DNA from: Ruminiclostridium herbifermentans
GTDB lineage: Bacteria > Bacillota > Clostridia > Acetivibrionales > DSM-1351
Reading direction: 5' to 3'
Length of the DNA: 64,000 nucleotides
Assembly: GCF_005473905.2 (NCBI RefSeq)
Contig: NZ_CP061336.1
Coordinates: 4,270,501 to 4,334,500 of the forward strand
The notes under the pieces: generated by a model
What the model saw: only the letters and a program-made list of their open reading frames with translations
Database searches by the model: none
What the model was told of the DNA's origin: nothing
Translations under genes and position numbers: made by a program
Shown: positions 1 to 64,000 of the stretch, in pieces
Position numbering within the stretch: the stretch's first letter is position 1
Layout of the letters: the number at the start of each line of letters is the position of its first letter

Positions 1-236
1 TCACCATAGGATTTCACCGCTCTATTAACTGTATGAATAACCTTATTAAGAAAAAGCATAGGATTTTTAAGCATATCCTTTATTGTCCAAATACGCTTAT
101 CAATAGGTATATAATTAATAACACTTGGGTCAAACCCCATTCTCTTTAAAGTTTCGCTCAGTGCGTACACTTGTAATACAGTGCCAAAATTATTGTAATG
201 AAACCAAGTCATTAAAGCAATTTTATTTAAACTCAT
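1..236 (-). CDS. Polysaccharide pyruvyl transferase family protein, N-terminal part only
   Basis: The reading frame starts at an ATG at 236 and stays open to the window edge, so only about 78 residues are visible. The start MSLNKIALMTWFHYNNFGT resembles the N-terminus of the pyruvyl transferase at 22158-23345 (short beta strand, then the 'xNYGxxLQ.YAL' pattern; here NNFGTVLQVYAL). That pattern is typical of PF04230 enzymes, which move a pyruvyl group from phosphoenolpyruvate onto a sugar of a surface polymer. An AAAGGA ribosome site lies six bases upstream of the ATG. It lies downstream of the GT32-type gene and probably belongs to the same polysaccharide operon. The family call rests on the N-terminus only. 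Confidence 0.75.
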   Translation of the reverse strand, partial: MSLNKIALMTWFHYNNFGTVLQVYALSETLKRMGFDPSVINYIPIDKRIWTIKDMLKNPMLFLNKVIHTVNRAVKSYG

Positions 237-344
237 TTTAATCCTTTAATTTAACTTCTATTAATTTGAATCCTGTTAATTCAAATCCTTCTAATTTAAC
301 TACTCTCAATGATTAAAACACAAAATGTAAAAAAGCTTCTGCAT

Positions 345-1076
345 TTATTTTTTCAAAAAAGCCTTTAACTCATTTACCCTTTCTTCTCCAAAAAGCATCT
401 TTAGCTTGCTTGTACAAAAATGCTTTATTTTTTTTCCCCTAGTGAGCCATGATGCATCAAAATGATGAATACAATAGGTGTTCTGAGTAATTGTCGTTAT
501 CCCAGTCTCAAAATTTTTAGGTGAAAAATACTCATTATGATAAAATGCCGTACCATCAGAGGTTATTTGCATTGAATTATCCAGTTCAATGTTATAAAAC
601 TCTTTAGTTAATTTTGTAATAATAGAAACATTTGTAGTTAAATCAAAGCTGCCATCTGCTTGTATAAAGTGCCTGTTTTCATAGCTTTTTAACAGCATAT
701 TTATCCAACTATTATTTAAAGCAGCACCCATAATAGCTGTTTGTATGGACTCTTTATCTTCAAATCCCGAGAATGCATTATGTTCTAGCAATGGGTCTAA
801 GCTTTTAAGCAATTCTACATCGGTATCCATATATATTCCGCCCTGCTCCTTCATTGCATAAAGCCGTACATAGTCCGATACAAAAGCCCATTTTTTAGCT
901 TGATAAGCTTCATATACATATTGATTACATGTATAATCAAAATTCTTTTCATTCCATTCAACAATTTTGTATGAAGGGCAATACTTCTTCCAGCTATATA
1001 TGCACTTTTCTACACCTCTAGGTATTGGATTCCCTCCAAACCAACAATAATGAATAACTTTAGGTATATTTGACAT
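345..1076 (-). CDS. Glycosyltransferase with DXD motif (Gly_transf_sug / GT32 type)
   Basis: A 243-residue protein beginning MSNIPKVIHYCWFGG, the usual opening of OCH1/capsular GT32-like transferases (PF04488). The nucleotide-sugar/metal DXD motif is seen as GGIYMDTDVELL around residue 80, preceded by the family pattern SDYVRLYAM. Length is normal for small bacterial members. It probably adds a sugar to a lipid-linked repeat unit at the cytoplasmic face. The ATG follows a GGAGG site by six bases. It lies between the EpsG-like polymerase and a pyruvyl transferase, so it belongs to the polysaccharide block. Donor and acceptor cannot be read from sequence. Confidence 0.85.
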   Translation of the reverse strand: MSNIPKVIHYCWFGGNPIPRGVEKCIYSWKKYCPSYKIVEWNEKNFDYTCNQYVYEAYQAKKWAFVSDYVRLYAMKEQGGIYMDTDVELLKSLDPLLEHNAFSGFEDKESIQTAIMGAALNNSWINMLLKSYENRHFIQADGSFDLTTNVSIITKLTKEFYNIELDNSMQITSDGTAFYHNEYFSPKNFETGITTITQNTYCIHHFDASWLTRGKKIKHFCTSKLKMLFGEERVNELKAFLKK

Positions 1077-1107
1077 CTAAACCTCCACATCTAGTTTTCT
1101 TATGAAC

Positions 1108-1196
1108 TCCACTTTCCCACTTAAAAATTCTATCGGTGTTCAAACTTATCAATGGTTTGTTGCCGAAATAATTGCTTAAATTAGTAAGGTTTCTAG
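1108..1196. repeat. Copy of the CAACTTTCC/TTATCAATGG dispersed repeat
   Basis: The segment carries CACTTTCCCACTTAAAAATT, a TATCGGTGTTCAAACTTATC core and ATCAATGGTTTGTTGCC, then AAATAATTGCTTAAATTAG. It matches, in the same orientation, the copies at 41484 and 53650, and matches the reverse complements of 41629-41690 and 53901-53985. No gene is present. It is part of a ~360-bp gene-free gap that also holds the 95-bp tandem repeat. Confidence 0.7.
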
Positions 1197-1235
1197 GAAC
1201 TAGCAATTGTTCATTCTCAGCATTTTAACTGAAGT

Positions 1236-1434
1236 TTTCGAGCTGTTTGTACTGCTTCATACGCCTTTTTGGGTAAAAACCATATGTGGTTTTTATGGCT
1301 CAAAATCGCACCATGTTTGCATAAACTTTGATTTCGAGCTGCTTGTACTTCTTTATACACCTTTTTTGGTAAAACCATATGTGGTTTTTATGGCTCGAAA
1401 TCGCACCATGTTTGCATAAACTTTGATTTCGAGC
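1236..1434. repeat. Two tandem ~95-bp two-hairpin repeat units plus the start of a third
   Basis: Unit 1 spans about 1236-1331 and unit 2 about 1332-1426; a third begins at 1427 and runs into the end of the next gene. Each unit has hairpin A (arms AAAAACCA/TGGTTTTT, loop TATG; 1274-1295 in unit 1) and hairpin B (arms GCTCGAAATC/GATTTCGAGC at 1393-1434 in unit 2, perfect). The loop of B contains GCACCATGTTTGCA. The same two-hairpin layout and CACCATGT loop recur at 14.0, 20.1-20.5 and 41.6 kb. A 70-codon open frame across it is repeat-derived and is not called. Confidence 0.85.
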
Positions 1435-1436
1435 TG

Positions 1437-2525
1437 TTATCTACTCAAAAATGTCCTATACGGCAAAACAGTATACCACCCCAGCTTAACCGTTCCATAA
1501 AAAAATATAAAAATAAACATTGCATACACTGTAGCCATGATAATAGTTTTTATAATAGCATTGTCCTCAGAATATAAAATCTCTGGAATAAACAATATTT
1601 GAGCTGCCTCAAAGCATAAAATTATTCTTTCAGCTATCAAAATTGACCCAGAAAAAATAGTAAAAACTGATGCAACCAATTGTATGTTCATGTATATTCT
1701 ATAACTAAAATTCTCTGAATTCTTACTATAACACAAATAACCAATAGTTGTAATTACTGTATTTATTAAAATATGGACATACGGCGTATCTGGTACATCA
1801 TACACGCTGCCGAAATATGTTACATATCTTGTCTGCGACATAATAAATTTGAATAGACTTCCCACAAAAGGCGTACTAATAGCCGAAACAACAATAACGA
1901 TAACTCCTATCTTAGGAGATATTTTTATATTACAAATAAAGTACAAAGGTAAAAAAATTAATGCTATGGTGTGAAAGCTAGCAGCAAATAAAATTACCAA
2001 AATATATTTAAAAAGTTTTTTATCTTTAATGTATTTAATTGAATAAAGAAAAATAGCCACTGCAATACCTTGTCTAATGCCATTTAGAGAGAAAAAATAT
2101 AATGTAGTAATCAATAGCAAAAAAATACTTTGACATACATTTTTGCTGCTATTAAATATAGCCTTATACACAAAGAAGCAAAAGACAAATGCAGTACCAG
2201 CAAACATCCACTGGCATTCATCAGTAAATAAAGCTATTAGCTTTATCAAATAAGTAAATCCTAATTCCCACCGGGGCTGCTCACCATCAGCTATTATTAA
2301 GTTAAAACCGTACTCATATACTTTTTCAAAATCAGTACCTACATCCCATCTTATAGCCCCAACAACAAACAATGGCAAAAAGGAAAGAATCATATAAAAA
2401 GTATTCCGTATATTTTTTTGATATTGTACACTAAAGGCTAAATCCGAAATGTTAAAATACTCAGTTCTTATAATTAAGTGTGCAAATAAAATAGACAGCA
2501 ATGTTGCAATTATGTATACCAGCAT
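1437..2525 (-). CDS. EpsG family / Wzy-like polysaccharide polymerase, membrane protein
   Basis: A 362-residue protein made almost wholly of hydrophobic segments (about ten), starting with a membrane helix at residues 2-20. The pattern GAIRWDVGTDFEKVYEYGF near residue 57 and WELGFTYLIKLI shortly after are characteristic of the EpsG family (PF14897), thought to polymerise repeat units outside the membrane. The gene follows a GT2 transferase by about 20 bases, with an AAGGGG ribosome site. Its 3' end abuts the 95-bp repeat array, so the repeat has inserted right at the stop codon or helped to shape it. The locus also has an O-antigen-ligase-type protein at 25722-27098, so this may be a second polymerase. 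Confidence 0.8.
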   Translation of the reverse strand: MLVYIIATLLSILFAHLIIRTEYFNISDLAFSVQYQKNIRNTFYMILSFLPLFVVGAIRWDVGTDFEKVYEYGFNLIIADGEQPRWELGFTYLIKLIALFTDECQWMFAGTAFVFCFFVYKAIFNSSKNVCQSIFLLLITTLYFFSLNGIRQGIAVAIFLYSIKYIKDKKLFKYILVILFAASFHTIALIFLPLYFICNIKISPKIGVIVIVVSAISTPFVGSLFKFIMSQTRYVTYFGSVYDVPDTPYVHILINTVITTIGYLCYSKNSENFSYRIYMNIQLVASVFTIFSGSILIAERIILCFEAAQILFIPEILYSEDNAIIKTIIMATVYAMFIFIFFYGTVKLGWYTVLPYRTFLSR

Positions 2526-2546
2526 TTTTTATCCCCTTAATTTCCA

Positions 2547-3518
2547 CTACATTCTTCCAGTGCAGAACCTGTTCCATACAAGCCTAAGCAATGGCATTCC
2601 ACCATAGGAAAGAATCACTGCAAATCTATTTTTGCTTCTGCTTTTACCATCAAACAAAACAGTTTTTCTATATTTTTTTATATTATTAATTATTCTTCTT
2701 TTTTCCTCTGCAAACAAACTTTTCTCATTTGGTGTCTGCAAGAAAACTTGAAAATTGCTACTTATAAATTTTGAAATTGCTGCTTTCTTTATATTAGGGT
2801 ACTTAGCTGATATGAAATTCAGCATTTCCTCCGCTATATCAATTAATTCCATTCTTTTTATTGAAAATTGAGAAGTAGAAATGCTGTTCTCCCTTACTAT
2901 ATAATTGTATTTTTGCAAGCTGCCATAAACAATTTTAGTACATTTATCAAATACTAAATAAGTAGTTGCAAGATCTTCATAATACTTGCCCTTAGGATAT
3001 CTTATACTATTAAACAACTCTGTTTTATATAATTTTGCACATGCAGATACATCAAATAATTTTTGGTACAACATTTGCATAATAGCTTCTTGCTGGGTGT
3101 ATATGTATTGAATATCTTCAATACTGTCTTCTTTCTTATATTTATCTTCAAAGGTTTTATTTATATTACATATAGATACATCAGCAGAATATTTTTGAAT
3201 AAGCTTTACTAAATACTCCACATAATCAGCTTCTACGAAATCATCACTGTCTATAAAAGTAACATAATCCCCTGTTATTATATCTATAGCAACATTTCTA
3301 GCATCAGAAAGTCCGCCGTTTTCCTTATGAATGACTTTAATTCTGCTGTCTATTTCAGCATATTCATCACAAATAGTACCGCAATTATCTTCAGAGCCAT
3401 CATTCACTAAGATAATTTCCAGATTTTTATAAGTTTGATTAACAATACTATTTATGCATTTGTGTATGTATCTTTCAACATTAAATATTGGCACTATAAT
3501 ACTTATCAATGGTTCCAT
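2547..3518 (-). CDS. Glycosyltransferase family 2
   Basis: About 323 residues with a textbook GT-A fold N-terminus: PLISIIVPIFNVERYI, the nucleotide-binding VNDGSEDNC, the HKENGGLSDARN loop, and the catalytic DSDD at about residue 93. Such enzymes transfer a sugar from a UDP- or similar donor onto a growing lipid-linked chain. I place the start at the ATG at 3518 (MEPLIS), because the GTG at 3530 lies inside the AAGGTG ribosome site. The site overlaps the end of the preceding glycosyltransferase gene (stop at 3532), so the two are probably translationally coupled. The C-terminal third has no recognised domain. Confidence 0.88.
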   Translation of the reverse strand: MEPLISIIVPIFNVERYIHKCINSIVNQTYKNLEIILVNDGSEDNCGTICDEYAEIDSRIKVIHKENGGLSDARNVAIDIITGDYVTFIDSDDFVEADYVEYLVKLIQKYSADVSICNINKTFEDKYKKEDSIEDIQYIYTQQEAIMQMLYQKLFDVSACAKLYKTELFNSIRYPKGKYYEDLATTYLVFDKCTKIVYGSLQKYNYIVRENSISTSQFSIKRMELIDIAEEMLNFISAKYPNIKKAAISKFISSNFQVFLQTPNEKSLFAEEKRRIINNIKKYRKTVLFDGKSRSKNRFAVILSYGGMPLLRLVWNRFCTGRM

Positions 3519-3531
3519 TAAATTAATCACC

Positions 3532-4665
3532 TTATAATAAAATAGTATAATAGTAGTTCAATAGCTTTTCTGCTTCTGTCTGAATATTATATCCTGCTCT
3601 TCCTACCTGCTCATTGTATTTAAGTCTTTCATACTCAATATCAATGTGTTTTAGAATTCTTTGTGCCCAGTATGCAGCTGGCTTTTCAAGAGAAATAAAT
3701 TCAACCAAGTCACTAACCTTAATCTCTTCAGGCACAGCTTCTGAACAGAACAGCTTAATTCCTGCTGCCTGCGCTTCAATTCCAACCATACCAAAACCCT
3801 CATACAAGGAAGGCAAAACAAATGCATCCATTGCTTGATATATTGGTGCCACATCATCTATTACTCCCAAAAATACAATTGCATTTTCAAGCTTAAGAGT
3901 TTTTATTTTTTTTAATATATTTTCTTTTAAATTTCCTTCTCCAACTAACAGCAGTCTTGCGTTCTTATTCCTCAGATAAATTTGCTCAAATATATCAATT
4001 ATAAAATCATGATTCTTAGGATAAACTACTCTGCCCACATGTCCTATAACAAATTTATCCTCAATGCCTAACTCTGCTCTAATTATGGTTCTCGTACTTT
4101 CATTAAACTTAAATTTATCTAAATCTATTGCATTATTTACTACTTTTACAATTCCTTTTTCAAAGCACTCATCACCAAACAGCCATCTTCCAGCATGCTC
4201 TGAACACGTAAAATAATGTGTTGCGAAAATTTTAGCAAATGGCTTTAGCAAATTCTTTAATAGTGTTTTGGGTTCCCCCTTAACTGCAGTACTGTGATTA
4301 TGGGCTATCCTAATACTAGCCCCTGCCAAAAAAGCAGCTAAAAGCGGAAAAACGCTCATAGTATTTAAATGAGAATGTACAATTTTATAGTTGTTATTTT
4401 TTACTACTCTATATATTTGAAATATATACTTCATCATATTTTTATAGGGTGCAACAATATATGCTCTGCCTCCTAACTGTTCTATCTCTTCAACAGGAGG
4501 ATGCTTTGAATCTGCGTCAATGATGAAATCAAATTGAACTTTGCTTCTGTCTATATTACGGTAATAGTTCATAACTACCGTCTCCACCCCACCATTGTTC
4601 ATCTTTCCAACTATCTGCACTATTCTAATTGGTTCATCATTTTTTATATATTTTTTCAATGTCAA
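3532..4665 (-). CDS. Glycosyltransferase family 4/1, EpsF-like
   Basis: A 377-residue GT-B enzyme. The N-terminal Rossmann half opens with RIVQIVGKMNNGGVETVVMN, close to EpsF-type transferases, and the C-terminal half holds VIGHVGRVVYPKNHDFII and the donor-binding PSLYEGFGMVGIEAQAAG (EX7E-type). The start is a TTG at 4665 preceded by GGAGTGATACG, so the first residue is fMet. About 240 bases without a gene separate it from the Wzz-like gene; they hold small hairpins (GCCAC/GTGGC near 4706 and AATGTG/CACATT near 4727) but no clear terminator. Its likely job is adding one sugar of the repeat unit. Confidence 0.87.
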   Translation of the reverse strand: MTLKKYIKNDEPIRIVQIVGKMNNGGVETVVMNYYRNIDRSKVQFDFIIDADSKHPPVEEIEQLGGRAYIVAPYKNMMKYIFQIYRVVKNNNYKIVHSHLNTMSVFPLLAAFLAGASIRIAHNHSTAVKGEPKTLLKNLLKPFAKIFATHYFTCSEHAGRWLFGDECFEKGIVKVVNNAIDLDKFKFNESTRTIIRAELGIEDKFVIGHVGRVVYPKNHDFIIDIFEQIYLRNKNARLLLVGEGNLKENILKKIKTLKLENAIVFLGVIDDVAPIYQAMDAFVLPSLYEGFGMVGIEAQAAGIKLFCSEAVPEEIKVSDLVEFISLEKPAAYWAQRILKHIDIEYERLKYNEQVGRAGYNIQTEAEKLLNYYYTILL

Positions 4666-4902
4666 CGTATCACTCCTAAATAATTTGCGGACTGCGTCAC
4701 GTTCGCCACAGTTGGTGGCTATTTAAAAATGTGATACCACATTCTTTAAATACAAAATAATAAAAATTTGTCCATGCCAGTATCTTTGAACTCTTAAAAT
4801 GCTGTCATGGACCTAGTTGTCTTAGTAATTGTCTTTTTATATGCCATTTCTTTCAGCTTGAAAGGACTATTAATGTCTATGTTAATTTTTTAAAAAATCC
4901 CG

Positions 4903-6375
4903 TTATTCTAATACTATATCATCGTTCTTCTTTTCTGACCTTTTCATATATTCCTTTAAGAATGCAAAAAGCAATCCAAAAATCAAGCCTGCTAGTGCTC
5001 CTATTGCTAAATATAATTTCAAACTTGATTTTGTACTAGAATACTCTGCAGGTGAGAGTATTGTCATGGCTCTTTTAAACAATTCTGAATTATAGAACTC
5101 TTGAACTGTTTCACTAGAAATTTCAATATATTCTCTAAACTTTGTTCTGACCTCATCAAGCATTGATTTTACTTCTTTTTCAGCTTCTTTCTTTTGGGAT
5201 ATCTTCACAGTATCACGGTTTAGCTTATTTATCTGCTTTCTGTAATAATCAGCATTATTAACAGCTTCTTTGGCTTGTGTTTCCGCCAAAATATATTTTT
5301 CTATTAAATCATCATAATATTTACTAGTCTGATTTTTTTCTACAGAATTAATATCCGACATTGTTCCACTACTAGGTATTACAAGGATATTTTTATCTTT
5401 TTGGTATTTATTAATAGAGTTTGCGTATATATTTGCTTCATCATTTTTTTTCTTTGAAGTCAGTTCACTTTCTTGTATCCTATATTCATATAGTTTTATA
5501 AGGGCTTCCTTATCTTTTGTAAGATTATATGAATCAATAGAAGCTCCTATCTTTTGTAAATCAACCTTTTCCAATACTGTAATTGATTCTATAATATCGC
5601 TAAATGTAAACCCATATTTTTTTGATCTGAAGCCATTTGCTCCTATCTCACTATTTTTTATTTTCAGATAATTCTTTAATGTAGTAATTTGATTTTGGAG
5701 AATTTCTATCTGCTGCGGATAATCATATATACTGTAGTCAATAGGCCCTATCTCTTCTGTCAATAATGGACCACTATAATAACTAATAAAAAAATACTTC
5801 TTGTATTGCTTAAAAATCTCATCAAGTATTTCTCTTGCCTCATAAGAACTTATAGAAAATGATCTAGGAAGATATAAAGTAAATAAATATGTATTTGGAT
5901 AATATGTATAGTCTTGTCCATCTCCTATGTTCTGAGCCTTTGATTCTTGGAGAGACTTAATTTTCTCGGTTATGTTTCCTGGAATAATAGGTATAATTTT
6001 AAAATTTGTTCTAATGTTATCCTCAGAAATGCCATGGTTTGATAAGTTAAGATTCTCTACTACCTTGCTTAATACAGCAGGGGATTTTACCTTGCTGATA
6101 TCAAAGTCATTTCCATATGGGTCAAGGCCTTTTTCTATACCATTAAAATTAAACGTCACAATCATATTAACAGAACCCTTATATGGTTGCATATATTGCA
6201 TGTACATACCAACTGCAAAGGCTAATAATATTCCTGCAATAACAGATATAGCTGTAATCCATTTTGCCTTTATCAGTATGTCAATAATATCTCTCAGACT
6301 TATATCTATACCTCTATTACCAATTTTATCGTGGCTTAGAACTATCTCGACCTTTTCTTTATTTAAAACTTCCAT
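4903..6375 (-). CDS. Wzz/chain-length determinant-like membrane protein
   Basis: A 490-residue protein with an N-terminal cytoplasmic stretch, a membrane helix at about 38-58 (WITAISVIAGILLAFAVG) and a second near the C-terminus (LYLAIGALAGLIFGLLFAFLKEY), enclosing a long helical, probably coiled-coil external region. This is the polysaccharide co-polymerase layout (PF02706-like). No kinase domain is fused. Such proteins set polymer length in Wzx/Wzy systems. It differs from the short 224-residue CapA-like protein at 31915-32589, so the region has two co-polymerases. It has a GAGGTG ribosome site and a possible promoter of its own at 6439-6466. Confidence 0.78.
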   Translation of the reverse strand: MEVLNKEKVEIVLSHDKIGNRGIDISLRDIIDILIKAKWITAISVIAGILLAFAVGMYMQYMQPYKGSVNMIVTFNFNGIEKGLDPYGNDFDISKVKSPAVLSKVVENLNLSNHGISEDNIRTNFKIIPIIPGNITEKIKSLQESKAQNIGDGQDYTYYPNTYLFTLYLPRSFSISSYEAREILDEIFKQYKKYFFISYYSGPLLTEEIGPIDYSIYDYPQQIEILQNQITTLKNYLKIKNSEIGANGFRSKKYGFTFSDIIESITVLEKVDLQKIGASIDSYNLTKDKEALIKLYEYRIQESELTSKKKNDEANIYANSINKYQKDKNILVIPSSGTMSDINSVEKNQTSKYYDDLIEKYILAETQAKEAVNNADYYRKQINKLNRDTVKISQKKEAEKEVKSMLDEVRTKFREYIEISSETVQEFYNSELFKRAMTILSPAEYSSTKSSLKLYLAIGALAGLIFGLLFAFLKEYMKRSEKKNDDIVLE

Positions 6376-6438
6376 ATAATTTCACCTCATATACCTATTA
6401 TCACTAGTGGTACTAATATATTTCATAATAAAATTTAC

Positions 6439-6466
6439 ATAATATGGATTAAAATTTCTTTATCAA
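6439..6466 (-). promoter_or_regulatory. Possible sigma-A-type promoter for the Wzz-like gene
   Basis: On the minus strand TTGATA (6466-6461) is separated by 16 bases from TATTAT (6444-6439), about 60 bases before the ATG at 6375. It lies between that start and the terminator at 6700-6764, where a new promoter would be expected. AT-rich DNA yields such matches by chance, so this is moderate evidence only. Confidence 0.4.
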
Positions 6467-6699
6467 AAAGAATAATCCAAACTAATATTAAAACATGTAA
6501 ATTTTATCCATAGTGAATTTTATCCTTATCTGTAGTTTCACTGATTCTCAACATAATAAAGTAATATGGAAACGGTGGTGGACTAACAAGCTAATAATAT
6601 ATATTAAAACACTAGTAACTTTATCATAAAATAATGTAAACTTCAATTATATTATGGTATATTTGATGTTTTTTTGTATTTTTGGATATCTTAATTCAC

Positions 6700-6764
6700 A
6701 AAAAAAAAGGGTACAAATATAGCAACAGAACTACTTATAGTTCTTTCACTATATTTGTACCCTT
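6700..6764 (-). terminator. Rho-independent terminator after the priming sugar transferase
   Basis: On the minus strand the arms AAGGGTACAAATATAG and CTATATTTGTACCCTT form a 16-bp stem, with a smaller inner hairpin AGAACT/AGTTCT, followed directly by a run of nine T. It lies about 125 bases after the stop of the gene at 6889-7557. If the locus is under LoaP control, this is a site that would need antitermination for read-through. It sits in a ~510-base gene-free stretch (6376-6888). Confidence 0.85.
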
Positions 6765-6888
6765 CTTTAATTTAGTAATTTATTCTTAGGTTAATTCTTT
6801 ATACTCAGAAATAATATTGTAAATAGTTTACATAATTTCCACTTAACAATATTTATGTTATATAATTTACTATACTCTAATAATACCT

Positions 6889-7557
6889 TCAAAACGCCCT
6901 GCTGTCTCCAAAAATAACTGGGATTGTTTTTATAATTATTTTTAAATCATATAAGAATCCTCTTTCACGTATGTATTTAAGATCAAGTCTGCACATGTCT
7001 TCAAATCCTATGTCATTTCTGCCGCTTACCTGCCATAATCCAGTAATACCAGGCTTCACAGACAACCTCAAATTATGCCAGCTATCATATTTTTGTACCT
7101 CTCTTCCTATAGGAGGTCTTGGCCCGACAATACTCATGTCACCTTTTATAACATTAAATAGTTGAGGTAATTCGTCAATACTGGTTTTTCTTAGGATTTT
7201 GCCAACTCTTGTAATCCTCGGGTCATTTTTGATTTTAAACATGTTTCCGCTTACTTCATTTTTATCTTCAAGTTCCTTAAACTTATCCTCTGCATCAATA
7301 ACCATAGACCTAAACTTATACATATTAAAGCATTTGCCTCTAAAGCCATTTCTCTTCTGACTAAAGAATACCCCTCCAGGTGAGTCTATTTTTATAAGAA
7401 TAATTACCACCAAAAATAATGGCAGCAAAATTATAATGGCCGTTAGAGAAGCTATTATATCAAAAACTCTTTTACCAAACAAATATAATAAGGATACATT
7501 TCCATACATTGCTCTCTGCCCAACTACGTAATCAGCAGTATATTCTATGTCCTTCAT
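6889..7557 (-). CDS. Undecaprenyl-phosphate sugar phosphotransferase (priming glycosyltransferase)
   Basis: A 222-residue bacterial sugar transferase (PF02397). One membrane helix (VFDIIASLTAIIILLPLF) is followed by FSQKRNGFRGKCFNMYKFRSM, the TRVGKILRKTSIDELPQLFNV block and the signature SIVGPRPP. These enzymes load the first sugar-1-phosphate onto undecaprenyl phosphate. The long N-terminal membrane region of WbaP-type enzymes is absent, so this is the short PglC/EpsL type. The start chosen is the ATG at 7557, behind GGGAGAGG; it overlaps the stop of the phosphatase gene by four bases (ATGA), a sign of translational coupling. Confidence 0.92.
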   Translation of the reverse strand: MKDIEYTADYVVGQRAMYGNVSLLYLFGKRVFDIIASLTAIIILLPLFLVVIILIKIDSPGGVFFSQKRNGFRGKCFNMYKFRSMVIDAEDKFKELEDKNEVSGNMFKIKNDPRITRVGKILRKTSIDELPQLFNVIKGDMSIVGPRPPIGREVQKYDSWHNLRLSVKPGITGLWQVSGRNDIGFEDMCRLDLKYIRERGFLYDLKIIIKTIPVIFGDSRAF

Positions 7558-8303
7558 ACCAGCCTCTCCCATCTCAAAATATTCCTATAAGCTAAATCAT
7601 CACTATTTCCACTTTCAATAATATTTTTAGCATTGTCATGGAAAAGTACGCTAGCCTCTTCCTTTCCTATCCAGTTTGAAACATTTTTAAATGCTTGAGC
7701 ATACCAATTGGCATAATCATCTGCACAATGTGCATTCGAGGCAACCACATCTACAAACTTCATCTGCAGCAGTTTTTTTGAAAATTCTTTTATTTTAGAA
7801 CCATATATTCCAACTATGCTTGCACAATCAAGCTGTATATAACATCCTGCCTTTATAAATGCCACAAAGTACTCAAACTTGTTCATAAATACCCTATTTC
7901 TTTCTATGTGGGCTATAACAGGTATGATTTTTTGTAATCTGAATTTGCAAACCATCTCAATACAATTCTGGGGTGTAGCATTATATGGAAATTCAAACAA
8001 TATAATTCCTGATTTACTTAAACTAAGTTTTCTGCGATTTTTAATCAATGATTGATTAACTGGGTTTGCAAAAACCTCGTACCCCATATTTATTTTTACA
8101 TTATAATCACTTGCCCGATATAGTAATTCCTGATAGTTTTCCTCTACACGTTCTGCATCATAAACTGATTCCTGATAATGGGGAGATGCAACAATCACCC
8201 CTATTCCAAGTCTCTCAGCCTCCTTAATCATATTAAGGGATTGTGTTATATTGGAAGGGCCATCATCTACCCCATATATAATATGACTATGTATATCTAT
8301 CAT
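7554..8303 (-). CDS. CpsB/CapC-type PHP-domain tyrosine-protein phosphatase
   Basis: About 249 residues. The N-terminus MIDIHSHIIYGVDDGP gives the metal-binding HxH of the PHP fold, with further histidines in IVASPHYQE, VIAHIERNR and NAHCADDY as in Wzb/CpsB/YwqE (PF19567). Members dephosphorylate the tyrosine tail of the BY-kinase that controls polymerisation. The partner kinase here is probably the protein at 31168-31902, over 20 kb away; normally the genes are adjacent, so the locus seems to have been split by insertions. The ATG at 8303 fits GGAAGG better than the upstream ATG at 8312. Confidence 0.88.
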   Translation of the reverse strand: MIDIHSHIIYGVDDGPSNITQSLNMIKEAERLGIGVIVASPHYQESVYDAERVEENYQELLYRASDYNVKINMGYEVFANPVNQSLIKNRRKLSLSKSGIILFEFPYNATPQNCIEMVCKFRLQKIIPVIAHIERNRVFMNKFEYFVAFIKAGCYIQLDCASIVGIYGSKIKEFSKKLLQMKFVDVVASNAHCADDYANWYAQAFKNVSNWIGKEEASVLFHDNAKNIIESGNSDDLAYRNILRWERLV

Positions 8304-8469
8304 AACTATCATATCCTTCCACTAAGTATTTCAATTTAAAATTATTTTAAAAATGTTACTTATATGTTTATTTATTTTAAAAGCAAAATAGTATATAGTT
8401 TAGAAATTTAGCTTAAACTAAATATTCAATACAGGATTAAATTTCTAAGAATATAATGTACTTAAATAA

Positions 8470-10197
8470 TTATGCACTCTCACTGCTTCCATGATATATT
8501 TCATCATACTCAGCATCATCAAGAATTTTTTCAATAAGTCTTCCATTCTCTAATTTCAAAACACGTGAGCATATCTTAAGAGCTGTTGGTCTATGGGTAA
8601 TTACAATACATGTCCTCGCTGGCTTAAGTTCATGTATGCTTTTTAAGACATGCATTTCTGAAGCTATATCCAAAGATGAAGTTGCCTCATCCAAAATAAG
8701 TATGGGTGATTTCCTTAGCAAGGCTCTTGCAATTGATATTCTCTGTGCTTGCCCCTCTGAAAGCCCAACTCCTCGTTCACCAACTTTAGACTTCATTCCG
8801 TCAGCCAATTCATCTATAAAATCCATAGCACATGCTGCCCTTGCAGCAGCTTGGATTTCTTCCATTGATGCCGCTGAATATCCTGCTCTGATATTTTCTT
8901 CTATTGTTCCGCTAAAAAGAGTATTTCCTTGAGGCACGTATGATATCCAATCTCTGGTTTCTGCCGAAGCCAAAAATTCTTTACCCTCTTTAGAAACAAA
9001 TGACACAATGCCTTCATCAGGTTTTACCAATGCTAATAGGAGCCTTATTAAAGTTGTTTTGCCTTCACCTGATGAACCAATGATACCCACAACTTCACCT
9101 GGTTTAATATTTACCGTCAAATTTTCTAGGATTGGCTTTTTATCCTCGTAAGAAAAATATATATCCTTAAAGCTTATACCTGTCACTGCTTCTGCAGGCA
9201 GTTCCTTTGAAAATTGTTCAACTGGCAAAGCTTCTAGTTCCATCAGTCTTTCTGATGAAGCAATGGCAGAAATTAATTGAGGTATAGTGCTTGCTAACCC
9301 AATAAAGGGTCCCTGTACCTGAGAAACAAGCTGTAAAAACGCAGTAAGTGTACCAAATGATGTAGTTCCCCTGCTCAGCTTTAACGTACCCCAGCAAAAT
9401 GCTAGTAAATACCCTATCCAATAGCCTAATCCCAAAGTAGTACTAGCCACTACACTGGTAACATTTTTCTTCATAACCCATTTTAGTCTAGTACCATGAA
9501 GGTCTGATATTATATCAATATTTCTTTTTTCAAGCTGAAAGGTTTTAACAATAAGCATATTCTCTATGGACTCTTGAATAAATGCTCTGTAAGCACTTTC
9601 TGATTCCTGAACCTTTACATTTAATTGCTTTAGCTTTCTCCCCCATATTCTGCTCAGCAAAACAGTAAAAGGGCCTAATATAAAGGCTAAAACTGCCAGC
9701 ATAGGCTCATAGTACAAAAGTGTTCCAAATGCCGCAGTCAGCTGAACACATAAATGGATAATGCTAGGTAATGTATTAACAACACCCGTTGTCACATTGC
9801 CCACATCACTAGTAAGTCTTGTCAGAACATCACCGCTGTGATACTTAGTTACATATAGCCATTCTGAAATGCTGATACGGGAAAAAATCCGCTTTCTGAT
9901 GCTATTTGACATCAATTCATATGTCTTTACTGATAAAACTGATGAAAAGGCTTTTATTCCTAAATTAGCAAATACAAGAGTTCCAAACATACTTGCGAAA
10001 ACTACTGCTTTACCAATAGTACCATCAACAGCACAATCAATAAGATTTTTTGAAAGGATTGCCACTGCCACACCTACTAGAGCAGTAGCAGCATCAAGTA
10101 TAATTATAAAGGCTATACTTTTTCTAAATCCTTTGGCATTGCCTAAAATCCATTTGATGTATTCATATGCCCTTTTAAACTCCATTGCGATTTTCAT
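8470..10197 (-). CDS. ABC transporter, fused permease and ATPase (peptide/lipid exporter type)
   Basis: A 575-residue half-transporter. Six membrane segments occupy about residues 25-310; the ATPase has Walker A GSSGEGKTT at ~374, signature LSEGQAQR at ~479 and Walker B ILILDEATSSLD at ~499. There is no C39 peptidase domain, so leader removal would need another enzyme. The start at 10197 is set by GGAGGA seven bases upstream; a longer frame to 10260 lacks a site and overlaps the peptidase gene. It is the last gene of the peptide module, behind the S26-like peptidase. By context it probably exports the modified peptide(s); homodimer assembly is the rule for this family. Confidence 0.88.
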   Translation of the reverse strand: MKIAMEFKRAYEYIKWILGNAKGFRKSIAFIIILDAATALVGVAVAILSKNLIDCAVDGTIGKAVVFASMFGTLVFANLGIKAFSSVLSVKTYELMSNSIRKRIFSRISISEWLYVTKYHSGDVLTRLTSDVGNVTTGVVNTLPSIIHLCVQLTAAFGTLLYYEPMLAVLAFILGPFTVLLSRIWGRKLKQLNVKVQESESAYRAFIQESIENMLIVKTFQLEKRNIDIISDLHGTRLKWVMKKNVTSVVASTTLGLGYWIGYLLAFCWGTLKLSRGTTSFGTLTAFLQLVSQVQGPFIGLASTIPQLISAIASSERLMELEALPVEQFSKELPAEAVTGISFKDIYFSYEDKKPILENLTVNIKPGEVVGIIGSSGEGKTTLIRLLLALVKPDEGIVSFVSKEGKEFLASAETRDWISYVPQGNTLFSGTIEENIRAGYSAASMEEIQAAARAACAMDFIDELADGMKSKVGERGVGLSEGQAQRISIARALLRKSPILILDEATSSLDIASEMHVLKSIHELKPARTCIVITHRPTALKICSRVLKLENGRLIEKILDDAEYDEIYHGSSESA

Positions 10198-10246
10198 ATT
10201 TCCTCCTGCAATGTTTTTTTGCATTGGTATTTCTTTTAGATAATTA

Positions 10247-10729
10247 CTATGCCTGAGCATGTATAATTACTTTTTTTGCTTTTGCAAAAAATCTTATTCC
10301 TTTAAGAAATAAATGCCTTAACGGAATTACATTAATCCATATTTTAACAAGTAATACCCAAAATTTGCTCTGACAGGTGAATTGGTGCTTATTCCTCTTT
10401 ACAGCCGTCACTACCGCAACAAGCTGTTCTGGTGCTAGAGGCCCTTCCACCCACTGTTGCGCATCACCTATAATATAAAAACTATCTTTTTCTGTTCTCA
10501 GAACTCTGTGTAATATGTATTCACCAGTAACCCTTTTAATTAAAACAATATCTCCCCTTTTAATTGTATCAATGCTTGCAGATGAAAGTTCAACAGAGTC
10601 CTCATCCTCACGCAGAAAAGGATACATGCTCATACCTGTCACAGTTATCCATGCTCTGCCTCCACCATCTAAAATTTCTTTAATTACAGGAAACATTTCG
10701 GCAGACTTTATCTTCTTTACTTCACACAT
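10247..10729 (-). CDS. S26-type signal-peptidase-like protein
   Basis: A 160-residue protein with TGMSMYPFLRE (nucleophile Ser34), RGDIVLIKR (residues 58-66), EYILHRVLR (His74) and FYIIGDAQ, which is the order of boxes in S26 peptidases. Ser plus His as in SipW-like enzymes looks better supported than a Ser/Lys dyad, although Lys65 is close to the usual Lys position. One hydrophobic stretch lies near the C-terminus (KFWVLLVKIWINVIPL). It overlaps the HprK-like gene by 13 bases. Because the exporter has no protease domain, this is the best candidate for leader cleavage; that is inference. Similar proteins accompany PqqD/lasso-type clusters in Firmicutes. Confidence 0.8.
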   Translation of the reverse strand: MCEVKKIKSAEMFPVIKEILDGGGRAWITVTGMSMYPFLREDEDSVELSSASIDTIKRGDIVLIKRVTGEYILHRVLRTEKDSFYIIGDAQQWVEGPLAPEQLVAVVTAVKRNKHQFTCQSKFWVLLVKIWINVIPLRHLFLKGIRFFAKAKKVIIHAQA

Positions 10730-11598
10730 TCATATACCAACTCCATTGCCTCTTTATCAGGTCTGCACTTCAAAAGATAAATAGGTATTCTGTTTATTAT
10801 ATTTTCAAGTACATCATATGCCTTCCTCATCAATTCTTCATCAAAATAAGGCAAAAAGCACCTTGGCATTACCTTCGGAAGTGCCTCAAAAATTTCAAGC
10901 CTTCTGATACTATTCTGTGGTGCTTGCTCTAGTACAACTATTGCCATTAAAGGCACTTCAATATTTTCGAATTTATCGGAAGAGCCGCTCCAAGGTGTAC
11001 CGCACAACATCAGCTCATTATTTACAAATCTAATTGCTGGAGTATCATCATTAACAACCTTTACCGCATCCCCTAAATATTTCTCCCAAAGCCCTACATG
11101 AGTCGACTTGCCAGTTCCTGAAGGAGCAGTAAACAGTAAGCCTTTACCATTCCAAGCTATGGATGATGCATGCATAACTATTCCGCCTTTATGTAAAAGA
11201 TTGTTTCTGAATATTATTCCCATAAGCATAAAGGTATGTACATCAGGCCATATTTTTATTAATTCAGATTTCTTATCATCTATATCGTGCCTTAAAAATC
11301 TTATATTTGCACTGCTCCACTCTTTATTTGTTTCTATGTGGGATAAAACTTGCTTTTCTTCCTTATCTGTACTATATATATGAAATCCACCGTTTTTATC
11401 TTCTTTTCTAAGCCACTTTATACTTTCTGAAATCAATAAGCGTCCTTCAGGTTTTGCAATATGCGAGCATTGAGCAATTTCAACTAAAATATCAGGCTTC
11501 TCACTCTCATTGCATTCAAAAGCCTTCATCCTATTAGTTAAATAATTGTTACACGTTTCAACATGTATATTTGTGCCTGCTACATTATAAGCAAACAT
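10717..11598 (-). CDS. HPr-kinase-like (HprK-fold) protein of a peptide-modification cluster
   Basis: About 293 residues. The C-terminal half has the HprK-type P-loop APSGTGKSTHVGLW (residues ~158-171), preceded by VMHASSIAWNGKG and followed by VVNDDTPAIR and a glycine/serine loop (GTPWSGSSDKF). The N-terminal half is not the DRTGG domain of true HprK. In paeninodin-type lasso clusters a related kinase phosphorylates the C-terminal serine of the precursor. Neither precursor here ends in serine, so the substrate is unclear. The start is the ATG at 11598 behind AGGAGTG; the ATG at 11613 overlaps that site. It is separated by ~470 bases from the precursor genes. Confidence 0.82.
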   Translation of the reverse strand: MFAYNVAGTNIHVETCNNYLTNRMKAFECNESEKPDILVEIAQCSHIAKPEGRLLISESIKWLRKEDKNGGFHIYSTDKEEKQVLSHIETNKEWSSANIRFLRHDIDDKKSELIKIWPDVHTFMLMGIIFRNNLLHKGGIVMHASSIAWNGKGLLFTAPSGTGKSTHVGLWEKYLGDAVKVVNDDTPAIRFVNNELMLCGTPWSGSSDKFENIEVPLMAIVVLEQAPQNSIRRLEIFEALPKVMPRCFLPYFDEELMRKAYDVLENIINRIPIYLLKCRPDKEAMELVYECVK

Positions 11599-12069
11599 TT
11601 TATCACTCCTCATGTTAATATCATTAAAACTTTGTTTGCTATAGCTATAAGCTTAGCAGGAATCTATTTTCACTTATGTTTCTCAAGACAAGCTTTCAGG
11701 CATTCTCTAAAACACCTTATAAAATATGCTTGAATTGATACACATTTAATAAATTAATGTGGTATATTTCAATCATAAGTAGTATTATATGGAGCAGCTA
11801 TAAAGTACAATACCCCACAGTATCACATACAGGTTAATATCCTGAACTATCGTAAGTAATATAACAGTATAGCAGCCCCATTATTAATACTAAGTTCCAT
11901 TACTATCTGTAAATAAAATGGTACCGATATACAACAAAATTCTCCAATCTCTTATAAATCAAACAAATGTAGTAATGAACTCATTTTGGGATTAAGCTTC
12001 GATTTAAGTTCAATCAAATTAAGTTTCAATCTAATTAAGTTTCAATTTAAGTTTGTAAAAAACTATTTA
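11599..12069. other. Gene-free gap downstream of the precursor peptides
   Basis: No convincing reading frame is present on either strand. It holds a tandem run of 15-16-bp AT-rich units (11990-12055) and a weak dyad CAGG-ATATTAA-CCTG near 11830-11845. No strong U-tract terminator is visible, so transcription may pass from the precursors into the kinase gene, or a new promoter may lie here; I could not fix one. Confidence 0.5.
11990..12055. repeat. Short tandem repeat, ~15-16 bp units
   Basis: About four diverged units of the type ATTAAGTTTCAATCTA follow one another (on the plus strand). They lie immediately downstream of the second precursor gene. The units form no hairpin and have no spacers, so this is not a CRISPR array. 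Confidence 0.6.
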
Positions 12070-12201
12070 CTAGATAACATTTGTAACCAACAATTCCCCA
12101 TTATCTCCAGGGCAAGAGCCTACTACTATACAACTGCCTGAAATTCTTTCTTCAACTCTCAAATTAATAACTTTCACTTCAGGTTTTACATATGTTCTCA
12201 T
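12070..12201 (-). CDS. Putative RiPP precursor peptide 2 (43 aa)
   Basis: The peptide is MRTYVKPEVKVINLRVEERISGS (leader-like part) followed by a C-terminal part with CIVVGSC and the tail PGDNGELLVTNVI. The ATG at 12201 has AGAGGTG nine bases upstream. The first ~23 residues align without gaps to precursor 1 (YVxP, then NLRVEER, then GS), while the part after residue 23 differs except for two cysteines. Conserved leader plus variable core is the hallmark of ribosomally made modified peptides. YxxP (residues 4-7) is the motif recognised by PqqD-like elements in lasso systems. A longer 64-residue frame exists but overlaps the upstream peptide gene and lacks a ribosome site. No database match can be claimed. 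Confidence 0.75.
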   Translation of the reverse strand: MRTYVKPEVKVINLRVEERISGSCIVVGSCPGDNGELLVTNVI

Positions 12202-12238
12202 TTTTTTCACCTCTCTTAGTATTGTACTTTTGTTCAAA

Positions 12239-12385
12239 TTAATTTGCTTGGCCTGCAAAAGCATAGTATGTTACGTCATTGTATACAACATCCTCGACGC
12301 AAGCACCATTACATATGCTTCCTGCCATCCTTTCCTCAACTCTTAAATTAACTAATTCCATCTTTGGAACAACGTATTTTTTCAC
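12239..12385 (-). CDS. Putative RiPP precursor peptide 1 (48 aa, GTG start)
   Basis: The frame starts at a GTG at 12385, behind a strong GGAGG site, and reads MKKYVVPKMELVNLRVEER, then MAGS and a C-terminal part with CNGAC followed by VEDVVYNDVTYYAF and the tail AGQAN. Residues 4-7 are YVVP and residues 13-19 NLRVEER, as in precursor 2 encoded 37 bases downstream. Two cysteines lie three residues apart, next to a stretch rich in Tyr, Asp and Asn, so thioether or C-C crosslinks are possible. The MAGS boundary resembles the MAG end of paeninodin-type leaders. It is translated just after the SPASM radical SAM gene is read only if transcription continues from it (that gene ends at 12485, 100 bases upstream). 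Confidence 0.75.
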   Translation of the reverse strand: MKKYVVPKMELVNLRVEERMAGSICNGACVEDVVYNDVTYYAFAGQAN

Positions 12386-12484
12386 TTCTTTTCACCTCCG
12401 GTAAATTAATAAATTTTTTTATTTTATCAGCAGCTATGCCGCTGTTCGACCCGTAGCACAACACAATTTTGTCAAAAATCATCC

Positions 12485-13627
12485 TCATGTAGCTATTTTC
12501 ACAGGTTCTGCTTGAACTCTCTGCTTCTTTAAGGATGCTCTATATCTTGCCGACTCGCAAAGATAGCTTGCAGGTTTTGTAAAGCAGCCTGTTTCTGTCA
12601 TCAGTCTTCCTGGACAAACCATACATTCACTTCGAACATCACATTCCATGCATTCTTGACATTTTGGAACCCTCATACAACCTTCTCTTACCTGCTGCCA
12701 TGCATTAACAAACCCTATTTCAAAGGGCTTAGCAACAGGTTCATTCAGCAGTCCACAAGGCAGTAATCTACCATCCCATGTTATCCAAAAACCCGTTTTA
12801 CCAGCTTGGCATTTAAATGCTGACTCCTCCAGCATTTTATTAACCTTGTCAGAGAATAAATTATTTTGTTCCATTTCATCCTGACCAATTTTTAATTCTA
12901 CATTTTTATCTTTCTGCCTCATTTTTTCACCATATTCAGTTATATATCTTTCATAATTCACAATATCAATTGAGGAAAGCCTGTTTCCCATCGGATCAGA
13001 GCCACAGCCCTCTCTTCTCGGTGAAATATAATTAACAATACCTAAGTTGTCACAATATGTATGTGCAATTTTATATATCTGCTCATAATCTCTATAATTG
13101 CCCTCTACTACTGTTGTTTTAATTTCAAGGTTTATATTTTGAGCCTTTAGATTATCTAATGCCTGTATGGTTCTATTAAAACCATCAGCACTGCCTGTGA
13201 TTCTCTCATATGTTTCAGGAGATGCACCATAAACTGTTACACTCAGTTTAGATGGCGGCATGGAACCAATCCATCGAGCCTTTTCTGGGGTTATTAAGCT
13301 TGCATTTGTGTAAATAGTCAAATTAAGCCCCATATTGCACAATGCTTCATAAATCTTCTGAAAATCAGGTCTTATGAAAACCTCTCCACCTGTTAAAATC
13401 AGATACAAAAGCCCCGCGTCCCGCGCTTGCTTTCCCATTTCAATCCACTCATCTGCCGAGCGTTCCATTGATATTGCATTTATATCATTTGCAGGACATG
13501 CCACGTAACACATCTTGCATTTAAAATTACATCGTGAGGTAAGTTCAAATGCGCCTGATATAGGTATCCCATTCTCTAGGGCATTTGCTGCCAACCTTTT
13601 ATTAAACTCTTTCCAATTGAGACTCAT
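12485..13627 (-). CDS. Radical SAM/SPASM peptide-modifying enzyme
   Basis: About 380 residues. The SAM-cluster motif CNFKCKMC (Cys33, Cys37, Cys40) is followed by the GGE box (LTGGEVFIRPDF) and, in the C-terminal third, a cysteine-rich SPASM region: FKCQAG, LLPCGLL, EGCMRVPKCQECMECDVRSEC, MVCPGR and GCFTKPASYLCE. SPASM proteins bind two extra iron-sulfur clusters and usually act on ribosomal peptides. The ATG at 13627 is behind GGAGGT; the ATG at 13639 overlaps that site. Two precursor-like genes begin 100 bases downstream and a PqqD-like gene lies upstream, so these peptides are the likely substrates. The bond formed cannot be deduced. Confidence 0.87.
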   Translation of the reverse strand: MSLNWKEFNKRLAANALENGIPISGAFELTSRCNFKCKMCYVACPANDINAISMERSADEWIEMGKQARDAGLLYLILTGGEVFIRPDFQKIYEALCNMGLNLTIYTNASLITPEKARWIGSMPPSKLSVTVYGASPETYERITGSADGFNRTIQALDNLKAQNINLEIKTTVVEGNYRDYEQIYKIAHTYCDNLGIVNYISPRREGCGSDPMGNRLSSIDIVNYERYITEYGEKMRQKDKNVELKIGQDEMEQNNLFSDKVNKMLEESAFKCQAGKTGFWITWDGRLLPCGLLNEPVAKPFEIGFVNAWQQVREGCMRVPKCQECMECDVRSECMVCPGRLMTETGCFTKPASYLCESARYRASLKKQRVQAEPVKIAT

Positions 13628-13656
13628 AATGACCTCCATTCTATTAAAACCGCATA

Positions 13657-13896
13657 AATAGTACTCCCGTGCAGTATATATCTATTGCTTGCTCACCAAA
13701 TTGATTCTGAAATAGTTACGATTCAGAACAAGTATTTCCGCCGACCGTATTACACTTAACATCCTGTCTCGATGTAATACTCACAGCACGTTACTTCCGC
13801 TGTGTCGGCTATAATACTTGTTCTTCATCTACTATTTCTAGCATCAATTTCTAACCGAGCGTCGCAACTAGATATATACTACACTCGCGTACTATT
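13657..13896. repeat. ~240-bp long palindromic element, copy 1
   Basis: The ends are AATAGTAC and GTACTATT. Arms then pair inward: CAGTATATATCTA with TAGATATATACTA, AAATTGATTCTGAAATAGT with a matching arm, GAACAAGTATT with AATACTTGTTC, GCCGAC with GTCGGC, and a core hairpin GTATTACA/TGTAATAC. The reverse complement recurs at 20559-20799, and a ~30-bp piece at 35966. No protein is encoded. It resembles a non-autonomous palindromic (MITE-like) element. It lies between the SPASM gene and the PqqD-like gene. Confidence 0.85.
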
Positions 13897-13951
13897 CTTT
13901 AAACAAGTCATCGATATACAGAAAACATTACTTTCAACAGAACCTTTGTAA

Positions 13952-14084
13952 CTCGAAAATGCACCATGCTTGAAGAAACTATTGCTATACCCACAAATAA
14001 CTGCTTGCAGCTTTTTGATATGCGAAGTGCAACATGTATGCACTAAATGCTAGCTTCACATTTTGCACAAGCTTTGTTTTCGAG
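13952..14084. repeat. Two-hairpin repeat nested inside another copy
   Basis: Outer arms CTCGAAAA (13952-13959) and TTTTCGAG (14077-14084) plus GCACCATG belong to the CTCGAAA-type hairpin B seen at 1.3 and 41.6 kb. Between them is a complete element of the TGCGAAG type: CTGCTTGCAG (14001-14010), then TGCGAAG...CTTCACA (14021-14060) with CATGTATGCAC in the loop. The outer copy is therefore split by the inner one. It ends four bases before the stop of the PqqD-like gene. Confidence 0.75.
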
Positions 14085-14088
14085 CTTG

Positions 14089-14355
14089 TCATTGCTCAAT
14101 AATACTGGTTTCCACCATGCTCTTTATAAACTTCTCCACATCACGTCTAGCAGTCTCTCTGTCTATGTCATACTCCGAAATCAGCACCTCAACCATTTCA
14201 TCTACAGATGAATTCTTTTCAAGTTCTCTCCACAACAGTGCTCCGCTCTCACTCAGAGTCATAATCCCATTAAACTCAACAACTCTTGCCCCTAAAGGAA
14301 CTACTACTGACTGCCCTGCTATTTCTCTAAGCATAAATCCACTTTTAATCTGCAT
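14089..14355 (-). CDS. PqqD-like peptide carrier / RiPP recognition element
   Basis: An 88-residue protein, the usual size of free-standing PqqD (PF05402). It opens with MQIKSGFMLREIAGQSVVVPLG, contains the family strand FNGIMTLSESGALLWREL and ends with a helical part DIDRETARRDVEKFIKSMVE. Such proteins have a winged-helix fold whose third helix and beta strands hold the leader peptide for the modifying enzyme. In lasso systems they read a YxxP motif, which both small peptides downstream carry. The start at 14355 follows GGAGGA; an upstream ATG at 14373 does not. Its distance from the SPASM gene (460 bases) is filled with repeats that seem to have inserted within the operon. Confidence 0.9.
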   Translation of the reverse strand: MQIKSGFMLREIAGQSVVVPLGARVVEFNGIMTLSESGALLWRELEKNSSVDEMVEVLISEYDIDRETARRDVEKFIKSMVETSIIEQ

Positions 14356-14447
14356 AATAATAATCCTCCACAAAATATATGATTTTTTAATAAATTAATG
14401 ACTATTTCTTCCTCCATCTAAACCCGTTAATAAAAGCCTTAAACCTT

Positions 14448-15692
14448 TTATCTCAACCCTAACCATTCCAAGAGATTATTCCTCTCTTTTGCCATTATAT
14501 TTAGTTCTTTATCATTAAAAATGGCTTTCTTATCATTAAAGTTAAAATCTTTTCTTTTAAATCCATATACAATTCTATGAATCCATGCAAAAGGTAAGAA
14601 TATTGGACTCTTTCGAACATATAGATACTTTTTTCTCTTAGCCAAAATATTTCGATTAGGAAAGAGAATTCGTCTAGCCCTAGAAAGTTTATTTTTGTAA
14701 TTCAACTCTTCTGCATTATTTGAATTGGTAATAAGTACATTTGCAGAAGTTCTATGAATATCGTTATTGCCTAAATTTCCCCCAGCAAGAATATCATTTA
14801 TTAGCCTATCTAATTTTTCTTCGTCTGCGTTTCTAAATATCAATTCTGCAGGAATTTCCATATTAAATAACCGATTACAAACCATAAATATTGCACATAT
14901 AAAATTGTCAATGCCATATTTTATTGACCTTTCTTGTACAATATTCCAATTAATTTCATTTCTTTTTCTTTCAACCACCATAACCAAATCACATAATTGC
15001 CTAAGTCCTATTCCTCCATAAGATATATGTGAAGCCATATGAATACATATATGTAAAATCTGCATTTCCCATGACAAAATATTTGCTTTTATAGAACCTA
15101 AATTTATGGATGTAGTATTCTCCCATATTTCATCATGAAAGCTTTCTTTGTTCTGCATAAAGTCATAATCTATTAACAATCTGTGCAATTCAATTGATAT
15201 AGCGTTTTTCTTGAAAAACTCAATATGCTTAGTTTTCTTGTCTTTGGATGAAACATATCCTAGATTTTCTAATACTTCAGTAGCTTTTTCTATATCCTCT
15301 TCGTGTACTAGAATATCTGCATCTCCCATAGTTCTCAGTTCTGGCTTTGGATAGCACTTATTTATTGCCATTCCTTTAAGCACAATGGTTTCAATTCCCA
15401 GAGCATCTAGTGTTTCAATAACCTCTCCAAGCCATACTTCACCGCAAATCATCTGAATTCCACAGGACATTACAGATATATTCCATACAGCCATCAACTT
15501 TTCATCAAGCCCTACTTTTGAATCTATGTCTTTTATAATTGGAAATACCAAGGTATGAACTTGATGGGCGCGGGCTTCTTTATAGATTTCATCCCAATTA
15601 ACAGCAGCTGCCTTACATTTATCTATTTGAAATTCTCTATTGTAAATTGCAGCACAAAGTATCTCAATTAATAGTGTGTCTTTTGCCGTCAT
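14448..15692 (-). CDS. Uncharacterised nucleotidyltransferase family protein (NTP_transf_5 type)
   Basis: A 414-residue protein with VLKGMAINKCYPKPELRTMGDADILV (given here in part: KGMAINKCYP at ~106-115; Arg120; GDADILV at 123-129), the nucleotidyltransferase box of PF14907. Pol-beta-fold enzymes use such paired aspartates to bind the metal. Members are frequent companions in lasso-peptide clusters and beside PqqD/HprK genes, where their reaction is poorly known. It overlaps the upstream glycosyltransferase by 29 bases and lies 92 bases before the PqqD-like gene. A GGAGG site supports the ATG at 15692. Confidence 0.82.
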   Translation of the reverse strand: MTAKDTLLIEILCAAIYNREFQIDKCKAAAVNWDEIYKEARAHQVHTLVFPIIKDIDSKVGLDEKLMAVWNISVMSCGIQMICGEVWLGEVIETLDALGIETIVLKGMAINKCYPKPELRTMGDADILVHEEDIEKATEVLENLGYVSSKDKKTKHIEFFKKNAISIELHRLLIDYDFMQNKESFHDEIWENTTSINLGSIKANILSWEMQILHICIHMASHISYGGIGLRQLCDLVMVVERKRNEINWNIVQERSIKYGIDNFICAIFMVCNRLFNMEIPAELIFRNADEEKLDRLINDILAGGNLGNNDIHRTSANVLITNSNNAEELNYKNKLSRARRILFPNRNILAKRKKYLYVRKSPIFLPFAWIHRIVYGFKRKDFNFNDKKAIFNDKELNIMAKERNNLLEWLGLR

Positions 15693-16836
15693 TTCCCAAC
15701 CTCCACTTATCTGTTATTTTTTTCTTTGTGCCCATAATTTCCATATATATGTGTTTTGTATTAATAGAAATCTGATCCCAATTGTACTTATTAAGGATGT
15801 ATTGAGCAGCAAGGTCTCTTACTTTTAAAACCTTGCTTTTATTTTCAAGTAACATGTTGAGTTTTTTCTCCAGGTCATCAACATTTGCTTTCTTAAAGCT
15901 GTAGCCGATGCTTCCAATAACATCTGTGTTTTCTGCTATATCACTAACTAGGCAGCAATTTCCGTAACTCATTGCTTCTAGCAGGCTTATGGGTAAGCCC
16001 TCTATATCAGAAGGAAGAACATAAAAATAAGCGTTGCTATATAGCTCCGCTAATTCAAGTTCCTTTACAAATCCAGTGAAAATAATATTCTTATTTTCTT
16101 TTGCCATTTTCCTTAATTCACTTTCATATCCCTCGCTATGACTTGCTCCTCCTGCTATTACCAACTTTTTTTCTGTCTTAATTCTATTAAAGGCATCAAT
16201 TAGGTAATGTATTCCCTTTTCAGGTACAAGCCTTGCCAAAAATAATATGTAGTCGTCTTTTCCTAAATTATATTTTTCCTTTATTATTAAGGGCTTCACT
16301 AAGTCAGGTCTTTCAACTCCGTTAGGAATATAGCTGGTTTCCAGATTGTATTTCTCCCTATAGTATTTAACTAGGTTTTTAGAAACATTAATTGTTTTAT
16401 GTGAAAATTTTGCTGTAGCATACTCTCCAAACTTCAAATATTTCGATGCAAATTTACCCCATTTACCGCGCTGCCAATCAAGTCCATGCACGGTACAAAC
16501 AACCTTTTTACCAAATAACCTTGGAATAAAAGCCATTGTGGAAGGGCCTAATGCATGATAATGAAATATATCACAGTTGGAAAAGAGTGCTCTAATTGTG
16601 GAAGTAAAAGTATGCGTTATAGAATCCAAATGTTTTGATTTAATATAGGGTGTATATTTAACAGTAATTCCTTGATACTTATTGTCAGAGAACTCCTTAT
16701 CACAGTAGCCCCTTCTGCAGTACACTTCCACTTCATAGCCTAGATAAACAAGCCTTTTTGAGATTTCTTCAACATGGATTTCTATTCCACCAGCTCTAGA
16801 CGGAATACCTTTCTGCCCTATCATCGCTATTTTCAT
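15664..16836 (-). CDS. Glycosyltransferase family 4
   Basis: A 390-residue GT-B enzyme. It opens MKIAMIGQKGIPSRAGGIEIHVEEI, a pattern common in clostridial and cyanobacterial rhamnosyl-/mannosyltransferase-like proteins; the donor domain has YILFLARLVPEKGIHYLI and LPSDIEGLPISLLEAMSYG. It overlaps the upstream radical SAM gene by 41 bases and the downstream nucleotidyltransferase by 29, so the three are strongly coupled in translation. It could glycosylate a peptide product or a polysaccharide; context allows both, and I cannot choose. Confidence 0.85.
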   Translation of the reverse strand: MKIAMIGQKGIPSRAGGIEIHVEEISKRLVYLGYEVEVYCRRGYCDKEFSDNKYQGITVKYTPYIKSKHLDSITHTFTSTIRALFSNCDIFHYHALGPSTMAFIPRLFGKKVVCTVHGLDWQRGKWGKFASKYLKFGEYATAKFSHKTINVSKNLVKYYREKYNLETSYIPNGVERPDLVKPLIIKEKYNLGKDDYILFLARLVPEKGIHYLIDAFNRIKTEKKLVIAGGASHSEGYESELRKMAKENKNIIFTGFVKELELAELYSNAYFYVLPSDIEGLPISLLEAMSYGNCCLVSDIAENTDVIGSIGYSFKKANVDDLEKKLNMLLENKSKVLKVRDLAAQYILNKYNWDQISINTKHIYMEIMGTKKKITDKWRLGNDGKRHTIN

Positions 16837-17845
16837 ATTTTGTATACTCCTTCATGTCTATGAATTTATTTTCACATAGGCTGTAGCCTCCCTTTAGTTT
16901 ATGCTTTATAACCCAAAATGCTGGAATCCATATTCTTTGTTTCATTGCAGGTGCTGCACTGCCTATCATCCAACAATTCTTTTTACATGACTTTACTTTT
17001 TTTCTAACCTCGTCAGCCTTTTTGGAATTCCATATTTCGTCCCAACTTTTCTCATTTAAATTTCCCATAGACATTTTAGTAGTACTGCCATTGCAAGGCA
17101 AAACATGTCCAAATGGATCAACAAAAAAACCATTGCTGCCCATTTCACATGGCAAGTAGCGTTTATTGCCGTATAAATAGTTAATTAATCCATGATTGAA
17201 ATATGCTCTGAACCATTTCTTTGGAGATTTAGACTTGAGAAGCTGATTTATCAATTCTTCAAATGCCCTTGAGACTTTAAGCTTATCATTAATTTTATTA
17301 TTTGTTTTTCTGAAATAGAAGGAATTATGCAGTGTAGCAGTGGCAAATTCCATATTTAATTCATCAGCCAGTTTGTAAAGAGGAATTAAATCATCAGCAT
17401 TCATTTCTTGAACGGTACAGCCGAAACCCACATCCTTATGGCCGGCTGCTACCAGCTTTCTCAATGTAGTGTAGCCTCTATTGAAGCCATCAGGAATTCC
17501 TCTTATTTTATCATTTGCCTCCTGCAGCCCCTCAATGCTAATCCTTATACCAACCTGCGGAAATTCTTCGCACAAAGCTAATATCCTATCTGTGAAGTAA
17601 CCGTTCGTAGAGATTACAATTCGGTTTGTCTTTTTGTAAAGTTCTCTGACAATCTCGTTTATATCTTTACGGATAAAAGGCTCACCACCAGTTATATTAG
17701 TGAATGCCATCTTAGGAAGCTTTTTTATTAAGTCCAAAGACATCTCTTCATCGGGCTTGCTGGGATCTCTAAAACAATCACACATATTACATCTAGCATT
17801 ACAACGGTATGTAATAATAATAGAGCCATATAATGTTCTTCTCAT
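16796..17845 (-). CDS. Radical SAM protein with short C-terminal cysteine region
   Basis: About 349 residues. The motif CNARCNMC (Cys15, Cys19, Cys22) starts only 15 residues from the N-terminus, followed by TNITGGEPFIRKDI. The C-terminal part has LPCEMGSNGFFVDPFGHVLPC and KSCKKNCWM, a SPASM/twitch-like auxiliary-cluster region shorter than in the other enzyme. It belongs to a different subfamily from the protein at 12485-13627. It is the first gene of the coupled trio with a glycosyltransferase and a nucleotidyltransferase. Substrate unknown; it may act on the same peptides or on a sugar precursor. Confidence 0.85.
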   Translation of the reverse strand: MRRTLYGSIIITYRCNARCNMCDCFRDPSKPDEEMSLDLIKKLPKMAFTNITGGEPFIRKDINEIVRELYKKTNRIVISTNGYFTDRILALCEEFPQVGIRISIEGLQEANDKIRGIPDGFNRGYTTLRKLVAAGHKDVGFGCTVQEMNADDLIPLYKLADELNMEFATATLHNSFYFRKTNNKINDKLKVSRAFEELINQLLKSKSPKKWFRAYFNHGLINYLYGNKRYLPCEMGSNGFFVDPFGHVLPCNGSTTKMSMGNLNEKSWDEIWNSKKADEVRKKVKSCKKNCWMIGSAAPAMKQRIWIPAFWVIKHKLKGGYSLCENKFIDMKEYTKYENSDDRAERYSV

Positions 17846-17922
17846 GTTGATTCTCCCTTTCTATTTATCATTTGTTTTGTTCTAGGTTAAGCATTTGTTC
17901 TGCTATCTCCTAATTATTTATT

Positions 17923-20091
17923 TTATTTGCTAGAGTCTAATTTAATTGGTTTGTACATGAGTCTCGCGCCATCATGCCAATAAGTATGATCAATATCAAA
18001 CCATGCTCTCAGCATAAATAAACCTGCTCTATCGGCTATACCTGTTCCTAAATCCCATGCACCCTTCCACCTGATATCTCTTGGTTTTGATGAATTTATA
18101 CAATACCAGGAGTCTGCAAAGCTGTTGTCTTTGTTAGCTCCGTTTGAAATTTCAACTGGAAATGCTATTGACGGATATCTTTCATCATATCCAAGATTTT
18201 TTATCATTTGGTTAACATAACTTTCTCTATTCTCATTTTCCATTTGCTCAGGCACAGTATAGTTTAAAGGCAAATAATCCTCTGAACCTGCACTCACATA
18301 CTTTGTCATATCGTAACAAACATATGGAACAAAACTTTTCACAAACACTCCATCTATTATGTTCCAAATATTCCCCCATGGGTTTTCAACGAACCTATAT
18401 CTCACACTTGTATGGCCATTTCCATTAAGAGCACCTAGTGCATAGCCGCTTGGTGACGCCATTGTATCACACATACCGCTTGCCATTGGTGTATTGTAAA
18501 TATATGTAGTTGAAGCATTGACATCATAAGGCTCACCCGAAAAGTAAATTGCTATATTTTTATCATCATAGCTTTCAATAGCTGTTATTGTTCTATGATC
18601 CATATAGTAATTACCCTTTTCTGAAATTGAGCAGGACTGACCAACCTTAAAGCTAGCATTTTTAGCTAATATAATCCTATTGCTGTTCTTTTCAGAAATT
18701 GCAGCATACTTAATAAAGGGATACTGCATTTTTTGTAATCCCATACCTATTGTTTTGCTGCTGTTTTTATTAGCAAACTCAACAAGATATAAATGCTGCA
18801 GTGCAAATATGCATCTTATATCAAGCACTCCATATCTCATGCTTCCGTTATTTCTTGCATAGTCACGGTAGGTGGTTAGATTTAAATTGGTTGTAGGATA
18901 TTTTCCTGACCAACTCACCAGCTTGTTATCCTCTGTCACAAAACCATCATATGCTGCAATATATATCTTGTCTAAAACTTGATCTCCCTCTAGAAATGCC
19001 GGCTCCACTTCAAAGCCTTCCTTCTGAGTTTTTGAAATATACAAATATTCATGGGTCGCATCTTGATATCTTTTTACGTACCATTTTGGCAGTTCAACAA
19101 ATACATTTCCATTGGAGCCATCATATGCAAATCCCTTTTCACCCTGATATGTAATTTTTTCTTTAGAATCAATATTACACAGCTTTATTTCAGACCATGG
19201 ATAAATATAATCAAAGTCATTGGCAACTGGCAGATTGCCTTCCACTGCTGCTGCGGTAAGCCCTACAGAAGCTCCCAATCGCTCACATTTCTCATTTAAC
19301 TCTGTAAGACTCCACCTAACACCATATACGCCATCCTCTTTAGTCGCTACTTTCTTGGGGTAATAAATTTTTACATTTCCAATATCATCACCCGATACTG
19401 TAAAAGTGGTTAATCCATTATAACTCTTTAGTGTTCCAATACTTTTATAGTTCTTTTTAGTGTCTAATATATACCAATTTAGGCTAGAGTCCTGAGCTAA
19501 TCCTATGGCATCCTTTATTACAGGAATACTTATTTTACTTTCTGTATACTTTTCATAGGATGTAGCAATATCTCCATATTCAATTTGAACATTACCGCTT
19601 GCTTCAACCCCAAAGAAAACTCTTGCCCATGCTACTCCATATGGAATTTTTACTGTTGGTGAATTTTTAATGCTGTAATTCTTACTATCAGCGCTTTTAA
19701 ACTGCCATACATTTCTATTAACGCCACTTCCGCTAATTGTAAGTGTCTGACCAGGATATACCCGTATCCACTTAGTAGTTTTATATTTTTTACTGTTTGT
19801 ACTTTTAAGTTCTTCTTTAGTATCACTTCGAATATAGCCATTTTGATAGCTGCCGTTATATATGTTTTTGCCACAGGACGTTATTGTAACAGGCTTTTTG
19901 TTATTTCTTATTTCAAGCCTGCAATTCCCGCTCTTAGAAATATTTGTTTGAAACACTCTGCAATTATTGTTCAATGTTACGCAAGCGGAATTTTCAATAA
20001 GTAATTCCTCTTTAGCAATTATGCTAGAACCCGAACATAAATTGCACAAAATAAAAACTGTAAGACATATGCATATTATTTTTCTTCTCAT
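17923..20091 (-). CDS. Large secreted protein of unknown function
   Basis: A 722-residue protein with a signal peptide (MRRKIICICLTVFILCNLCSG, cleavage near residue 20-30). No catalytic family is recognised. The first third is beta-rich with a possible carbohydrate-binding or jelly-roll module (GQTLTISGSG, ARVFFGVEASGNVQIEYG). The middle and C-terminal parts (GVRWSLTELNEKCERLGA, DYIYPWSEIKLCNI, MRYGVLDIRCIFALQHLYLVEFA) resemble modules I associate with clostridial phage-tail-like or cell-surface proteins, but I hold this loosely. The ATG at 20091 follows GGAGGTCAAC. Its start region is duplicated about 250 bases upstream, inside a repeat-rich gap. It sits between the sugar gene at 20842 and the radical SAM gene. 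Confidence 0.7.
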   Translation of the reverse strand: MRRKIICICLTVFILCNLCSGSSIIAKEELLIENSACVTLNNNCRVFQTNISKSGNCRLEIRNNKKPVTITSCGKNIYNGSYQNGYIRSDTKEELKSTNSKKYKTTKWIRVYPGQTLTISGSGVNRNVWQFKSADSKNYSIKNSPTVKIPYGVAWARVFFGVEASGNVQIEYGDIATSYEKYTESKISIPVIKDAIGLAQDSSLNWYILDTKKNYKSIGTLKSYNGLTTFTVSGDDIGNVKIYYPKKVATKEDGVYGVRWSLTELNEKCERLGASVGLTAAAVEGNLPVANDFDYIYPWSEIKLCNIDSKEKITYQGEKGFAYDGSNGNVFVELPKWYVKRYQDATHEYLYISKTQKEGFEVEPAFLEGDQVLDKIYIAAYDGFVTEDNKLVSWSGKYPTTNLNLTTYRDYARNNGSMRYGVLDIRCIFALQHLYLVEFANKNSSKTIGMGLQKMQYPFIKYAAISEKNSNRIILAKNASFKVGQSCSISEKGNYYMDHRTITAIESYDDKNIAIYFSGEPYDVNASTTYIYNTPMASGMCDTMASPSGYALGALNGNGHTSVRYRFVENPWGNIWNIIDGVFVKSFVPYVCYDMTKYVSAGSEDYLPLNYTVPEQMENENRESYVNQMIKNLGYDERYPSIAFPVEISNGANKDNSFADSWYCINSSKPRDIRWKGAWDLGTGIADRAGLFMLRAWFDIDHTYWHDGARLMYKPIKLDSSK

Positions 20092-20149
20092 GTTGACCTC
20101 CATTCTAAACATATTATCAACAGCCACTTTCACTCTTTGTGGCTGAACG

Positions 20150-20191
20150 ATGCGAAGTGCATCATGTATGCACTATATGCTAGCTTCGCAT
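20150..20191. repeat. Two-hairpin repeat, TGCGAAG type, copy at 20.15 kb
   Basis: Hairpin arms ATGCGAAG and CTTCGCAT enclose a loop with CATGTATGCAC. A separate small hairpin AGCCAC/GTGGCT (20122-20144) precedes it in place of the CTGCTTGCAG hairpin found in other copies. It lies ~60 bases upstream of the secreted-protein start. Confidence 0.75.
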
Positions 20192-20275
20192 TAGCCTCCC
20201 CTTCCGCTAGTACCACCAGCTATGCACAATATTATTTGAAAAGTGTATAGTAATTACTTGATTACTCAATACCAC

Positions 20276-20341
20276 AAAAAGCTGCTTGCAGCTTTTTCTA
20301 TGCGAAGAGCACCATGTATGCACTAAATGCTGGCTTCGCAT
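20276..20341. repeat. Two-hairpin repeat, TGCGAAG type, copy at 20.3 kb
   Basis: Hairpin A is perfect (AAAAAGCTGC, loop TT, GCAGCTTTTT; 20276-20297). Hairpin B has arms ATGCGAAG (20300-20307) and CTTCGCAT (20334-20341), with GCACCATGTATGCAC in the loop. Directly after it comes a ~60-bp duplicate of the ribosome-site/start region of the downstream secreted-protein gene (CTCATGTTGACCTCCATT at 20347-20364 and 20087-20104). Confidence 0.85.
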
Positions 20342-20443
20342 TTTTCTCATGTTGACCTCCATTTTAAACATATTATCAAAAGCCATTTTTAGTCGTTCTG
20401 GCTGAAAATACACAAAGTTCTTTCAACATATTGCTACATTCAC

Positions 20444-20510
20444 AAAAAACTGCTTGCAGTTTTTTGCGATGCGAAGAGCACCATGTATGCACAAATGCTA
20501 ACTTCGCATT
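20444..20510. repeat. Two-hairpin repeat, TGCGAAG type, copy at 20.45 kb
   Basis: Hairpin A reads AAAAAACTGC, loop TT, GCAGTTTTTT. Compared with the 20.28-kb copy, both arms have changed together (G-C to A-T), so pairing is preserved. Hairpin B arms are GATGCGAAG and CTTCGCATT, with the conserved CACCATGTATGCAC loop. Confidence 0.85.
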
Positions 20511-20558
20511 TTTAAGCTGCAAAACAACACTAGCTTGTTACCGATATCTTAATGCAAG

Positions 20559-20799
20559 AATAGTACGCGAGTGTAGTATATATCTAGTTGCGACGCTCGG
20601 TTAGATATTGATGCTAGAAATAGTAGGTGAAGAGCAAGTAGTGTAGTCGACACTGCTACAGGATGTAGCTGTGAGTATTACATCGAGACAGGATGCCTTT
20701 GTGTAATACGGTCGGCGGAAGTGCTTGTTCTTCACCGTAATTATTTCAGCATCAATTTCGTGAGCAAGCAATAGATATATACTGCACGGGAGTACTATT
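20559..20799. repeat. ~240-bp long palindromic element, copy 2 (inverted relative to copy 1)
   Basis: It runs from AATAGTAC to GTACTATT and is the reverse complement of 13657-13896 with scattered differences. Ends, inner arms and the GTATTACA/TGTAATAC core are all kept. The pair brackets the secreted protein, radical SAM, glycosyltransferase, nucleotidyltransferase and PqqD-like genes (~6.7 kb). The whole gap 20092-20841 (about 750 bases) holds only repeats and no gene. Confidence 0.85.
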
Positions 20800-20841
20800 C
20801 AAGCAGTTTATTTGAAGGTGTGATACTTATTTTCGCAATTC

Positions 20842-22083
20842 TTAGAGTAGAATTCTGCTTAATTTTTCATAATGCAATTCACTATTATAATATTTTTCAG
20901 CCTTGCTCCTTGCATTTCTGCCATATTCCTGTATTAATTGATTATTTGAATTAAGCAAATCAATTTTTTGAGCCAAGTCTAACTCATTTTTTGGTTCGAA
21001 TAACAACCCATTCACCCCATCCTCTACTACCTCCGGCAAACTGCCAAAGTTTGATGCAATAGCAGGCTTTCCATGGGCGAATGCTTCCAGCAAAACATTT
21101 GGCATATTATCGTACCAAATTGACGGAACTACAATGAATTTTGCATTGTTTATCAGAGTTTCCAGTTCTTCTCCTGTCTTGAAGCCTAACAGCTTAACAT
21201 TATGTAAATTATTTGTTACTATTATTTTTTTAATATTTTCTAACTCACCATCACTGGCTTGGCCTGCCACCTTTAAAACCAGTGTTCTGTCATCAACATA
21301 TTTCATTGCTTTTATAGCATACTCAACACCCTTTTCTTTATTTAGCCGTCCCAGATATAAAATGTAGTTATCATGGGTGTATTTAGCTTCAATTTTTGAA
21401 GAATCTATAAAAGTTGGAATATGAATTACCTTTTTTTCATCAAAGCCAAATTCAATTAGTTTTGATCGTAAAAATGAAGAAGGAGTTACAAAATAGTCAA
21501 CTAAATCATATATTTTGATTAGCCTGTGAAATTTCATAGACATAACTCTAATTAGCGAAGCAGCCTTTGAATTCTGAACACAATTGTGTTGTACCGCACT
21601 AATTAAGGAGCCTTTCAGACAATTCTCACATATATCACCATTTCGTAAAAAATCAAATCTAGGACACATTAAAAAGAAGTCTGAAAGCCTGACCACCACT
21701 TTTTTTCCTGAATTTTTAGCTGCTCTTATTACGCTTGGTGACAATTTGTTAACATGGTGCAGAATATATACAGTATCGGGCTTCTCCATGTCAATCTCAT
21801 ATTCTAATGCTCTTTTAACCTCTGGGGAATAAAAGCTTCTGCTGAGCATTGTTAAAACTGTTTGAGGAGTCTTTTTATACTCATTAAAATAGACTACATT
21901 TTCTCCGCCTATAGGCTTGACAAAATACTTCTTATATTCTGTTTCAACATTTTTATTATTCTTAACAGAAAAAGGAATGACCTTGTGGCCTTTTTGTTCA
22001 AATACATTTTTAATGTTAAACATGTATTTTTCTGGCCCGCCCGAAACAAAATACCTATAATTTACCAACAATATTTTACTCAT
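20842..22083 (-). CDS. Glycosyltransferase family 4
   Basis: About 413 residues with GT-B layout: MSKILLVNYRYFVSGGPEKYMFNI at the start, a short cysteine-containing stretch (CPRFDFLRNGDICENC, around residue 145), then YILYLGRLNKEKGVEYAIKA and donor-binding PSIWYDNMPNVLLEAFAHG. The C-x-x-C segment is common in this GT4 subgroup. The ATG at 22083 is preceded by GGGTG; a GTG at 22092 is an alternative start. It is the last polysaccharide gene before the repeat-filled gap at 20.1-20.8 kb. Confidence 0.87.
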   Translation of the reverse strand: MSKILLVNYRYFVSGGPEKYMFNIKNVFEQKGHKVIPFSVKNNKNVETEYKKYFVKPIGGENVVYFNEYKKTPQTVLTMLSRSFYSPEVKRALEYEIDMEKPDTVYILHHVNKLSPSVIRAAKNSGKKVVVRLSDFFLMCPRFDFLRNGDICENCLKGSLISAVQHNCVQNSKAASLIRVMSMKFHRLIKIYDLVDYFVTPSSFLRSKLIEFGFDEKKVIHIPTFIDSSKIEAKYTHDNYILYLGRLNKEKGVEYAIKAMKYVDDRTLVLKVAGQASDGELENIKKIIVTNNLHNVKLLGFKTGEELETLINNAKFIVVPSIWYDNMPNVLLEAFAHGKPAIASNFGSLPEVVEDGVNGLLFEPKNELDLAQKIDLLNSNNQLIQEYGRNARSKAEKYYNSELHYEKLSRILL

Positions 22084-22157
22084 ATAAAACACCCAGCATT
22101 TCTCAAAAGATAATAATCACAGAAATGTCGTGGGCTCAGTACCCCCCTTTTATATCT

Positions 22158-23345
22158 TTAATTTTTTTCAACTTTAGTCTCCAATTCTATAAGGCTTTTA
22201 TTGGACAAATTTCTTAATTCCTTAACAAACTCATTAAAATATTTCTTTTCACTTGAAACAAACTCTTCCATCTTAGAGGTGTCATTAGAATTAATATTGT
22301 GTTCAATTTGCTCAAAAACTTTATCCCATTGGAAAGATGGATGCTTAAGATTAAAATAATTCTCCATCAAATCGGCTCTTTTGAGTAAATCCTTAATTTT
22401 ACTTTCATACAATACCGATACTTCTTCAACATCGATTGAAATAAAAGGAGTCTTATTAATAATCGAAAACACAGTACAGTGAAAAAAATTTGTTACACTT
22501 AGACTAATAAACCTAAACACATGGGCCCATTCAAAGGGGTCTAAGTCATATAAATATGCATTACAGTATTTTGTATTTGTATATAGAGATACTATTTGAT
22601 AGTCCTTGCTGTATTTTTCATATATATTTTTACAGACCCATTCATCGGTACACATTACTGCAATAATGGGCTTGGCCAAATCAAGCTTATATTTTTTGCT
22701 AAGCTTTTGACCAAGTTTAGCTTCAACACCTTTTGCATTCTCAATTTCAAAAAGGAAGGCTGGATCACAATTTCTTCTTATTAAAAGCTTTGCATCAATA
22801 TTTTTCAGCTGTTTTAGGGTGTTTTCATCCCTAACACCTATATATGCAAATTGGTTTAAGGAGTCTTTTATATACTTCTTCTGTTCATTACTCAATCTGT
22901 CAAAGCGAGTTCTATTTGCTGATGCAGCATAGCTTACCTTGATGCACTTCAGCTTCTCGCTGAGCCAATATATATTTGGAAAACCCCTTAGCTTGTTAAT
23001 TTTCCATACCTCATCACTGCCAACAACTATTACATCATATTTGTCTCTTAGCTGCTGTTCTATTATATTAAGTCTGTTGGTAATTATTCTGTCTTTACTT
23101 ATAGGAAGGCTTTTATATAATAATCTCTTGAACTTAAAATATCTGCATACATTCTTATAAGTCTGTGAAATATTATAGGAAAAGCAACTCAAGAGACTAT
23201 ATAGTTCTACATTCGTCATATTGTAATCTATTATTTCCACATCAAAATCAGTACTGCTTTTTAGGGCATTTGCCAAGCTATAGCTTTGCAGAAAAGACCC
23301 ATAGTTTATACTTCTGTGAAATGTTAGTATACCTACTTTAGTCAT
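22158..23345 (-). CDS. Polysaccharide pyruvyl transferase family protein
   Basis: A 395-residue protein (PF04230) starting MTKVGILTFHRSINYGSFLQSYSLANAL, followed by DVIVVGSDEVWKINKL and YIGVRDENTLKQL, the usual boxes. It has the family's normal length. It would place a pyruvate ketal on a sugar of the polymer, adding negative charge. An AAGGTGG site supports the ATG. The gene lies between the flippase (20 bases upstream) and a glycosyltransferase. A second member begins at the window's left edge. Confidence 0.87.
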   Translation of the reverse strand: MTKVGILTFHRSINYGSFLQSYSLANALKSSTDFDVEIIDYNMTNVELYSLLSCFSYNISQTYKNVCRYFKFKRLLYKSLPISKDRIITNRLNIIEQQLRDKYDVIVVGSDEVWKINKLRGFPNIYWLSEKLKCIKVSYAASANRTRFDRLSNEQKKYIKDSLNQFAYIGVRDENTLKQLKNIDAKLLIRRNCDPAFLFEIENAKGVEAKLGQKLSKKYKLDLAKPIIAVMCTDEWVCKNIYEKYSKDYQIVSLYTNTKYCNAYLYDLDPFEWAHVFRFISLSVTNFFHCTVFSIINKTPFISIDVEEVSVLYESKIKDLLKRADLMENYFNLKHPSFQWDKVFEQIEHNINSNDTSKMEEFVSSEKKYFNEFVKELRNLSNKSLIELETKVEKN

Positions 23346-23364
23346 AATGTGTATACCACCTTAT

Positions 23365-24660
23365 CTAATAGTTATATTCTTGCTGATTCTTTCTAAATTT
23401 GGTCAAGGTTTTTTGTTTCACATATCTTAAATCCTGTATAGAAGGTAGAATTGTGTCTATTAAATTCAAATTATACTTCTTGCAGAAAATGCCCATAAAC
23501 AGTAAGCCACATGTATTGTATGAAATAACAGACGAAGCTGCTGAGCCTAGTATTCCGAAATGGGGAACTAAAATAAAGTTGAAAATTACATTTGTTATGG
23601 TTGATGCAGATAGCACTGCTAAACTAATTTTTTGTCTGCCTGTTGCAATAAACAATGGATAAACCATCTTAAACAGAACCATTCCTAATATTCCAGAAAA
23701 CAATACAATTGTAACTGAATATGCCTCCACAAACTCTTTACCGAATAATATTAACAGCATTGGTTTTCCAAACAGAGCAATTCCAATAAACATTAATACA
23801 GTCAAGACAACATTTATTTTTATGCACATGCAAATATCCTCTATATCATCATTTCTGGCATTCTTTGAAAACAGAACCTCCTTAAATGCATCGGATATTA
23901 GCCACCCCTGTTCAGCCAGCACCGCCCCTACGCTATACAATCCAATCTGCTTATAGTCAGTAAATAGTTTTAAAATCAATATATCAACTTTATAATTTAA
24001 TGTAATCATTAAAAGTGAAAGCATTGAAAAAAAGCCAACACCTATTGATTGTCCAAGTAGCTTTAGGTCAATTAATCTCAGATTAATTTTTATGTTGAAT
24101 AGAATGAGAACAAAGATAACTTGCAGTGCTGATTTTAAATAAATTAAGCTTAAAATCATATAAATATTTTGCCAGCCTGTGCAGAAGACAATAAATAAGC
24201 CCAAAGAATAAACTAGTTCTATATAGATATTTATTCTGTTTCTTAAATTTATATCTTCCACCATTACAATGAAATTAACCTGTTTATTTATAACCATAAA
24301 AGGAATTAGAGTAAATATGATAATAAGCTGCTGCTTCTCCTTAAACAAAATACAAAGCACAAAGGATACTATTAGGTATACTATTAACTGAAAAAATACG
24401 TTATTTATATACTTAGTTTGTATTAGCGGAATATCCTTTCTTTTAAAAAAAGGATATGATTGGTATATTCCCAAATTCAAAAACATCATAACTAGATTTA
24501 CTATATTCAGTATATATGCGTATTCTCCTCTTAAAGTAGGTCCTAAGAGCCTATTTATAAATACCATATTCAGTACACCTAAGGCTGCTATTATAACTTT
24601 ACTTGAAACAGAGTAAAAATACTGATTCTTCAATATATTTTTCAGCATATTTTTTAGCAT
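23365..24660 (-). CDS. Wzx-type flippase (polysaccharide biosynthesis transporter)
   Basis: A 431-residue integral membrane protein with 12-14 hydrophobic helices and the MATE/MOP-like N-terminus SSKVIIAALGVLNMVFINRLLGPTLRGEYAY (a core of PF01943/PF13440 proteins). These move the lipid-linked repeat unit across the membrane. The start ATG overlaps the end of the epimerase gene by seven bases, with a GGAG site inside that gene. It is flanked on both sides by sugar-modifying genes, as expected for a Wzx/Wzy locus. Confidence 0.88.
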   Translation of the reverse strand: MLKNMLKNILKNQYFYSVSSKVIIAALGVLNMVFINRLLGPTLRGEYAYILNIVNLVMMFLNLGIYQSYPFFKRKDIPLIQTKYINNVFFQLIVYLIVSFVLCILFKEKQQLIIIFTLIPFMVINKQVNFIVMVEDINLRNRINIYIELVYSLGLFIVFCTGWQNIYMILSLIYLKSALQVIFVLILFNIKINLRLIDLKLLGQSIGVGFFSMLSLLMITLNYKVDILILKLFTDYKQIGLYSVGAVLAEQGWLISDAFKEVLFSKNARNDDIEDICMCIKINVVLTVLMFIGIALFGKPMLLILFGKEFVEAYSVTIVLFSGILGMVLFKMVYPLFIATGRQKISLAVLSASTITNVIFNFILVPHFGILGSAASSVISYNTCGLLFMGIFCKKYNLNLIDTILPSIQDLRYVKQKTLTKFRKNQQEYNY

Positions 24661-25670
24661 ATTTTCTCATACTCCTTAAACCATTCAACAAAGCTTTGAA
24701 GCCCATCTTCTATAGATACCTTTGGTTTAAAGCCTATGTAATCCATTAAATCATCTACATCAGCATATGTAATAGGTACATCTCCTTGCTGCATAGGCAG
24801 ATATTCTCGTTGTGCCTCTTTATCCATGTATTTTTCCATAAGAGAAATCATATATTCCAGTTCAACAGGCCTATTATTCCCGATATTGAATAGTCTGTAA
24901 GGAGCATAGCTTGAAGCAGGGTCTGCAGTTTGCCTATTCCAACTGTCATTAGGCTTTGGAGGTTCCTTTTTGATAAGTCTGACAATCCCTTCAACTATAT
25001 CATCAATATATGTGAAATCCCTCTGCATCTTTCCATAATTGAATATCTTAATTGGTTTCCCGCTCTTTATAGCTTTGGCAAACAAAAAATATGCCATATC
25101 AGGTCTGCCATAAGGTCCGTATACTGTAAAAAAGCGAAGTCCTGTAACTGGCAGATTATAAAGACTTGAATATGCATGAGCCATCAGTTCATTTGACTTC
25201 TTAGTTGCTGCATATAGGCTCATTGGATGATCAACATTGTCATGAATGCTGAAAGGTACTTTCTCATTAGCCCCATATACAGAACTTGACGACGCATATA
25301 TTAAATGTGGAATTTCATAGTGCCTGCAGCATTCCAATATATTCAGAAAACCTACAATGTTAGAATCTATATATGCTCTTGGATTCTCAATGCTGTATCT
25401 TACCCCTGCTTGAGCCGCAAGATTTATAACACATTCAAACTGGTTGGCCTTAAAAACCTTTTCTATGGCACTATAGTCTTCTAAATTGCATATATTCATC
25501 GAATAATTGTAATTGGATTTTAGCAATTCTGTCCTATACCTCTTTAAATTAACAGAATAGTAGTCATTAAGATTGTCTATTCCCACAACTTTGTATCCTT
25601 CTGATAGCAGTCTTTTTGACAGATGCATTCCAATAAAACCTGAGCTTCCTGTAACAAGCACTTTTTTCAT
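24654..25670 (-). CDS. NAD-dependent sugar epimerase, UDP-glucuronate 4-epimerase type
   Basis: A 338-residue extended short-chain dehydrogenase. The Rossmann motif GSSGFIG lies at residues 8-14, IDNLNDYYSVNLKR follows, the catalytic YAATK at ~153, and RFFTVYGPYGRPDMA downstream. DYY-V-LK after the first strand and the GPYGRPDMA box are typical of UDP-glucuronate 4-epimerases, which make UDP-galacturonate. The UDP-glucose dehydrogenase at 29796 could supply UDP-glucuronate, so the pair would form a two-step path to a uronic acid for the polymer. Substrate choice is inference. Confidence 0.85.
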   Translation of the reverse strand: MKKVLVTGSSGFIGMHLSKRLLSEGYKVVGIDNLNDYYSVNLKRYRTELLKSNYNYSMNICNLEDYSAIEKVFKANQFECVINLAAQAGVRYSIENPRAYIDSNIVGFLNILECCRHYEIPHLIYASSSSVYGANEKVPFSIHDNVDHPMSLYAATKKSNELMAHAYSSLYNLPVTGLRFFTVYGPYGRPDMAYFLFAKAIKSGKPIKIFNYGKMQRDFTYIDDIVEGIVRLIKKEPPKPNDSWNRQTADPASSYAPYRLFNIGNNRPVELEYMISLMEKYMDKEAQREYLPMQQGDVPITYADVDDLMDYIGFKPKVSIEDGLQSFVEWFKEYEKIC

Positions 25671-25721
25671 ATAAATCCCCCATTTATGTTGTTTTAATTT
25701 AATCTATTAAGATTAATGGTT

Positions 25722-27098
25722 CTATTTTTGCTGGATTAAGGCTTTTTTCCCATAAGCTAACGAGAGGTCAGTTTCAACAACATCAATTTTTTCTGTTCTC
25801 AGATGGAAGTCCTTTATTGCATAAACTACACCAGCCAAAATCCAAAAGGCTTCAATATAAAAATTATTATTTGTTAGGTTATAAATTAATGTTGATATAT
25901 ATGAAAGAAAAATAAATTCGTATATTGTTCTATTAATTTTTTGCTTATATAAGAGTTTAAATTTTATATAGAGTAAAATAGGACTGAAATATAAAATGCT
26001 GTTTACAATTAAACCTATTGCCCCTTGTTCAGCCCATATTTGAAGTATAAAATTATGGACATTTACACTATTTATTTTTTCAATACCAAACCTGCTAAAT
26101 TCATACCAAAAATCATCATAGCTAAAGGCCATATTACCCAGTCCAATTCCCGTTATTATGTTGTTAAACCCTGTCTTTATAGCAATTAGCCAGATTGCAA
26201 AATGATATTTTGAAGAACGTTCCTCAGTATTAAAGGTTTCCAATATTCTCTCTTTTACTTCTGGGAACATACTCAAAAACATATAGCCTACAAAAACTGC
26301 CGCTGCCAGAATCGCAACATTTCTAATATGATTCTTACTCATTGCAGATATCAAATGCAAAGTAATAAATATCAATAGACCTGCTCTTGAGTATGTAACT
26401 ATCATTGTAAATAAATTAGCTACCAGCAATAAACATAACAATACTCTCTTATTGCCAGTCACTTGTCTTATCATATAATTAACCAATAAAGATTGTATTA
26501 GTATTAGATTTGCAATAAGTGTTGCATTAAGACCTAATATTCCATTTAGTCTGACTATCTCTTTCCCTGATTCCATTAGGGTGTTTGTGCTGAATAAATT
26601 ATTGTTAACATATATCATTCCATTCGATAAAATAGTAAAAGATGGAATAATAACCTTACCTGTTATATAACTTACAACACATATAGTAACAAGAAACACA
26701 TTAGAACAAATAATGCTATTTATTATTTTATTCATAAAATCATGGTCTTTAGCTTTACAATATATTGAATACATCAATATGAACAAATATATATACTGTA
26801 TCAGTTCTTTTATAGATCTGTTTGTATTGACAGATAATAATCCCGAAATACTAATTGCAAATATGTATAATATAAAAGTCAGCTTTGAGCCTTTATTCAA
26901 GCTTAACCTATTTGGCGATGAAATAAGCAGTTCTTTATTTTCAGCTTTCTTTATCATAAATACGCAAAACACCATTAGCCAAAGTACTTGAATCAGCCTG
27001 AAATCGGCTATATTAGTTTTGTATACCAATATATTCGAAAATGGAGAGAGAAATATTACTATTAAAATAATGTTGTTAAAACTAATATTGCTTTTCAT
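25722..27098 (-). CDS. O-antigen ligase / Wzy-like polymerase family membrane protein
   Basis: A 458-residue protein with about eleven hydrophobic segments and the Wzy_C-type periplasmic-loop pattern GIGLGNMAFSYDDFW then VNVHNFILQIWAEQGAIG (PF04932). Such proteins join repeat units or ligate chains. Its start overlaps the acyltransferase gene by 17 bases. Together with the EpsG-type protein at 1437-2525 it gives two candidate polymerases within 26 kb, which suggests either two polymers or a split locus. Confidence 0.83.
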   Translation of the reverse strand: MKSNISFNNIILIVIFLSPFSNILVYKTNIADFRLIQVLWLMVFCVFMIKKAENKELLISSPNRLSLNKGSKLTFILYIFAISISGLLSVNTNRSIKELIQYIYLFILMYSIYCKAKDHDFMNKIINSIICSNVFLVTICVVSYITGKVIIPSFTILSNGMIYVNNNLFSTNTLMESGKEIVRLNGILGLNATLIANLILIQSLLVNYMIRQVTGNKRVLLCLLLVANLFTMIVTYSRAGLLIFITLHLISAMSKNHIRNVAILAAAVFVGYMFLSMFPEVKERILETFNTEERSSKYHFAIWLIAIKTGFNNIITGIGLGNMAFSYDDFWYEFSRFGIEKINSVNVHNFILQIWAEQGAIGLIVNSILYFSPILLYIKFKLLYKQKINRTIYEFIFLSYISTLIYNLTNNNFYIEAFWILAGVVYAIKDFHLRTEKIDVVETDLSLAYGKKALIQQK

Positions 27099-28110
27099 AT
27101 CGTTCTCCTAATAGAATAAATTTTGTCATTTTGATTCGCGATAATATCAAATTGCCTATAATCAAAGGTATTATTATCCCAAGTATAAATGCAATAGCTA
27201 TTGCAGCTGCTATATTTAGTTTAGTAAATTGGTTTAGCCCAGTAACCGTTACTAAAACAATATATGGATTATGTAAATAATATATATAAGAGGTTCTTTT
27301 ACCTAAGTAGTTGAAAATCCTATATGTCCGGCAATTGTTATATTTTGATAAGTTATATAGAATAAATACTGCCAGTAACGCACAAATCACCTTCAGTCCA
27401 TATGTAAATATGCTGTTGCTTTTTAAATAAAAAATAAATATAAATGGATATAACGCCATTAAAATTATATTAACTGTTGTATTGGCCTTAATATTTATAT
27501 CCTTTATAAATATTCCTATATAAACGCCAACTTCATAATAAATCCACATAACTAAAAATCTTTTTAATACAAACAACTCATCTCGTAAATATATATTTGC
27601 TATAACTCCCAAAAAAAGCACAGCTACTAGAAAAGCTATATTGAAGCCTTTTTTGGTAATTAAATTATGAAATATATATGATACAATTGAAATGATACAT
27701 AAAATATAAACAAACCATAATACATTTCCAGTTCGGATATTATATGCAAGTATGTCATAAATCAAATAAATTGGATTGAGTCTTATATTCTCTTGTATTG
27801 TGATTATGTTAATACTGTTTAAAAAGTAATAAAATATGTATAAAACAATTGACCAAGCTATATACGGCAAAAATAATTTCCTTATTTGATGAGTACTAAA
27901 ATTTTTGAGTTTATTAATGCTGTACGGTCTCAAGCCTTGAAGGTAACCGGATACAATAAAAAACAATGGCATATGAAAAGTATAAATAAAATCCTTTAGA
28001 ATCCTAATGGAATAATATTTTGTCTCAAGTGCTGTTGTAAAGCAATGTCCTAAAACAACTAGAACTATTCCTATTCCTTTTAGAAAGTCTAAATCTTCGT
28101 TGTGCTGCAT
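27082..28110 (-). CDS. Acyltransferase 3 family membrane protein
   Basis: A 342-residue protein with ten hydrophobic segments. The N-terminus DLDFLKGIGIVLVVLGHCF holds the conserved histidine, and FIYTFHMPLFFIVSGYL is the second family box (PF01757). Members move acetyl or similar groups onto exported sugars. It has a GGGAGG site and lies 17 bases after the beta-helix gene and overlaps the O-antigen-ligase-type gene. It probably acetylates the polymer made here. Confidence 0.87.
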   Translation of the reverse strand: MQHNEDLDFLKGIGIVLVVLGHCFTTALETKYYSIRILKDFIYTFHMPLFFIVSGYLQGLRPYSINKLKNFSTHQIRKLFLPYIAWSIVLYIFYYFLNSINIITIQENIRLNPIYLIYDILAYNIRTGNVLWFVYILCIISIVSYIFHNLITKKGFNIAFLVAVLFLGVIANIYLRDELFVLKRFLVMWIYYEVGVYIGIFIKDINIKANTTVNIILMALYPFIFIFYLKSNSIFTYGLKVICALLAVFILYNLSKYNNCRTYRIFNYLGKRTSYIYYLHNPYIVLVTVTGLNQFTKLNIAAAIAIAFILGIIIPLIIGNLILSRIKMTKFILLGERYEKQY

Positions 28111-28127
28111 TACTTCCTCCCAAAACG

Positions 28128-29717
28128 CTATTTTAATATTACTGCTTCATCACTTTTGTATATGTCCTTTCCTGGTCCGGATATTAAATTATCAATTAAT
28201 CTGACATTTCCACTGTGAATTATAAATCCATTTTGTTCTTCAGTTTTTGTTATTATTTCATTATCCGAACAGACTATATCAACATTTTCCTGACTTTTTT
28301 GTATTTCAATTCCGCATAAGCCGTTCTCTTGGGCTAATATTATTTTATTATCACTAATTATGCTTTTTTGATCCTTGCAGGATATGCCTATCTTGCTATC
28401 ATATATTTCATTCTGATTAGCTATTTCAGAAGAAACTATTCCTCTTAAAGCCCCATCGATAATATTTTCATAGCATTTCCCAAATACAATTCCCCTTCCC
28501 AGCTTTCCAATTATCTTATTATTTGTTGAAAAGCTAGCATTATAAATTCCAGTAGAGTTTACAAGGCTATCTACCAAAATAGTGTTGTTATATACCTTTA
28601 TGTCACTACTATTGGTATTAATATCATTGACATATATTAAAATACATTTATTATCTGAATTCTCACCTACTGTGATTTCATTATTAGAAATGGAAACATT
28701 AGAAACTCTATTACTTCTATTAGGTCCGCCTACAGTAATAATAAAATATTTAACTCTTTCTGAGTAAATCCTGTTATTGTCAAATTGCACTTCTTCGACT
28801 GTGCCATCATCCTTATTATCGCTTGGAAAAGCTGACAAAACTTTAGCATTTATATCTGAATAATCCTCAAATACTGAGTCTTTAACAGATACTTTCCTAA
28901 CATGTCCTACACTTGAATATACAGCAACAATTTCATCTCCTGAGTTTTGGACAAATCTGCATCTGGCAATTGATATGTTTTCTGTTACATTCTCTTTTAA
29001 TTTTTGTTTTGTGGTAAGGTTTCTGACCCAAATACAGCCGCCTGTACTTGCACCTGTCATGTTTTTGAAGGAACAATCGACTATTTTAATATTCTTGCAG
29101 CAGCTTAGCAAATTAACTAAAGTCACCATATTTTCGCTGCTTTTATCAGAAATAAATTTGCAATTTTGAATTACGCCCCCTTTTACATTAGCAAGTGTTA
29201 ATAAATAGTTATAAGGGGTATTTTCACTTTGCTTTACTTCAAACTCAATGCCGTTTATGCTTATATTTTGAGCCGATTCATTATTAAAGCTAAGGCTGTA
29301 GCCATCATTTATTATGTAGGACTTTTGTTTTCCTTTTTCAATGAATTTATCAGCTCTGCTATCAAATATAATTTTGCATGCTCCTTCAGGTCCATACAAT
29401 ACTACATTTTTGCCCTTGATACGTATTGGGCTTTTACAAAGATAATTTCCCTTTGGAATATATACTTTACCATCCTCACTAAACTTTTTAATTATGTATT
29501 CAGTATTGTCATTTGCTTCATACTTGAAATTCTTATCAGAATAATATTTTTGGTCTTTAGGATTATAAAAATTTGCATTACCTATTTCGTTACTATTTAT
29601 ATTAGTAGATACCTGAATAAATTTTGTTAAAATTAACAAGGCCACTAAAAGCATAAAGATGGGTACAACCAAAGCAGTTCTTTTCGTATTTAACTTGTGG
29701 TGCATTTTATAGTACAT
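28128..29717 (-). CDS. Membrane-anchored right-handed beta-helix (pectate-lyase-like) protein
   Basis: A 529-residue protein with an N-terminal membrane anchor (ALVVPIFMLLVALLILTKFI, ~residues 14-33) and then many short repeats rich in N, I and V with asparagine ladders (for example NISINGIEFEV, VSNVSISNNEI). This is the pattern of a parallel beta-helix fold such as polysaccharide lyases. No clear catalytic set could be assigned. It is a paralogue of the soluble protein at 43255-44973: both share TG...GG.W..NLT and NSGDE in the same order. Lying among polymer genes it may trim or bind the polymer. The ATG at 29717 directly follows AGGAAGGA; the next ATG at 29705 has a better distance. Confidence 0.8.
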   Translation of the reverse strand: MYYKMHHKLNTKRTALVVPIFMLLVALLILTKFIQVSTNINSNEIGNANFYNPKDQKYYSDKNFKYEANDNTEYIIKKFSEDGKVYIPKGNYLCKSPIRIKGKNVVLYGPEGACKIIFDSRADKFIEKGKQKSYIINDGYSLSFNNESAQNISINGIEFEVKQSENTPYNYLLTLANVKGGVIQNCKFISDKSSENMVTLVNLLSCCKNIKIVDCSFKNMTGASTGGCIWVRNLTTKQKLKENVTENISIARCRFVQNSGDEIVAVYSSVGHVRKVSVKDSVFEDYSDINAKVLSAFPSDNKDDGTVEEVQFDNNRIYSERVKYFIITVGGPNRSNRVSNVSISNNEITVGENSDNKCILIYVNDINTNSSDIKVYNNTILVDSLVNSTGIYNASFSTNNKIIGKLGRGIVFGKCYENIIDGALRGIVSSEIANQNEIYDSKIGISCKDQKSIISDNKIILAQENGLCGIEIQKSQENVDIVCSDNEIITKTEEQNGFIIHSGNVRLIDNLISGPGKDIYKSDEAVILK

Positions 29718-29795
29718 TCCTTCCTGAGATTGCTATAGTCAATAACAGTAAAAAAGCCTTCGTCCCATATCATCAGCAACGGATAGTACTTAACT

Positions 29796-31139
29796 TTAGC
29801 CAGCCTTCTCACTTTTCAATATACTTTCTTTAATTTGTGTACTTTGGCCAACTACTCTTCTGCCAATTGATTCATAAATAAAATTCTTACCTTCAACTGC
29901 TTCTAGGCTAAAACAATTTCTGCCATCAAGCACAATAGGATTTCTCATATAAAATGGAAATTTTGATACATCCATAGTGACTATTTCAGGCCATTCAGTA
30001 AGAATAAAGCAAATATCTGCATCTTCAAGGGTTTCTTCAATACAGTTGCAGTATTCAATTTCAGAAGGATATATTTTCTTAAAATTATCCATTCCTATTG
30101 GATCAAATACTTTAACTCTTGCTCCATCCTCTAAAAGAATAGGAATGTTTTGAAGGGAAGGCGCCTCTCGAAGATCATCAGTTCCTGGTTTAAAGGTTAA
30201 CCCTAATATTGCAACTGTTAACCCACGAAAGCTGTCATAATATTTTCTAGCTTTTTTAATTAGCTTTATCTTCTGATTCTCATTTACATCAATAGCAGCT
30301 TTTATTGTTTTAAGCTCACAATCATTAAAATTTGCCAACCAGTGTAATGCCTTAGTGTCCTTTGGGAAACATGAGCCGCCATATCCAATACCTGCTTTTA
30401 AAAATCGGTTTCCTATTCTAGGGTCATACCCCATTCCTAATGCCACATCCTCAACATTTGCACCAATAAAATCACATAGGTTTGCAATCTCATTAATATA
30501 GGAAATTTTTAGGGCTAAAAAATCATTTGAAGCGTACTTAATCATTTCAGCACTTCTTCTGTCTGTAACTACGTATTTTTGCCTAAACCCATCATATACA
30601 TTTCTAAGAATCCTTTCTGCTTTTGCTGAATTGACTCCCAAAACTATACGAGAAGCATTCATTGTATCGTTAATTGCTGTTCCCTGTGATAAAAATTCAG
30701 GATTATTTACAATTTCAAAACGCTTTGTATCATTTTTTTGATTAATAACCCTGTCTAAATTATCACCTGTTCCAACAGGCACAGTAGATTTAATAACTAT
30801 TGTGCAATCACTTTTTACACATTCAACAACTTGCTGAACAGCATCATAAACATATTTTAAGTTAGCTGAACCATCCTTTTTTTCTGGAGTTCCTACACAA
30901 ATAAATACTACCTCACTGTCACGGTAAGCCTCTTTATAATCACTGATGAAGCTAAGCCTTTCACTGTTATTAATGACCATTTCTTCTAGCCCAGGCTCAA
31001 ATATTGGCATTATACGGTCTTGCAGCTTCTTTATTCTGGTTTTGTCAATGTCATAGCAAGTCACTGTATGTCCTATCTCAGCTAAACAAACTCCCGTGAC
31101 TATACCTACGTATCCAGTTCCAGTTATAGTTATTTTCAT
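29796..31139 (-). CDS. UDP-glucose/GDP-mannose dehydrogenase family protein
   Basis: About 447 residues. It has the NAD-binding MKITITGTGYVGIVTG, the central domain with KYASNDFLALKISYINEIAN, and the catalytic-cysteine loop GIGYGGSCFPKDTKAL, all typical of UDP-glucose 6-dehydrogenases, which oxidise UDP-glucose to UDP-glucuronate. The real start is the ATG at 31139 behind AAGGAGGAG; a longer frame runs back into the kinase gene. In many Firmicutes the BY-kinase just upstream phosphorylates such a dehydrogenase, so its activity may be controlled by the neighbour. Confidence 0.92.
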   Translation of the reverse strand: MKITITGTGYVGIVTGVCLAEIGHTVTCYDIDKTRIKKLQDRIMPIFEPGLEEMVINNSERLSFISDYKEAYRDSEVVFICVGTPEKKDGSANLKYVYDAVQQVVECVKSDCTIVIKSTVPVGTGDNLDRVINQKNDTKRFEIVNNPEFLSQGTAINDTMNASRIVLGVNSAKAERILRNVYDGFRQKYVVTDRRSAEMIKYASNDFLALKISYINEIANLCDFIGANVEDVALGMGYDPRIGNRFLKAGIGYGGSCFPKDTKALHWLANFNDCELKTIKAAIDVNENQKIKLIKKARKYYDSFRGLTVAILGLTFKPGTDDLREAPSLQNIPILLEDGARVKVFDPIGMDNFKKIYPSEIEYCNCIEETLEDADICFILTEWPEIVTMDVSKFPFYMRNPIVLDGRNCFSLEAVEGKNFIYESIGRRVVGQSTQIKESILKSEKAG

Positions 31140-31167
31140 TACAGCTCCTCCTTGATGTATAAATTCA

Positions 31168-31902
31168 TTACGCCAATACAGCATTTTTACTAGGCTTTTC
31201 ATTCTTTTCATTTTTGCATCTAGCATTATACAAATATTTATATGAACTCAAATATTGCTTATAATGCTTTTTACTAACATCATTTATTACAACACCTAAT
31301 ATATTTGCATTTACCTTTTCCAATTTTTCTTTTGATCTCTTAATTGCCTTAAGATTTGATTTTCCTATTTTTGCAACCAAGATAGCAGAATCCACCTTTG
31401 TAGAAATTATAACTGCATCAGATATTGTATCAAGGGAAGGAGAATCAAATATTATGTATTCAAATTCTTCCTTTAGCCTTTCAAGCAGAGTATTAAACCT
31501 TTCTGAGCATAAATTTCCAATTGGGTTTAGCGCAACACCTCCATTGGGCAAATACTTAAACCCTTCTATGTTTGTATAGCATATTATTTCCTCATACTCA
31601 GCATGACCGCTTAGATATTGAGCCAGTCCTAAATTACTTACCCATTTTGGTATTGACACGTAAGTAGTTTCTTTTCTCATGTCTGCATCAACCAGTATAG
31701 TTTTTTTTCCCCAAATAGCTAATGTTATTGCAAGGTTTACTGCTATTGAAGTCTTTCCCGCTTTAGGCTCAGAGCTTGTAATAACAATGCTCTTCGAATC
31801 TTTATTTTCTTTTCCCAAATGAATATTTCCTGATAGCATTGAATATGCATCTCGTACTGCCTGATTTTCTTGTAAGCATGAATGAAATCTTATGTTTGCC
31901 AT
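31168..31902 (-). CDS. Bacterial tyrosine kinase, CpsD/CapB type
   Basis: A 244-residue kinase with Walker A SEPKAGKT (44-51), Walker A' ILVDADMRKE (~69-78), Walker B YIIFDSPS, and a C-terminal tyrosine cluster (Tyr214, 217, 221, 223, 225). BY-kinases need the C-terminal tail of a membrane activator, here the CapA-like protein encoded 12 bases upstream. Autophosphorylation of the tail and reversal by the CpsB-type phosphatase at 7554-8303 control polymer export. A GGAGG site precedes the ATG. Confidence 0.92.
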   Translation of the reverse strand: MANIRFHSCLQENQAVRDAYSMLSGNIHLGKENKDSKSIVITSSEPKAGKTSIAVNLAITLAIWGKKTILVDADMRKETTYVSIPKWVSNLGLAQYLSGHAEYEEIICYTNIEGFKYLPNGGVALNPIGNLCSERFNTLLERLKEEFEYIIFDSPSLDTISDAVIISTKVDSAILVAKIGKSNLKAIKRSKEKLEKVNANILGVVINDVSKKHYKQYLSSYKYLYNARCKNEKNEKPSKNAVLA

Positions 31903-31914
31903 TGCAAACCTCCT

Positions 31915-32589
31915 CTATCTAATACTGTATTTAGGAATTGCTCCTATCACTTTTATTTTTAGTACGTCTTCAATATCATCAATATACCTAAGTTTCATGT
32001 CAAATAGTTCTCTAATGTAAATAATGAAAAAGGCAATTATTTCAGCTACAAAGAAGCCCATTATTGTTTTCTTAGTTGCCCCATTATCAATTGGTGCTTT
32101 GGGAATTTCAGCTTCATTAAGAACACCAATAATATTGCTGTTTGTCATTTCACTTAATTGAGAAATAAATGCTTCAGTTACTGCATTTGAAACATCGGCA
32201 GATTTTTTAGCATCATTTGAAACAGCACTTATTGCAATAACACTTGATTCATCTTTGGGCGTTATATTTATCATACTTATCAATTGTTCCTGTGATAATT
32301 TATATTCTTCAAGCAGCTTGTTTGCTAAAGAAATAACCTTTTGGCTAGTTAAAACATATTGGTAATCAAAAACCAACTGCCTGCTTATAGAAACATCTTG
32401 ATAATTAAGTCCTTTTCCGCCATCAGCCGTACTATTTTTACTCATTGCATATATAGTTGTTTCTGCTTTATACATTGGAGTGGCTTTAACAATATTTAAA
32501 TATGCAGGAATACCTGCTCCAATTACTCCAAATAATATAATTAACCAAAACATTCTCTGTACAGAATTTAAAAATCTACGTATTTCCAT
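31915..32589 (-). CDS. CpsC/CapA-type kinase activator (short Wzz-like protein)
   Basis: A 224-residue protein with membrane helices at ~12-30 and near the C-terminus (TIMGFFVAEIIAFFIIYI), enclosing a ~140-residue outer loop. The C-terminal cytoplasmic tail is the part that activates the BY-kinase encoded next. The layout is that of Gram-positive CpsC/CapA. It is the first gene after the ~500-nt leader, with AAAGGAGA before the ATG. Confidence 0.88.
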   Translation of the reverse strand: MEIRRFLNSVQRMFWLIILFGVIGAGIPAYLNIVKATPMYKAETTIYAMSKNSTADGGKGLNYQDVSISRQLVFDYQYVLTSQKVISLANKLLEEYKLSQEQLISMINITPKDESSVIAISAVSNDAKKSADVSNAVTEAFISQLSEMTNSNIIGVLNEAEIPKAPIDNGATKKTIMGFFVAEIIAFFIIYIRELFDMKLRYIDDIEDVLKIKVIGAIPKYSIR

Positions 32590-33097
32590 TTATATTTCTC
32601 CTTTACTCTTTTTATTAACTCAAGTTTTTGCACATAGAACTCTATTTGTGCAGCAGAATAGTCAATGTTTTCTTAGAAAAATAACTTGAAAGTTTAGCAG
32701 GTGCTTAAATGCTCCACTCTCGAGTTAAAATCCACATCGTAAAACAGACATTTTATATTATATATAGCTGCGAAGTTTAGATATTAATTATTCAACTTTT
32801 GAAGTTAAATAAACCAATTCTTGTTTTCTAAAGCTTTTAGAAAAACTTTTGATAGGATTCCCGCGCCAAAAGGCTTTGTGAATATTGCTTTTTGCAATAT
32901 TTTTCTGTAAAAAGGCAAAGCTTCACCATTTGGAATAAAATGCTTATTCCAATTCTCTGACTGGTTTAAATCCTATTTAAATTTATCCTGTATGATTAAT
33001 TTAATATCTTCTTAATCCCATAGTCTAAGATTTAAACCCTATATGACATTCGTCTGCTTGCTTAACGCCGAAACAGTTAAACTAAGCATTAGAAATA
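32590..33097 (-). promoter_or_regulatory. Long structured leader between loaP and the polysaccharide operon
   Basis: A ~508-base stretch without a gene. Read on the minus strand it can form at least three good hairpins: TTGGAATA/TATTCCAA (32952-32930), AATATTGC/GCAATATT with an A5 loop (32901-32881), and TTTTCTAAA/TTTAGAAAA with an AGC loop (32844-32824), followed by a weaker TTAACT/AGTTGA dyad. None has a strong U-tract. LoaP proteins act through an RNA structure in such leaders, so this is the natural place for its recognition element; I cannot say which hairpin it is. Confidence 0.55.
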
Positions 33098-33619
33098 TTA
33101 TGCTGGCTGAACCATTGTTATACATAGTTCCACTATTCGTGGTTCTCCCATAAGACTTAGAAATACTTTTACTCTTCCTTTTCTCTTATTCACTGCTTTT
33201 ATGTAACCCTCTAAACCCATAAGCGGTCCTTCTATAACCTTAATTTTTTCATCCTGAACATACAGCTTTGAGGATCCAATGACTTCATTTTCAGCCATTA
33301 ATCTGAGTAAAACCCATATTTCGTTTTCATGAATTTCTTGTGGCCCGTTAGTATCCTTGAGAAGCCTGATTACACCTGGAATGTCGCTAATTAAGTTATA
33401 TGTTCTGTTATTTATTTGACCATTTAGCAGAACATATCCTGGAAAAAGAGGTCTAATCCTCTCTTGCCACTTACCTTCTTTTCTTTCTCTCATTCTTCTC
33501 TTTGGTACAAGTGCCTTTAACTCATCATACATTCTAAAGTGAATTCTTTCCTTAACCTTGTCCTCTTCACCCGTGGTAACAAATACTGCATACCATTTTC
33601 TTTCATCTTTTGTATCCAT
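33098..33619 (-). CDS. loaP: LoaP-type transcription antiterminator (NusG paralogue)
   Basis: A 173-residue NusG-family protein. The NGN domain opens RKWYAVFVTTGEEDKVKERI and has LFPGYVLLNG; the C-terminal KOW domain is seen as DEKIKVIEGPLMGLEGYIKAVNKRKGRVKV. WYAVFVTTGEE is characteristic of LoaP rather than housekeeping NusG. LoaP lets RNA polymerase read through terminators inside long polysaccharide or antibiotic operons. Here it immediately precedes a ~30-kb minus-strand set of such genes. I use the ATG at 33619 (GGGG six bases before); a TTG at 33631 is possible. It overlaps nothing. Confidence 0.88.
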   Translation of the reverse strand: MDTKDERKWYAVFVTTGEEDKVKERIHFRMYDELKALVPKRRMRERKEGKWQERIRPLFPGYVLLNGQINNRTYNLISDIPGVIRLLKDTNGPQEIHENEIWVLLRLMAENEVIGSSKLYVQDEKIKVIEGPLMGLEGYIKAVNKRKGRVKVFLSLMGEPRIVELCITMVQPA

Positions 33620-34241
33620 TTTTAACCCCAACGGTGGTTAAATTTTTATTTTTATTAAGATTTTGCTTTGTAAAGCCTATTAACCACCTTCTCATCTTTT
33701 GTGTAAAAATCATTGTATAAATAGCATTGCGTAATTAACAGTGAAAAACCTCTGCTTTGTAGACGTATACCTCCTCTTTGGCAACATACTCTACCTATGT
33801 TTTCAAAAGCACTTACGGTTAGACACTGGAAAATCGCTTGCAATTTGAAATTATACACCGAATCTTTCATTTGTAAATTTAATGCTTTCGCCATTTCCCA
33901 CACAATAATAAAATTCTTCAACATTTATATTTTTAAAGATATAAAAATTTATTATAAATTCAGTAGTTAGCTGTAACTATTTGATATAAAGAAATTAATA
34001 AATTACAAAATTAAAAAACCTTTTAATGGAAATATAAATTAGAGATGCACTTTCAAAATTTAGAACAAGCTCGTAAAAGTGAACTTTTTAAAGACACCAA
34101 ACATGCATTAATCCTGCCTTTGATTAACTTATGTGATTCAATATCTAATTCAAATACTTAGAAATGTCTATGCAATTTATTTGAATTATAATCCATAATA
34201 ATTAAATATAAATTCTGTTATTAATTTCACAACCAATTTTT
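33620..34241. other. Gene-free region upstream of loaP
   Basis: About 620 bases between loaP and the terminator of the S41 protease gene. An 89-codon minus-strand frame (33924-33655) has no ribosome site and no family features and is not called. The loaP promoter must lie here; several TTG.../TAT... pairs exist but none stands out. I see no known riboswitch consensus. Confidence 0.5.
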
Positions 34242-34295
34242 CAAAAAACAAAAAAGAGCAAAAAACAATTAAAATATATTGTCTTTTACTCTTTG
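34242..34295 (-). terminator. Rho-independent terminator after the S41 protease gene
   Basis: On the minus strand AAAGAGTAAAAGACAAT pairs with ATTGTTTTTTGCTCTTT and is followed by TTTTGTTTTTTG. It lies ~75 bases after the stop codon at 34372. Confidence 0.8.
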
Positions 34296-34371
34296 AATTA
34301 TTTACTTCTATTTTCGACAGCACAGCCTTGATGTTCTCCCACATCCAAGAGCTATGTAAAATGGTGACTTT

Positions 34372-35865
34372 TTAATTTTTTAATACCTCAACTGCTTTTA
34401 CATAAACAGCATCCTGCGTTTCCTTTAATTTATCCAGCTTTTCATTTAAAAGGTTCTGTGTACAATAGTCCAATACTCCATATCCATAAACCTTATTATC
34501 TATTTGGAACTTTGTAATAGCTACAACTGTCTTTTTATCTAGAATATTATCGGGATTATCCACATCATATTTCAAAAGCTTTAAAATGCACTCTGCACTA
34601 AATACATCGTTACATTTTGTATTAAGCACGGGCTTAATTGCTACATTAAGGGGCTTTATTTCATTTACCCTAATATTATCTGCACTTATACTGCCTTCCT
34701 TAACATAAATATGCGGTTCAATGCCCTTTTGGTCAATACATTCGCCCTTTGGCGTGTAATACATACCCATAGTCATTTTAGCCCAGCCTAGCAGGTCACT
34801 ATCTAGTGCATATGGAAAAGCAAATGCGTCTACTGTTTTTTCGGCGCTTCCTTTATTTAACCTTTCAAAGGCTTCAGGTGTTAAAATTGGTACAACACTC
34901 TGTACTTTAGCCTTTCCATAAGTCTTGTTTCCAAGAATAACTCCTGCATTGGTATCTTTAATTGCTCCTGTCAATATTTCTGAAGCACTTGCAGACTTTT
35001 CATTTACTAAAATAGCAAGCTTGTATTTAATAGTTTTCAAATCTGAATAGAATTCCTCATCTTTAAGCTTATCGTCCTTATAATCCAGCTTTGTAATCAA
35101 ACCTTTTGGTACAAAAAGTTTCCCAACTGCAACGGCCTGATCTAAAAGTCCACCAGGATTATTTCTCAAATCCAACACAACTTTTGTCACTTTTTTACTA
35201 TCAAAATAACTAAGAGCTTCTTTGATTCCACTATAGGCATTTGCAGAAAACATATCTAGCAAGATATATCCAATATCCCCTCTTATTTCATAACTGACAC
35301 TTGGAATATCAAGCTTTGCTCTTTTTAGTTCAAATGTAATCTCTCCGCTTACATTCTGTCGCAATATACTAAGCTTTACTTTTGTATCAACTTCACCTGT
35401 AATTCTAGCAACAACATCATCAAGCTTTGATTTAACTACAGATATTCCATCTACCTTAGCTATTTTATCTCCATTTAGAATTCCAGCTTTCTGTGCTGGA
35501 GATTTTTCAATTACATTGATAACGGTCACATAATCGCCAATTTGTTCGACGGATATTCCCACGCCATGAACTTCACCGCCAAGAGAATTCATAAACTCAT
35601 CAAATTCCCTCTGACTATAAAAGATTGAATAATTATCTAAAGTGTCAAAAATCTCCTCGACAGTTGGTTTATTTAAATCCTCATCAGTTATGCTACCACT
35701 ATATTTCTGCTTTATCAGTTTCCTGACACTTTCTAAATAATCATCGTTATATCTCGTTTCTTGTTTCTGAGGCAGTATTTCAACAGCAAATGCAGCAGAA
35801 CTAACCACTGTAAAGGCCATTGCTATAGACAGCGCTAATGCTGTAATTTTTTTTAAGTTTATCAT
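34372..35865 (-). CDS. ctpA: S41 family C-terminal processing protease
   Basis: A 497-residue secreted protease with a signal peptide (residues 1-27, ending SSAAFA). A PDZ domain spans ~100-180 (INVIEKSPAQKAGILNGDKI), then the S41 core with LDLRNNPGGLLDQAV, catalytic serine in NEKSASASEIL (~291-295) and catalytic lysine in TYGKAKVQ (Lys318). The C-terminal ~70 residues (ILKLLKYDVDNPDNIL, AITKFQIDNKV) look like a peptidoglycan-binding-type repeat, as in CtpB-like proteins. It probably cuts exported proteins near the wall. Its neighbours upstream are SLH proteins. The ribosome site (AAAGG) is weak and distant. Confidence 0.9.
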   Translation of the reverse strand: MINLKKITALALSIAMAFTVVSSAAFAVEILPQKQETRYNDDYLESVRKLIKQKYSGSITDEDLNKPTVEEIFDTLDNYSIFYSQREFDEFMNSLGGEVHGVGISVEQIGDYVTVINVIEKSPAQKAGILNGDKIAKVDGISVVKSKLDDVVARITGEVDTKVKLSILRQNVSGEITFELKRAKLDIPSVSYEIRGDIGYILLDMFSANAYSGIKEALSYFDSKKVTKVVLDLRNNPGGLLDQAVAVGKLFVPKGLITKLDYKDDKLKDEEFYSDLKTIKYKLAILVNEKSASASEILTGAIKDTNAGVILGNKTYGKAKVQSVVPILTPEAFERLNKGSAEKTVDAFAFPYALDSDLLGWAKMTMGMYYTPKGECIDQKGIEPHIYVKEGSISADNIRVNEIKPLNVAIKPVLNTKCNDVFSAECILKLLKYDVDNPDNILDKKTVVAITKFQIDNKVYGYGVLDYCTQNLLNEKLDKLKETQDAVYVKAVEVLKN

Positions 35866-35965
35866 AATATTTGTCCATAAACCTTTTATATATTAACAAT
35901 ATACAAGAAATAGAATGGACAGTCACCTCCCCATATTCTATTAAAGCAAATAACTAGAAACTAAA

Positions 35966-36010
35966 TGGGGCTGTGTCGGCTACAATACTTGCTCTTTGCC
36001 TTCAAGCCCC
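35966..36010. repeat. Fragment of the ~240-bp palindromic element forming a hairpin
   Basis: CTGTGTCGGCTACAATACTT followed by GCTCTTTGCC matches the inner arm of the element at 13657-13896 and 20559-20799 (GTGTCGGCTATAATACTTG...). The ends GGGGCT and AGCCCC pair, giving a hairpin right after the stop of the SLH gene (minus strand), with a T-containing tail. It may serve as that gene's terminator. Confidence 0.6.
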
Positions 36011-36026
36011 AATAATTTTATATAAT

Positions 36027-37619
36027 TTAATAGCTCAATATCTTGTCCATATATTCACTTCTAATGTCATTGTTCATATACTCTATATATGCCTTCATCA
36101 TTTCCGCAGCTTTTGCCTTTGTTACCTTAGACTTTGGATAAATATAACCCTTGGAGTCCTCTTCAATCAAACCTAGTCTCTCTGCAACATACATTGAGGG
36201 TCTAGCAAATGATGAAATACTGTCATTATCAGTAAAGCTTGTTACTGGTGCAGGATTTGGAGCTAGGCCATTTAGCCCCAACGAATTTATCATCATTGTA
36301 ACCGCTTCTTGCATAGTTATTAAATCGCTAGGTCTAAATTGGCTTTTTCCATTACCATAAACTATTCCTCTTTCTGCAGCTTCATTTATAGCCTGGAAAA
36401 AAGTATGGTTTGTGGATACATCTGTAAATAAGGATTTAACTTCTACATTCTTTTTATTTGTTGTTGTTTTCTTTTTAGTAACAAATACTGGGTCAACAGG
36501 AACTTCCTTTGCAACATTTATAAAAGCATCTATAAACTCAGCTCTGCTCATGTATTCCTGTGGATCAAAGCTTGCTGCTTCATTCTCCTTAAATGCCTCT
36601 AATCCAAACATAAGAGAAATACTTTCTTCTGAAGGATGTCCGCTTATTTGTTTTAAGTTTGGAGAAATTAAGCTTATTTGTGTTGGAAAACTCTCAAGCT
36701 TTAAGCTGTTTGTATAAGTGTTAACCTTAGTAGTAGGAACCTTATTTTTATCAAGTTCACTTAATTTTGCAGTATATTTCAAAATATTCTCATTTTTTTG
36801 TGTTTGTATATAACCACCCTCAACACTTGTTTGTTCAGCAATACTTTCATCATACTTCAGTTCTTTTTTGGTTGTAGTGGATATATCTATGCTTACCTTG
36901 CCAATACTTCCAACTGTCTTTCCCGGCTTACGATAGGAAATAGTCTGTTCTAGTTTTTGCGCCTCAGCTGAGCTCCAGTATTCGTCATAGCCAGAATAAT
37001 TTCCAGATGTCTCTACAACAACAGTATCTGTACTTCTTGCATTTCCAATATGATATGTTTTCTTGCTTCTCAGTGTGCCATTATAATAATTGACTGCAGG
37101 CTTCATATCAATAAGATTGGATTTAGACAGCACATAGTCATTTGTACCTGATATTATGTATCTATCACCGCCTAAAGTCACTGTTTCTGTGGCTTTGGAC
37201 AATGTAGTTGATTCTGTCTTCTGACCATTTGACTTCGGTGTAATTGTTGTAACATATACAAGTGTACGAGTTAGCTTATTATCTCCATTAGCTAAAGAAT
37301 ATGTATACGTTGAAGTTAATGTCTGGGTATTAGTCTTTGTATCATCTTTAAGCTTCTTTGATATTGTCACAGTTCCGCTAAGGATTATAGGCACACCGCT
37401 CAAAAAACATGGTTCCTGATAATCATACTCAACTTTGCTGGAGGTAGTAGTGGAAGTAGTTGCAGTGGGCACTTCCCCCGATGATATACCGCCGTCATAT
37501 CCGCTATCTCCTTGCTTTGCAAATGTCATATCCGGTGCAGTCAGAGATAATAGCATTGTAACTGCTAAACCTAAGCATATGTATTTTTTTACCTTAATTC
37601 GTTTTAATAAATTTTGCAA
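36027..37619 (-). CDS. Secreted SLH-domain protein
   Basis: About 530 residues. A signal peptide (KKYICLGLAVTMLLSLTAPDMTFA) is followed by a Thr/Ser-rich beta region of unknown fold, then three SLH repeats at ~350-525 (FTDVSTNHTFFQAINEAAERGIVYG is part of the clearest). SLH repeats bind secondary wall polymers, usually pyruvylated, so the protein is held on the cell wall. The start is uncertain: a TTG at 37619 is preceded by GGGGG at nine bases; a TTG at 37673 overlaps the upstream gene. It is co-transcribed with the larger SLH gene 44 bases upstream. Confidence 0.85.
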   Translation of the reverse strand: MQNLLKRIKVKKYICLGLAVTMLLSLTAPDMTFAKQGDSGYDGGISSGEVPTATTSTTTSSKVEYDYQEPCFLSGVPIILSGTVTISKKLKDDTKTNTQTLTSTYTYSLANGDNKLTRTLVYVTTITPKSNGQKTESTTLSKATETVTLGGDRYIISGTNDYVLSKSNLIDMKPAVNYYNGTLRSKKTYHIGNARSTDTVVVETSGNYSGYDEYWSSAEAQKLEQTISYRKPGKTVGSIGKVSIDISTTTKKELKYDESIAEQTSVEGGYIQTQKNENILKYTAKLSELDKNKVPTTKVNTYTNSLKLESFPTQISLISPNLKQISGHPSEESISLMFGLEAFKENEAASFDPQEYMSRAEFIDAFINVAKEVPVDPVFVTKKKTTTNKKNVEVKSLFTDVSTNHTFFQAINEAAERGIVYGNGKSQFRPSDLITMQEAVTMMINSLGLNGLAPNPAPVTSFTDNDSISSFARPSMYVAERLGLIEEDSKGYIYPKSKVTKAKAAEMMKAYIEYMNNDIRSEYMDKILSY

Positions 37620-37662
37620 AATAGTCAACCCCCACTTTATATGATTTTTTACTACAATCTTT

Positions 37663-40600
37663 CTATTCTTCAACTATAACTATATACGCATCTCCAGTTG
37701 TGGTATTATCTTTCTTTAGGACTCGTATTTTATCACCTTTTTTAATTTCAGAAGGATTTATTCTCTTATTATTCTTTATTATTAAAGAATTTGTCAAAAG
37801 CTTGAAATTACTGTCCTTCATTTCAACCCATAAATGCTTGGTTGCGTCATAATATTTACAATTACGTAATGCTATTGCATCAGCTTGTTTAAGAATACTT
37901 CCATCCTCACCTATTGTCTCTCCTGACATGCTTGCCACAACACCTGTTATATTGAAATTACCGTAAGGTGCAGTGCTTATTTCAACTGCGTTTACACCAT
38001 CACTTAATATGTATATAGTTCTATCATAGAAAGTGCCATCATCATTATAGATGCTAAAGTCACCCTGCCCTATTATACCATCTGTATCAGTAATTCTAGT
38101 GTCTGCCGATAAATTAAAGGTTATTGGAGTATTTGCATAGTTCCAGTTTGTACCTTCAAGCCTTGCATAGGATTGTAAAGTGACACTCTTGTACTCATTA
38201 ATACTGCGAATTCTTCCTCTATATAATTGGATAGCCTCAGCTCCTGGTCTGTCCTCTATTGAAACAATTCCAGCTATTAGCTTTCCTGTTTCAGCGTCCC
38301 TGTTAGCCATAACATATGCATAGTCATTAGGTGCCACACTGCCACCCTGTACCAGCCTGCCATTCTTAACAACAATTGTTCCATTATTTATAGCAATATT
38401 ATCTAAGGATTTTTCAAGTGTAAAACTATTGGAACTTGTAGTATTATATACCTTGTCATTGTATGCAACTTCTTTGTCTGAATTATCAATAAAGCTTGCT
38501 GCAACACCATTTTCGCCATTGCCGTAATCCTTTTCGCTGACTACATAGACTGTATTTCCATTCAAATATGTATTTAATGTTGAAATAGTTCTTTCACTTC
38601 CGTCGAAATAAGCCTTAAAATTGCTGCCTACATTTATTGTCATAAAAGGATCTGTTGTGTTCTTTATCCATTGACCCTTATAGAGAGTCCATGGATTACT
38701 AAGCACAATTTTGTCTGATAAATCATCATAGCCTTCAAATGTTCCCTTATAGACATTTGCTACCAGCTTGTCCCCGCCTTCAATTACTATTTCTTTTAGC
38801 ACAGTAACATTTGGAGCAACGTTAACTATAAGCTTTACCTTATCACCATTTTGTAATTGGCTTAGCTTTGTAAGCTTTCCTTCCTTAATTACATTTACAC
38901 CGTTTGTACTATAAATCAGCTGTTTTCCCTTTTCTGTTTCAACTGTAATTGTGTTAATCTTCTTGTTTATTATCTTTCCATAGTATATTGAGTAGTTAGG
39001 GACTCCACTGATGGAAGAAATAGCACCGCTATCATCTATCCTAATGAACACCGTATCTCCCGGCTCAATATCACTTAATTCTGCTGGCACATGATTCTTA
39101 AAGACCTCTACAGCATTTGGATCAGCATAATTAAAGGTTCTAAGTGTAGATGTCTCTAATGGAGTCTTACCAGTTCCATCTTCATTGTAAAGTGTTATGT
39201 ATCCAAGCTGAGGATTATTTTCCTCGACTATTCCTGCGACCAAGCCCTGCTCACGTTCCTTTTTAACAGTTATAGGAGTTATTTCAACTATCATATCCTG
39301 CTTTAAACCTATAATAACAATGCTTCCGGGTTTTATGTCTGAAACCTCAACCTTTGCCTTAGTCAGCGCATTTATGACACCGTTTGAGTATGATTTATTT
39401 TCATATACAATGCTTCCATCAGCATATGTCTGTGGTTTTGGATCTGCAACATCTTGGTTTGGATATTCAATTTCTTGCTTAAGAGGTGTAATATTAATTG
39501 TTCTGCCATTACTATTTACACTGTTTACAATAGCTGCCTTATAGCCAATCTCCTTGTTGCTGGAAAGCACACGTGCATACTGCACTGTCATGTCCTCAAT
39601 GCCAGCAATATATTCAATTCTGTCTCCTACTGCCAAGCTATTAGAATTAGTAATATTTCCGTTTTTGTACACTGGTATTTCTGTACGGGAGGAAACCTGG
39701 GCACTTCCCGTAAGTTCATTTGAGGTTGTTGTAGGTTTTTGATACTGAGCTTCTACTGTTATTGTATCAAGAAGTCCGTCTGAATTACGGACATAGTATG
39801 TATTATAATCTATTTGATATCCCTTTGAGGTATCTTTTGTTGAACGTTTTTCTTCAATTGTTGCTGTTCTCTTTTCCATATTGCGAAGTGGTAAAATCAC
39901 ATGCTCAGCGTTCTTTAAGATTCTAGCAACCTGTGACCGTGTAACGGCCTGATTTGGATTAAAGTTTCCTCTGCCGTCGCCACTCATAATATTATTTTCA
40001 AGTATAGCTTCTATGTAGGGTACATTTTCTGCCTTTGCACTTTTCCAGTCTGCAAAGCTGTTGAACAATTCCTGTTGGTTATATACAGGTAACAGCATCA
40101 GCGCCTTTGCAAGCCATGTAGCAAACTCCTGTCTCGTTACAGCTGAGCTTCTTTTAAAAGCTGAAGCCTCCAAGCTTGTCTGATCTGTTTGCATTGCATC
40201 GGCCAAATCTTGTAAGCTAATCAATCCCTCATTTGCTGCTAACTGGAGACTTCCATCATATAGAACTGACTGAAGGCTGGTCTTTTTCTGTGCAGCAGGT
40301 CTGGAATCATTTAGTGTCTGTCCTTGTGTTGTAATATCCTGAGCTCTGTTTGCTGCCATATACACCAGATAAAGTGCCATTTCCTTTGAAATAGAGCCAT
40401 TAGGGTTAAATACCGTGCTCCCTAATGATGGGAATATTCCAAGAGCACCATTTTGGTATATAGCATCCTTAAGGTCATAGCCAGCTTTGCTGATATCTGT
40501 ATATTTCAAATTACTAATAACTGCTTGACCATTTTTTGAAGCATTATAAGCATTTGATACCTGTTCATCTGCTACAGCAGCACTCACTAAACCTGTCTGA

Positions 40601-40722
40601 AAAATCAGTACTGAACTGAGCACTACTGCAATAGTTTTTGACAGCCTTTGAGAATTTTTTTTGTTGCTTATATTTTGGTCTGAATATTTAATTTTTTGTT
40701 TGAAAAATTTTAAAAAAGTCAT
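37663..40722 (-). CDS. Large secreted SLH-domain protein (S-layer-type)
   Basis: A 1019-residue protein with a long signal region (hydrophobic core SKTIAVVLSSVLIFQTGLVSAA, ~29-50). SLH repeats lie at the N-terminus (~60-290): YDLKDAIYQNGALGIFP and NSFADWKSAKAENVPYIEAILENNIMSG. The rest is a string of ~80-residue beta modules with recurrent GDxVxI-type turns (EYIAGIEDMTVQYARVLSS, PGSIVIIGLKQDMIVEI, PGDTVFIRIDD, NGDKVKLIVNV), which looks like tandem OB- or SH3-like folds. It has no enzyme motif. The leader upstream folds into a closed CGAGGC/GCCTCG structure. Probably an abundant wall or S-layer protein. Confidence 0.87.
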   Translation of the reverse strand: MTFLKFFKQKIKYSDQNISNKKNSQRLSKTIAVVLSSVLIFQTGLVSAAVADEQVSNAYNASKNGQAVISNLKYTDISKAGYDLKDAIYQNGALGIFPSLGSTVFNPNGSISKEMALYLVYMAANRAQDITTQGQTLNDSRPAAQKKTSLQSVLYDGSLQLAANEGLISLQDLADAMQTDQTSLEASAFKRSSAVTRQEFATWLAKALMLLPVYNQQELFNSFADWKSAKAENVPYIEAILENNIMSGDGRGNFNPNQAVTRSQVARILKNAEHVILPLRNMEKRTATIEEKRSTKDTSKGYQIDYNTYYVRNSDGLLDTITVEAQYQKPTTTSNELTGSAQVSSRTEIPVYKNGNITNSNSLAVGDRIEYIAGIEDMTVQYARVLSSNKEIGYKAAIVNSVNSNGRTINITPLKQEIEYPNQDVADPKPQTYADGSIVYENKSYSNGVINALTKAKVEVSDIKPGSIVIIGLKQDMIVEITPITVKKEREQGLVAGIVEENNPQLGYITLYNEDGTGKTPLETSTLRTFNYADPNAVEVFKNHVPAELSDIEPGDTVFIRIDDSGAISSISGVPNYSIYYGKIINKKINTITVETEKGKQLIYSTNGVNVIKEGKLTKLSQLQNGDKVKLIVNVAPNVTVLKEIVIEGGDKLVANVYKGTFEGYDDLSDKIVLSNPWTLYKGQWIKNTTDPFMTINVGSNFKAYFDGSERTISTLNTYLNGNTVYVVSEKDYGNGENGVAASFIDNSDKEVAYNDKVYNTTSSNSFTLEKSLDNIAINNGTIVVKNGRLVQGGSVAPNDYAYVMANRDAETGKLIAGIVSIEDRPGAEAIQLYRGRIRSINEYKSVTLQSYARLEGTNWNYANTPITFNLSADTRITDTDGIIGQGDFSIYNDDGTFYDRTIYILSDGVNAVEISTAPYGNFNITGVVASMSGETIGEDGSILKQADAIALRNCKYYDATKHLWVEMKDSNFKLLTNSLIIKNNKRINPSEIKKGDKIRVLKKDNTTTGDAYIVIVEE

Positions 40723-40825
40723 ATATTTAGCCCCTATTATTAATATAGTAATTTTTTATCGCACCAAGCTTTAAAATAAAATTTTTTGACTATAGAAAAT
40801 TTTATTAGTATCAGCGGCGCGTAAG

Positions 40826-40905
40826 CGAGGCTGGAGATTTCAAAACATTTTAAAATCAAAGCGGTTCCCACTGCTTATAGAAGCTGGGGATATGTACTTG
40901 CCTCG
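40826..40905 (-). promoter_or_regulatory. Candidate structured RNA leader of the large SLH gene
   Basis: On the minus strand CGAGGC (40905-40900) pairs with GCCTCG (40831-40826) and encloses a smaller hairpin with CCCA-GCTT/AAGC-TGGG arms (40884-40863). The structure ends about 100 bases before the ATG at 40722. It is GC-rich in an AT-rich gap. It matches no riboswitch consensus I can recall. The gap 40723-41730 otherwise holds AT-rich DNA and, from 41430, repeats. Confidence 0.45.
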
Positions 40906-41429
40906 TTATACTTTTCTTGTTTATATTATCGGCTTATTTTATAGATTTTTGTGTTAAAGTTTCATTACAAAATGAGAAGTTTTATAGTATATTCGTTTTC
41001 GAGTCAATTTTTATATCTTAAACTCCTATCTGTCTAGATTTTGTATAAATTGCGCTTATTTAATATATAACATTTGAAAAATATCAATTATTTTCTATAA
41101 AAGTCTTCTACTATGTTACAAATTATATACTATTTCTATAGTAATATGTATATGCTTAATAGATACAAATACTGGAAATGTTTATATAGCCTATGTTCGA
41201 AATTATGATATTCTATCTTCAATAAATTTTTATATTAATTAATATGTTCTACACATAAAACTTCATCTTTCATTGTAAAGAAAAATTAGCCCTCTTTTTT
41301 CTACAGCATTTATTAAATTACTTAAATTATATATTTCTCTTATTATATTACAATTAACTTATCAAAATCAAAGTCTTAAGCAGAACACCCCCACTCCTTT
41401 TATTTCCATAAAAAGTATGTGATAATTAT

Positions 41430-41690
41430 TATAAGTTGAGCCTTGCTCAAGTTTACCAATGGCTTGTTGTCTAGTAATTAATTTAACTTTCCCATTTAAA
41501 AATCGCAGGTATTAAACTTATCAATGGAAAGTTGGATTAGAAATATTTGCATGAATTAGTTGCGTGAAAAAAGCTTGCGTTTTTTGAGACTCGAAATCGC
41601 ACCATGTAAGTAAACTATACTTTCGATTTGTTTTGGCAACAAACCATTGATAAGCTTGAACATCAACAGATTTTTGAGTTAGAAAAATAA
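41430..41690. repeat. Cluster of inverted CAACTTTCC-type repeats around a two-hairpin element
   Basis: A left copy (41484-41560: AACTTTCCCATTTAAAAATC, then TTATCAATGGAAAGTTGG) and an inverted right copy (41629-41690: CAACAAACCATTGATAAGC...) flank a two-hairpin element (41576-41620) with GACTCGAAATCGCACCATGT and TTTCGAT. A further partial copy lies at 41451-41480. The layout, two inverted ends around a different repeat, is like a small non-autonomous element. It lies upstream of the plus-strand Sir2 gene and may carry or disturb its promoter. Confidence 0.7.
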
Positions 41691-41730
41691 TAAAGCTAAC
41701 TAATTAAAATTAATCAAGGAGATGTTTTTC

Positions 41731-42465
41731 ATGAGTGTTGAGAAATTGTCCAAAGTCTTAGAATCCAGTGATAACATTGTATTTTTCGGTGGCGCTGGAA
41801 TGAGCACAGAATCTGGTATTGCTGATTTTCGTTCACAGAATGGACTTTATAAAACCTCCACTGGTTACGAGTATCCAGCCGAAACAATGCTTTCACACAG
41901 TTTTTTTGTCTCTCATACCAATGATTTTTATAGATTTTATAAAGAGAAAATGATTTTTAAGGATGCAAAACCCAATGCTGGTCATATTGCATTAGCTAGG
42001 CTTGAGAGCATGAGTAAATTAAAAGCCGTTATAACTCAGAATATTGATGGTTTGCATCAGCTTGGAGGAAGTAAAAATGTTTTTGAACTACATGGTTCTG
42101 TGCATAGGAACTATTGCATTGGCTGCCATGCTTTTTATGATTTAGATGCTATTATTAATTCTGATGATATAGTTCCTCTATGTTCCCATTGTGGAGGCAT
42201 AATTAAGCCTGATGTTGTATTATATGAAGAACCACTGGACGATAATATTGTAAATGGCGCAGTAAATGCTATTAAAAACGCTGATGTCCTTATAGTTGGA
42301 GGAACATCATTAGTAGTTTATCCTGCAGCTGGACTTATAAATTATTTTGGAGGCGAAAATCTTATTTTAATAAACAAAAGCACTACCCAATATGACTCAA
42401 AAGCTGATTTAGTAATTCACGATTCTATTGGAAAGGTTTTAAGTACTGCTGTTAATATGCTGTAA
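41731..42465 (+). CDS. cobB: Sir2-family NAD-dependent protein deacylase
   Basis: A 244-residue sirtuin. The NAD motif GAGMSTESGIADFR lies at 21-34, TQNIDGLH at 102-109 and the catalytic histidine at 121 in ELHGSVHRN. Zinc cysteines are Cys129, Cys132, Cys151 and Cys154. Length is that of bacterial CobB/SrtN. It removes acyl groups from lysines using NAD. The ATG at 41731 has AAGGAG ten bases upstream; the ATG at 41722 overlaps that site. It stands alone and converges with the small gene at 42467. Confidence 0.94.
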   Translation: MSVEKLSKVLESSDNIVFFGGAGMSTESGIADFRSQNGLYKTSTGYEYPAETMLSHSFFVSHTNDFYRFYKEKMIFKDAKPNAGHIALARLESMSKLKAVITQNIDGLHQLGGSKNVFELHGSVHRNYCIGCHAFYDLDAIINSDDIVPLCSHCGGIIKPDVVLYEEPLDDNIVNGAVNAIKNADVLIVGGTSLVVYPAAGLINYFGGENLILINKSTTQYDSKADLVIHDSIGKVLSTAVNML

Positions 42466-42466
42466 A

Positions 42467-42724
42467 TCAATTAAACATTTTGCTATATTTCTTCCATTTT
42501 CTCAATCCAAAGACAATTGAAACAGCACAAAATAACGTAATACTAACTATGATATTTGATATAAACTGTCTATATGTAAAATTCCCATTTATCAGAACTC
42601 TCAATATTGGGATAAAAATCCCCAATGGTATAGAGACCGTTATTATCCAATGAAACAATAAATATTTAAATTTGCCTTGCTCCTTTATTTTTGTCCACTG
42701 TTCTTGTGTAATATCAGTTTTCAT
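42467..42724 (-). CDS. Small membrane protein, unknown
   Basis: An 85-residue frame with two membrane helices (YLLFHWIITVSIPLGIFIPIL and FISNIIVSITLFCAVSIVFG) and charged ends (KWKKYSKMFN). It ends two bases from the stop of the convergent sirtuin gene. The ribosome site is weak. I do not recognise a family; the clean two-helix layout suggests it is real. Confidence 0.6.
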   Translation of the reverse strand: MKTDITQEQWTKIKEQGKFKYLLFHWIITVSIPLGIFIPILRVLINGNFTYRQFISNIIVSITLFCAVSIVFGLRKWKKYSKMFN

Positions 42725-43254
42725 TCAAAGCACCATCCATATAGTTTTATTTACATAAAATTCTACTATAGTTTATCTATTATATCAATTCTAATCAGTA
42801 AAGGCCTCTTTCCTAGTCTTTAGCTGCCAATCAATACTTTACTCATTTTAAATATCATCTTTTGCTGCCCAATCAAAACTTAATTTATTGAAAATATGCT
42901 CTTTTGCTGGCAAAAAAGCAATCAGGTATTATTTTTACAGCAAACTACGAGACTATTTTAATCCCAGCATACAAAGTATATGCGAAATTTATATCCAAAA
43001 TTTATATCCTAAACAAATTTTTAATTTGGAAACATAGCATATTCATTGTATATTTTTTGCACGAATTTATCAAAAAGCACATAGGATGTAATAGCCTGTA
43101 TTCTATATTAGGTTTTAAATTTACGCGACTCAACTTTCACAGTTGAATTGGAGGTGTGAGAGTTTATCAATGAAATGTTGAGTTAAATAATATTTAATCT
43201 ATAAGGATTGAAGTAATTCCAGGCAAATAAAACTCAATAAAGGAGGAGTAATTA
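42725..43254. other. Gene-free region upstream of the beta-helix gene
   Basis: About 530 bases. An 80-codon plus-strand frame at 42904 has no ribosome site and is not called. The stretch contains a short dispersed hairpin copy at 43128-43183. It must contain the promoter of the beta-helix gene, which I could not locate with confidence. Confidence 0.5.
43128..43183. repeat. Short hairpin copy of the CAACTTTC dispersed repeat
   Basis: Arms ACTCAAC and GTTGAGT, with inner TTTCA/TGAAA, enclose GGAGGTGTGAGAGTTTATCA, the same loop core as the longer copies at 41.5 and 53.7 kb. Confidence 0.6.
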
Positions 43255-44973
43255 GTGCCTATTAATTTATTTTCCAAGGCATTTCATTCATCTGATAGAA
43301 TAAGGTCCGCTGATAAAATTACTAATGTTAAAGAATTCGGTGCAGTTGGCAACGGAATTATAGATGATTCTACCTCCATTCAAAACGCTATAGATCATAC
43401 AGCTTCTATTGGCGGAGGCACAGTATTTTTTCCCAATGGAACTTATTTGGTAAAAAACAATATTATACTTAGAAATAAAGTAAATCTTTTAGGCATCAAG
43501 GGTAGCAGTCAATTAATATTTGACGATACCTTCGTTGGTACAAAACCAAATAATCCAAATAAAGTTTATCATCCAGCTATGTGGAATGAACATAATCAAC
43601 GCACGTATAACCAAGCTACAGCAGATAGTTTTGCTATACGTGATTTAATTTTTGCCAAGTCCACTACAAATGCTGATTTAAAAGTAATAATTTTTCTCTC
43701 CAATACAAATGGTGTATTTATTGAAGGATGCCAATTTGATATGTCAGGAACTGTAGATTCCCTTGCATTATATGTATTTTCCTGCAATTATAATCTGACA
43801 CTTCAAAATAACACATTTACTAATCTAACTGGCACTGATAAGGGCGGTGGTGTTTGGATTTGTAATCTTACCGATAAGCCTAATGAAATTAACAAAACCT
43901 ATAATATAAACATTAATAATAATGATTTTATTATTAATAGCGGCGATGAAACCTTGGGGCTATACGGAAGAGATGGCATTGTCAAATCAGTAAATATAAC
44001 TAATAATAAATTTTTCACCTTAAAAAGTACGACTGCCGCTCAGTCTAAGGTGCTTGCCATATTTGGAAGGACCTATAACACAGGAATAGAGGGTGCAGGA
44101 GTTGAAGATGTTATTGTTAGCAATAATATTTTCGAAATAGAAGAAATTGAAGCTGGTGTAATTACTATAGGTGGTACAGTTTCAAACACAGATATAATTA
44201 AAAACATATTAATATCTTCAAATATTATTAAGTTTAAAACAGAAATAACCAATTCCCTTGCAGTTGGTATATTAGGAAATGATTTAGGAATTGCAGAAAA
44301 CATAAAGGTATGTAATAATCTTATTTCTAATACTGGAGAAAAACCGTTTAAATTTGGCATTTATAAAATGTGGGACGTAGAAGGAAATGAAGTAAACGGA
44401 CTATATTCCCAAGCAAATATTGCAGATTGTAAAAATGTATTTAATAATAATTTATACGGAAATACATACTCAGGCGGTTCAGCAATTAGAAATTCATCCT
44501 TTTTGAGCAATAATATTATCAAAAATTGCTTAAGAGGAATATTAATTAATAAAGTAGGTACTTATACCATCCAAAATAATAAAATCTATCTTCCTGATGA
44601 TCCTTCAGCAATAGGAATTCAAATAGCAACTGCACCATCTAAAGATATTATCACAGATAATATAATAAACACTACCCATCCGAGTTCAGTTGCTTTTTAT
44701 TTCTCTATAGGCACAATAACCTTGCTTAATAATATGAAATTTGGTAATGGAAGATATCTAGATGGACGTGTAATACTAGCGTTATCACAAGGTAACAGAA
44801 TAGATGATTTTGGGTTTGATACCTTCTATCCAGGGAGAATTATTGATAACGAAATTCAAGATGCTTTACCTGTGGGACATATATGCTGGGATTCTACAGA
44901 ATCTCCTGTTACAGGCTGGAAGAAGATAGCCTTAGGCAATGGTGCAAATAAATGGCAGCAGGTCAATTTATAG
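43255..44973 (+). CDS. Pectate-lyase-superfamily beta-helix protein without signal peptide
   Basis: A 572-residue protein starting at a GTG behind AAAGGAGGAG. The N-terminal box VKEFGAVGNGIIDDSTSIQNAID, then GGGTVFFPNGTYLV, is the Pectate_lyase_3 signature (PF12708); a long run of asparagine-rich coils follows. There is no signal peptide or membrane anchor, unlike its paralogue at 28128-29717, although both share NLT and NSGDE blocks in order. The C-terminus (GHICWDSTESPVTGWKK) resembles tail-spike or particle-surface ends. Export route is unclear. A terminator follows at 45011. Confidence 0.82.
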   Translation: MPINLFSKAFHSSDRIRSADKITNVKEFGAVGNGIIDDSTSIQNAIDHTASIGGGTVFFPNGTYLVKNNIILRNKVNLLGIKGSSQLIFDDTFVGTKPNNPNKVYHPAMWNEHNQRTYNQATADSFAIRDLIFAKSTTNADLKVIIFLSNTNGVFIEGCQFDMSGTVDSLALYVFSCNYNLTLQNNTFTNLTGTDKGGGVWICNLTDKPNEINKTYNININNNDFIINSGDETLGLYGRDGIVKSVNITNNKFFTLKSTTAAQSKVLAIFGRTYNTGIEGAGVEDVIVSNNIFEIEEIEAGVITIGGTVSNTDIIKNILISSNIIKFKTEITNSLAVGILGNDLGIAENIKVCNNLISNTGEKPFKFGIYKMWDVEGNEVNGLYSQANIADCKNVFNNNLYGNTYSGGSAIRNSSFLSNNIIKNCLRGILINKVGTYTIQNNKIYLPDDPSAIGIQIATAPSKDIITDNIINTTHPSSVAFYFSIGTITLLNNMKFGNGRYLDGRVILALSQGNRIDDFGFDTFYPGRIIDNEIQDALPVGHICWDSTESPVTGWKKIALGNGANKWQQVNL

Positions 44974-45010
44974 CTTGAACTGGTTTTTATATTTATCAAC
45001 TAAAATTAAT

Positions 45011-45077
45011 AACTCAATTTTTCAGAATTACACTTATTGGTGCTAAACTTATATCTGGAAAAGTTGAGTTTTTTATT
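45011..45077 (+). terminator. Rho-independent terminator built from a dispersed repeat
   Basis: AACTCAA...TTTTCAG pairs with CTGGAAAA...GTTGAGTT and is followed by T6. The loop GGTGCTAAACTTATAT matches the core of the CAACTTTCC repeat family (GGTGTTAAACTTATCA). It ends the beta-helix gene. The rest of the gap to 45395 is AT-rich and shows nothing else clear. Confidence 0.8.
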
Positions 45078-45395
45078 TCTATGCATTTTTCATTCTCTCC
45101 TATCGCTTCAACAAATAAGCAAATTATAACCATAATGTTACTATCGTTCAGCAACTAATAAGCAGATTAATTTATAACATTTTAGTTCACATCATTTAGG
45201 TCTGCTAATATTTGTGTTATTAACTATTCATATAAAATTCCGATAATATACATGTATTTAAATTTTTTAAAACTTACTAATTTGTTAATTTACGTATTAT
45301 TTGTAATATTATATAATATTAATGTAATCTATGTAAATAATTAGATAATTTTAACATATTTGTACATTAAACGCCACATCATAAAGGAGGACTAT

Positions 45396-47090
45396 ATGAA
45401 AATCAAGTTAAAGCTAGTTTTATCTTACACCTCTATTTTGCTTCTTTTTGCACTTGCTATTTCCCTCGTTGTCTACATTAAAGTACCAAGTGCTATTACA
45501 AAAAATTTTCAAAAAAGTATACAATCCAATGCAGAACTTTCTCTTGCACTTTTCGATAGAAATGTACCTGGGGAATGGAATATCAAGGACAATATTCTCT
45601 ATAAAGGGAATCAAAAGATCAATGATTCTACAGAATTAGTTGATTCCATAACTGAAAGTAGTGGATATTTAGCTACAATATTTATGATGGATACTCGTGT
45701 TTCAACAAGTGTTCTGTTGAGTGATGGAACGAGAGCAGTAGGAACAAAAGCATCCGATGCAGTTATTAATACTGTACTTAAGGAAGGCAAAGACTATCAT
45801 GGTGAAGCATTAGTAGCCGATAAAAAGGCTTTTACATTTTACACCCCACTAAAAAATGATAATGGTGAAATAGTAGGCATGTGGTTTTCTGGCATTGAAA
45901 AAACTACTGTTGACAATCAAATCCTGGGAATTGTAGTTACAATTAGTTTTGTAATATTTGTAGGACTGATTATTGGTGCACTAATTGCCTACCTTATTGG
46001 TAGTAGACTGTCAAAGTTTATAATCGAAATAAATACCCATTTAAATAAGTTTTCAGAGGGTGATTTTAGTAGTAAAATTTCTGAAGATGCTCAAAAACAA
46101 ACAAGCGAGATAGGACAAATTTCCAGAGCCACAAATACTGTACAGGAATCTATCAGAAATATTATTATGACTATTATCAAAGAGTCAACTAATATTGATA
46201 ATTCCTTAGAACAGACCAACAAAAGCATTTCATCTTTGAATGGAAATATTGAAGATGTCTCTGCTACTACAGAGCAGCTATCCGCCTGTATGCAGCAAAC
46301 AGCATCAACCATGCAAGAGATGAATGCAACCTCAACAGAAATTGAAGCAGCAGTAGAAAATATCGCTAAAAAGGCACAAGAAACCTCTTTTGCCGCTAAG
46401 GATATTAGTACACGAGCAATAACATTAAAAACAGCAGCTAAAGAATCAAAAGACCATGCTTATAATATTTATAGGACAACTAATCTAGAACTGACAACGG
46501 CTATTGAGCAGGCAAAATCTATTGAACAAATTAATCATCTGTCAGATGCTATTATGCTACTCACTTCACAAACCAACCTATTAGCGTTAAACGCAGCTAT
46601 TGAAGCGTCACGTGCTGGAGAATCTGGCAGAGGCTTTGCTGTAGTTGCTGACGAAATAAGAAAGCTGGCTGAAGATTCAAAGAAAACAGTCAGTGAAATA
46701 CAAGGAGTTACCAAAAATGTATTTGATGCAGTTGAAAACCTAGTATCATGTTCACAAAAGATATTAGCCTTTATTGAAGACACAGTAATCAATGACTATA
46801 ATAGTCAGGTTGATTCAAGTGAGCAATATAGTAACGATGCAGTGAGAATAGATAATTTAGTTATGGATTTCCGTTATACTTCTGAGGAACTCTTATTATC
46901 AATAAGTAATATGGTAAAGGCAATAAATGAAGTTACTATTTCAGCAAACGAAAGTGCTGAAGGTGCATCAAACATAGCGACACGTGCTTCAGATATAATT
47001 AATGAAAGTTCTGAGGTTCTCAGGCTATCTGAGAACTCAAAGAAGTCTTCAGACAATCTTAAAAATTATGTTTTGAAATTTAAAATATAG
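45396..47090 (+). CDS. Methyl-accepting chemotaxis protein
   Basis: About 564 residues. TM1 lies at ~5-28, a Cache-type outer sensor at ~30-178 (DSITESSGYLATIFMMDTRVSTSV; KDYHGEALVADKKAFTFYTPL), and TM2 at ~183-207. A HAMP domain follows, then the signalling domain with the hairpin tip LLALNAAIEASRAGESGRGFAVVADEIRKLAEDS. The sensor pattern fits single-Cache receptors that bind small organic acids. The ATG at 45396 follows AAAGGAGG. It stands alone between two terminators. Confidence 0.93.
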   Translation: MKIKLKLVLSYTSILLLFALAISLVVYIKVPSAITKNFQKSIQSNAELSLALFDRNVPGEWNIKDNILYKGNQKINDSTELVDSITESSGYLATIFMMDTRVSTSVLLSDGTRAVGTKASDAVINTVLKEGKDYHGEALVADKKAFTFYTPLKNDNGEIVGMWFSGIEKTTVDNQILGIVVTISFVIFVGLIIGALIAYLIGSRLSKFIIEINTHLNKFSEGDFSSKISEDAQKQTSEIGQISRATNTVQESIRNIIMTIIKESTNIDNSLEQTNKSISSLNGNIEDVSATTEQLSACMQQTASTMQEMNATSTEIEAAVENIAKKAQETSFAAKDISTRAITLKTAAKESKDHAYNIYRTTNLELTTAIEQAKSIEQINHLSDAIMLLTSQTNLLALNAAIEASRAGESGRGFAVVADEIRKLAEDSKKTVSEIQGVTKNVFDAVENLVSCSQKILAFIEDTVINDYNSQVDSSEQYSNDAVRIDNLVMDFRYTSEELLLSISNMVKAINEVTISANESAEGASNIATRASDIINESSEVLRLSENSKKSSDNLKNYVLKFKI

Positions 47091-47114
47091 AATAAAAATC
47101 AGTAAAATGCCATT

Positions 47115-47164
47115 AAAAACTCAAACATCGCACAAATTAACTTCATGTGATGTTTGAGTTTTTA
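47115..47164. terminator. Bidirectional terminator between the receptor and argS
   Basis: AAAAACTCAAACATC pairs perfectly with GATGTTTGAGTTTTT, giving U-tracts on both strands. It separates convergent genes ending at 47090 and 47177. Confidence 0.9.
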
Positions 47165-47176
47165 TATAAATAACTT

Positions 47177-48874
47177 TTATTCCATTCTCTCAGGAGCACT
47201 AATGCTCAATAAATCCAATACATTTTTAATTACTGTTCTTGTAGAGTCAACCAATATAAGTCTAGCCTTCATTAGACTCTCATCCTTGCCTCTAACTGTA
47301 CATGCATTATAGAAGCTGTGGAAGCAAGAAGCCACATCCTGTACATATCTTGTCAATCTGCTTGGTTCAAGAGTTTCAGCTGATATTCTAACCTCATCTG
47401 GATACTCAGATAGCTTTTTAATTAATTCACGTTCCTCTTCTTCCTTGAGCAGTTCAAGATTTACATCTTTTATATCTGGAACAGTTACTCCCTCACTAGC
47501 TATGAGTTTGAGCATACTGCAAATTCTCGCATGAGCATATTGCACATAGAAAACAGGATTTTCACTGGATTGCTTTGCTGCCAAATCAAGGTCAAAGTCC
47601 AAATGGCTTCCTGACGCTTTTGCATTAAAGAAAAATCTTACTGCATCTCGACCTACTTCTTCAACCAAATCCATCAATGAAATTGACTTTCCTGTTCTCT
47701 TTGACATTCTTGCAACTTCACCATTTCTATATAAACGTACCAATTGGAATAACACTACATCAAGCTTGTCCGGATTAATACCAAGAGCAGCCATTGATGC
47801 CTTCATTCGTGCCACATGTCCATGGTGATCTGCTCCCCATAGGTTTATTACCCAATCAAAGCCTCTAGTTTCAAACTTGTTTCTGTGATAAGCAATATCT
47901 GCTGCAAAGTACGTAGGTACTCCATTATTTCTAACTAAAACCTCATCCTTGTCACTTCCAATTACAGAGCCTTTAAGCCACAATGCCCCATCATGTTCTA
48001 CTGTACAGCCTCTGTCCTTAAGAAGCTGCAACGTCTCAGCTACTTCATTGCTCTTATGCAAAGTCTGTTCCGAAAACCATACATCAAACTTAACTCCATA
48101 ACTTTCAAGACCTTCTTTAATTGCCTCTAAGTTTCTAGGCAGAGCATATTCAACAAATACCTTCTTCCTTTCCTCGGAATCAACATCTATATACTTATCC
48201 CCATTAACTTTAATAAATTCCCTCATGTGCTCAGTAATGTCTTCACCTTGATATCCGTCCTCAGGGAATTCGATAGCATCCTCACCTTTAATTAACTGAA
48301 TATATCTAGCTTCAAGAGATTTTCCGAATTTTTCTATTTGATTACCTGCATCATTTATTAGATACTCTCTTGTAACATCATATCCAGCGGCAGCAAGTAC
48401 GCTTGCAATACAGTCACCTAGAGCTCCTCCTCTGGCATTACCCATATGAAGGGGACCTGTTGGATTGGCACTTACATATTCAACCATTACTTTTTTGCCA
48501 TTTCCTATATTTATGTGTCCATAATCCTCTTTTTCTTCAGCAATAATTTCTAATGTATCGTATAAATACTTAGTTTTTAATGTAAAATTAATAAACCCTG
48601 GTCCAGCACAATCCACTTTCTCAATATAAGTATCTTTTAAATCCATGTTTTTAATTATTGTTTCTGCTATTTGCCTAGGCGCTTTTTTTGCAAGTTTAGT
48701 TATTTGCATTGCAATATTTGTTGAAAAATCACCATGTCCCTTTTCTCTTGGAACCTCTATTAAGATATCCTTAATTTCTAATGAGGGTAATTCCTCACTT
48801 TTTATAGCTTGGTTAATAGCACTACGCACAACAGTTTTAATTTGTTGGCGAATTTCCTCTGATATGTTTTTCAT
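47177..48874 (-). CDS. argS: Arginyl-tRNA synthetase
   Basis: A 565-residue class I synthetase. It has the N-terminal tRNA-binding domain, the HIGH-type motif in NPTGPLHMGNARGG (HMGN at 143-146) and the KMSKS-type motif in ARMSKRTGKSISL. The C-terminal helical domain ends FHSFYNACTV and STRTVIKNVLDLL. Length and order are normal. The start overlaps the DUF1934 gene by 38 bases, so the two are coupled. Confidence 0.97.
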   Translation of the reverse strand: MKNISEEIRQQIKTVVRSAINQAIKSEELPSLEIKDILIEVPREKGHGDFSTNIAMQITKLAKKAPRQIAETIIKNMDLKDTYIEKVDCAGPGFINFTLKTKYLYDTLEIIAEEKEDYGHINIGNGKKVMVEYVSANPTGPLHMGNARGGALGDCIASVLAAAGYDVTREYLINDAGNQIEKFGKSLEARYIQLIKGEDAIEFPEDGYQGEDITEHMREFIKVNGDKYIDVDSEERKKVFVEYALPRNLEAIKEGLESYGVKFDVWFSEQTLHKSNEVAETLQLLKDRGCTVEHDGALWLKGSVIGSDKDEVLVRNNGVPTYFAADIAYHRNKFETRGFDWVINLWGADHHGHVARMKASMAALGINPDKLDVVLFQLVRLYRNGEVARMSKRTGKSISLMDLVEEVGRDAVRFFFNAKASGSHLDFDLDLAAKQSSENPVFYVQYAHARICSMLKLIASEGVTVPDIKDVNLELLKEEEERELIKKLSEYPDEVRISAETLEPSRLTRYVQDVASCFHSFYNACTVRGKDESLMKARLILVDSTRTVIKNVLDLLSISAPERME

Positions 48875-49304
48875 TTGCCAATCCTGCCTCTCTTATTTGC
48901 ATATAAAAATTATTTTTTCCAGCGCATTGATTATCAATTTCAATCTGATATCCAACACTTATTTCTCCACCTACATCATTAATATCTATATCCACATTTT
49001 CAGCATAAACACCTATAGTAAAAATCCCATACTCTGTTTCATAAGAAGATACATGCTTTTGTCCCTTTTGGAAAACAAATTGTGAATTAACTTTCCCAAA
49101 TCTCATCAGTGTAACAACACCGTCACCAACCTTTAAAGTAGTAGTAGTTCCAAGCATACCTGTCACTTCACTCTCTTTATAGGTTATATAGTAATTATTC
49201 CCTTTTTGATAGTACTTCCCCTCTGTTATAAGTTCAAGAGTATTAGTATCACTGCTTGTGTCAATCTGAGTACCCTTCACGTTGATTATAACATCTTTAC
49301 TCAT
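48837..49304 (-). CDS. DUF1934 (YwiB-like) beta-barrel protein
   Basis: A 155-residue protein starting MSKDVIINVKGTQID, with a run of beta strands (YYITYKESEVTGMLGTTTTLKV, FVFQKGQKHVSSYETEYG). It is the lipocalin-like DUF1934 family; YwiB is encoded next to argS in Bacillus as well. Its role is unknown. The ATG at 49304 follows AGGAGGA; longer frames to 49370 have no such site. Confidence 0.88.
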   Translation of the reverse strand: MSKDVIINVKGTQIDTSSDTNTLELITEGKYYQKGNNYYITYKESEVTGMLGTTTTLKVGDGVVTLMRFGKVNSQFVFQKGQKHVSSYETEYGIFTIGVYAENVDIDINDVGGEISVGYQIEIDNQCAGKNNFYMQIREAGLANEKHIRGNSPTN

Positions 49305-49510
49305 AGGGTTCCTCCTGTAATCTTCGTATTTTATATCTTGAATCAGTAATATAATAACATTTGATACCAATTTTTTAAATATATTTTTAAAAAAGCTATT
49401 ACATTAGTATAATTTTATACTCAGATTTCCTTACAAGACAGTATGTATTCGGTGACTTATCAAATAAAATAATCTCTTAAAAATATTGTTTATTATATAA
49501 CAATTTTATA

Positions 49511-49552
49511 ACAACAACCATTGTTAAGCTTGATCATAAATAGACTTTTTTA
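49511..49552. repeat. Diverged inverted copy of the dispersed repeat
   Basis: CAACAACCATTGTTAAGCTT and ATAGACTTTTTT correspond to the right-hand copy at 41629-41690. It lies in the 262-base gap between ddl and the DUF1934 gene. Confidence 0.5.
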
Positions 49553-49566
49553 TGTGGAGAATTAAG

Positions 49567-50688
49567 TTAATTAGTAAACTCTCTTTCACAGTCATTAAAC
49601 CTTTCAAAAGCTAATTCTATAAGCTTATCTATTAATTCAGGATAAGATATACCACTTTTCTCCCATAGCTTTGGATACATACTAATCTTTGTAAATCCAG
49701 GCAGAGTATTAATTTCATTTATATAAATCTGTCCTGTCTTTTTATGTACGAAAAAGTCAACTCTTGATAAGCCAGCACAATCAAGGCACTTAAATGCTCT
49801 AACAGCATACTCTCTGATTTTCTCAACTGTTTCTGAATCAAGATTTTCAGCAGGTATCGTTACTTTGGAACTATCACCTGCTTGATATTTTGCTTCATAA
49901 TCATAAAATTCCTTACACGGCACAACCTCTCCTACTGTAGAGGCAATTGGGTTATCATTTCCTAATACTGCACACTCAATTTCTCTGCCATCAATAAATT
50001 CTTCTACAAGAACTCTTCTATCATTCTTTGCTGCAATAATAAGTGCATTTATCAGTTCTTCTCTGTTTCCAGCTTTATTTACACCAACAGATGAGCCAGC
50101 ATTAGAGGGTTTTACGAAACAAGGATAGGTAAGTCTTTCTTCTACCTTTCGAACTACATCCTCTTGCTCATTGTATATCTGCTTTCTGCTAAATACAAGA
50201 TAGTCTCCCTGAGGCAAACCTTCCTTCTCAAACATTATCTTTGTATATGCTTTATCCATTCCCAACGCAGATCCTAACACTCCACAGCCAACATATGGAA
50301 TCTGTGCAAGTTCGAAAAGTCCTTGTATAGTGCCATCTTCTCCATTGCAACCATGTAATACCGGAAAAACAACGTCTATTTTGTTATTATTGTCACAAAT
50401 TATTTTTTTAGCAGAATTATTCGGAACAATTTCCAACGTAGATGAAGATGTTGACATTTCTTTTTGTGCTAAAAGCTTTTGTTGAGCAATTGCCTGCCAC
50501 TCTCCACTGCCAATTTTATCTGTTTCACCTTCATATGTAAGCCACTGTCCTTCCTTTGTAATTCCAATCATAACAACATCATACTTTTGCTTATCTATAT
50601 TTTCTATAACTGACTGAGCTGATACCCTAGATACTTCATGCTCAGATGATTGACCTCCAAATATAACAGCCACTCTTTTTTTTGACAT
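49567..50688 (-). CDS. ddl: D-alanine-D-alanine ligase
   Basis: A 373-residue ATP-grasp enzyme with VAVIFGGQSSEHEVS at the start, the substrate loop VGCGVLGSALGMDKAYTK, the ATP loop CFVKPSNAGSSVGV and the metal site YINEINTLPGFTKISMYPKL. The length is that of the longer DdlA-type form. It makes the D-Ala-D-Ala end of peptidoglycan precursors. A GGAGG site precedes the ATG, and a 46-base hairpin lies ~100 bases upstream. Confidence 0.96.
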   Translation of the reverse strand: MSKKRVAVIFGGQSSEHEVSRVSAQSVIENIDKQKYDVVMIGITKEGQWLTYEGETDKIGSGEWQAIAQQKLLAQKEMSTSSSTLEIVPNNSAKKIICDNNNKIDVVFPVLHGCNGEDGTIQGLFELAQIPYVGCGVLGSALGMDKAYTKIMFEKEGLPQGDYLVFSRKQIYNEQEDVVRKVEERLTYPCFVKPSNAGSSVGVNKAGNREELINALIIAAKNDRRVLVEEFIDGREIECAVLGNDNPIASTVGEVVPCKEFYDYEAKYQAGDSSKVTIPAENLDSETVEKIREYAVRAFKCLDCAGLSRVDFFVHKKTGQIYINEINTLPGFTKISMYPKLWEKSGISYPELIDKLIELAFERFNDCEREFTN

Positions 50689-50788
50689 TGTATAACAACC
50701 TCCACGTCCATTATAGGCACAAAATTTTGAAAAATTTAAATATCCATTAAATTATATTTTACATTTTACTATTTAAGTACTAATTATA

Positions 50789-50834
50789 CAAGAATACCAG
50801 AGTATTTAGTAAACTAAATTCCCTGGTATTCTTG
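50789..50834. other. Long perfect hairpin upstream of ddl
   Basis: CAAGAATACCAG (50789-50800) pairs with CTGGTATTCTTG (50823-50834), and inside it ATTTAGT pairs with ACTAAAT. It lies 100 bases before the ddl start and ~280 bases after the spoIIQ stop. U-tracts are short on both sides, so it may be the spoIIQ terminator or a ddl leader structure. The gap 50689-51116 shows nothing else. Confidence 0.7.
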
Positions 50835-51116
50835 TAATATGTCTTAATTAATTTTATCAACTTCCACTTTCAAATTTTAAATTGTAAAGCAGTAATATTA
50901 AGCATTTACACAAAATCACTTGCAGTATTGATAAGATACTTTTTGCCATCTTACATGATTCAAAATCAAGTTTCAACATGTATTCATAACATCACTCTGT
51001 CATTTTCTTACCATAATTCTATTACATTAAACAAACAGTTATTCCTTACCTTCCCAGCTTAATATCACCGCTTTACAAATCTTTAAAAACCACTAAGTTG
51101 AGTTAATTTATTTGTA

Positions 51117-51971
51117 TTATTTCTCTTTATCAGTTTTTTCTGAGGTTGATCTTAAGTATGGTACAGGGTCAACTGATTTACCATTCTTCAAAACTTCAAA
51201 ATGGAGATGCGCACCATCCTCACATTCACTCTGAATAGGATCTCCCACAAGTCCAATTATTTCATTAGCTTTAACCTTTAAGCCACAGCATATGTCCTCT
51301 AGGCCTTGCCTCGATAGACCAGCATACTTAGTAACCAAGCCATCTGTCCCGTGGGATATTTCAACAGTAATACCATTTGCATTATCCTCTACTAGACTTA
51401 TTGTCCCATCTGCGACTGCTCTTACTTTTGTAAGCTTTTCAACCTTGAAATCAAGTCCTTTATGTGCCCTTATGTCGCCTAAAGTTTTAGATTCAGAAAA
51501 AGTGGTTACATCCCTAGTAAAGTCTTTCATTATAGCACCATCAACAGGTCTGTCAAATTTTAGAGTAGACTTTACAGCGGCATTGTCACTTTTAGCCTTT
51601 GGAGATGTCTCCTCATTTGCTTTGTCATTAGCTTTTTCATTATCCTTTTCAGGAGCACTTGCAGTTGCGTTTGCAGGTGTTGATTGCTCTGCAACTGTCG
51701 ACTGATTTGCTATATCAGTATTACTAACACTACCAGCAACAGCTTTTGCCTGTTCTCCTGATTCATCTTCTAAATTTGCTTCACCAGGAATGAGCTGTGC
51801 GGGGTCATTCAGACTGGTATCAGGTGAGTTCATATTCTGCGTTGCTACATATATTGCCGTTGCTGCCACAATTAATATACAAACTGCTAAAACTATATAG
51901 AATCCTTTATTATTAAAGAATTTAGTCAGTTTGTTTTTCCAATTTTTTTCGTCTGGAATAAGTTTCTTCAT
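51117..51971 (-). CDS. spoIIQ: SpoIIQ-like sporulation protein with intact LytM domain
   Basis: A 284-residue protein with one N-terminal membrane helix (FYIVLAVCILIVAATAIYVAT), a Ser/Ala/Glu/Lys-rich linker, and a C-terminal M23/LytM domain. Both metal-site boxes are visible: HKGLDF and HLHFEV. Bacillus SpoIIQ has lost part of this site, while clostridial forms keep it. It joins the forespore membrane to SpoIIIAH during engulfment. spoIID follows upstream in the same order as in Bacillus. The ATG at 51971 is behind GGAGGTGG. Confidence 0.92.
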   Translation of the reverse strand: MKKLIPDEKNWKNKLTKFFNNKGFYIVLAVCILIVAATAIYVATQNMNSPDTSLNDPAQLIPGEANLEDESGEQAKAVAGSVSNTDIANQSTVAEQSTPANATASAPEKDNEKANDKANEETSPKAKSDNAAVKSTLKFDRPVDGAIMKDFTRDVTTFSESKTLGDIRAHKGLDFKVEKLTKVRAVADGTISLVEDNANGITVEISHGTDGLVTKYAGLSRQGLEDICCGLKVKANEIIGLVGDPIQSECEDGAHLHFEVLKNGKSVDPVPYLRSTSEKTDKEK

Positions 51972-52140
51972 AATATATATTCCACCTCCATTAAATATTG
52001 TTTCCTTTAATACCAACAATATACATAATGAAGGTGGAATTGTTTTATCTTTTTTCTAAATTTTAAGTCTAAATATATTTGGTTTTATTCATTTGTCTCA
52101 TGCTGTTTTGAGTTAAAAATTAAATAAATTAATAACTAAT

Positions 52141-53139
52141 CTACTCCAGCATAGTAAAATCGTTTATTTCAACTCCTTTATAATAGTGTTTTAAAATATC
52201 TTCACAGCTAGTTCCACTCTTAGCAAGATAATTAGCACCACATTGGCTCATACCAACTCCATGACCATAACCAATTGTTGTTATCGAAATCTTACCATCT
52301 GGTAGCTGAGCAAATTTCATATTTGTTGATTTTAACTGAAATAATTTTCTAAATTCTGTACCTTTCATATTAATATTTCCAATTTCCATATCGATTACTC
52401 TATTCCCTGAAGAGTATTTATGTATTTTTATATTTGACAATATATCTTCCTGATTTAATTCTATTTTAGGGCTATATTCTTTCAGTATCTTAATCATTTG
52501 CTGCGGTTCTAATATAACCTCACTTTTATATTCTTTGAATGTATCCTCACCAATGCTTTCTACTCCTCTTAGATAGGGTTCTGCAGTACCCGCCCATACA
52601 TCTTCTACATTTTCAGTGTGTCCACCACTATTTGAATGAAATAATGGATTTATAAGTACATTGTTATATTCCAAAACCTTTCCTTGAGTATCACTTACAG
52701 CCTTACAAATTTTATTCCAATATCTGAAGGAAGCAAGAAATCCCCACCTATCCATTGCAGTGTTTTTACTAATCCATGCCTGACAATGTCCTGGGTCGAT
52801 GCACACATCCGCTCCGTTATGGGCTTTATCTATATTTGAGCCATAAAGCCTCGTTGCTCGTCCTAAAGCGTAAGTTCTAGCAGCAATTGCTTGCGCCTTC
52901 AAAGCTTCTATTTCAAATGATGCTGGCATTTCAGCTGCTAATACTCCTATCAAATACTCCTCTAGTTTCATTGCAACTACTTTCTTTTGATCATTCATGT
53001 ATACATTAATTGTAATGCCTTCCTTTTCAATGATAGTTTCCTCTGGAGCTGTTACCACATCAATATTTTTTACTATAACTAAAGGTATAACTACAACAAT
53101 TATGAGCATCAAAAAAACATAGCCGATAAGTTTCTTCAT
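52141..53139 (-). CDS. spoIID: Stage II sporulation protein D (cell-wall hydrolase)
   Basis: A 332-residue protein with an N-terminal membrane helix (GYVFLMLIIVVVIPLVIV), then VKMNDQKK... MKLEEYLIGVLAAEMPASFEIEALKAQAIAARTYAL, the SpoIID-domain signature (PF08486) with its catalytic Glu. FHSNSGGHTENVEDVW and TTIGYGHGVGMSQCGANYLA also belong to the family. SpoIID cuts peptidoglycan glycan strands during engulfment. GGGAGG precedes the ATG at 53139; longer frames have no site. Confidence 0.95.
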   Translation of the reverse strand: MKKLIGYVFLMLIIVVVIPLVIVKNIDVVTAPEETIIEKEGITINVYMNDQKKVVAMKLEEYLIGVLAAEMPASFEIEALKAQAIAARTYALGRATRLYGSNIDKAHNGADVCIDPGHCQAWISKNTAMDRWGFLASFRYWNKICKAVSDTQGKVLEYNNVLINPLFHSNSGGHTENVEDVWAGTAEPYLRGVESIGEDTFKEYKSEVILEPQQMIKILKEYSPKIELNQEDILSNIKIHKYSSGNRVIDMEIGNINMKGTEFRKLFQLKSTNMKFAQLPDGKISITTIGYGHGVGMSQCGANYLAKSGTSCEDILKHYYKGVEINDFTMLE

Positions 53140-53190
53140 TCCAGCCTCCCTTTTGTTATTCAAATAAAACTTTACAGACGAAATAATTTC

Positions 53191-53232
53191 TTTAATGGTT
53201 ATCAAGAAATTTTCTTGTCAATAGCCATTAAC
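53191..53232. other. Hairpin in the spoIID upstream region
   Basis: TTTAATGG...CCATTAA arms with inner CAAGAAA/TTTCTTG form an imperfect ~17-bp stem, 52 bases before the spoIID start. It could be a leader structure or an operator. The rest of the gap to 54010 holds repeats. Confidence 0.5.
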
Positions 53233-53649
53233 TTTTCGGGAGTTTTTGTATTTCATAATTAATTTTTAAATATTTTATGAAAATTCTTTTGTGGAATTTA
53301 GAATAGAAAAATATTATTTACTCAACTTTCACGATTGAAAATTCAAATTATGAAGACTCTATTCGTTGTGCAGCCCCAAAAAACTGAGAGTAAACAAAGT
53401 TTGAGTTAATAATTCAAACGTCGAAGTTAAACATATTGCTTAAATATTAATATTATTAGGTGTGACAGCATTATCAAATGAAAAGTAAAAATTTCATAAG
53501 ATAAGTTTACTTGCACAATAAGCCATTATTAAACCAAATGTTTGACTCGACGACCTTTCATTAGGAAGTAGATCAGAATAACGGCATGAATTATTTATAT
53601 AATTCAAACTCAAATATATTTTTTAATGCCGAGTTTCAGTTAATTTATT

Positions 53650-53985
53650 CAACTTCCTCAATTGAAAAATCGTAGGTGTTAAACTTATCAATGGAAAGTT
53701 GGATTAGAAATAATTGCATGAATTAGTTGGTGAGTAAAGCTTGCTGTATTAATAAGAGTATTTGAAATTAATGAACTATAAAAGGTGGTATTCATTTATG
53801 TTTAATTATTCAGCAAGCTCTATGTATTTTTGCCGTCACACTCAATGAACCATGGATGGTGAATATTGATGGGCGGCTAAAATACTGAAGATAAACCATT
53901 ACTAATTCAAGCAATTATTTCGTCAATAAGCCATTGGTAAGCTTAAACACCGATAGATTTTTGTGGTGGGAAAGTTGAACTAATT
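53650..53985. repeat. ~335-bp element with ~80-bp terminal inverted repeats
   Basis: The left end (53650-53729: CAACTTCCTCAATTG, GTTAAACTTATCAATGGAAA, AATTGCATGAATTAG) is the inverse of the right end (53901-53985: CTAATTCAAGCAATTATTTC, CCATTGGTAAGC, GGGAAAGTTGAA). The interior has a further inverted pair AGTAAAGCTTGCTG/CAGCAAGCTCT (~53735 and ~53810) and no open frame. This is the layout of a non-autonomous inverted-repeat element. It lies between murA and spoIID, splitting what is usually a tight cluster. Confidence 0.75.
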
Positions 53986-54015
53986 TATTAATATTACAAT
54001 CACTCTGAATATTAA

Positions 54016-54070
54016 AAAACCCCCTAACAAATATCTTTTTTAATGTATATTCATTAGGGAGTTTTTTTAT
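54016..54070 (-). terminator. Rho-independent terminator of murA
   Basis: On the minus strand AAAAACTCCCTAA pairs with TTAGGGGGTTTTT (one mismatch) and ends in T6. It begins ~36 bases after the murA stop. Confidence 0.85.
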
Positions 54071-54105
54071 GAGTTAATACTGTTTGTTTAAATATTGCTG
54101 GTTTA

Positions 54106-55371
54106 TTAATTATCTTCCACTCTTTCAATCTTAGCTCCTAAAGATCTTAGTTTCACGTCCAGCGCACAATAGCCTCTGTCAATATGTTGAATTTCACTAA
54201 TCTCTGTTGCACCTTCAGCAGCTAATCCAGCTAGAACAAGTGCTGCTCCTGCACGCAAGTCTGTTGCTTTTACACTTGCTCCTGTCAAATATTTCTTACC
54301 TTCTATTACAGCCGTTCTGCCATCAATCTTAATATTAGCACCCATTCTTTTCAATTCACTAACGTGCATAAATCTGTTTTCAAAAATTGTTTCTGTTACA
54401 ATACTAGTGCCTGAAGTGCAACTAAGTAATGCCGTCATTTGCGCCTGCATGTCTGTAGGAAAGCCTGGGTAAGGAAGTGTTTTAAGATCTATTGCTTTTA
54501 AATCACAATTCCCTTTTACAGATACAGATGATGTGTCCTCTTCAATCTCAGCACCTATTTCTTTGAGTTTAGCAATTATTGGCTTCAAGTGATCAGGTAC
54601 AACATTATCAATTATTACTTCTCCATGTGTAATAGTAGCAGCGGCCATATATGTTCCTGCTTCTATTCTATCAGGAATTACAGTATGAGTGCATCCATAT
54701 AGTTTTTCAACACCCTCGATTCGAATTGTATCTGTGCCTGCACCTCTAATACATGCTCCCATCTCATTTAAATAGCTTGCTAAATCAACAATTTCCGGCT
54801 CAATAGCAGCATTCTCAATACTAGTCTGGCCTTCCGCTAAAACAGCAGCCATCATAATATTTTCAGTTGCCCCGACACTTGGAAAGTCTAAATATATCTT
54901 ATTTCCAATAAGCTTTTTTGTAGTTTTCCGAGCCTCTACATAACCATGTCCTTGAGTAATTTCTGCTCCAAGTGCTGTAAAACCTTTTAAATGTAAATCA
55001 ACTGGTCTTGAGCCTATAGCACATCCTCCAGGTAAAGCAACTCTTACAAAACCTGTTTTAGCTAGCATCGGACCCATTACAAGAAATGAAGCTCTTAACT
55101 TATTTACGAGCTCATATGGAGCTGTTGAATTAGTTATATCTCTAAGATGAAATGCAATAGATTTTTTTCCTAGAGGTTCAACCTCAGCTCCTAGTGATTT
55201 TATTAAATCACACATTATTTTTACATCATTTAAATCTGGTACCTCTTCAATAATACTTTTTGTTTCTCCTAACAGAGATGCCGCTATTATTGGAAGAACT
55301 GAATTCTTTGCTCCATCTACTTTAATTCTACCCTTTAAAGGCACACCTTCGCTGATAATATATTTAGCCAA
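54106..55371 (-). CDS. murA: UDP-N-acetylglucosamine 1-carboxyvinyltransferase
   Basis: About 421 residues. It has the substrate lysine/asparagine box DGAKNSVLPIIAASLL and the catalytic loop PGGCAIGSRPVD, with active-site Cys117, so it should be fosfomycin-sensitive. It joins phosphoenolpyruvate to UDP-GlcNAc, the first step of peptidoglycan synthesis. A TTG at 55371 (MAKYIISEGV) fits AAAGGAAGAG better than the ATG at 55389, which lies next to that site. Its neighbours ywmB and spoIID place it as the sporulation-linked murA of Firmicutes. Confidence 0.96.
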   Translation of the reverse strand: MAKYIISEGVPLKGRIKVDGAKNSVLPIIAASLLGETKSIIEEVPDLNDVKIMCDLIKSLGAEVEPLGKKSIAFHLRDITNSTAPYELVNKLRASFLVMGPMLAKTGFVRVALPGGCAIGSRPVDLHLKGFTALGAEITQGHGYVEARKTTKKLIGNKIYLDFPSVGATENIMMAAVLAEGQTSIENAAIEPEIVDLASYLNEMGACIRGAGTDTIRIEGVEKLYGCTHTVIPDRIEAGTYMAAATITHGEVIIDNVVPDHLKPIIAKLKEIGAEIEEDTSSVSVKGNCDLKAIDLKTLPYPGFPTDMQAQMTALLSCTSGTSIVTETIFENRFMHVSELKRMGANIKIDGRTAVIEGKKYLTGASVKATDLRAGAALVLAGLAAEGATEISEIQHIDRGYCALDVKLRSLGAKIERVEDN

Positions 55372-55406
55372 ATGAGCTCTTCCTTTCATTTTAGATTTTT
55401 ATTGCT

Positions 55407-56165
55407 TTAATACTCAGTATTCACTATAGGCGTAGCCACCCACAAATAGGTTTTGTCTTCCTGTTTGTTATATCTGATAGCTATACTCAAGTTTACATTT
55501 TTTCCGTTAATGCTTAACTTATCTTTCATTACTGGTGAAAAAGCCGAAACACTAATTACATTTTCAAATCTTTTACTATCTACCTTTTCCGCATCACTTT
55601 CATTTAATATATTTCTACAAATCTTTTCTAGCTGAGTATCCTCAACATTTCCATCGTAAGTTCCGGTTATACATGAATTTACTGTTACATCTAATCCATG
55701 CTTATTAAATATATCTTCTACTTTTTCCCTAAGAAATAAAGCATTTACTTTTTCTGTTCCAGTTGCATCTATAGTTATATATTTATCTCCTGCATCGGAA
55801 TTATTCCCTACAATACTTGCCATAGCTGATACTTTTACCCCATCTTTAGTAGAGCCTAATATCTCTTTTTTCAGCAAATTGTCCGTACTAGTTGAATTGG
55901 TTGAAAAATTCTTAATTTCTATGGCATTAAATACATCTTCACATACTTTTGATAAAGCATCTAAATCTTTATAGTCATCAGTTGCTCTAGAAAAAAAATA
56001 CATTTCATTTACAATCATCTTTGCACCAGATGAGTTAAATACATCTATAATTGATACATCTTGTTCATTTGTTTCTTTTTGTATTCCTATGTAATATATA
56101 GTTCCAGCAATAACAGAAACAAGTATAAGTCCAATAAAAATAAGAATAAAGTTTATTTTTTTCAT
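55407..56165 (-). CDS. ywmB: YwmB-family (TATA-box-binding-protein-like fold) exported protein
   Basis: A 252-residue protein with an N-terminal membrane helix (INFILIFIGLILVSVIAGTIYYI) and a two-part alpha/beta domain repeated in mirrored form (ALSKVCEDVFNAIEI and LEKICRNILNESD). The family (PF08680) has no known reaction; in Bacillus it lies beside murA and spoIID, as here. The ATG at 56165 is behind GGAGGG. The murA gene follows after 35 bases. Confidence 0.85.
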   Translation of the reverse strand: MKKINFILIFIGLILVSVIAGTIYYIGIQKETNEQDVSIIDVFNSSGAKMIVNEMYFFSRATDDYKDLDALSKVCEDVFNAIEIKNFSTNSTSTDNLLKKEILGSTKDGVKVSAMASIVGNNSDAGDKYITIDATGTEKVNALFLREKVEDIFNKHGLDVTVNSCITGTYDGNVEDTQLEKICRNILNESDAEKVDSKRFENVISVSAFSPVMKDKLSINGKNVNLSIAIRYNKQEDKTYLWVATPIVNTEY

Positions 56166-56474
56166 ACTACCCTCCACGCCACTCAGGCATATAATTATTG
56201 TTTAAACTTCGAGGAGGTAGGCTATTTTTTTAAAGCTATCTCCGCATTGATAAAAATTTTGAAACTCCAAAATTAATTATGTTAAAAACTTTTTTTAGCT
56301 GATACTATGATTATTACCTTATTAAAAACGTAGTATACATGATAAAATTGATAAAAAAAGTTAATAACTTAGCTAAATGCGGTATATCAAGATTACACGC
56401 CAAAAAATCCAAAAATTGATAATATAAATCATCAAAATTACTCATTTTTAACTGAAAATTTAAATAATTTTAAT

Positions 56475-56511
56475 AAAAAAACAACCTCGTGTAATCTGAA
56501 GTTGTTTTTTT
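56475..56511. terminator. Rho-independent terminator after the small SLH gene
   Basis: AAAAAACAAC pairs perfectly with GTTGTTTTTT across a 16-base loop, so it would work in both directions. It ends the gene at 56601-57455 (minus strand). A partial copy of the dispersed repeat (TATAAACTTATTAATGGAAA at 56541-56564) lies between it and the stop codon. Confidence 0.85.
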
Positions 56512-56600
56512 ATTTCCTCAATTTCCTAGTTTATTGTATGTTTATAAACTTATTAATGGAAAGCCGAGTTATTTAGTTGTTTAAACATTTTTTATAATTT

Positions 56601-57455
56601 TCAATATGTTGAAAGCGCCCTGCTGAGCATTATTGCAAAATTGCCTCTTGAAATATTGCTGGTCTCATTAAAGTTTTTATATATGCTGTCCTCTGGTGTT
56701 AAAATTTGCAAATTAAAAATATTTTGGACATATGCTGAATACCACTGATTTTTCTTGAGTTTCGTGTATACACCCTTTGATGTTGTTTTGAATTTAAATG
56801 ACTTACTTATTATTGTGCAAACCTCTGCAACAGTTATTTTATTGTTTGGTCTAAAGGTTTTATCATCAAATCCGCTCATTATGCCCTTCTCGCTTACAGC
56901 AGCAATGTAGTTTTTAGCCCAATGTTTATCAGCATCTTTAAATTTTTTGCTCAAATCTGCATTGCTATCCAACTTTAAATTTAGAGCTGTGGCTAGCATT
57001 ACCGCTGCTTCTGCTCTTGTTAAAGTATTTTGCGGTTTGAAGGTTCCATCTGAGAATCCATTAGTCACTCCTATATCATGCAGATGACGTATATAACTGT
57101 CAGCCTCTGTGTTTAGTATGTCCGTGAAGGGTCTATAGTTTAAATCATCTGTATTTGTAGTTATAACTCTAAAGGGAGCAATAACCATTGCTTCGTTAAT
57201 ATCAAATGAAGCCGAAGCAGCTGCTTTACTGTCAAAGGCATATGTAACATTTATAGTTTTGCCATTAGAAGGACTAAATGCAATTATTTTAACTCCTTTG
57301 CCCTTTTCTTGGCTGGTGAGAGTAATTTTGTATTTAGCGTTAATATGCTCAGTTGTTACTCTCACACCATTTGCCAAAACACCTTGACTTGAAAAAGCTG
57401 AAAGCAGCAGTGATATTATTAAAATTGTAATGTATTTTTTTGAATGCTTTTTCAT
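56601..57455 (-). CDS. Small secreted SLH-domain protein
   Basis: A 284-residue protein with a signal peptide (YITILIISLLLSAFSSQGVLA) and a short N-terminal beta region, then three SLH repeats filling ~110-284 (YIRHLHDIGVTNGFSDGTFKP; AVSEKGIMSGFDDKTFRP; FNLQILTPEDSIYKNF). It is little more than a wall anchor and may recruit a partner. GGAGG precedes the ATG at 57455. It follows the large FN3/SLH gene after 18 bases, so they share a transcript. Confidence 0.9.
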   Translation of the reverse strand: MKKHSKKYITILIISLLLSAFSSQGVLANGVRVTTEHINAKYKITLTSQEKGKGVKIIAFSPSNGKTINVTYAFDSKAAASASFDINEAMVIAPFRVITTNTDDLNYRPFTDILNTEADSYIRHLHDIGVTNGFSDGTFKPQNTLTRAEAAVMLATALNLKLDSNADLSKKFKDADKHWAKNYIAAVSEKGIMSGFDDKTFRPNNKITVAEVCTIISKSFKFKTTSKGVYTKLKKNQWYSAYVQNIFNLQILTPEDSIYKNFNETSNISRGNFAIMLSRALSTY

Positions 57456-57473
57456 TGGTTCCTCCATTTGGTT

Positions 57474-60400
57474 CTACTCAATTTCACCAGCAAGCGCCAA
57501 TGCTTTTTCTATCATGTACATGAGTTCTCCTCTTGTTACTGCACCTGTTGGATTTAGCTTACTTGATGAGGAATTTGGTATAAAACCATTTTCAACTGCA
57601 AAAGTAACCTTATCCAACAAATTCTTGTCAATTTTGTTGTAGTCACTATAGCTTGAAGTTATATCATCCTCAGCCTTAACCTTTTCACCAGTCTTTATTT
57701 CATATAGAACAGTTACCATTGCTGCAGCCTCTTGTCTTGAGCATACTGTTCCTGCATATTTGCCTCCCTTTATAAAACCAGCCTTAACAGCCGATTCCAT
57801 ATATTCACTGCCATACTGGTATTCCAAAGTGTCAAAAATCAATTTTACTGCATCACCCAAAGTTGCTTCTTCATCAGGCTCAAACATTCTGCCTGAAACA
57901 CTTTTTAGCTTGTGAAGATAAGCTACGTTTATTATAGAAGATTCATATTCATGACCGTATATGTCATCAAAAATGCTAGTGGTCTTATCAGCTACTGCAA
58001 ATATTCCTGATGTCTTAGAATTAAAACTAATTACTCCAGATTGATTGTCAGGATCATATTTATTCCAGGAAGTCTGTTTCTCCCAGTTCTGTATCTTTGG
58101 ATTAAACACATATCCTGCTGTCTTTCCTTCTACATAATCATTCATAATAGTATATGGATAATTCACCACTAACGGTGTGTTAAACTCCGATATTTCAATG
58201 ATACCATTGCCAGTATCAAGTGTAACTTCCATTTTTGCTAATTGTTTTTTGAGAAGTAATTCATTTGCCTTTGATGCTGGCTTACTAGGCTGCAATGTTA
58301 TATTGAATATATAAACCTGCTCTGACAGCGTATTCTCAGTAATAACATTTGCTAGTATCCCTGCTTTTAAGTCATAGGTTACTGTTGATGTTTTAAATGA
58401 AATATTCTCCTTTAACTGTTCAAGCTTATCAAATACCTTTTTTGACACATAAATAGCAATATAGTCTGCTTTTGAAGGCGGCTCTGATACATCTACAATG
58501 TAATCGAGCTTGTTGTCAGTATTCATAACCTGAATGAGTCTGTCGGCATTAACTCCTACTATCTTTACAGTCCATGTTCCGCCAACAACCTTTGGTGCCT
58601 TATCAATAAATTCACCACCTATAACATTATCCACATCCTGGTCAGAATCATAATCATCACTGCTTCTTAAGGTTCTAACACTTATGCTCTGAGTTGGCTG
58701 AGATATTAAGTCTTTAGCAGGGTCATATGCATATAATCTAGCAAAATATCTGAAATTGGATTTTAGTCCATCTACCTTGTACTCAGATACTGCTCCAACT
58801 TTGTATTGCTTCACATCATTATAGTCTATTCCACTTGCAACCTCCAGAATGTATTCAAGGTTATCCTCCTGTATCCATTCAAAGGTAATACTATTTTTAG
58901 TTTTATCACTTGTTCCAAATCCCCTTGGTGTAGTAGGAGGAATATCCTTTAAAGTTTTTACTGGAAGCGAATCACTCCACTCTGACTTCTTGCTTTCTGT
59001 CATATCTTGGCTGAAGGCTTCTGCCTGAATCCAAAAATAATATAATGTATCTGGTTTTAGTCCAGGAATTCGTATATAATCAACACCTGAATTTTTTATT
59101 TGTTCTGTAGTGACTGTAATTACAGGACCAGCTTTTTCAGGGTTGTCCACCGTTCCATATTTGATATAATAAGTGTTTCCATCCACCAATTCCCATCCTA
59201 AATCTATGTATGTATCAGAAGCATACGTATAGTTAAAGTTAGGTACTATTGGCTTTTCAACTATCTGTGTTGGAGATGGCAATGTAGTAAATATTATAGG
59301 ATTTGAAGTATCTGAAATCAAATCTGGCTCTCCATCTCTTACGGCTCTTACCCATAGAATATATGTTGTATTTGGTTTCAAATCATTTACAGGTATTACT
59401 ATATTGTGCTTGGAGTATATTGGTGGAACAGTATCGGAAGGAATATTATCAGGAGCATTTAAGGTTGCATCCTCCCTTTCATCATTTGGGGCTGTTGAAA
59501 CACCTTCAAGTGCATAGTTGTCAATTGTTGTAATATCTATACCCTCATAATATTCCTGACAGCCTACAGATAATGTAACTCCATCACCATAGGACACCTT
59601 TCTGTATGTTATATTATCAGGTGGTGTTGTCACTGGATTATACGGAGGTGTATCATTTAATGATGTTTTATCGGCTCTTGACTTCTGATCATCATATGAC
59701 CACTCCCCTGTAACCGTATCAAAAATTTCATACCATCTATTTTTTAATTGAATAGTTACACTTTTATCTGTAATCATGTCGCTAACTCCATCAATCTTCT
59801 TCCTTATTTGAAGAGGAGGATTTGATGGAATCAAAGGAGTGTCAATTGCTCCGCCCGGCAAAGTAATAATAACCTTCAATGCTGGAGCTGATGCATGTTC
59901 TACATTCTGAATAACATCGTCAATCTTTTCAGCAAAATATTTCTTTGCCACTATTTTGAAATAGTAAGTGTGATTTGCAGTTAGTCCTTCAAGCTTATAC
60001 TTATAACCAATAACTTTATTATTATCAGCAGCATCCATTACATAATTTGTTTCTCCTGGTGTAAAGGATGACTGAATGAGTGTATCTGTTTTTGGCTCAT
60101 CTATTGTGTTAGGATCTTCTATTAACCAAATATCGTACAAAACATCCATATCAATAGTTCCATCTGCTTTTTTGGGTACTCTCCAAAGCACTGTAGCTGT
60201 ATTTGTACCAAGTTCACCTTTTATTTTAACTGTATTATCTACATTAAGAATGTCCGCATATGAAATTATTACATTACCAGCCGAATCCACGAATTCAGAT
60301 ACTATCTCAGGCATGGCTGGTGTTGATGACACCTTTTCATCCTGAAGAGTTATTTTATCAGATACAATACTAACACTGTCAGGATACAAATTATGTCCAT

Positions 60401-61448
60401 CTTTAGTTACAGTTGCTCTTATTAAGTAATAGCTTACTTCTTCACCTAGCGGCACTGTAATAAAGGTTGATGTACTTTCTTCTATAAGCATAGGTATAGG
60501 AACATTTCCTATAAATTTGTCAATCTGATAAGATACCTTAACATCTGAAGTGGAGATACCTGTTACAACAGGGCTCCAATCTAACTTCCATATAACTCCA
60601 GCATCAGTTATAGCCATCTTTGTTGTTTTTGCTAAAATATATGTACTAACTAAAACAGTTGTAGGGTCTTGTGTTCTTATTATTTCTGAATCAGTAAGAT
60701 CAGGTACTATTTTTACATAATAAACTCTTCCTGCATCATTTACTTTATGTTCATATGTTAGCTTTCCTTCTGACTCATTTACAAAAACTGGTCCATTTAG
60801 TCCAATTTCATTCTTAGTTATATGTATTGGCAAAGTATTTGTAAAATCAGCATTTTCTGATACATATAGCTTATAATTAATTCGCTTACCATCATTCCAA
60901 ACATCATCCCATGTTATTTTGAATTTGTTGGTACCAGTGGTTTCACATTGTACATTGATATCAGTTAAAAATTTGACGGTATTTGAACTAGCCGACTCAG
61001 GAGACTTCATTGTATTATCAGTAAGTGCATCTATATATGTATAATATGCTTTAGCATTTGCAGTATAAACTGTACCTGAATTTAAGTTTCTCATTCTTAT
61101 GGGGGTTGTACCTGCAGGCAAATCCTTTTCCTTTAAGAATACTGGCCTTGCGGACCTATAGCCCTTTGGTGACTCTTGCAGATATATGTTTACATACTTA
61201 CCTGTAACAGTTATCCCTTGGGGATTATCAATCCCTGCCCAGCCAATATCAGCATAAAAGCCCGACGCACCTCCATCAGAAGAACTATAGCCAATAGGCT
61301 TTTCAACATTTGGATACAAAGCAGTAATAGCTAGTCCACTAGGTGCAGGTTGATCTGGAAGCTCAGCCCCTAAAGCTAAATTTGTACCATATGTTGTTAT
61401 AAAAAATATTACTAACATTATTGTTGCTAGTATTCTGTTTGTTTTCAT
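57474..61448 (-). CDS. Large secreted protein with many FN3-like modules and C-terminal SLH region
   Basis: A 1324-residue protein with a signal peptide (ILATIMLVIFFITTYGTNLALGA). About six or seven fibronectin-III-like modules follow; repeated signs are LKPNTTYILWVRAV, LKPDTLYYFWIQAEA and LTANHTYYFKIVAKKY. A domain with DYIAIYVSKKVFDKLEQLKENISFKT at ~1010 and two or three weaker SLH repeats end the protein. It is a paralogue of the upstream partial gene, which has the same order (FN3, middle domain, SLH). Such proteins are likely wall-bound adhesins or scaffolds. GGAG precedes the ATG. Confidence 0.87.
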   Translation of the reverse strand: MKTNRILATIMLVIFFITTYGTNLALGAELPDQPAPSGLAITALYPNVEKPIGYSSSDGGASGFYADIGWAGIDNPQGITVTGKYVNIYLQESPKGYRSARPVFLKEKDLPAGTTPIRMRNLNSGTVYTANAKAYYTYIDALTDNTMKSPESASSNTVKFLTDINVQCETTGTNKFKITWDDVWNDGKRINYKLYVSENADFTNTLPIHITKNEIGLNGPVFVNESEGKLTYEHKVNDAGRVYYVKIVPDLTDSEIIRTQDPTTVLVSTYILAKTTKMAITDAGVIWKLDWSPVVTGISTSDVKVSYQIDKFIGNVPIPMLIEESTSTFITVPLGEEVSYYLIRATVTKDGHNLYPDSVSIVSDKITLQDEKVSSTPAMPEIVSEFVDSAGNVIISYADILNVDNTVKIKGELGTNTATVLWRVPKKADGTIDMDVLYDIWLIEDPNTIDEPKTDTLIQSSFTPGETNYVMDAADNNKVIGYKYKLEGLTANHTYYFKIVAKKYFAEKIDDVIQNVEHASAPALKVIITLPGGAIDTPLIPSNPPLQIRKKIDGVSDMITDKSVTIQLKNRWYEIFDTVTGEWSYDDQKSRADKTSLNDTPPYNPVTTPPDNITYRKVSYGDGVTLSVGCQEYYEGIDITTIDNYALEGVSTAPNDEREDATLNAPDNIPSDTVPPIYSKHNIVIPVNDLKPNTTYILWVRAVRDGEPDLISDTSNPIIFTTLPSPTQIVEKPIVPNFNYTYASDTYIDLGWELVDGNTYYIKYGTVDNPEKAGPVITVTTEQIKNSGVDYIRIPGLKPDTLYYFWIQAEAFSQDMTESKKSEWSDSLPVKTLKDIPPTTPRGFGTSDKTKNSITFEWIQEDNLEYILEVASGIDYNDVKQYKVGAVSEYKVDGLKSNFRYFARLYAYDPAKDLISQPTQSISVRTLRSSDDYDSDQDVDNVIGGEFIDKAPKVVGGTWTVKIVGVNADRLIQVMNTDNKLDYIVDVSEPPSKADYIAIYVSKKVFDKLEQLKENISFKTSTVTYDLKAGILANVITENTLSEQVYIFNITLQPSKPASKANELLLKKQLAKMEVTLDTGNGIIEISEFNTPLVVNYPYTIMNDYVEGKTAGYVFNPKIQNWEKQTSWNKYDPDNQSGVISFNSKTSGIFAVADKTTSIFDDIYGHEYESSIINVAYLHKLKSVSGRMFEPDEEATLGDAVKLIFDTLEYQYGSEYMESAVKAGFIKGGKYAGTVCSRQEAAAMVTVLYEIKTGEKVKAEDDITSSYSDYNKIDKNLLDKVTFAVENGFIPNSSSSKLNPTGAVTRGELMYMIEKALALAGEIE

Positions 61449-61478
61449 TATGCATACTCTCCTTAAAGTAGATTACAT

Positions 61479-61650
61479 ATTTCAACGAGTAGTGTTATAC
61501 CCTCACTGCTTAAATATCTAAGCAGTATCTACCACTTATTCGTATTTCATTACATCAGAGGTATTTCAACGAGTCAGGTTATCTCTCACTTCCCAAAAAA
61601 CCAAAGTAGTAGCAATCTCTTTCAGAAGTGAGATACTTTTTTGACTCGTT
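61479..61650. repeat. Hairpin array between two tandem FN3/SLH genes
   Basis: AACGAGTCA (61568-61576) pairs with TGACTCGTT (61642-61650), and inside TATCTC-type arms TCTCACTTC/GAAGTGAGA pair. A second hairpin ACTGCTTA/TAAGCAGT is at 61505-61526. ATTTCAACGAGT occurs twice, 84 bases apart (61479 and 61563). The outer arm covers the stop codon of the upstream gene. No U-tract follows, so it is not a plain terminator. Confidence 0.65.
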
Positions 61651-64000
61651 ATAATTCCAGCATCTTCTGAAGTACTGTTGCAAACTGTCCCCTGTTAATT
61701 TCTTGTGCAGGATAAAATCTGCTGCTGGAATCGAGAGTCATCAACCCCATTTTTAAACTCAAATAAACCGGAATTGCATATCTTTCAGCTATATCCTTGT
61801 CATCCTTAATTGCTTTATTATACGAAGCTTTTAGCTTATTGTAATCGGCACCTGTCCTGAGACAATACAGCTTAATTATAATAGCAGCAGCCTCTTGCCT
61901 TGTAATATTTCTATTAACATTTGTGATGTTTATCAATTTATCAATTCCATATGTTTTCGCTTTAGTCTTAATATCAGTTTGCTTATCAACTGTTGTTTCT
62001 ACAATTAATTCATACAACAAAATACTCTCTTTAACAGTTATTTTTAATTCTGAATTAAAGGAAGTTTCTATTCCTGGGAACACAGCAGCCAAGTCATAAT
62101 TTGCTGCAAGCTTTGCTATATAAGGCTTAGCAGCACTATCATTTGAAACAGTAGCCGAAACATCCTTTAAAGAAAGAACCACATATTTTCCTGGGCTATT
62201 TACAAAGTAGCTTAAGTAACCACCATCGTGTTTTAAATTCTGTGTCAGCTTCTGCCAGCTTGCAGAATTACCATACACTACATATGGATTTGTAATTGAT
62301 TCAGATTTATAAGGCATCCTTACACCTAATGGCGAACTGAATTTTGAAATATTATAAGTCTTAGTAAGCACACCCTCTTTGTAACCCACACCTTCTAATG
62401 TATCTTCTAAGTAATATGACAATTCACTCTTTACTTCATCATAGAGTTTATTCAAATATTCCATAACTTCTGAATCTTTAACGTTTCCTTGAGTCTTGGT
62501 ATTATTTGGATTCTTTATGATATCCACCTTTTTTTGAACAAGCCCTGTCTTATCATTATACAGTTGATTCTTGATTAGTTCATTTATCGCATCATTTGTC
62601 ATTGTGCTTGCAACAGCCTGAGCAGACAAGACATTCATTTTCGATGCAATTGCAGTATTTGCAGGTATACTTGGCTGAGCACTTGTGCTCTGAGTATTAT
62701 TGAGTTTTAAGAATACATCTTTAGCATCATCACTTTTAGTCTTTTCATCACCCTCTAGTGCACTCTTAAACTCCTTCATATTATCAGTATCAAAGGTACC
62801 TGGTCGTATTGTGTATTCAACATCCTTACATTTAATTATCACACTTTTATCATTGCTCTTAATAGCATCTAGAATATCCTTTGCTAAATAAATCTCATCC
62901 TTATATATATAGCTTGGACTATTAGATATATCTATTGTACAAGTAAATCTACCCGCCTGTTCAAGTAAGTCCTTGACTTTATCATCTCTAACATATATTT
63001 TATTTGTTACTCCATTACCGGAGCCAATTTCCCAGTAAGGCTCCTGTTCAAGCTTTTCAATCAAATCTAGGAATTTAGCAGTTACATTTGTATTTTTATC
63101 TTCCTTGTCATAGTCATCTTGATTAAACTCTGTTCTAGTCTCCACAGGCCCCACATATTTTGAAGGTGTAACTGCTGATAAGTTTGAGGAATCAGTTTTA
63201 ACTGCTCTGACCTTTATATAATACCTTGTATTAGGTTTTAAAGGTAAATGCTCCACAGACCCATCAGGTAATATAGTGGGAACTAGTTTTATTCTTGCAT
63301 TATATGTATAGTAGTTAGTATTTAACTGGCTGTTCTGTTTTTCAATATAATATGGATAAGTATGTGTTGATATATCAACATACTTCTCTAAATCAACATC
63401 GTTATCCAATACAGCATAATTGCTGTCATCAGCAGTTTTAATGGCAATCTCATAGCCAGAGTATGCGTCTATTGCATTGCCTTGCCATTTTAAGTCTATT
63501 TCATAATAGTCATTTCTTGTTTTTAGTCTGAGATTACTAATGTTTTCATTGTTAGTCATTCTTATGATCTTTATATCATAGGTTGTATCTGGCTTAAGTT
63601 CAAACAATCTACCATAATACACACTTTCGTCCTTAACTATTTTATAGTCTGCCTTAGGAAGTGTGATATAATTGCTTTCATTGGATTTCTTCAGCAGTAT
63701 GGAATAATTGTCAGTTGTCATTCCAGGAGTAGTATCAAACCAATAGAAAGCTAATTCACAGTCGTTTACAACTTGCAGATTTGAAGGGCTTTCAATTAGT
63801 GATGTAGTTACTGGAATTGATACCCATACACTACTTTTTGTACCTGAAGCACTTACAATTTCAGCTCTAATAGTAAAGTAATAAATTTTGTTTGGATATA
63901 GCCATGTGTCTATAGTATATCTGCATTTTTTTGTTACACTGTTATATTCAAAATTTGCTGGCAAAGGATCAACATTAGGATTTAATGTTAATTTTGATTC
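61649..64000 (-). CDS. Large secreted FN3/SLH protein, 5' part outside the window
   Basis: The frame is open to the right edge (784 codons seen). The first in-frame start-like codon, a TTG at 63964, lies inside an FN3 module and lacks a ribosome site, so the gene begins beyond the window. Two to three FN3-like modules (YPNKIYYFTIRAEIV; LKPDTTYDIKIIRMT; LKPNTRYYIKVRAVK) are followed by a middle domain with a run ISNSPSYIYKDEIYLAKDI and then SLH-like repeats at the end (NITRQEAAAIIIKLYCLRTG, EINRGQFATVLQKMLEL). It closely resembles the next gene, so the two arose by duplication. Confidence 0.85.
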   Translation of the reverse strand, partial: ESKLTLNPNVDPLPANFEYNSVTKKCRYTIDTWLYPNKIYYFTIRAEIVSASGTKSSVWVSIPVTTSLIESPSNLQVVNDCELAFYWFDTTPGMTTDNYSILLKKSNESNYITLPKADYKIVKDESVYYGRLFELKPDTTYDIKIIRMTNNENISNLRLKTRNDYYEIDLKWQGNAIDAYSGYEIAIKTADDSNYAVLDNDVDLEKYVDISTHTYPYYIEKQNSQLNTNYYTYNARIKLVPTILPDGSVEHLPLKPNTRYYIKVRAVKTDSSNLSAVTPSKYVGPVETRTEFNQDDYDKEDKNTNVTAKFLDLIEKLEQEPYWEIGSGNGVTNKIYVRDDKVKDLLEQAGRFTCTIDISNSPSYIYKDEIYLAKDILDAIKSNDKSVIIKCKDVEYTIRPGTFDTDNMKEFKSALEGDEKTKSDDAKDVFLKLNNTQSTSAQPSIPANTAIASKMNVLSAQAVASTMTNDAINELIKNQLYNDKTGLVQKKVDIIKNPNNTKTQGNVKDSEVMEYLNKLYDEVKSELSYYLEDTLEGVGYKEGVLTKTYNISKFSSPLGVRMPYKSESITNPYVVYGNSASWQKLTQNLKHDGGYLSYFVNSPGKYVVLSLKDVSATVSNDSAAKPYIAKLAANYDLAAVFPGIETSFNSELKITVKESILLYELIVETTVDKQTDIKTKAKTYGIDKLINITNVNRNITRQEAAAIIIKLYCLRTGADYNKLKASYNKAIKDDKDIAERYAIPVYLSLKMGLMTLDSSSRFYPAQEINRGQFATVLQKMLEL

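Follow-up and report, generated by a model that had tools for sequence, protein, structure and literature searches.

What kind of peptide does a locus make when it carries the accessory genes of lasso peptide clusters but radical SAM genes in place of the lasso enzymes? This question was raised by a sequence-only reading of a 64,000-nt stretch of the Ruminiclostridium herbifermentans genome (GCF_005473905.2, NZ_CP061336.1, positions 4,270,501–4,334,500; hereafter the window), which described such a module at positions 8470–17845. All of the genes that it named were found where it had placed them on the minus strand: an HprK-like kinase, an exporter, an NTP_transf_5 protein, a PqqD-like protein, an S26-type peptidase, two radical SAM proteins and two small peptides. 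The absence of both an asparagine-synthetase-like cyclase and a transglutaminase-like (B2) protease also held, with neither present in the window and no PF13471 match, the B2 family, in the whole host genome; we therefore rejected a lasso cluster with its cyclase just outside the module. The module lies within an exopolysaccharide (EPS)/capsule-type locus, and in the window its core is flanked on both sides by such genes (Pfam). The gene set appears to be one that would make a small modified peptide by means of a radical enzyme and helpers known from two other peptide families.

The core enzyme is a radical SAM/SPASM-like maturase of 384 aa (12485–13639, minus strand; Pfam Radical_SAM, 8.9e-20). 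Pfam gave no SPASM match in this protein; its Cys pattern, CxxxCxxC followed by C-x12-G-x4-C...CxxCx5CxxC...C, is kept in its relatives. The nearest solved structures include SkfB, SuiB and PqqE, with SkfB ranking first by profile and SuiB first by fold of the model, and enzymes that act on substrates other than peptides also matched (cytosylglucuronate decarboxylase, second by profile, as well as MoaA and viperin). None of the NCBIfam maturase models reached its cut-off, and the PHROGs matches were to radical SAM proteins in general. The pairing expected of sactipeptides and ranthipeptides, a SPASM radical SAM enzyme with a Cys-bearing core, was found here in the form of the Cys pattern, the SkfB profile match and the two Cys residues in each of the two window cores.

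The accessory proteins are encoded around this gene on the same minus strand. A discrete, PqqD-like RRE of 88 aa (14089–14355; Pfam PqqD, 9.8e-17) had lasso_PqqD_Bac as its best NCBIfam model, below cut-off, and TbiB1 as its best match among PDB profiles. Pfam gave no kinase match for the 298-aa HprK-like protein (10717–11613), which was assigned from a weak profile match to HprK (1jb1, E 9e-4) and from an AlphaFold model (pLDDT 93.8) with the PEPCK/HprK fold. The predicted leader peptidase is SipW/SEC11-like (10247–10729; Pfam Peptidase_S24, 4.3e-6), with a weak profile match to SEC11C (E 1.5e-3) and with Ser33, His73 and Asp88 invariant in 15 aligned sequences. The ABC exporter (8470–10260; Pfam) is MsbA-like, lacks a match to the C39 peptidase domain and has MsbA_lipidA as its best NCBIfam model, below cut-off. 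The NTP_transf_5 nucleotidyltransferase (14448–15692; Pfam, 1.2e-55) is a frequent but not constant partner, found within 8 kb in 12 of the 26 loci considered below.

Both precursor peptides, for which Pfam and NCBIfam hold no curated family, are also encoded on the minus strand. Precursor A (12239–12385; 48 aa) has a GTG start with GGAGG on its 5′ side, a leader at residues 1–19 (YVVP...LRVEER) and a predicted core of 29 aa containing CNGAC; precursor B (12070–12201; 43 aa) has an ATG start with GAGAGGTG on its 5′ side, a leader at residues 1–19 (YVKP...LRVEER) and a predicted core of 24 aa containing CIVVGSC. Lack of conservation of the peptides had been named beforehand as a point that would count against the module, and homologues of both were found in three related loci (L009, L010 and L011). 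Relative to L009, dN/dS was 0.17 for precursor A and 0.10 for precursor B; it ranged from 0.06 to 0.17 across four close pairs, and of two more distant pairs one gave 0.44 and the other had saturated dS. We conclude that the precursor genes are under purifying selection. A third precursor type, with LRxEEGIA, lies between the NTP_transf_5 and PqqD genes in L009, L011, L064 and L065 and is absent from the corresponding 92-base gap of the window.

Of 1009 same-strand ORFs near the radical SAM gene, 25 contained the leader motif. The motif occurred in 3 of 8834 other ORFs, each in a locus that has the radical SAM gene, and was absent from all 9843 shuffled ORFs; because the motif was derived from these same peptides, the contrast between these counts carries more weight than the raw numbers. 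In all, 39 precursors were collected: 27 were the window pair or came from a first loose pattern, 7 came from a second loose pattern, 4 from a further pattern and 1 (L012_A) from listings. The set includes the mutual near-copies of L064 and L065 and excludes a 112-aa candidate of L013 and a near-copy in L084 of the L079 peptide. Glu at P+11 occurred in 95% of these precursors, Ala at P+14 in 72% and Arg at P+12 in 54%. Some of these residues were favoured by the searches themselves: the motif-count pattern and the further precursor pattern either demand or give preference to Glu at P+11 and a hydrophobic residue at P+13. At least two Cys residues were present in the core of 32 of the 39, with the first Cys at P+17 or P+18 in 22 of these 32, and the remaining 7 lack a Cys pair.

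Matches to the maturase at E ≤ 1e-40 were obtained in 11 of 58 genomes of the order and in at least 18 of 391 genomes of the class, the latter being a lower bound since at most five candidates per genome were scored. Partner genes were counted in 26 loci, the window included, whose maturase relative reaches E ≤ 1e-100, and were required to lie on the same strand within 4 kb (5 kb for the ABC exporter, 8 kb for the NTP transferase). HprK was found in 25, PqqD in 24, S26 in 21, a precursor with a YxxP leader in 21, ABC in 16 and NTP in 12, with no precursor recognized in the other 5 loci; among the 14 loci with at least 5 kb on both sides, the counts were HprK 14, PqqD 13, S26 12, ABC 12, precursor 11 and NTP 10. 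The RRE gene lies directly beside the maturase gene in most loci. A lasso cyclase with B2 was found in only one of the 26 (L114), where it belongs to a separate set; this count comes from a search of all annotated loci, since B2 had been left unlabelled in the first 31 regions when the 26-locus table was compiled. Thus, recurrence of the same set in other Clostridia without a lasso cyclase, the check that had been proposed, was borne out. Left out of the 26 were L070, at a contig end, and the weaker L071, L072, L080–L083, L085–L087, L118 and L129; among these 12 excluded loci, L081 and L087 have no partner and the others have one or more. Of 20 loci from the search of genome contigs, L009–L015 were annotated, and the other 13 matched weakly (22–30% identity). 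The HprK-like kinase profile is not confined to maturase loci: it matched in 9 of 398 genomes of the phylum, of which 5 have a maturase in the locus, while the loci of the other 4 (G146, G441, G458 and G799) gave no maturase match of E ≤ 1e-100.

Among described systems, the family of linear polyphosphorylated peptides (LPPs; Popov et al., Nat Commun 2026, PMC13381572) comes closest. The two share a discrete RRE, an HprK-like kinase, an NTP transferase, an MsbA-like exporter and a SipW/SpI-like peptidase with Ser-His-Asp, predicted here to cleave the leader, and both have capsule loci, one to three precursors, a YxxP leader, Glu at the −2 position and no lasso cyclase. Because the LPP family has this accessory set without lasso enzymes, that arrangement is no longer new in itself. 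The proposal that the set goes with radical SAM rather than lasso enzymes thus stood in 26 loci, but the closest comparison proved to be a class already described. In contrast to LPP clusters, the window encodes a radical SAM/SPASM-like enzyme next to the RRE, and the terms "radical SAM", "rSAM" and "SPASM" are absent from the main text of PMC13381572. The leaders also differ, YVxPx6LRxEERxA here and YxxPxVLxHQxIxFETxxS in LPPs, agreeing only in the Tyr, the Pro and the Glu at P+11. Ser3 of LPPs is not kept: Ser at P+15 occurs in 7 of 7 LPP precursors and in 2 of the 39 radical-SAM-type precursors.

Protein trees separated the two groups for the peptidase and the kinase. In the S26 tree the radical-SAM type was split from the LPP proteins with support of 99/98, and in the HprK tree 27 of 28 radical-SAM-type kinases formed one clade (98/97) and 9 of 9 LPP kinases another (100/97), the radical-SAM label having been given by default to one L112 kinase (8455) that is not beside the maturase on its strand. 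These trees exclude L071, L072, L077, L080–L083, L087, L115–L118 and L129, mostly loci of odd context, an omission that favours a clean split, and rows below the length or E-value limits were also dropped. The RRE tree showed no such clear separation: the radical-SAM group fell on one side of a branch in 31% of bootstraps and the LPP group in 2%; L086 falls outside in both the RRE and HprK trees.

Other known systems were more distant. Paeninodin-type lasso clusters of Bacillota likewise have an HprK-like kinase, an NTP transferase, a discrete PqqD-like RRE and an exporter, whereas the window lacks cyclase and B2, has YxxP instead of WxxP and adds the S26 peptidase and radical SAM enzyme. (PF13471 matched in 37 of 398 phylum genomes, 15 above cut-off, and served only to fetch comparison lasso loci.) SynChlorMet (Scm; NCBIfam TIGR04248–TIGR04251) supplied the nearest models for the maturase (ScmE) and the kinase (ScmC), and ScmD was one of seven PqqD-type models matching the RRE, but scores were far below cut-off (82/400, 31/125 and 18/100 bits for ScmE, ScmC and ScmD); membership was rejected, as the cut-offs of ScmC, ScmD, ScmE and ScmF were not reached. 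The word SynChlorMet was not found in the literature searched. The sactipeptide and streptide maturases SkfB, AlbA and SuiB resemble the system in that a radical SAM/SPASM enzyme would act here, too, on the precursor of a RiPP, and differ in that the RRE here is a separate protein and a kinase, an NTP transferase and a SipW-like peptidase are added.

We consider it likely that the locus encodes a RiPP pathway and that this is a third branch, equipped with a radical SAM enzyme, of the RRE/HprK/NTP-transferase/SpI/MsbA toolkit known from LPPs and, in part, from paeninodin-type lasso peptides. The gene content, its recurrence, the purifying selection on the window peptides, the common leader spacing and the separation of the peptidase and kinase lineages from those of LPPs are established here. 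By homology and family knowledge, the discrete RRE would bind YVxP of the leader, and the SPASM-type enzyme would then modify the core, most likely by joining Cys thiols to carbons (sactionine or ranthionine type). That the modification is a thioether we hold tentatively, at slightly less than an even chance. The value of the Cys pair as proof is weakened by LPP precursors that have two Cys without a radical SAM gene; because these make up 3 of 7 and because 7 of the 39 precursors here lack the pair, the enzyme may act on something other than these Cys residues. By analogy with LPPs and pseudomycoidin, the kinase may phosphorylate a Ser or Thr close to the N terminus of the core, and in loci that have NTP_transf_5 this enzyme may add a further group to the phosphate. 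The Ser-His-Asp peptidase would remove the leader, probably after P+12 (...EER / MAGS and ...EER / ISGS), a placement based on the spacing and the shared Glu at P+11, and the MsbA-like pump would export the peptide, whose site of action may be the capsule.

One alternative is that a normal LPP cluster stands next to a radical SAM gene, the product of the cluster being linear and polyphosphorylated and the radical SAM enzyme tailoring it or acting elsewhere. The same five accessory genes and capsule setting (PMC13381572), the common Glu at P+11 and the FEN/FES variants of L112–L114 and L074, which resemble the FET of LPPs, are consistent with this. However, in 24 of 26 loci an RRE gene sits no more than 4 kb from the maturase gene and mostly adjoins it, the leader motif is different and the LPP Ser at P+15 is not kept, and the peptidase and kinase lineages stand apart from those of LPPs even within one locus, so we regard this alternative as improbable. 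Somewhat less doubtful, though still unlikely, is a sactipeptide or ranthipeptide of a known kind, in which the maturase forms thioethers and the kinase and NTP transferase are decoration. SkfB as the best solved-structure match by profile and the Cys-bearing cores point that way, as does W/Y/LxxP-type recognition, also reported for the sactipeptide RRE StsC (PMC12710340); the NCBIfam maturase models that fall short of cut-off, the discrete, lasso-like RRE, a kinase as constant as the RRE (25 and 24 of 26) and a Cys pair that is not universal argue against it. This account is compatible with a radical-SAM-equipped branch of the toolkit, as is a further proposal, which concerns role and to which we give a similarly minor probability, that the peptides serve the producer itself, in the assembly or attachment of its capsule/EPS, instead of targeting other bacteria. 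Within 8 kb, 9 of the 26 loci have CpsB, sugar transferase or GT4 genes, and the window core lies between such genes, but 17 of 26 lack these three markers within 8 kb (12 of the 26 loci are cut short on one side).

In its fullest form, the proposed third branch would be a distinct RiPP class, its peptides carrying both radical SAM crosslinks and, close to the N terminus of the core, (poly)phosphorylation or a phospho-conjugate, with the leader cut by an RRE-presented SipW-like signal peptidase. It would be one of three or more parallel branches (lasso, LPP and radical SAM) that act at the cell surface and can occur together in a single locus, where every branch has an RRE and a kinase of its own. 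We judge this fuller proposal to be evenly balanced. If it is true here, a peptide both phosphorylated and radical-SAM-crosslinked is, to our knowledge, a combination not yet described. The co-occurrence was observed in L114, which carries a lasso set (cyclase, B2, RRE and HprK), a radical-SAM set (RRE, maturase, HprK, S26 and ABC) and an LPP set (RRE, HprK and S26) alongside three precursor types. With an RRE and a kinase in each module, L114 turns the published two-way problem of leader discrimination into a three-way one that is testable in one locus. These results suggest that lasso threading, phosphorylation alone and radical SAM chemistry have each been combined with a common chassis, the RRE/kinase/NTP-transferase/SpI toolkit.

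The claim of two radical SAM genes requires adjustment in one respect: both are present, but only that at 12485–13639 is core. The other encodes a radical SAM/SPASM protein (16796–17845, minus strand; Pfam, 4.9e-16 for radical SAM and 2.7e-12 for SPASM) and was found in 8 of 58 genomes of the order; because two of these (G004 and G019) have no core maturase match at E ≤ 1e-40, it was not taken as core. Outside the genus, its profile gave only weak matches in the fetched loci (L071, 5e-20; L080, 2e-20). A GT4 glycosyltransferase gene (15664–16836, minus strand; Pfam), omitted from the sequence-only reading, lies between this gene and NTP_transf_5 and directly adjoins the latter only in same-genus loci. 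Both were rejected as part of the pathway core and are probably EPS-locus genes. An Rfam search of the long gaps gave no RNA element at the gathering threshold. The gap at 13660–14075, between the RRE and maturase genes, is the site of a dispersed repeat (13660–13948, no strand assigned) with inverted arms (13657–13684/13869–13896), which does not belong to the system and has dozens of partial copies, at 78–89%, across the host genome.

The module genes in the window all lie on the minus strand of a host genome of 4.8 Mb in a single contig. In transcription order they encode a radical SAM/SPASM protein (16796-17845), a GT4 glycosyltransferase (15664-16836), an NTP_transf_5 protein (14448-15692), a discrete PqqD-like protein or RRE (14089-14355), the core radical SAM maturase (12485-13639), precursors A (12239-12385) and B (12070-12201), an HprK-like kinase (10717-11613), an S26-type peptidase (10247-10729) and an ABC exporter (8470-10260). 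The sequence-only reading had described these genes correctly, apart from omitting the GT4 gene. The exporter gene is followed by genes for CpsB, for a sugar transferase and for a protein of 490 aa that resembles by eye, without Pfam support, a Wzz-type chain-length protein. In relatives of the tree set, the nearest RRE gene lies ≤38 bases from the maturase gene, with one exception (locus L075) in which the HprK gene stands between the two. In the window, a dispersed repeat with inverted arms (13660-13948) lies between these genes; a genome search found dozens of partial copies genome-wide (78-89%), and a second cluster of repeat pieces is located upstream (about 20150-20800). A 736-aa protein in the EPS region (17923-20133) matched a PHROGs tail protein (phrog_5302, E 8.8e-49) and had no match in a Pfam search.

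By maturase, the closest named relative is Ruminiclostridium sufflavum (L009; 75% identity). Pfam found no SPASM domain in the maturase. A CxxxCxxC motif and downstream C-x12-G-x4-C, CxxCx5CxxC and C elements were kept in all or nearly all of 12 aligned relatives, with C276 and C329 conserved at 90% or more and the remaining pattern Cys invariant. The arrangement corresponds to the canonical seven-Cys SPASM layout except for one altered spacing. A profile search against solved structures placed SkfB at the top (E 1.8e-30); the next matches were cytosylglucuronate decarboxylase, PqqE and SuiB, and MoaA and viperin ranked below these. A fold search with the AlphaFold model (pLDDT 85) returned SuiB, SkfB, PqqE and anSMEcpe, with MoaA and viperin further down. 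No NCBIfam model matched the window maturase at its cut-off, and the 12 relatives were matched by the same models.

The module is a real, recurring RiPP-type pathway. In the family, one protein query at E ≤ 1e-30 found the maturase in 6 of 11 genomes; the counts were 11 of 58 in the order and at least 18 of 391 in the class, own genome included each time. Among 26 loci with a maturase match at E ≤ 1e-100, the partners were HprK (25), PqqD (24), S26 (21), a precursor (21), ABC (16), NTP_transf_5 (12) and an EPS marker (9), and lasso genes occurred at one. For the 14 loci with ≥5 kb on either side, the counts were HprK 14, PqqD 13, S26 12, ABC 12, precursor 11, NTP_transf_5 10 and EPS marker 7; PqqD, HprK, S26 and ABC were all present in 11. 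In the reverse search, the kinase profile matched 9 of 398 phylum genomes, five with a maturase in the locus (G000, G091, G440, G524, G606) and four with none at E ≤ 1e-100 (G146, G441, G458, G799); because of these four, we conclude that the kinase family works in other sets too. A MAG titled Atopobiaceae (L012), a family outside Bacillota, carried three maturase relatives and three precursors (3191-3418, 10979-11215, 13675-13872 within that locus) with a similar xAEER leader, although binning errors are possible.

The small peptides, whose lack of conservation would have spoken against the sequence-only reading, proved to be conserved: both precursors have equivalently placed relatives in R. 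sufflavum (L009), in R. hungatei (L011) and in a MAG (L010). In comparison with L009 the dN/dS values were 0.17 (A) and 0.10 (B), and comparing the L010 precursors with those of L011 gave 0.06 and 0.07; against L011, precursor B gave 0.44 and precursor A was undefined, dS being saturated. When 39 radical-SAM-type precursors were aligned on the YxxP leader motif (P+n, residue n after its Pro), 95% had Glu at P+11 and 72% had Ala at P+14, while P+13 was occupied by I, L, V, F or M in 39/39, some of the sequences having been gathered by patterns requiring such residues. The core, following the leader, contained ≥2 Cys in 32 of the 39, the first at P+17 or P+18 in 22 of these 32, and Ser or Thr stood at P+16 in about half. 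The leader motif matched 25 of 1009 same-strand ORFs near a maturase, 3 of 8834 other ORFs, all three within maturase-carrying loci, and 0 of 9843 shuffled ORFs. A third precursor type, absent in the window, has an LRxEEGIA leader and often a Gly-rich core (L009 9494-9643, L011 9419-9628, L064 9385-9600, L065 9636-9851, L069 2061-2237, in locus positions); in Ruminiclostridium-genus loci its gene sits before the RRE gene.

The best matches of the kinase model (pLDDT 93.8) were PEPCKs, followed by HPr kinases, two groups that share a fold; most TM-scores lay between 0.3 and 0.5. The S26 peptidase gave weak profile matches to the solved structures of SEC11C and bacterial signal peptidases, and its Ser33, His73 and Asp88 were kept in 15/15 sequences. 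The RRE profile search returned the lasso RREs TbiB1 and TfuB1 at the top, then two entries, one named lasso PqqD-family chaperone and the other PqqD family protein.

The module is not a lasso cluster: as the sequence-only reading had held, no lasso cyclase adjoins the module in the window, and no lasso B2 was found in the host genome. Closer are the clusters for linear polyphosphorylated peptides (LPP), which, according to Popov et al. 2026 (PMC13381572), combine the leader peptidase SpI, a discrete RRE, an HprK-like kinase, an NTP transferase and an MsbA-like exporter in capsule loci; all five genes and the capsule setting are common to the window. The same text gives the LPP leader as YxxPxVLxHQxIxFETxxS, cleaved after T-1 in an RRE-dependent manner, with Ser3 multiply phosphorylated; since its numbering sets Y-16 and P-13, T-1 corresponds to P+12 and S3 to P+15. 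Because Glu at P+11 is spaced alike in both types, cleavage after P+12 is predicted, so that the window-type leader would be cut after Arg. Among the LPP features tested, however, the window module departed in two, leader motif and lineage. Nine LPP-type sets, each with RRE, HprK and S26 and no maturase of its own, were identified: two adjoin radical-SAM modules (L113, L114), and seven (L137-L143) came from a different order of the phylum, of which 198 genomes were searched. Precursors were recognised in seven of the nine, and all seven had FET and Ser at P+15, in contrast to Ser at P+15 in only 2/39 of the radical-SAM type.

Trees were built for S26, HprK and the RRE, with a long-branch warning from the program in all three and odd-context loci excluded beforehand. 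The S26 tree placed the radical-SAM (n=24) and LPP (n=9) types on opposite sides of one branch (99/98). In the HprK tree, 27/28 radical-SAM rows formed one clade (98/97), 9/9 LPP rows another (100/97) and 12 lasso rows two groups. For the RRE, a short protein, 27/28 radical-SAM rows grouped at 93/84 and 10/10 lasso rows at 82/77, and the LPP rows divided into 7 and 2. L113 contains adjoining radical-SAM and LPP sets. In L114 three sets stand side by side: a radical-SAM set, an LPP set that has an RRE, HprK, S26 and FET precursor of its own, and a complete lasso set comprising cyclase, B2, RRE, HprK and a WQRP precursor. In both loci the RRE and HprK are separate for each module, and one ABC exporter was seen per stretch. 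The plan of the window module looks the same as that of LPP clusters, extended by a radical SAM enzyme.

Earlier papers describe about 300 RREs from the discrete lasso model that adjoin radical SAM enzymes (RRE-Finder, PMC7470986), W/Y/LxxP recognition across lasso, PQQ and one sactipeptide (PMC12710340), and rumen-bacterial lasso clusters with kinase and nucleotidyltransferase, as well as PsmN-linked glycosylation (PMC7533575); PMC5067487, PMC10352776 and PMC4289311 also belong to this prior notice. Full-text searches, largely of open-access main texts, turned up no paper whose listing or retrieved passages describe a radical SAM enzyme with this kinase/SpI set.

Further variants were observed among the comparison loci. 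L112 has an additional radical-SAM-clade HprK (8455-9351) and a precursor with an LRPEER leader and a core without Cys (8226-8402), on the opposite strand to the neighbouring maturase. HprK-PqqD-S26 sets without an adjacent maturase, with a precursor leader YE[KE]PVIEI..F..EDIIT, occur in L115 (8653-8787) and L117 (9353-9472), and perhaps represent a fourth branch.
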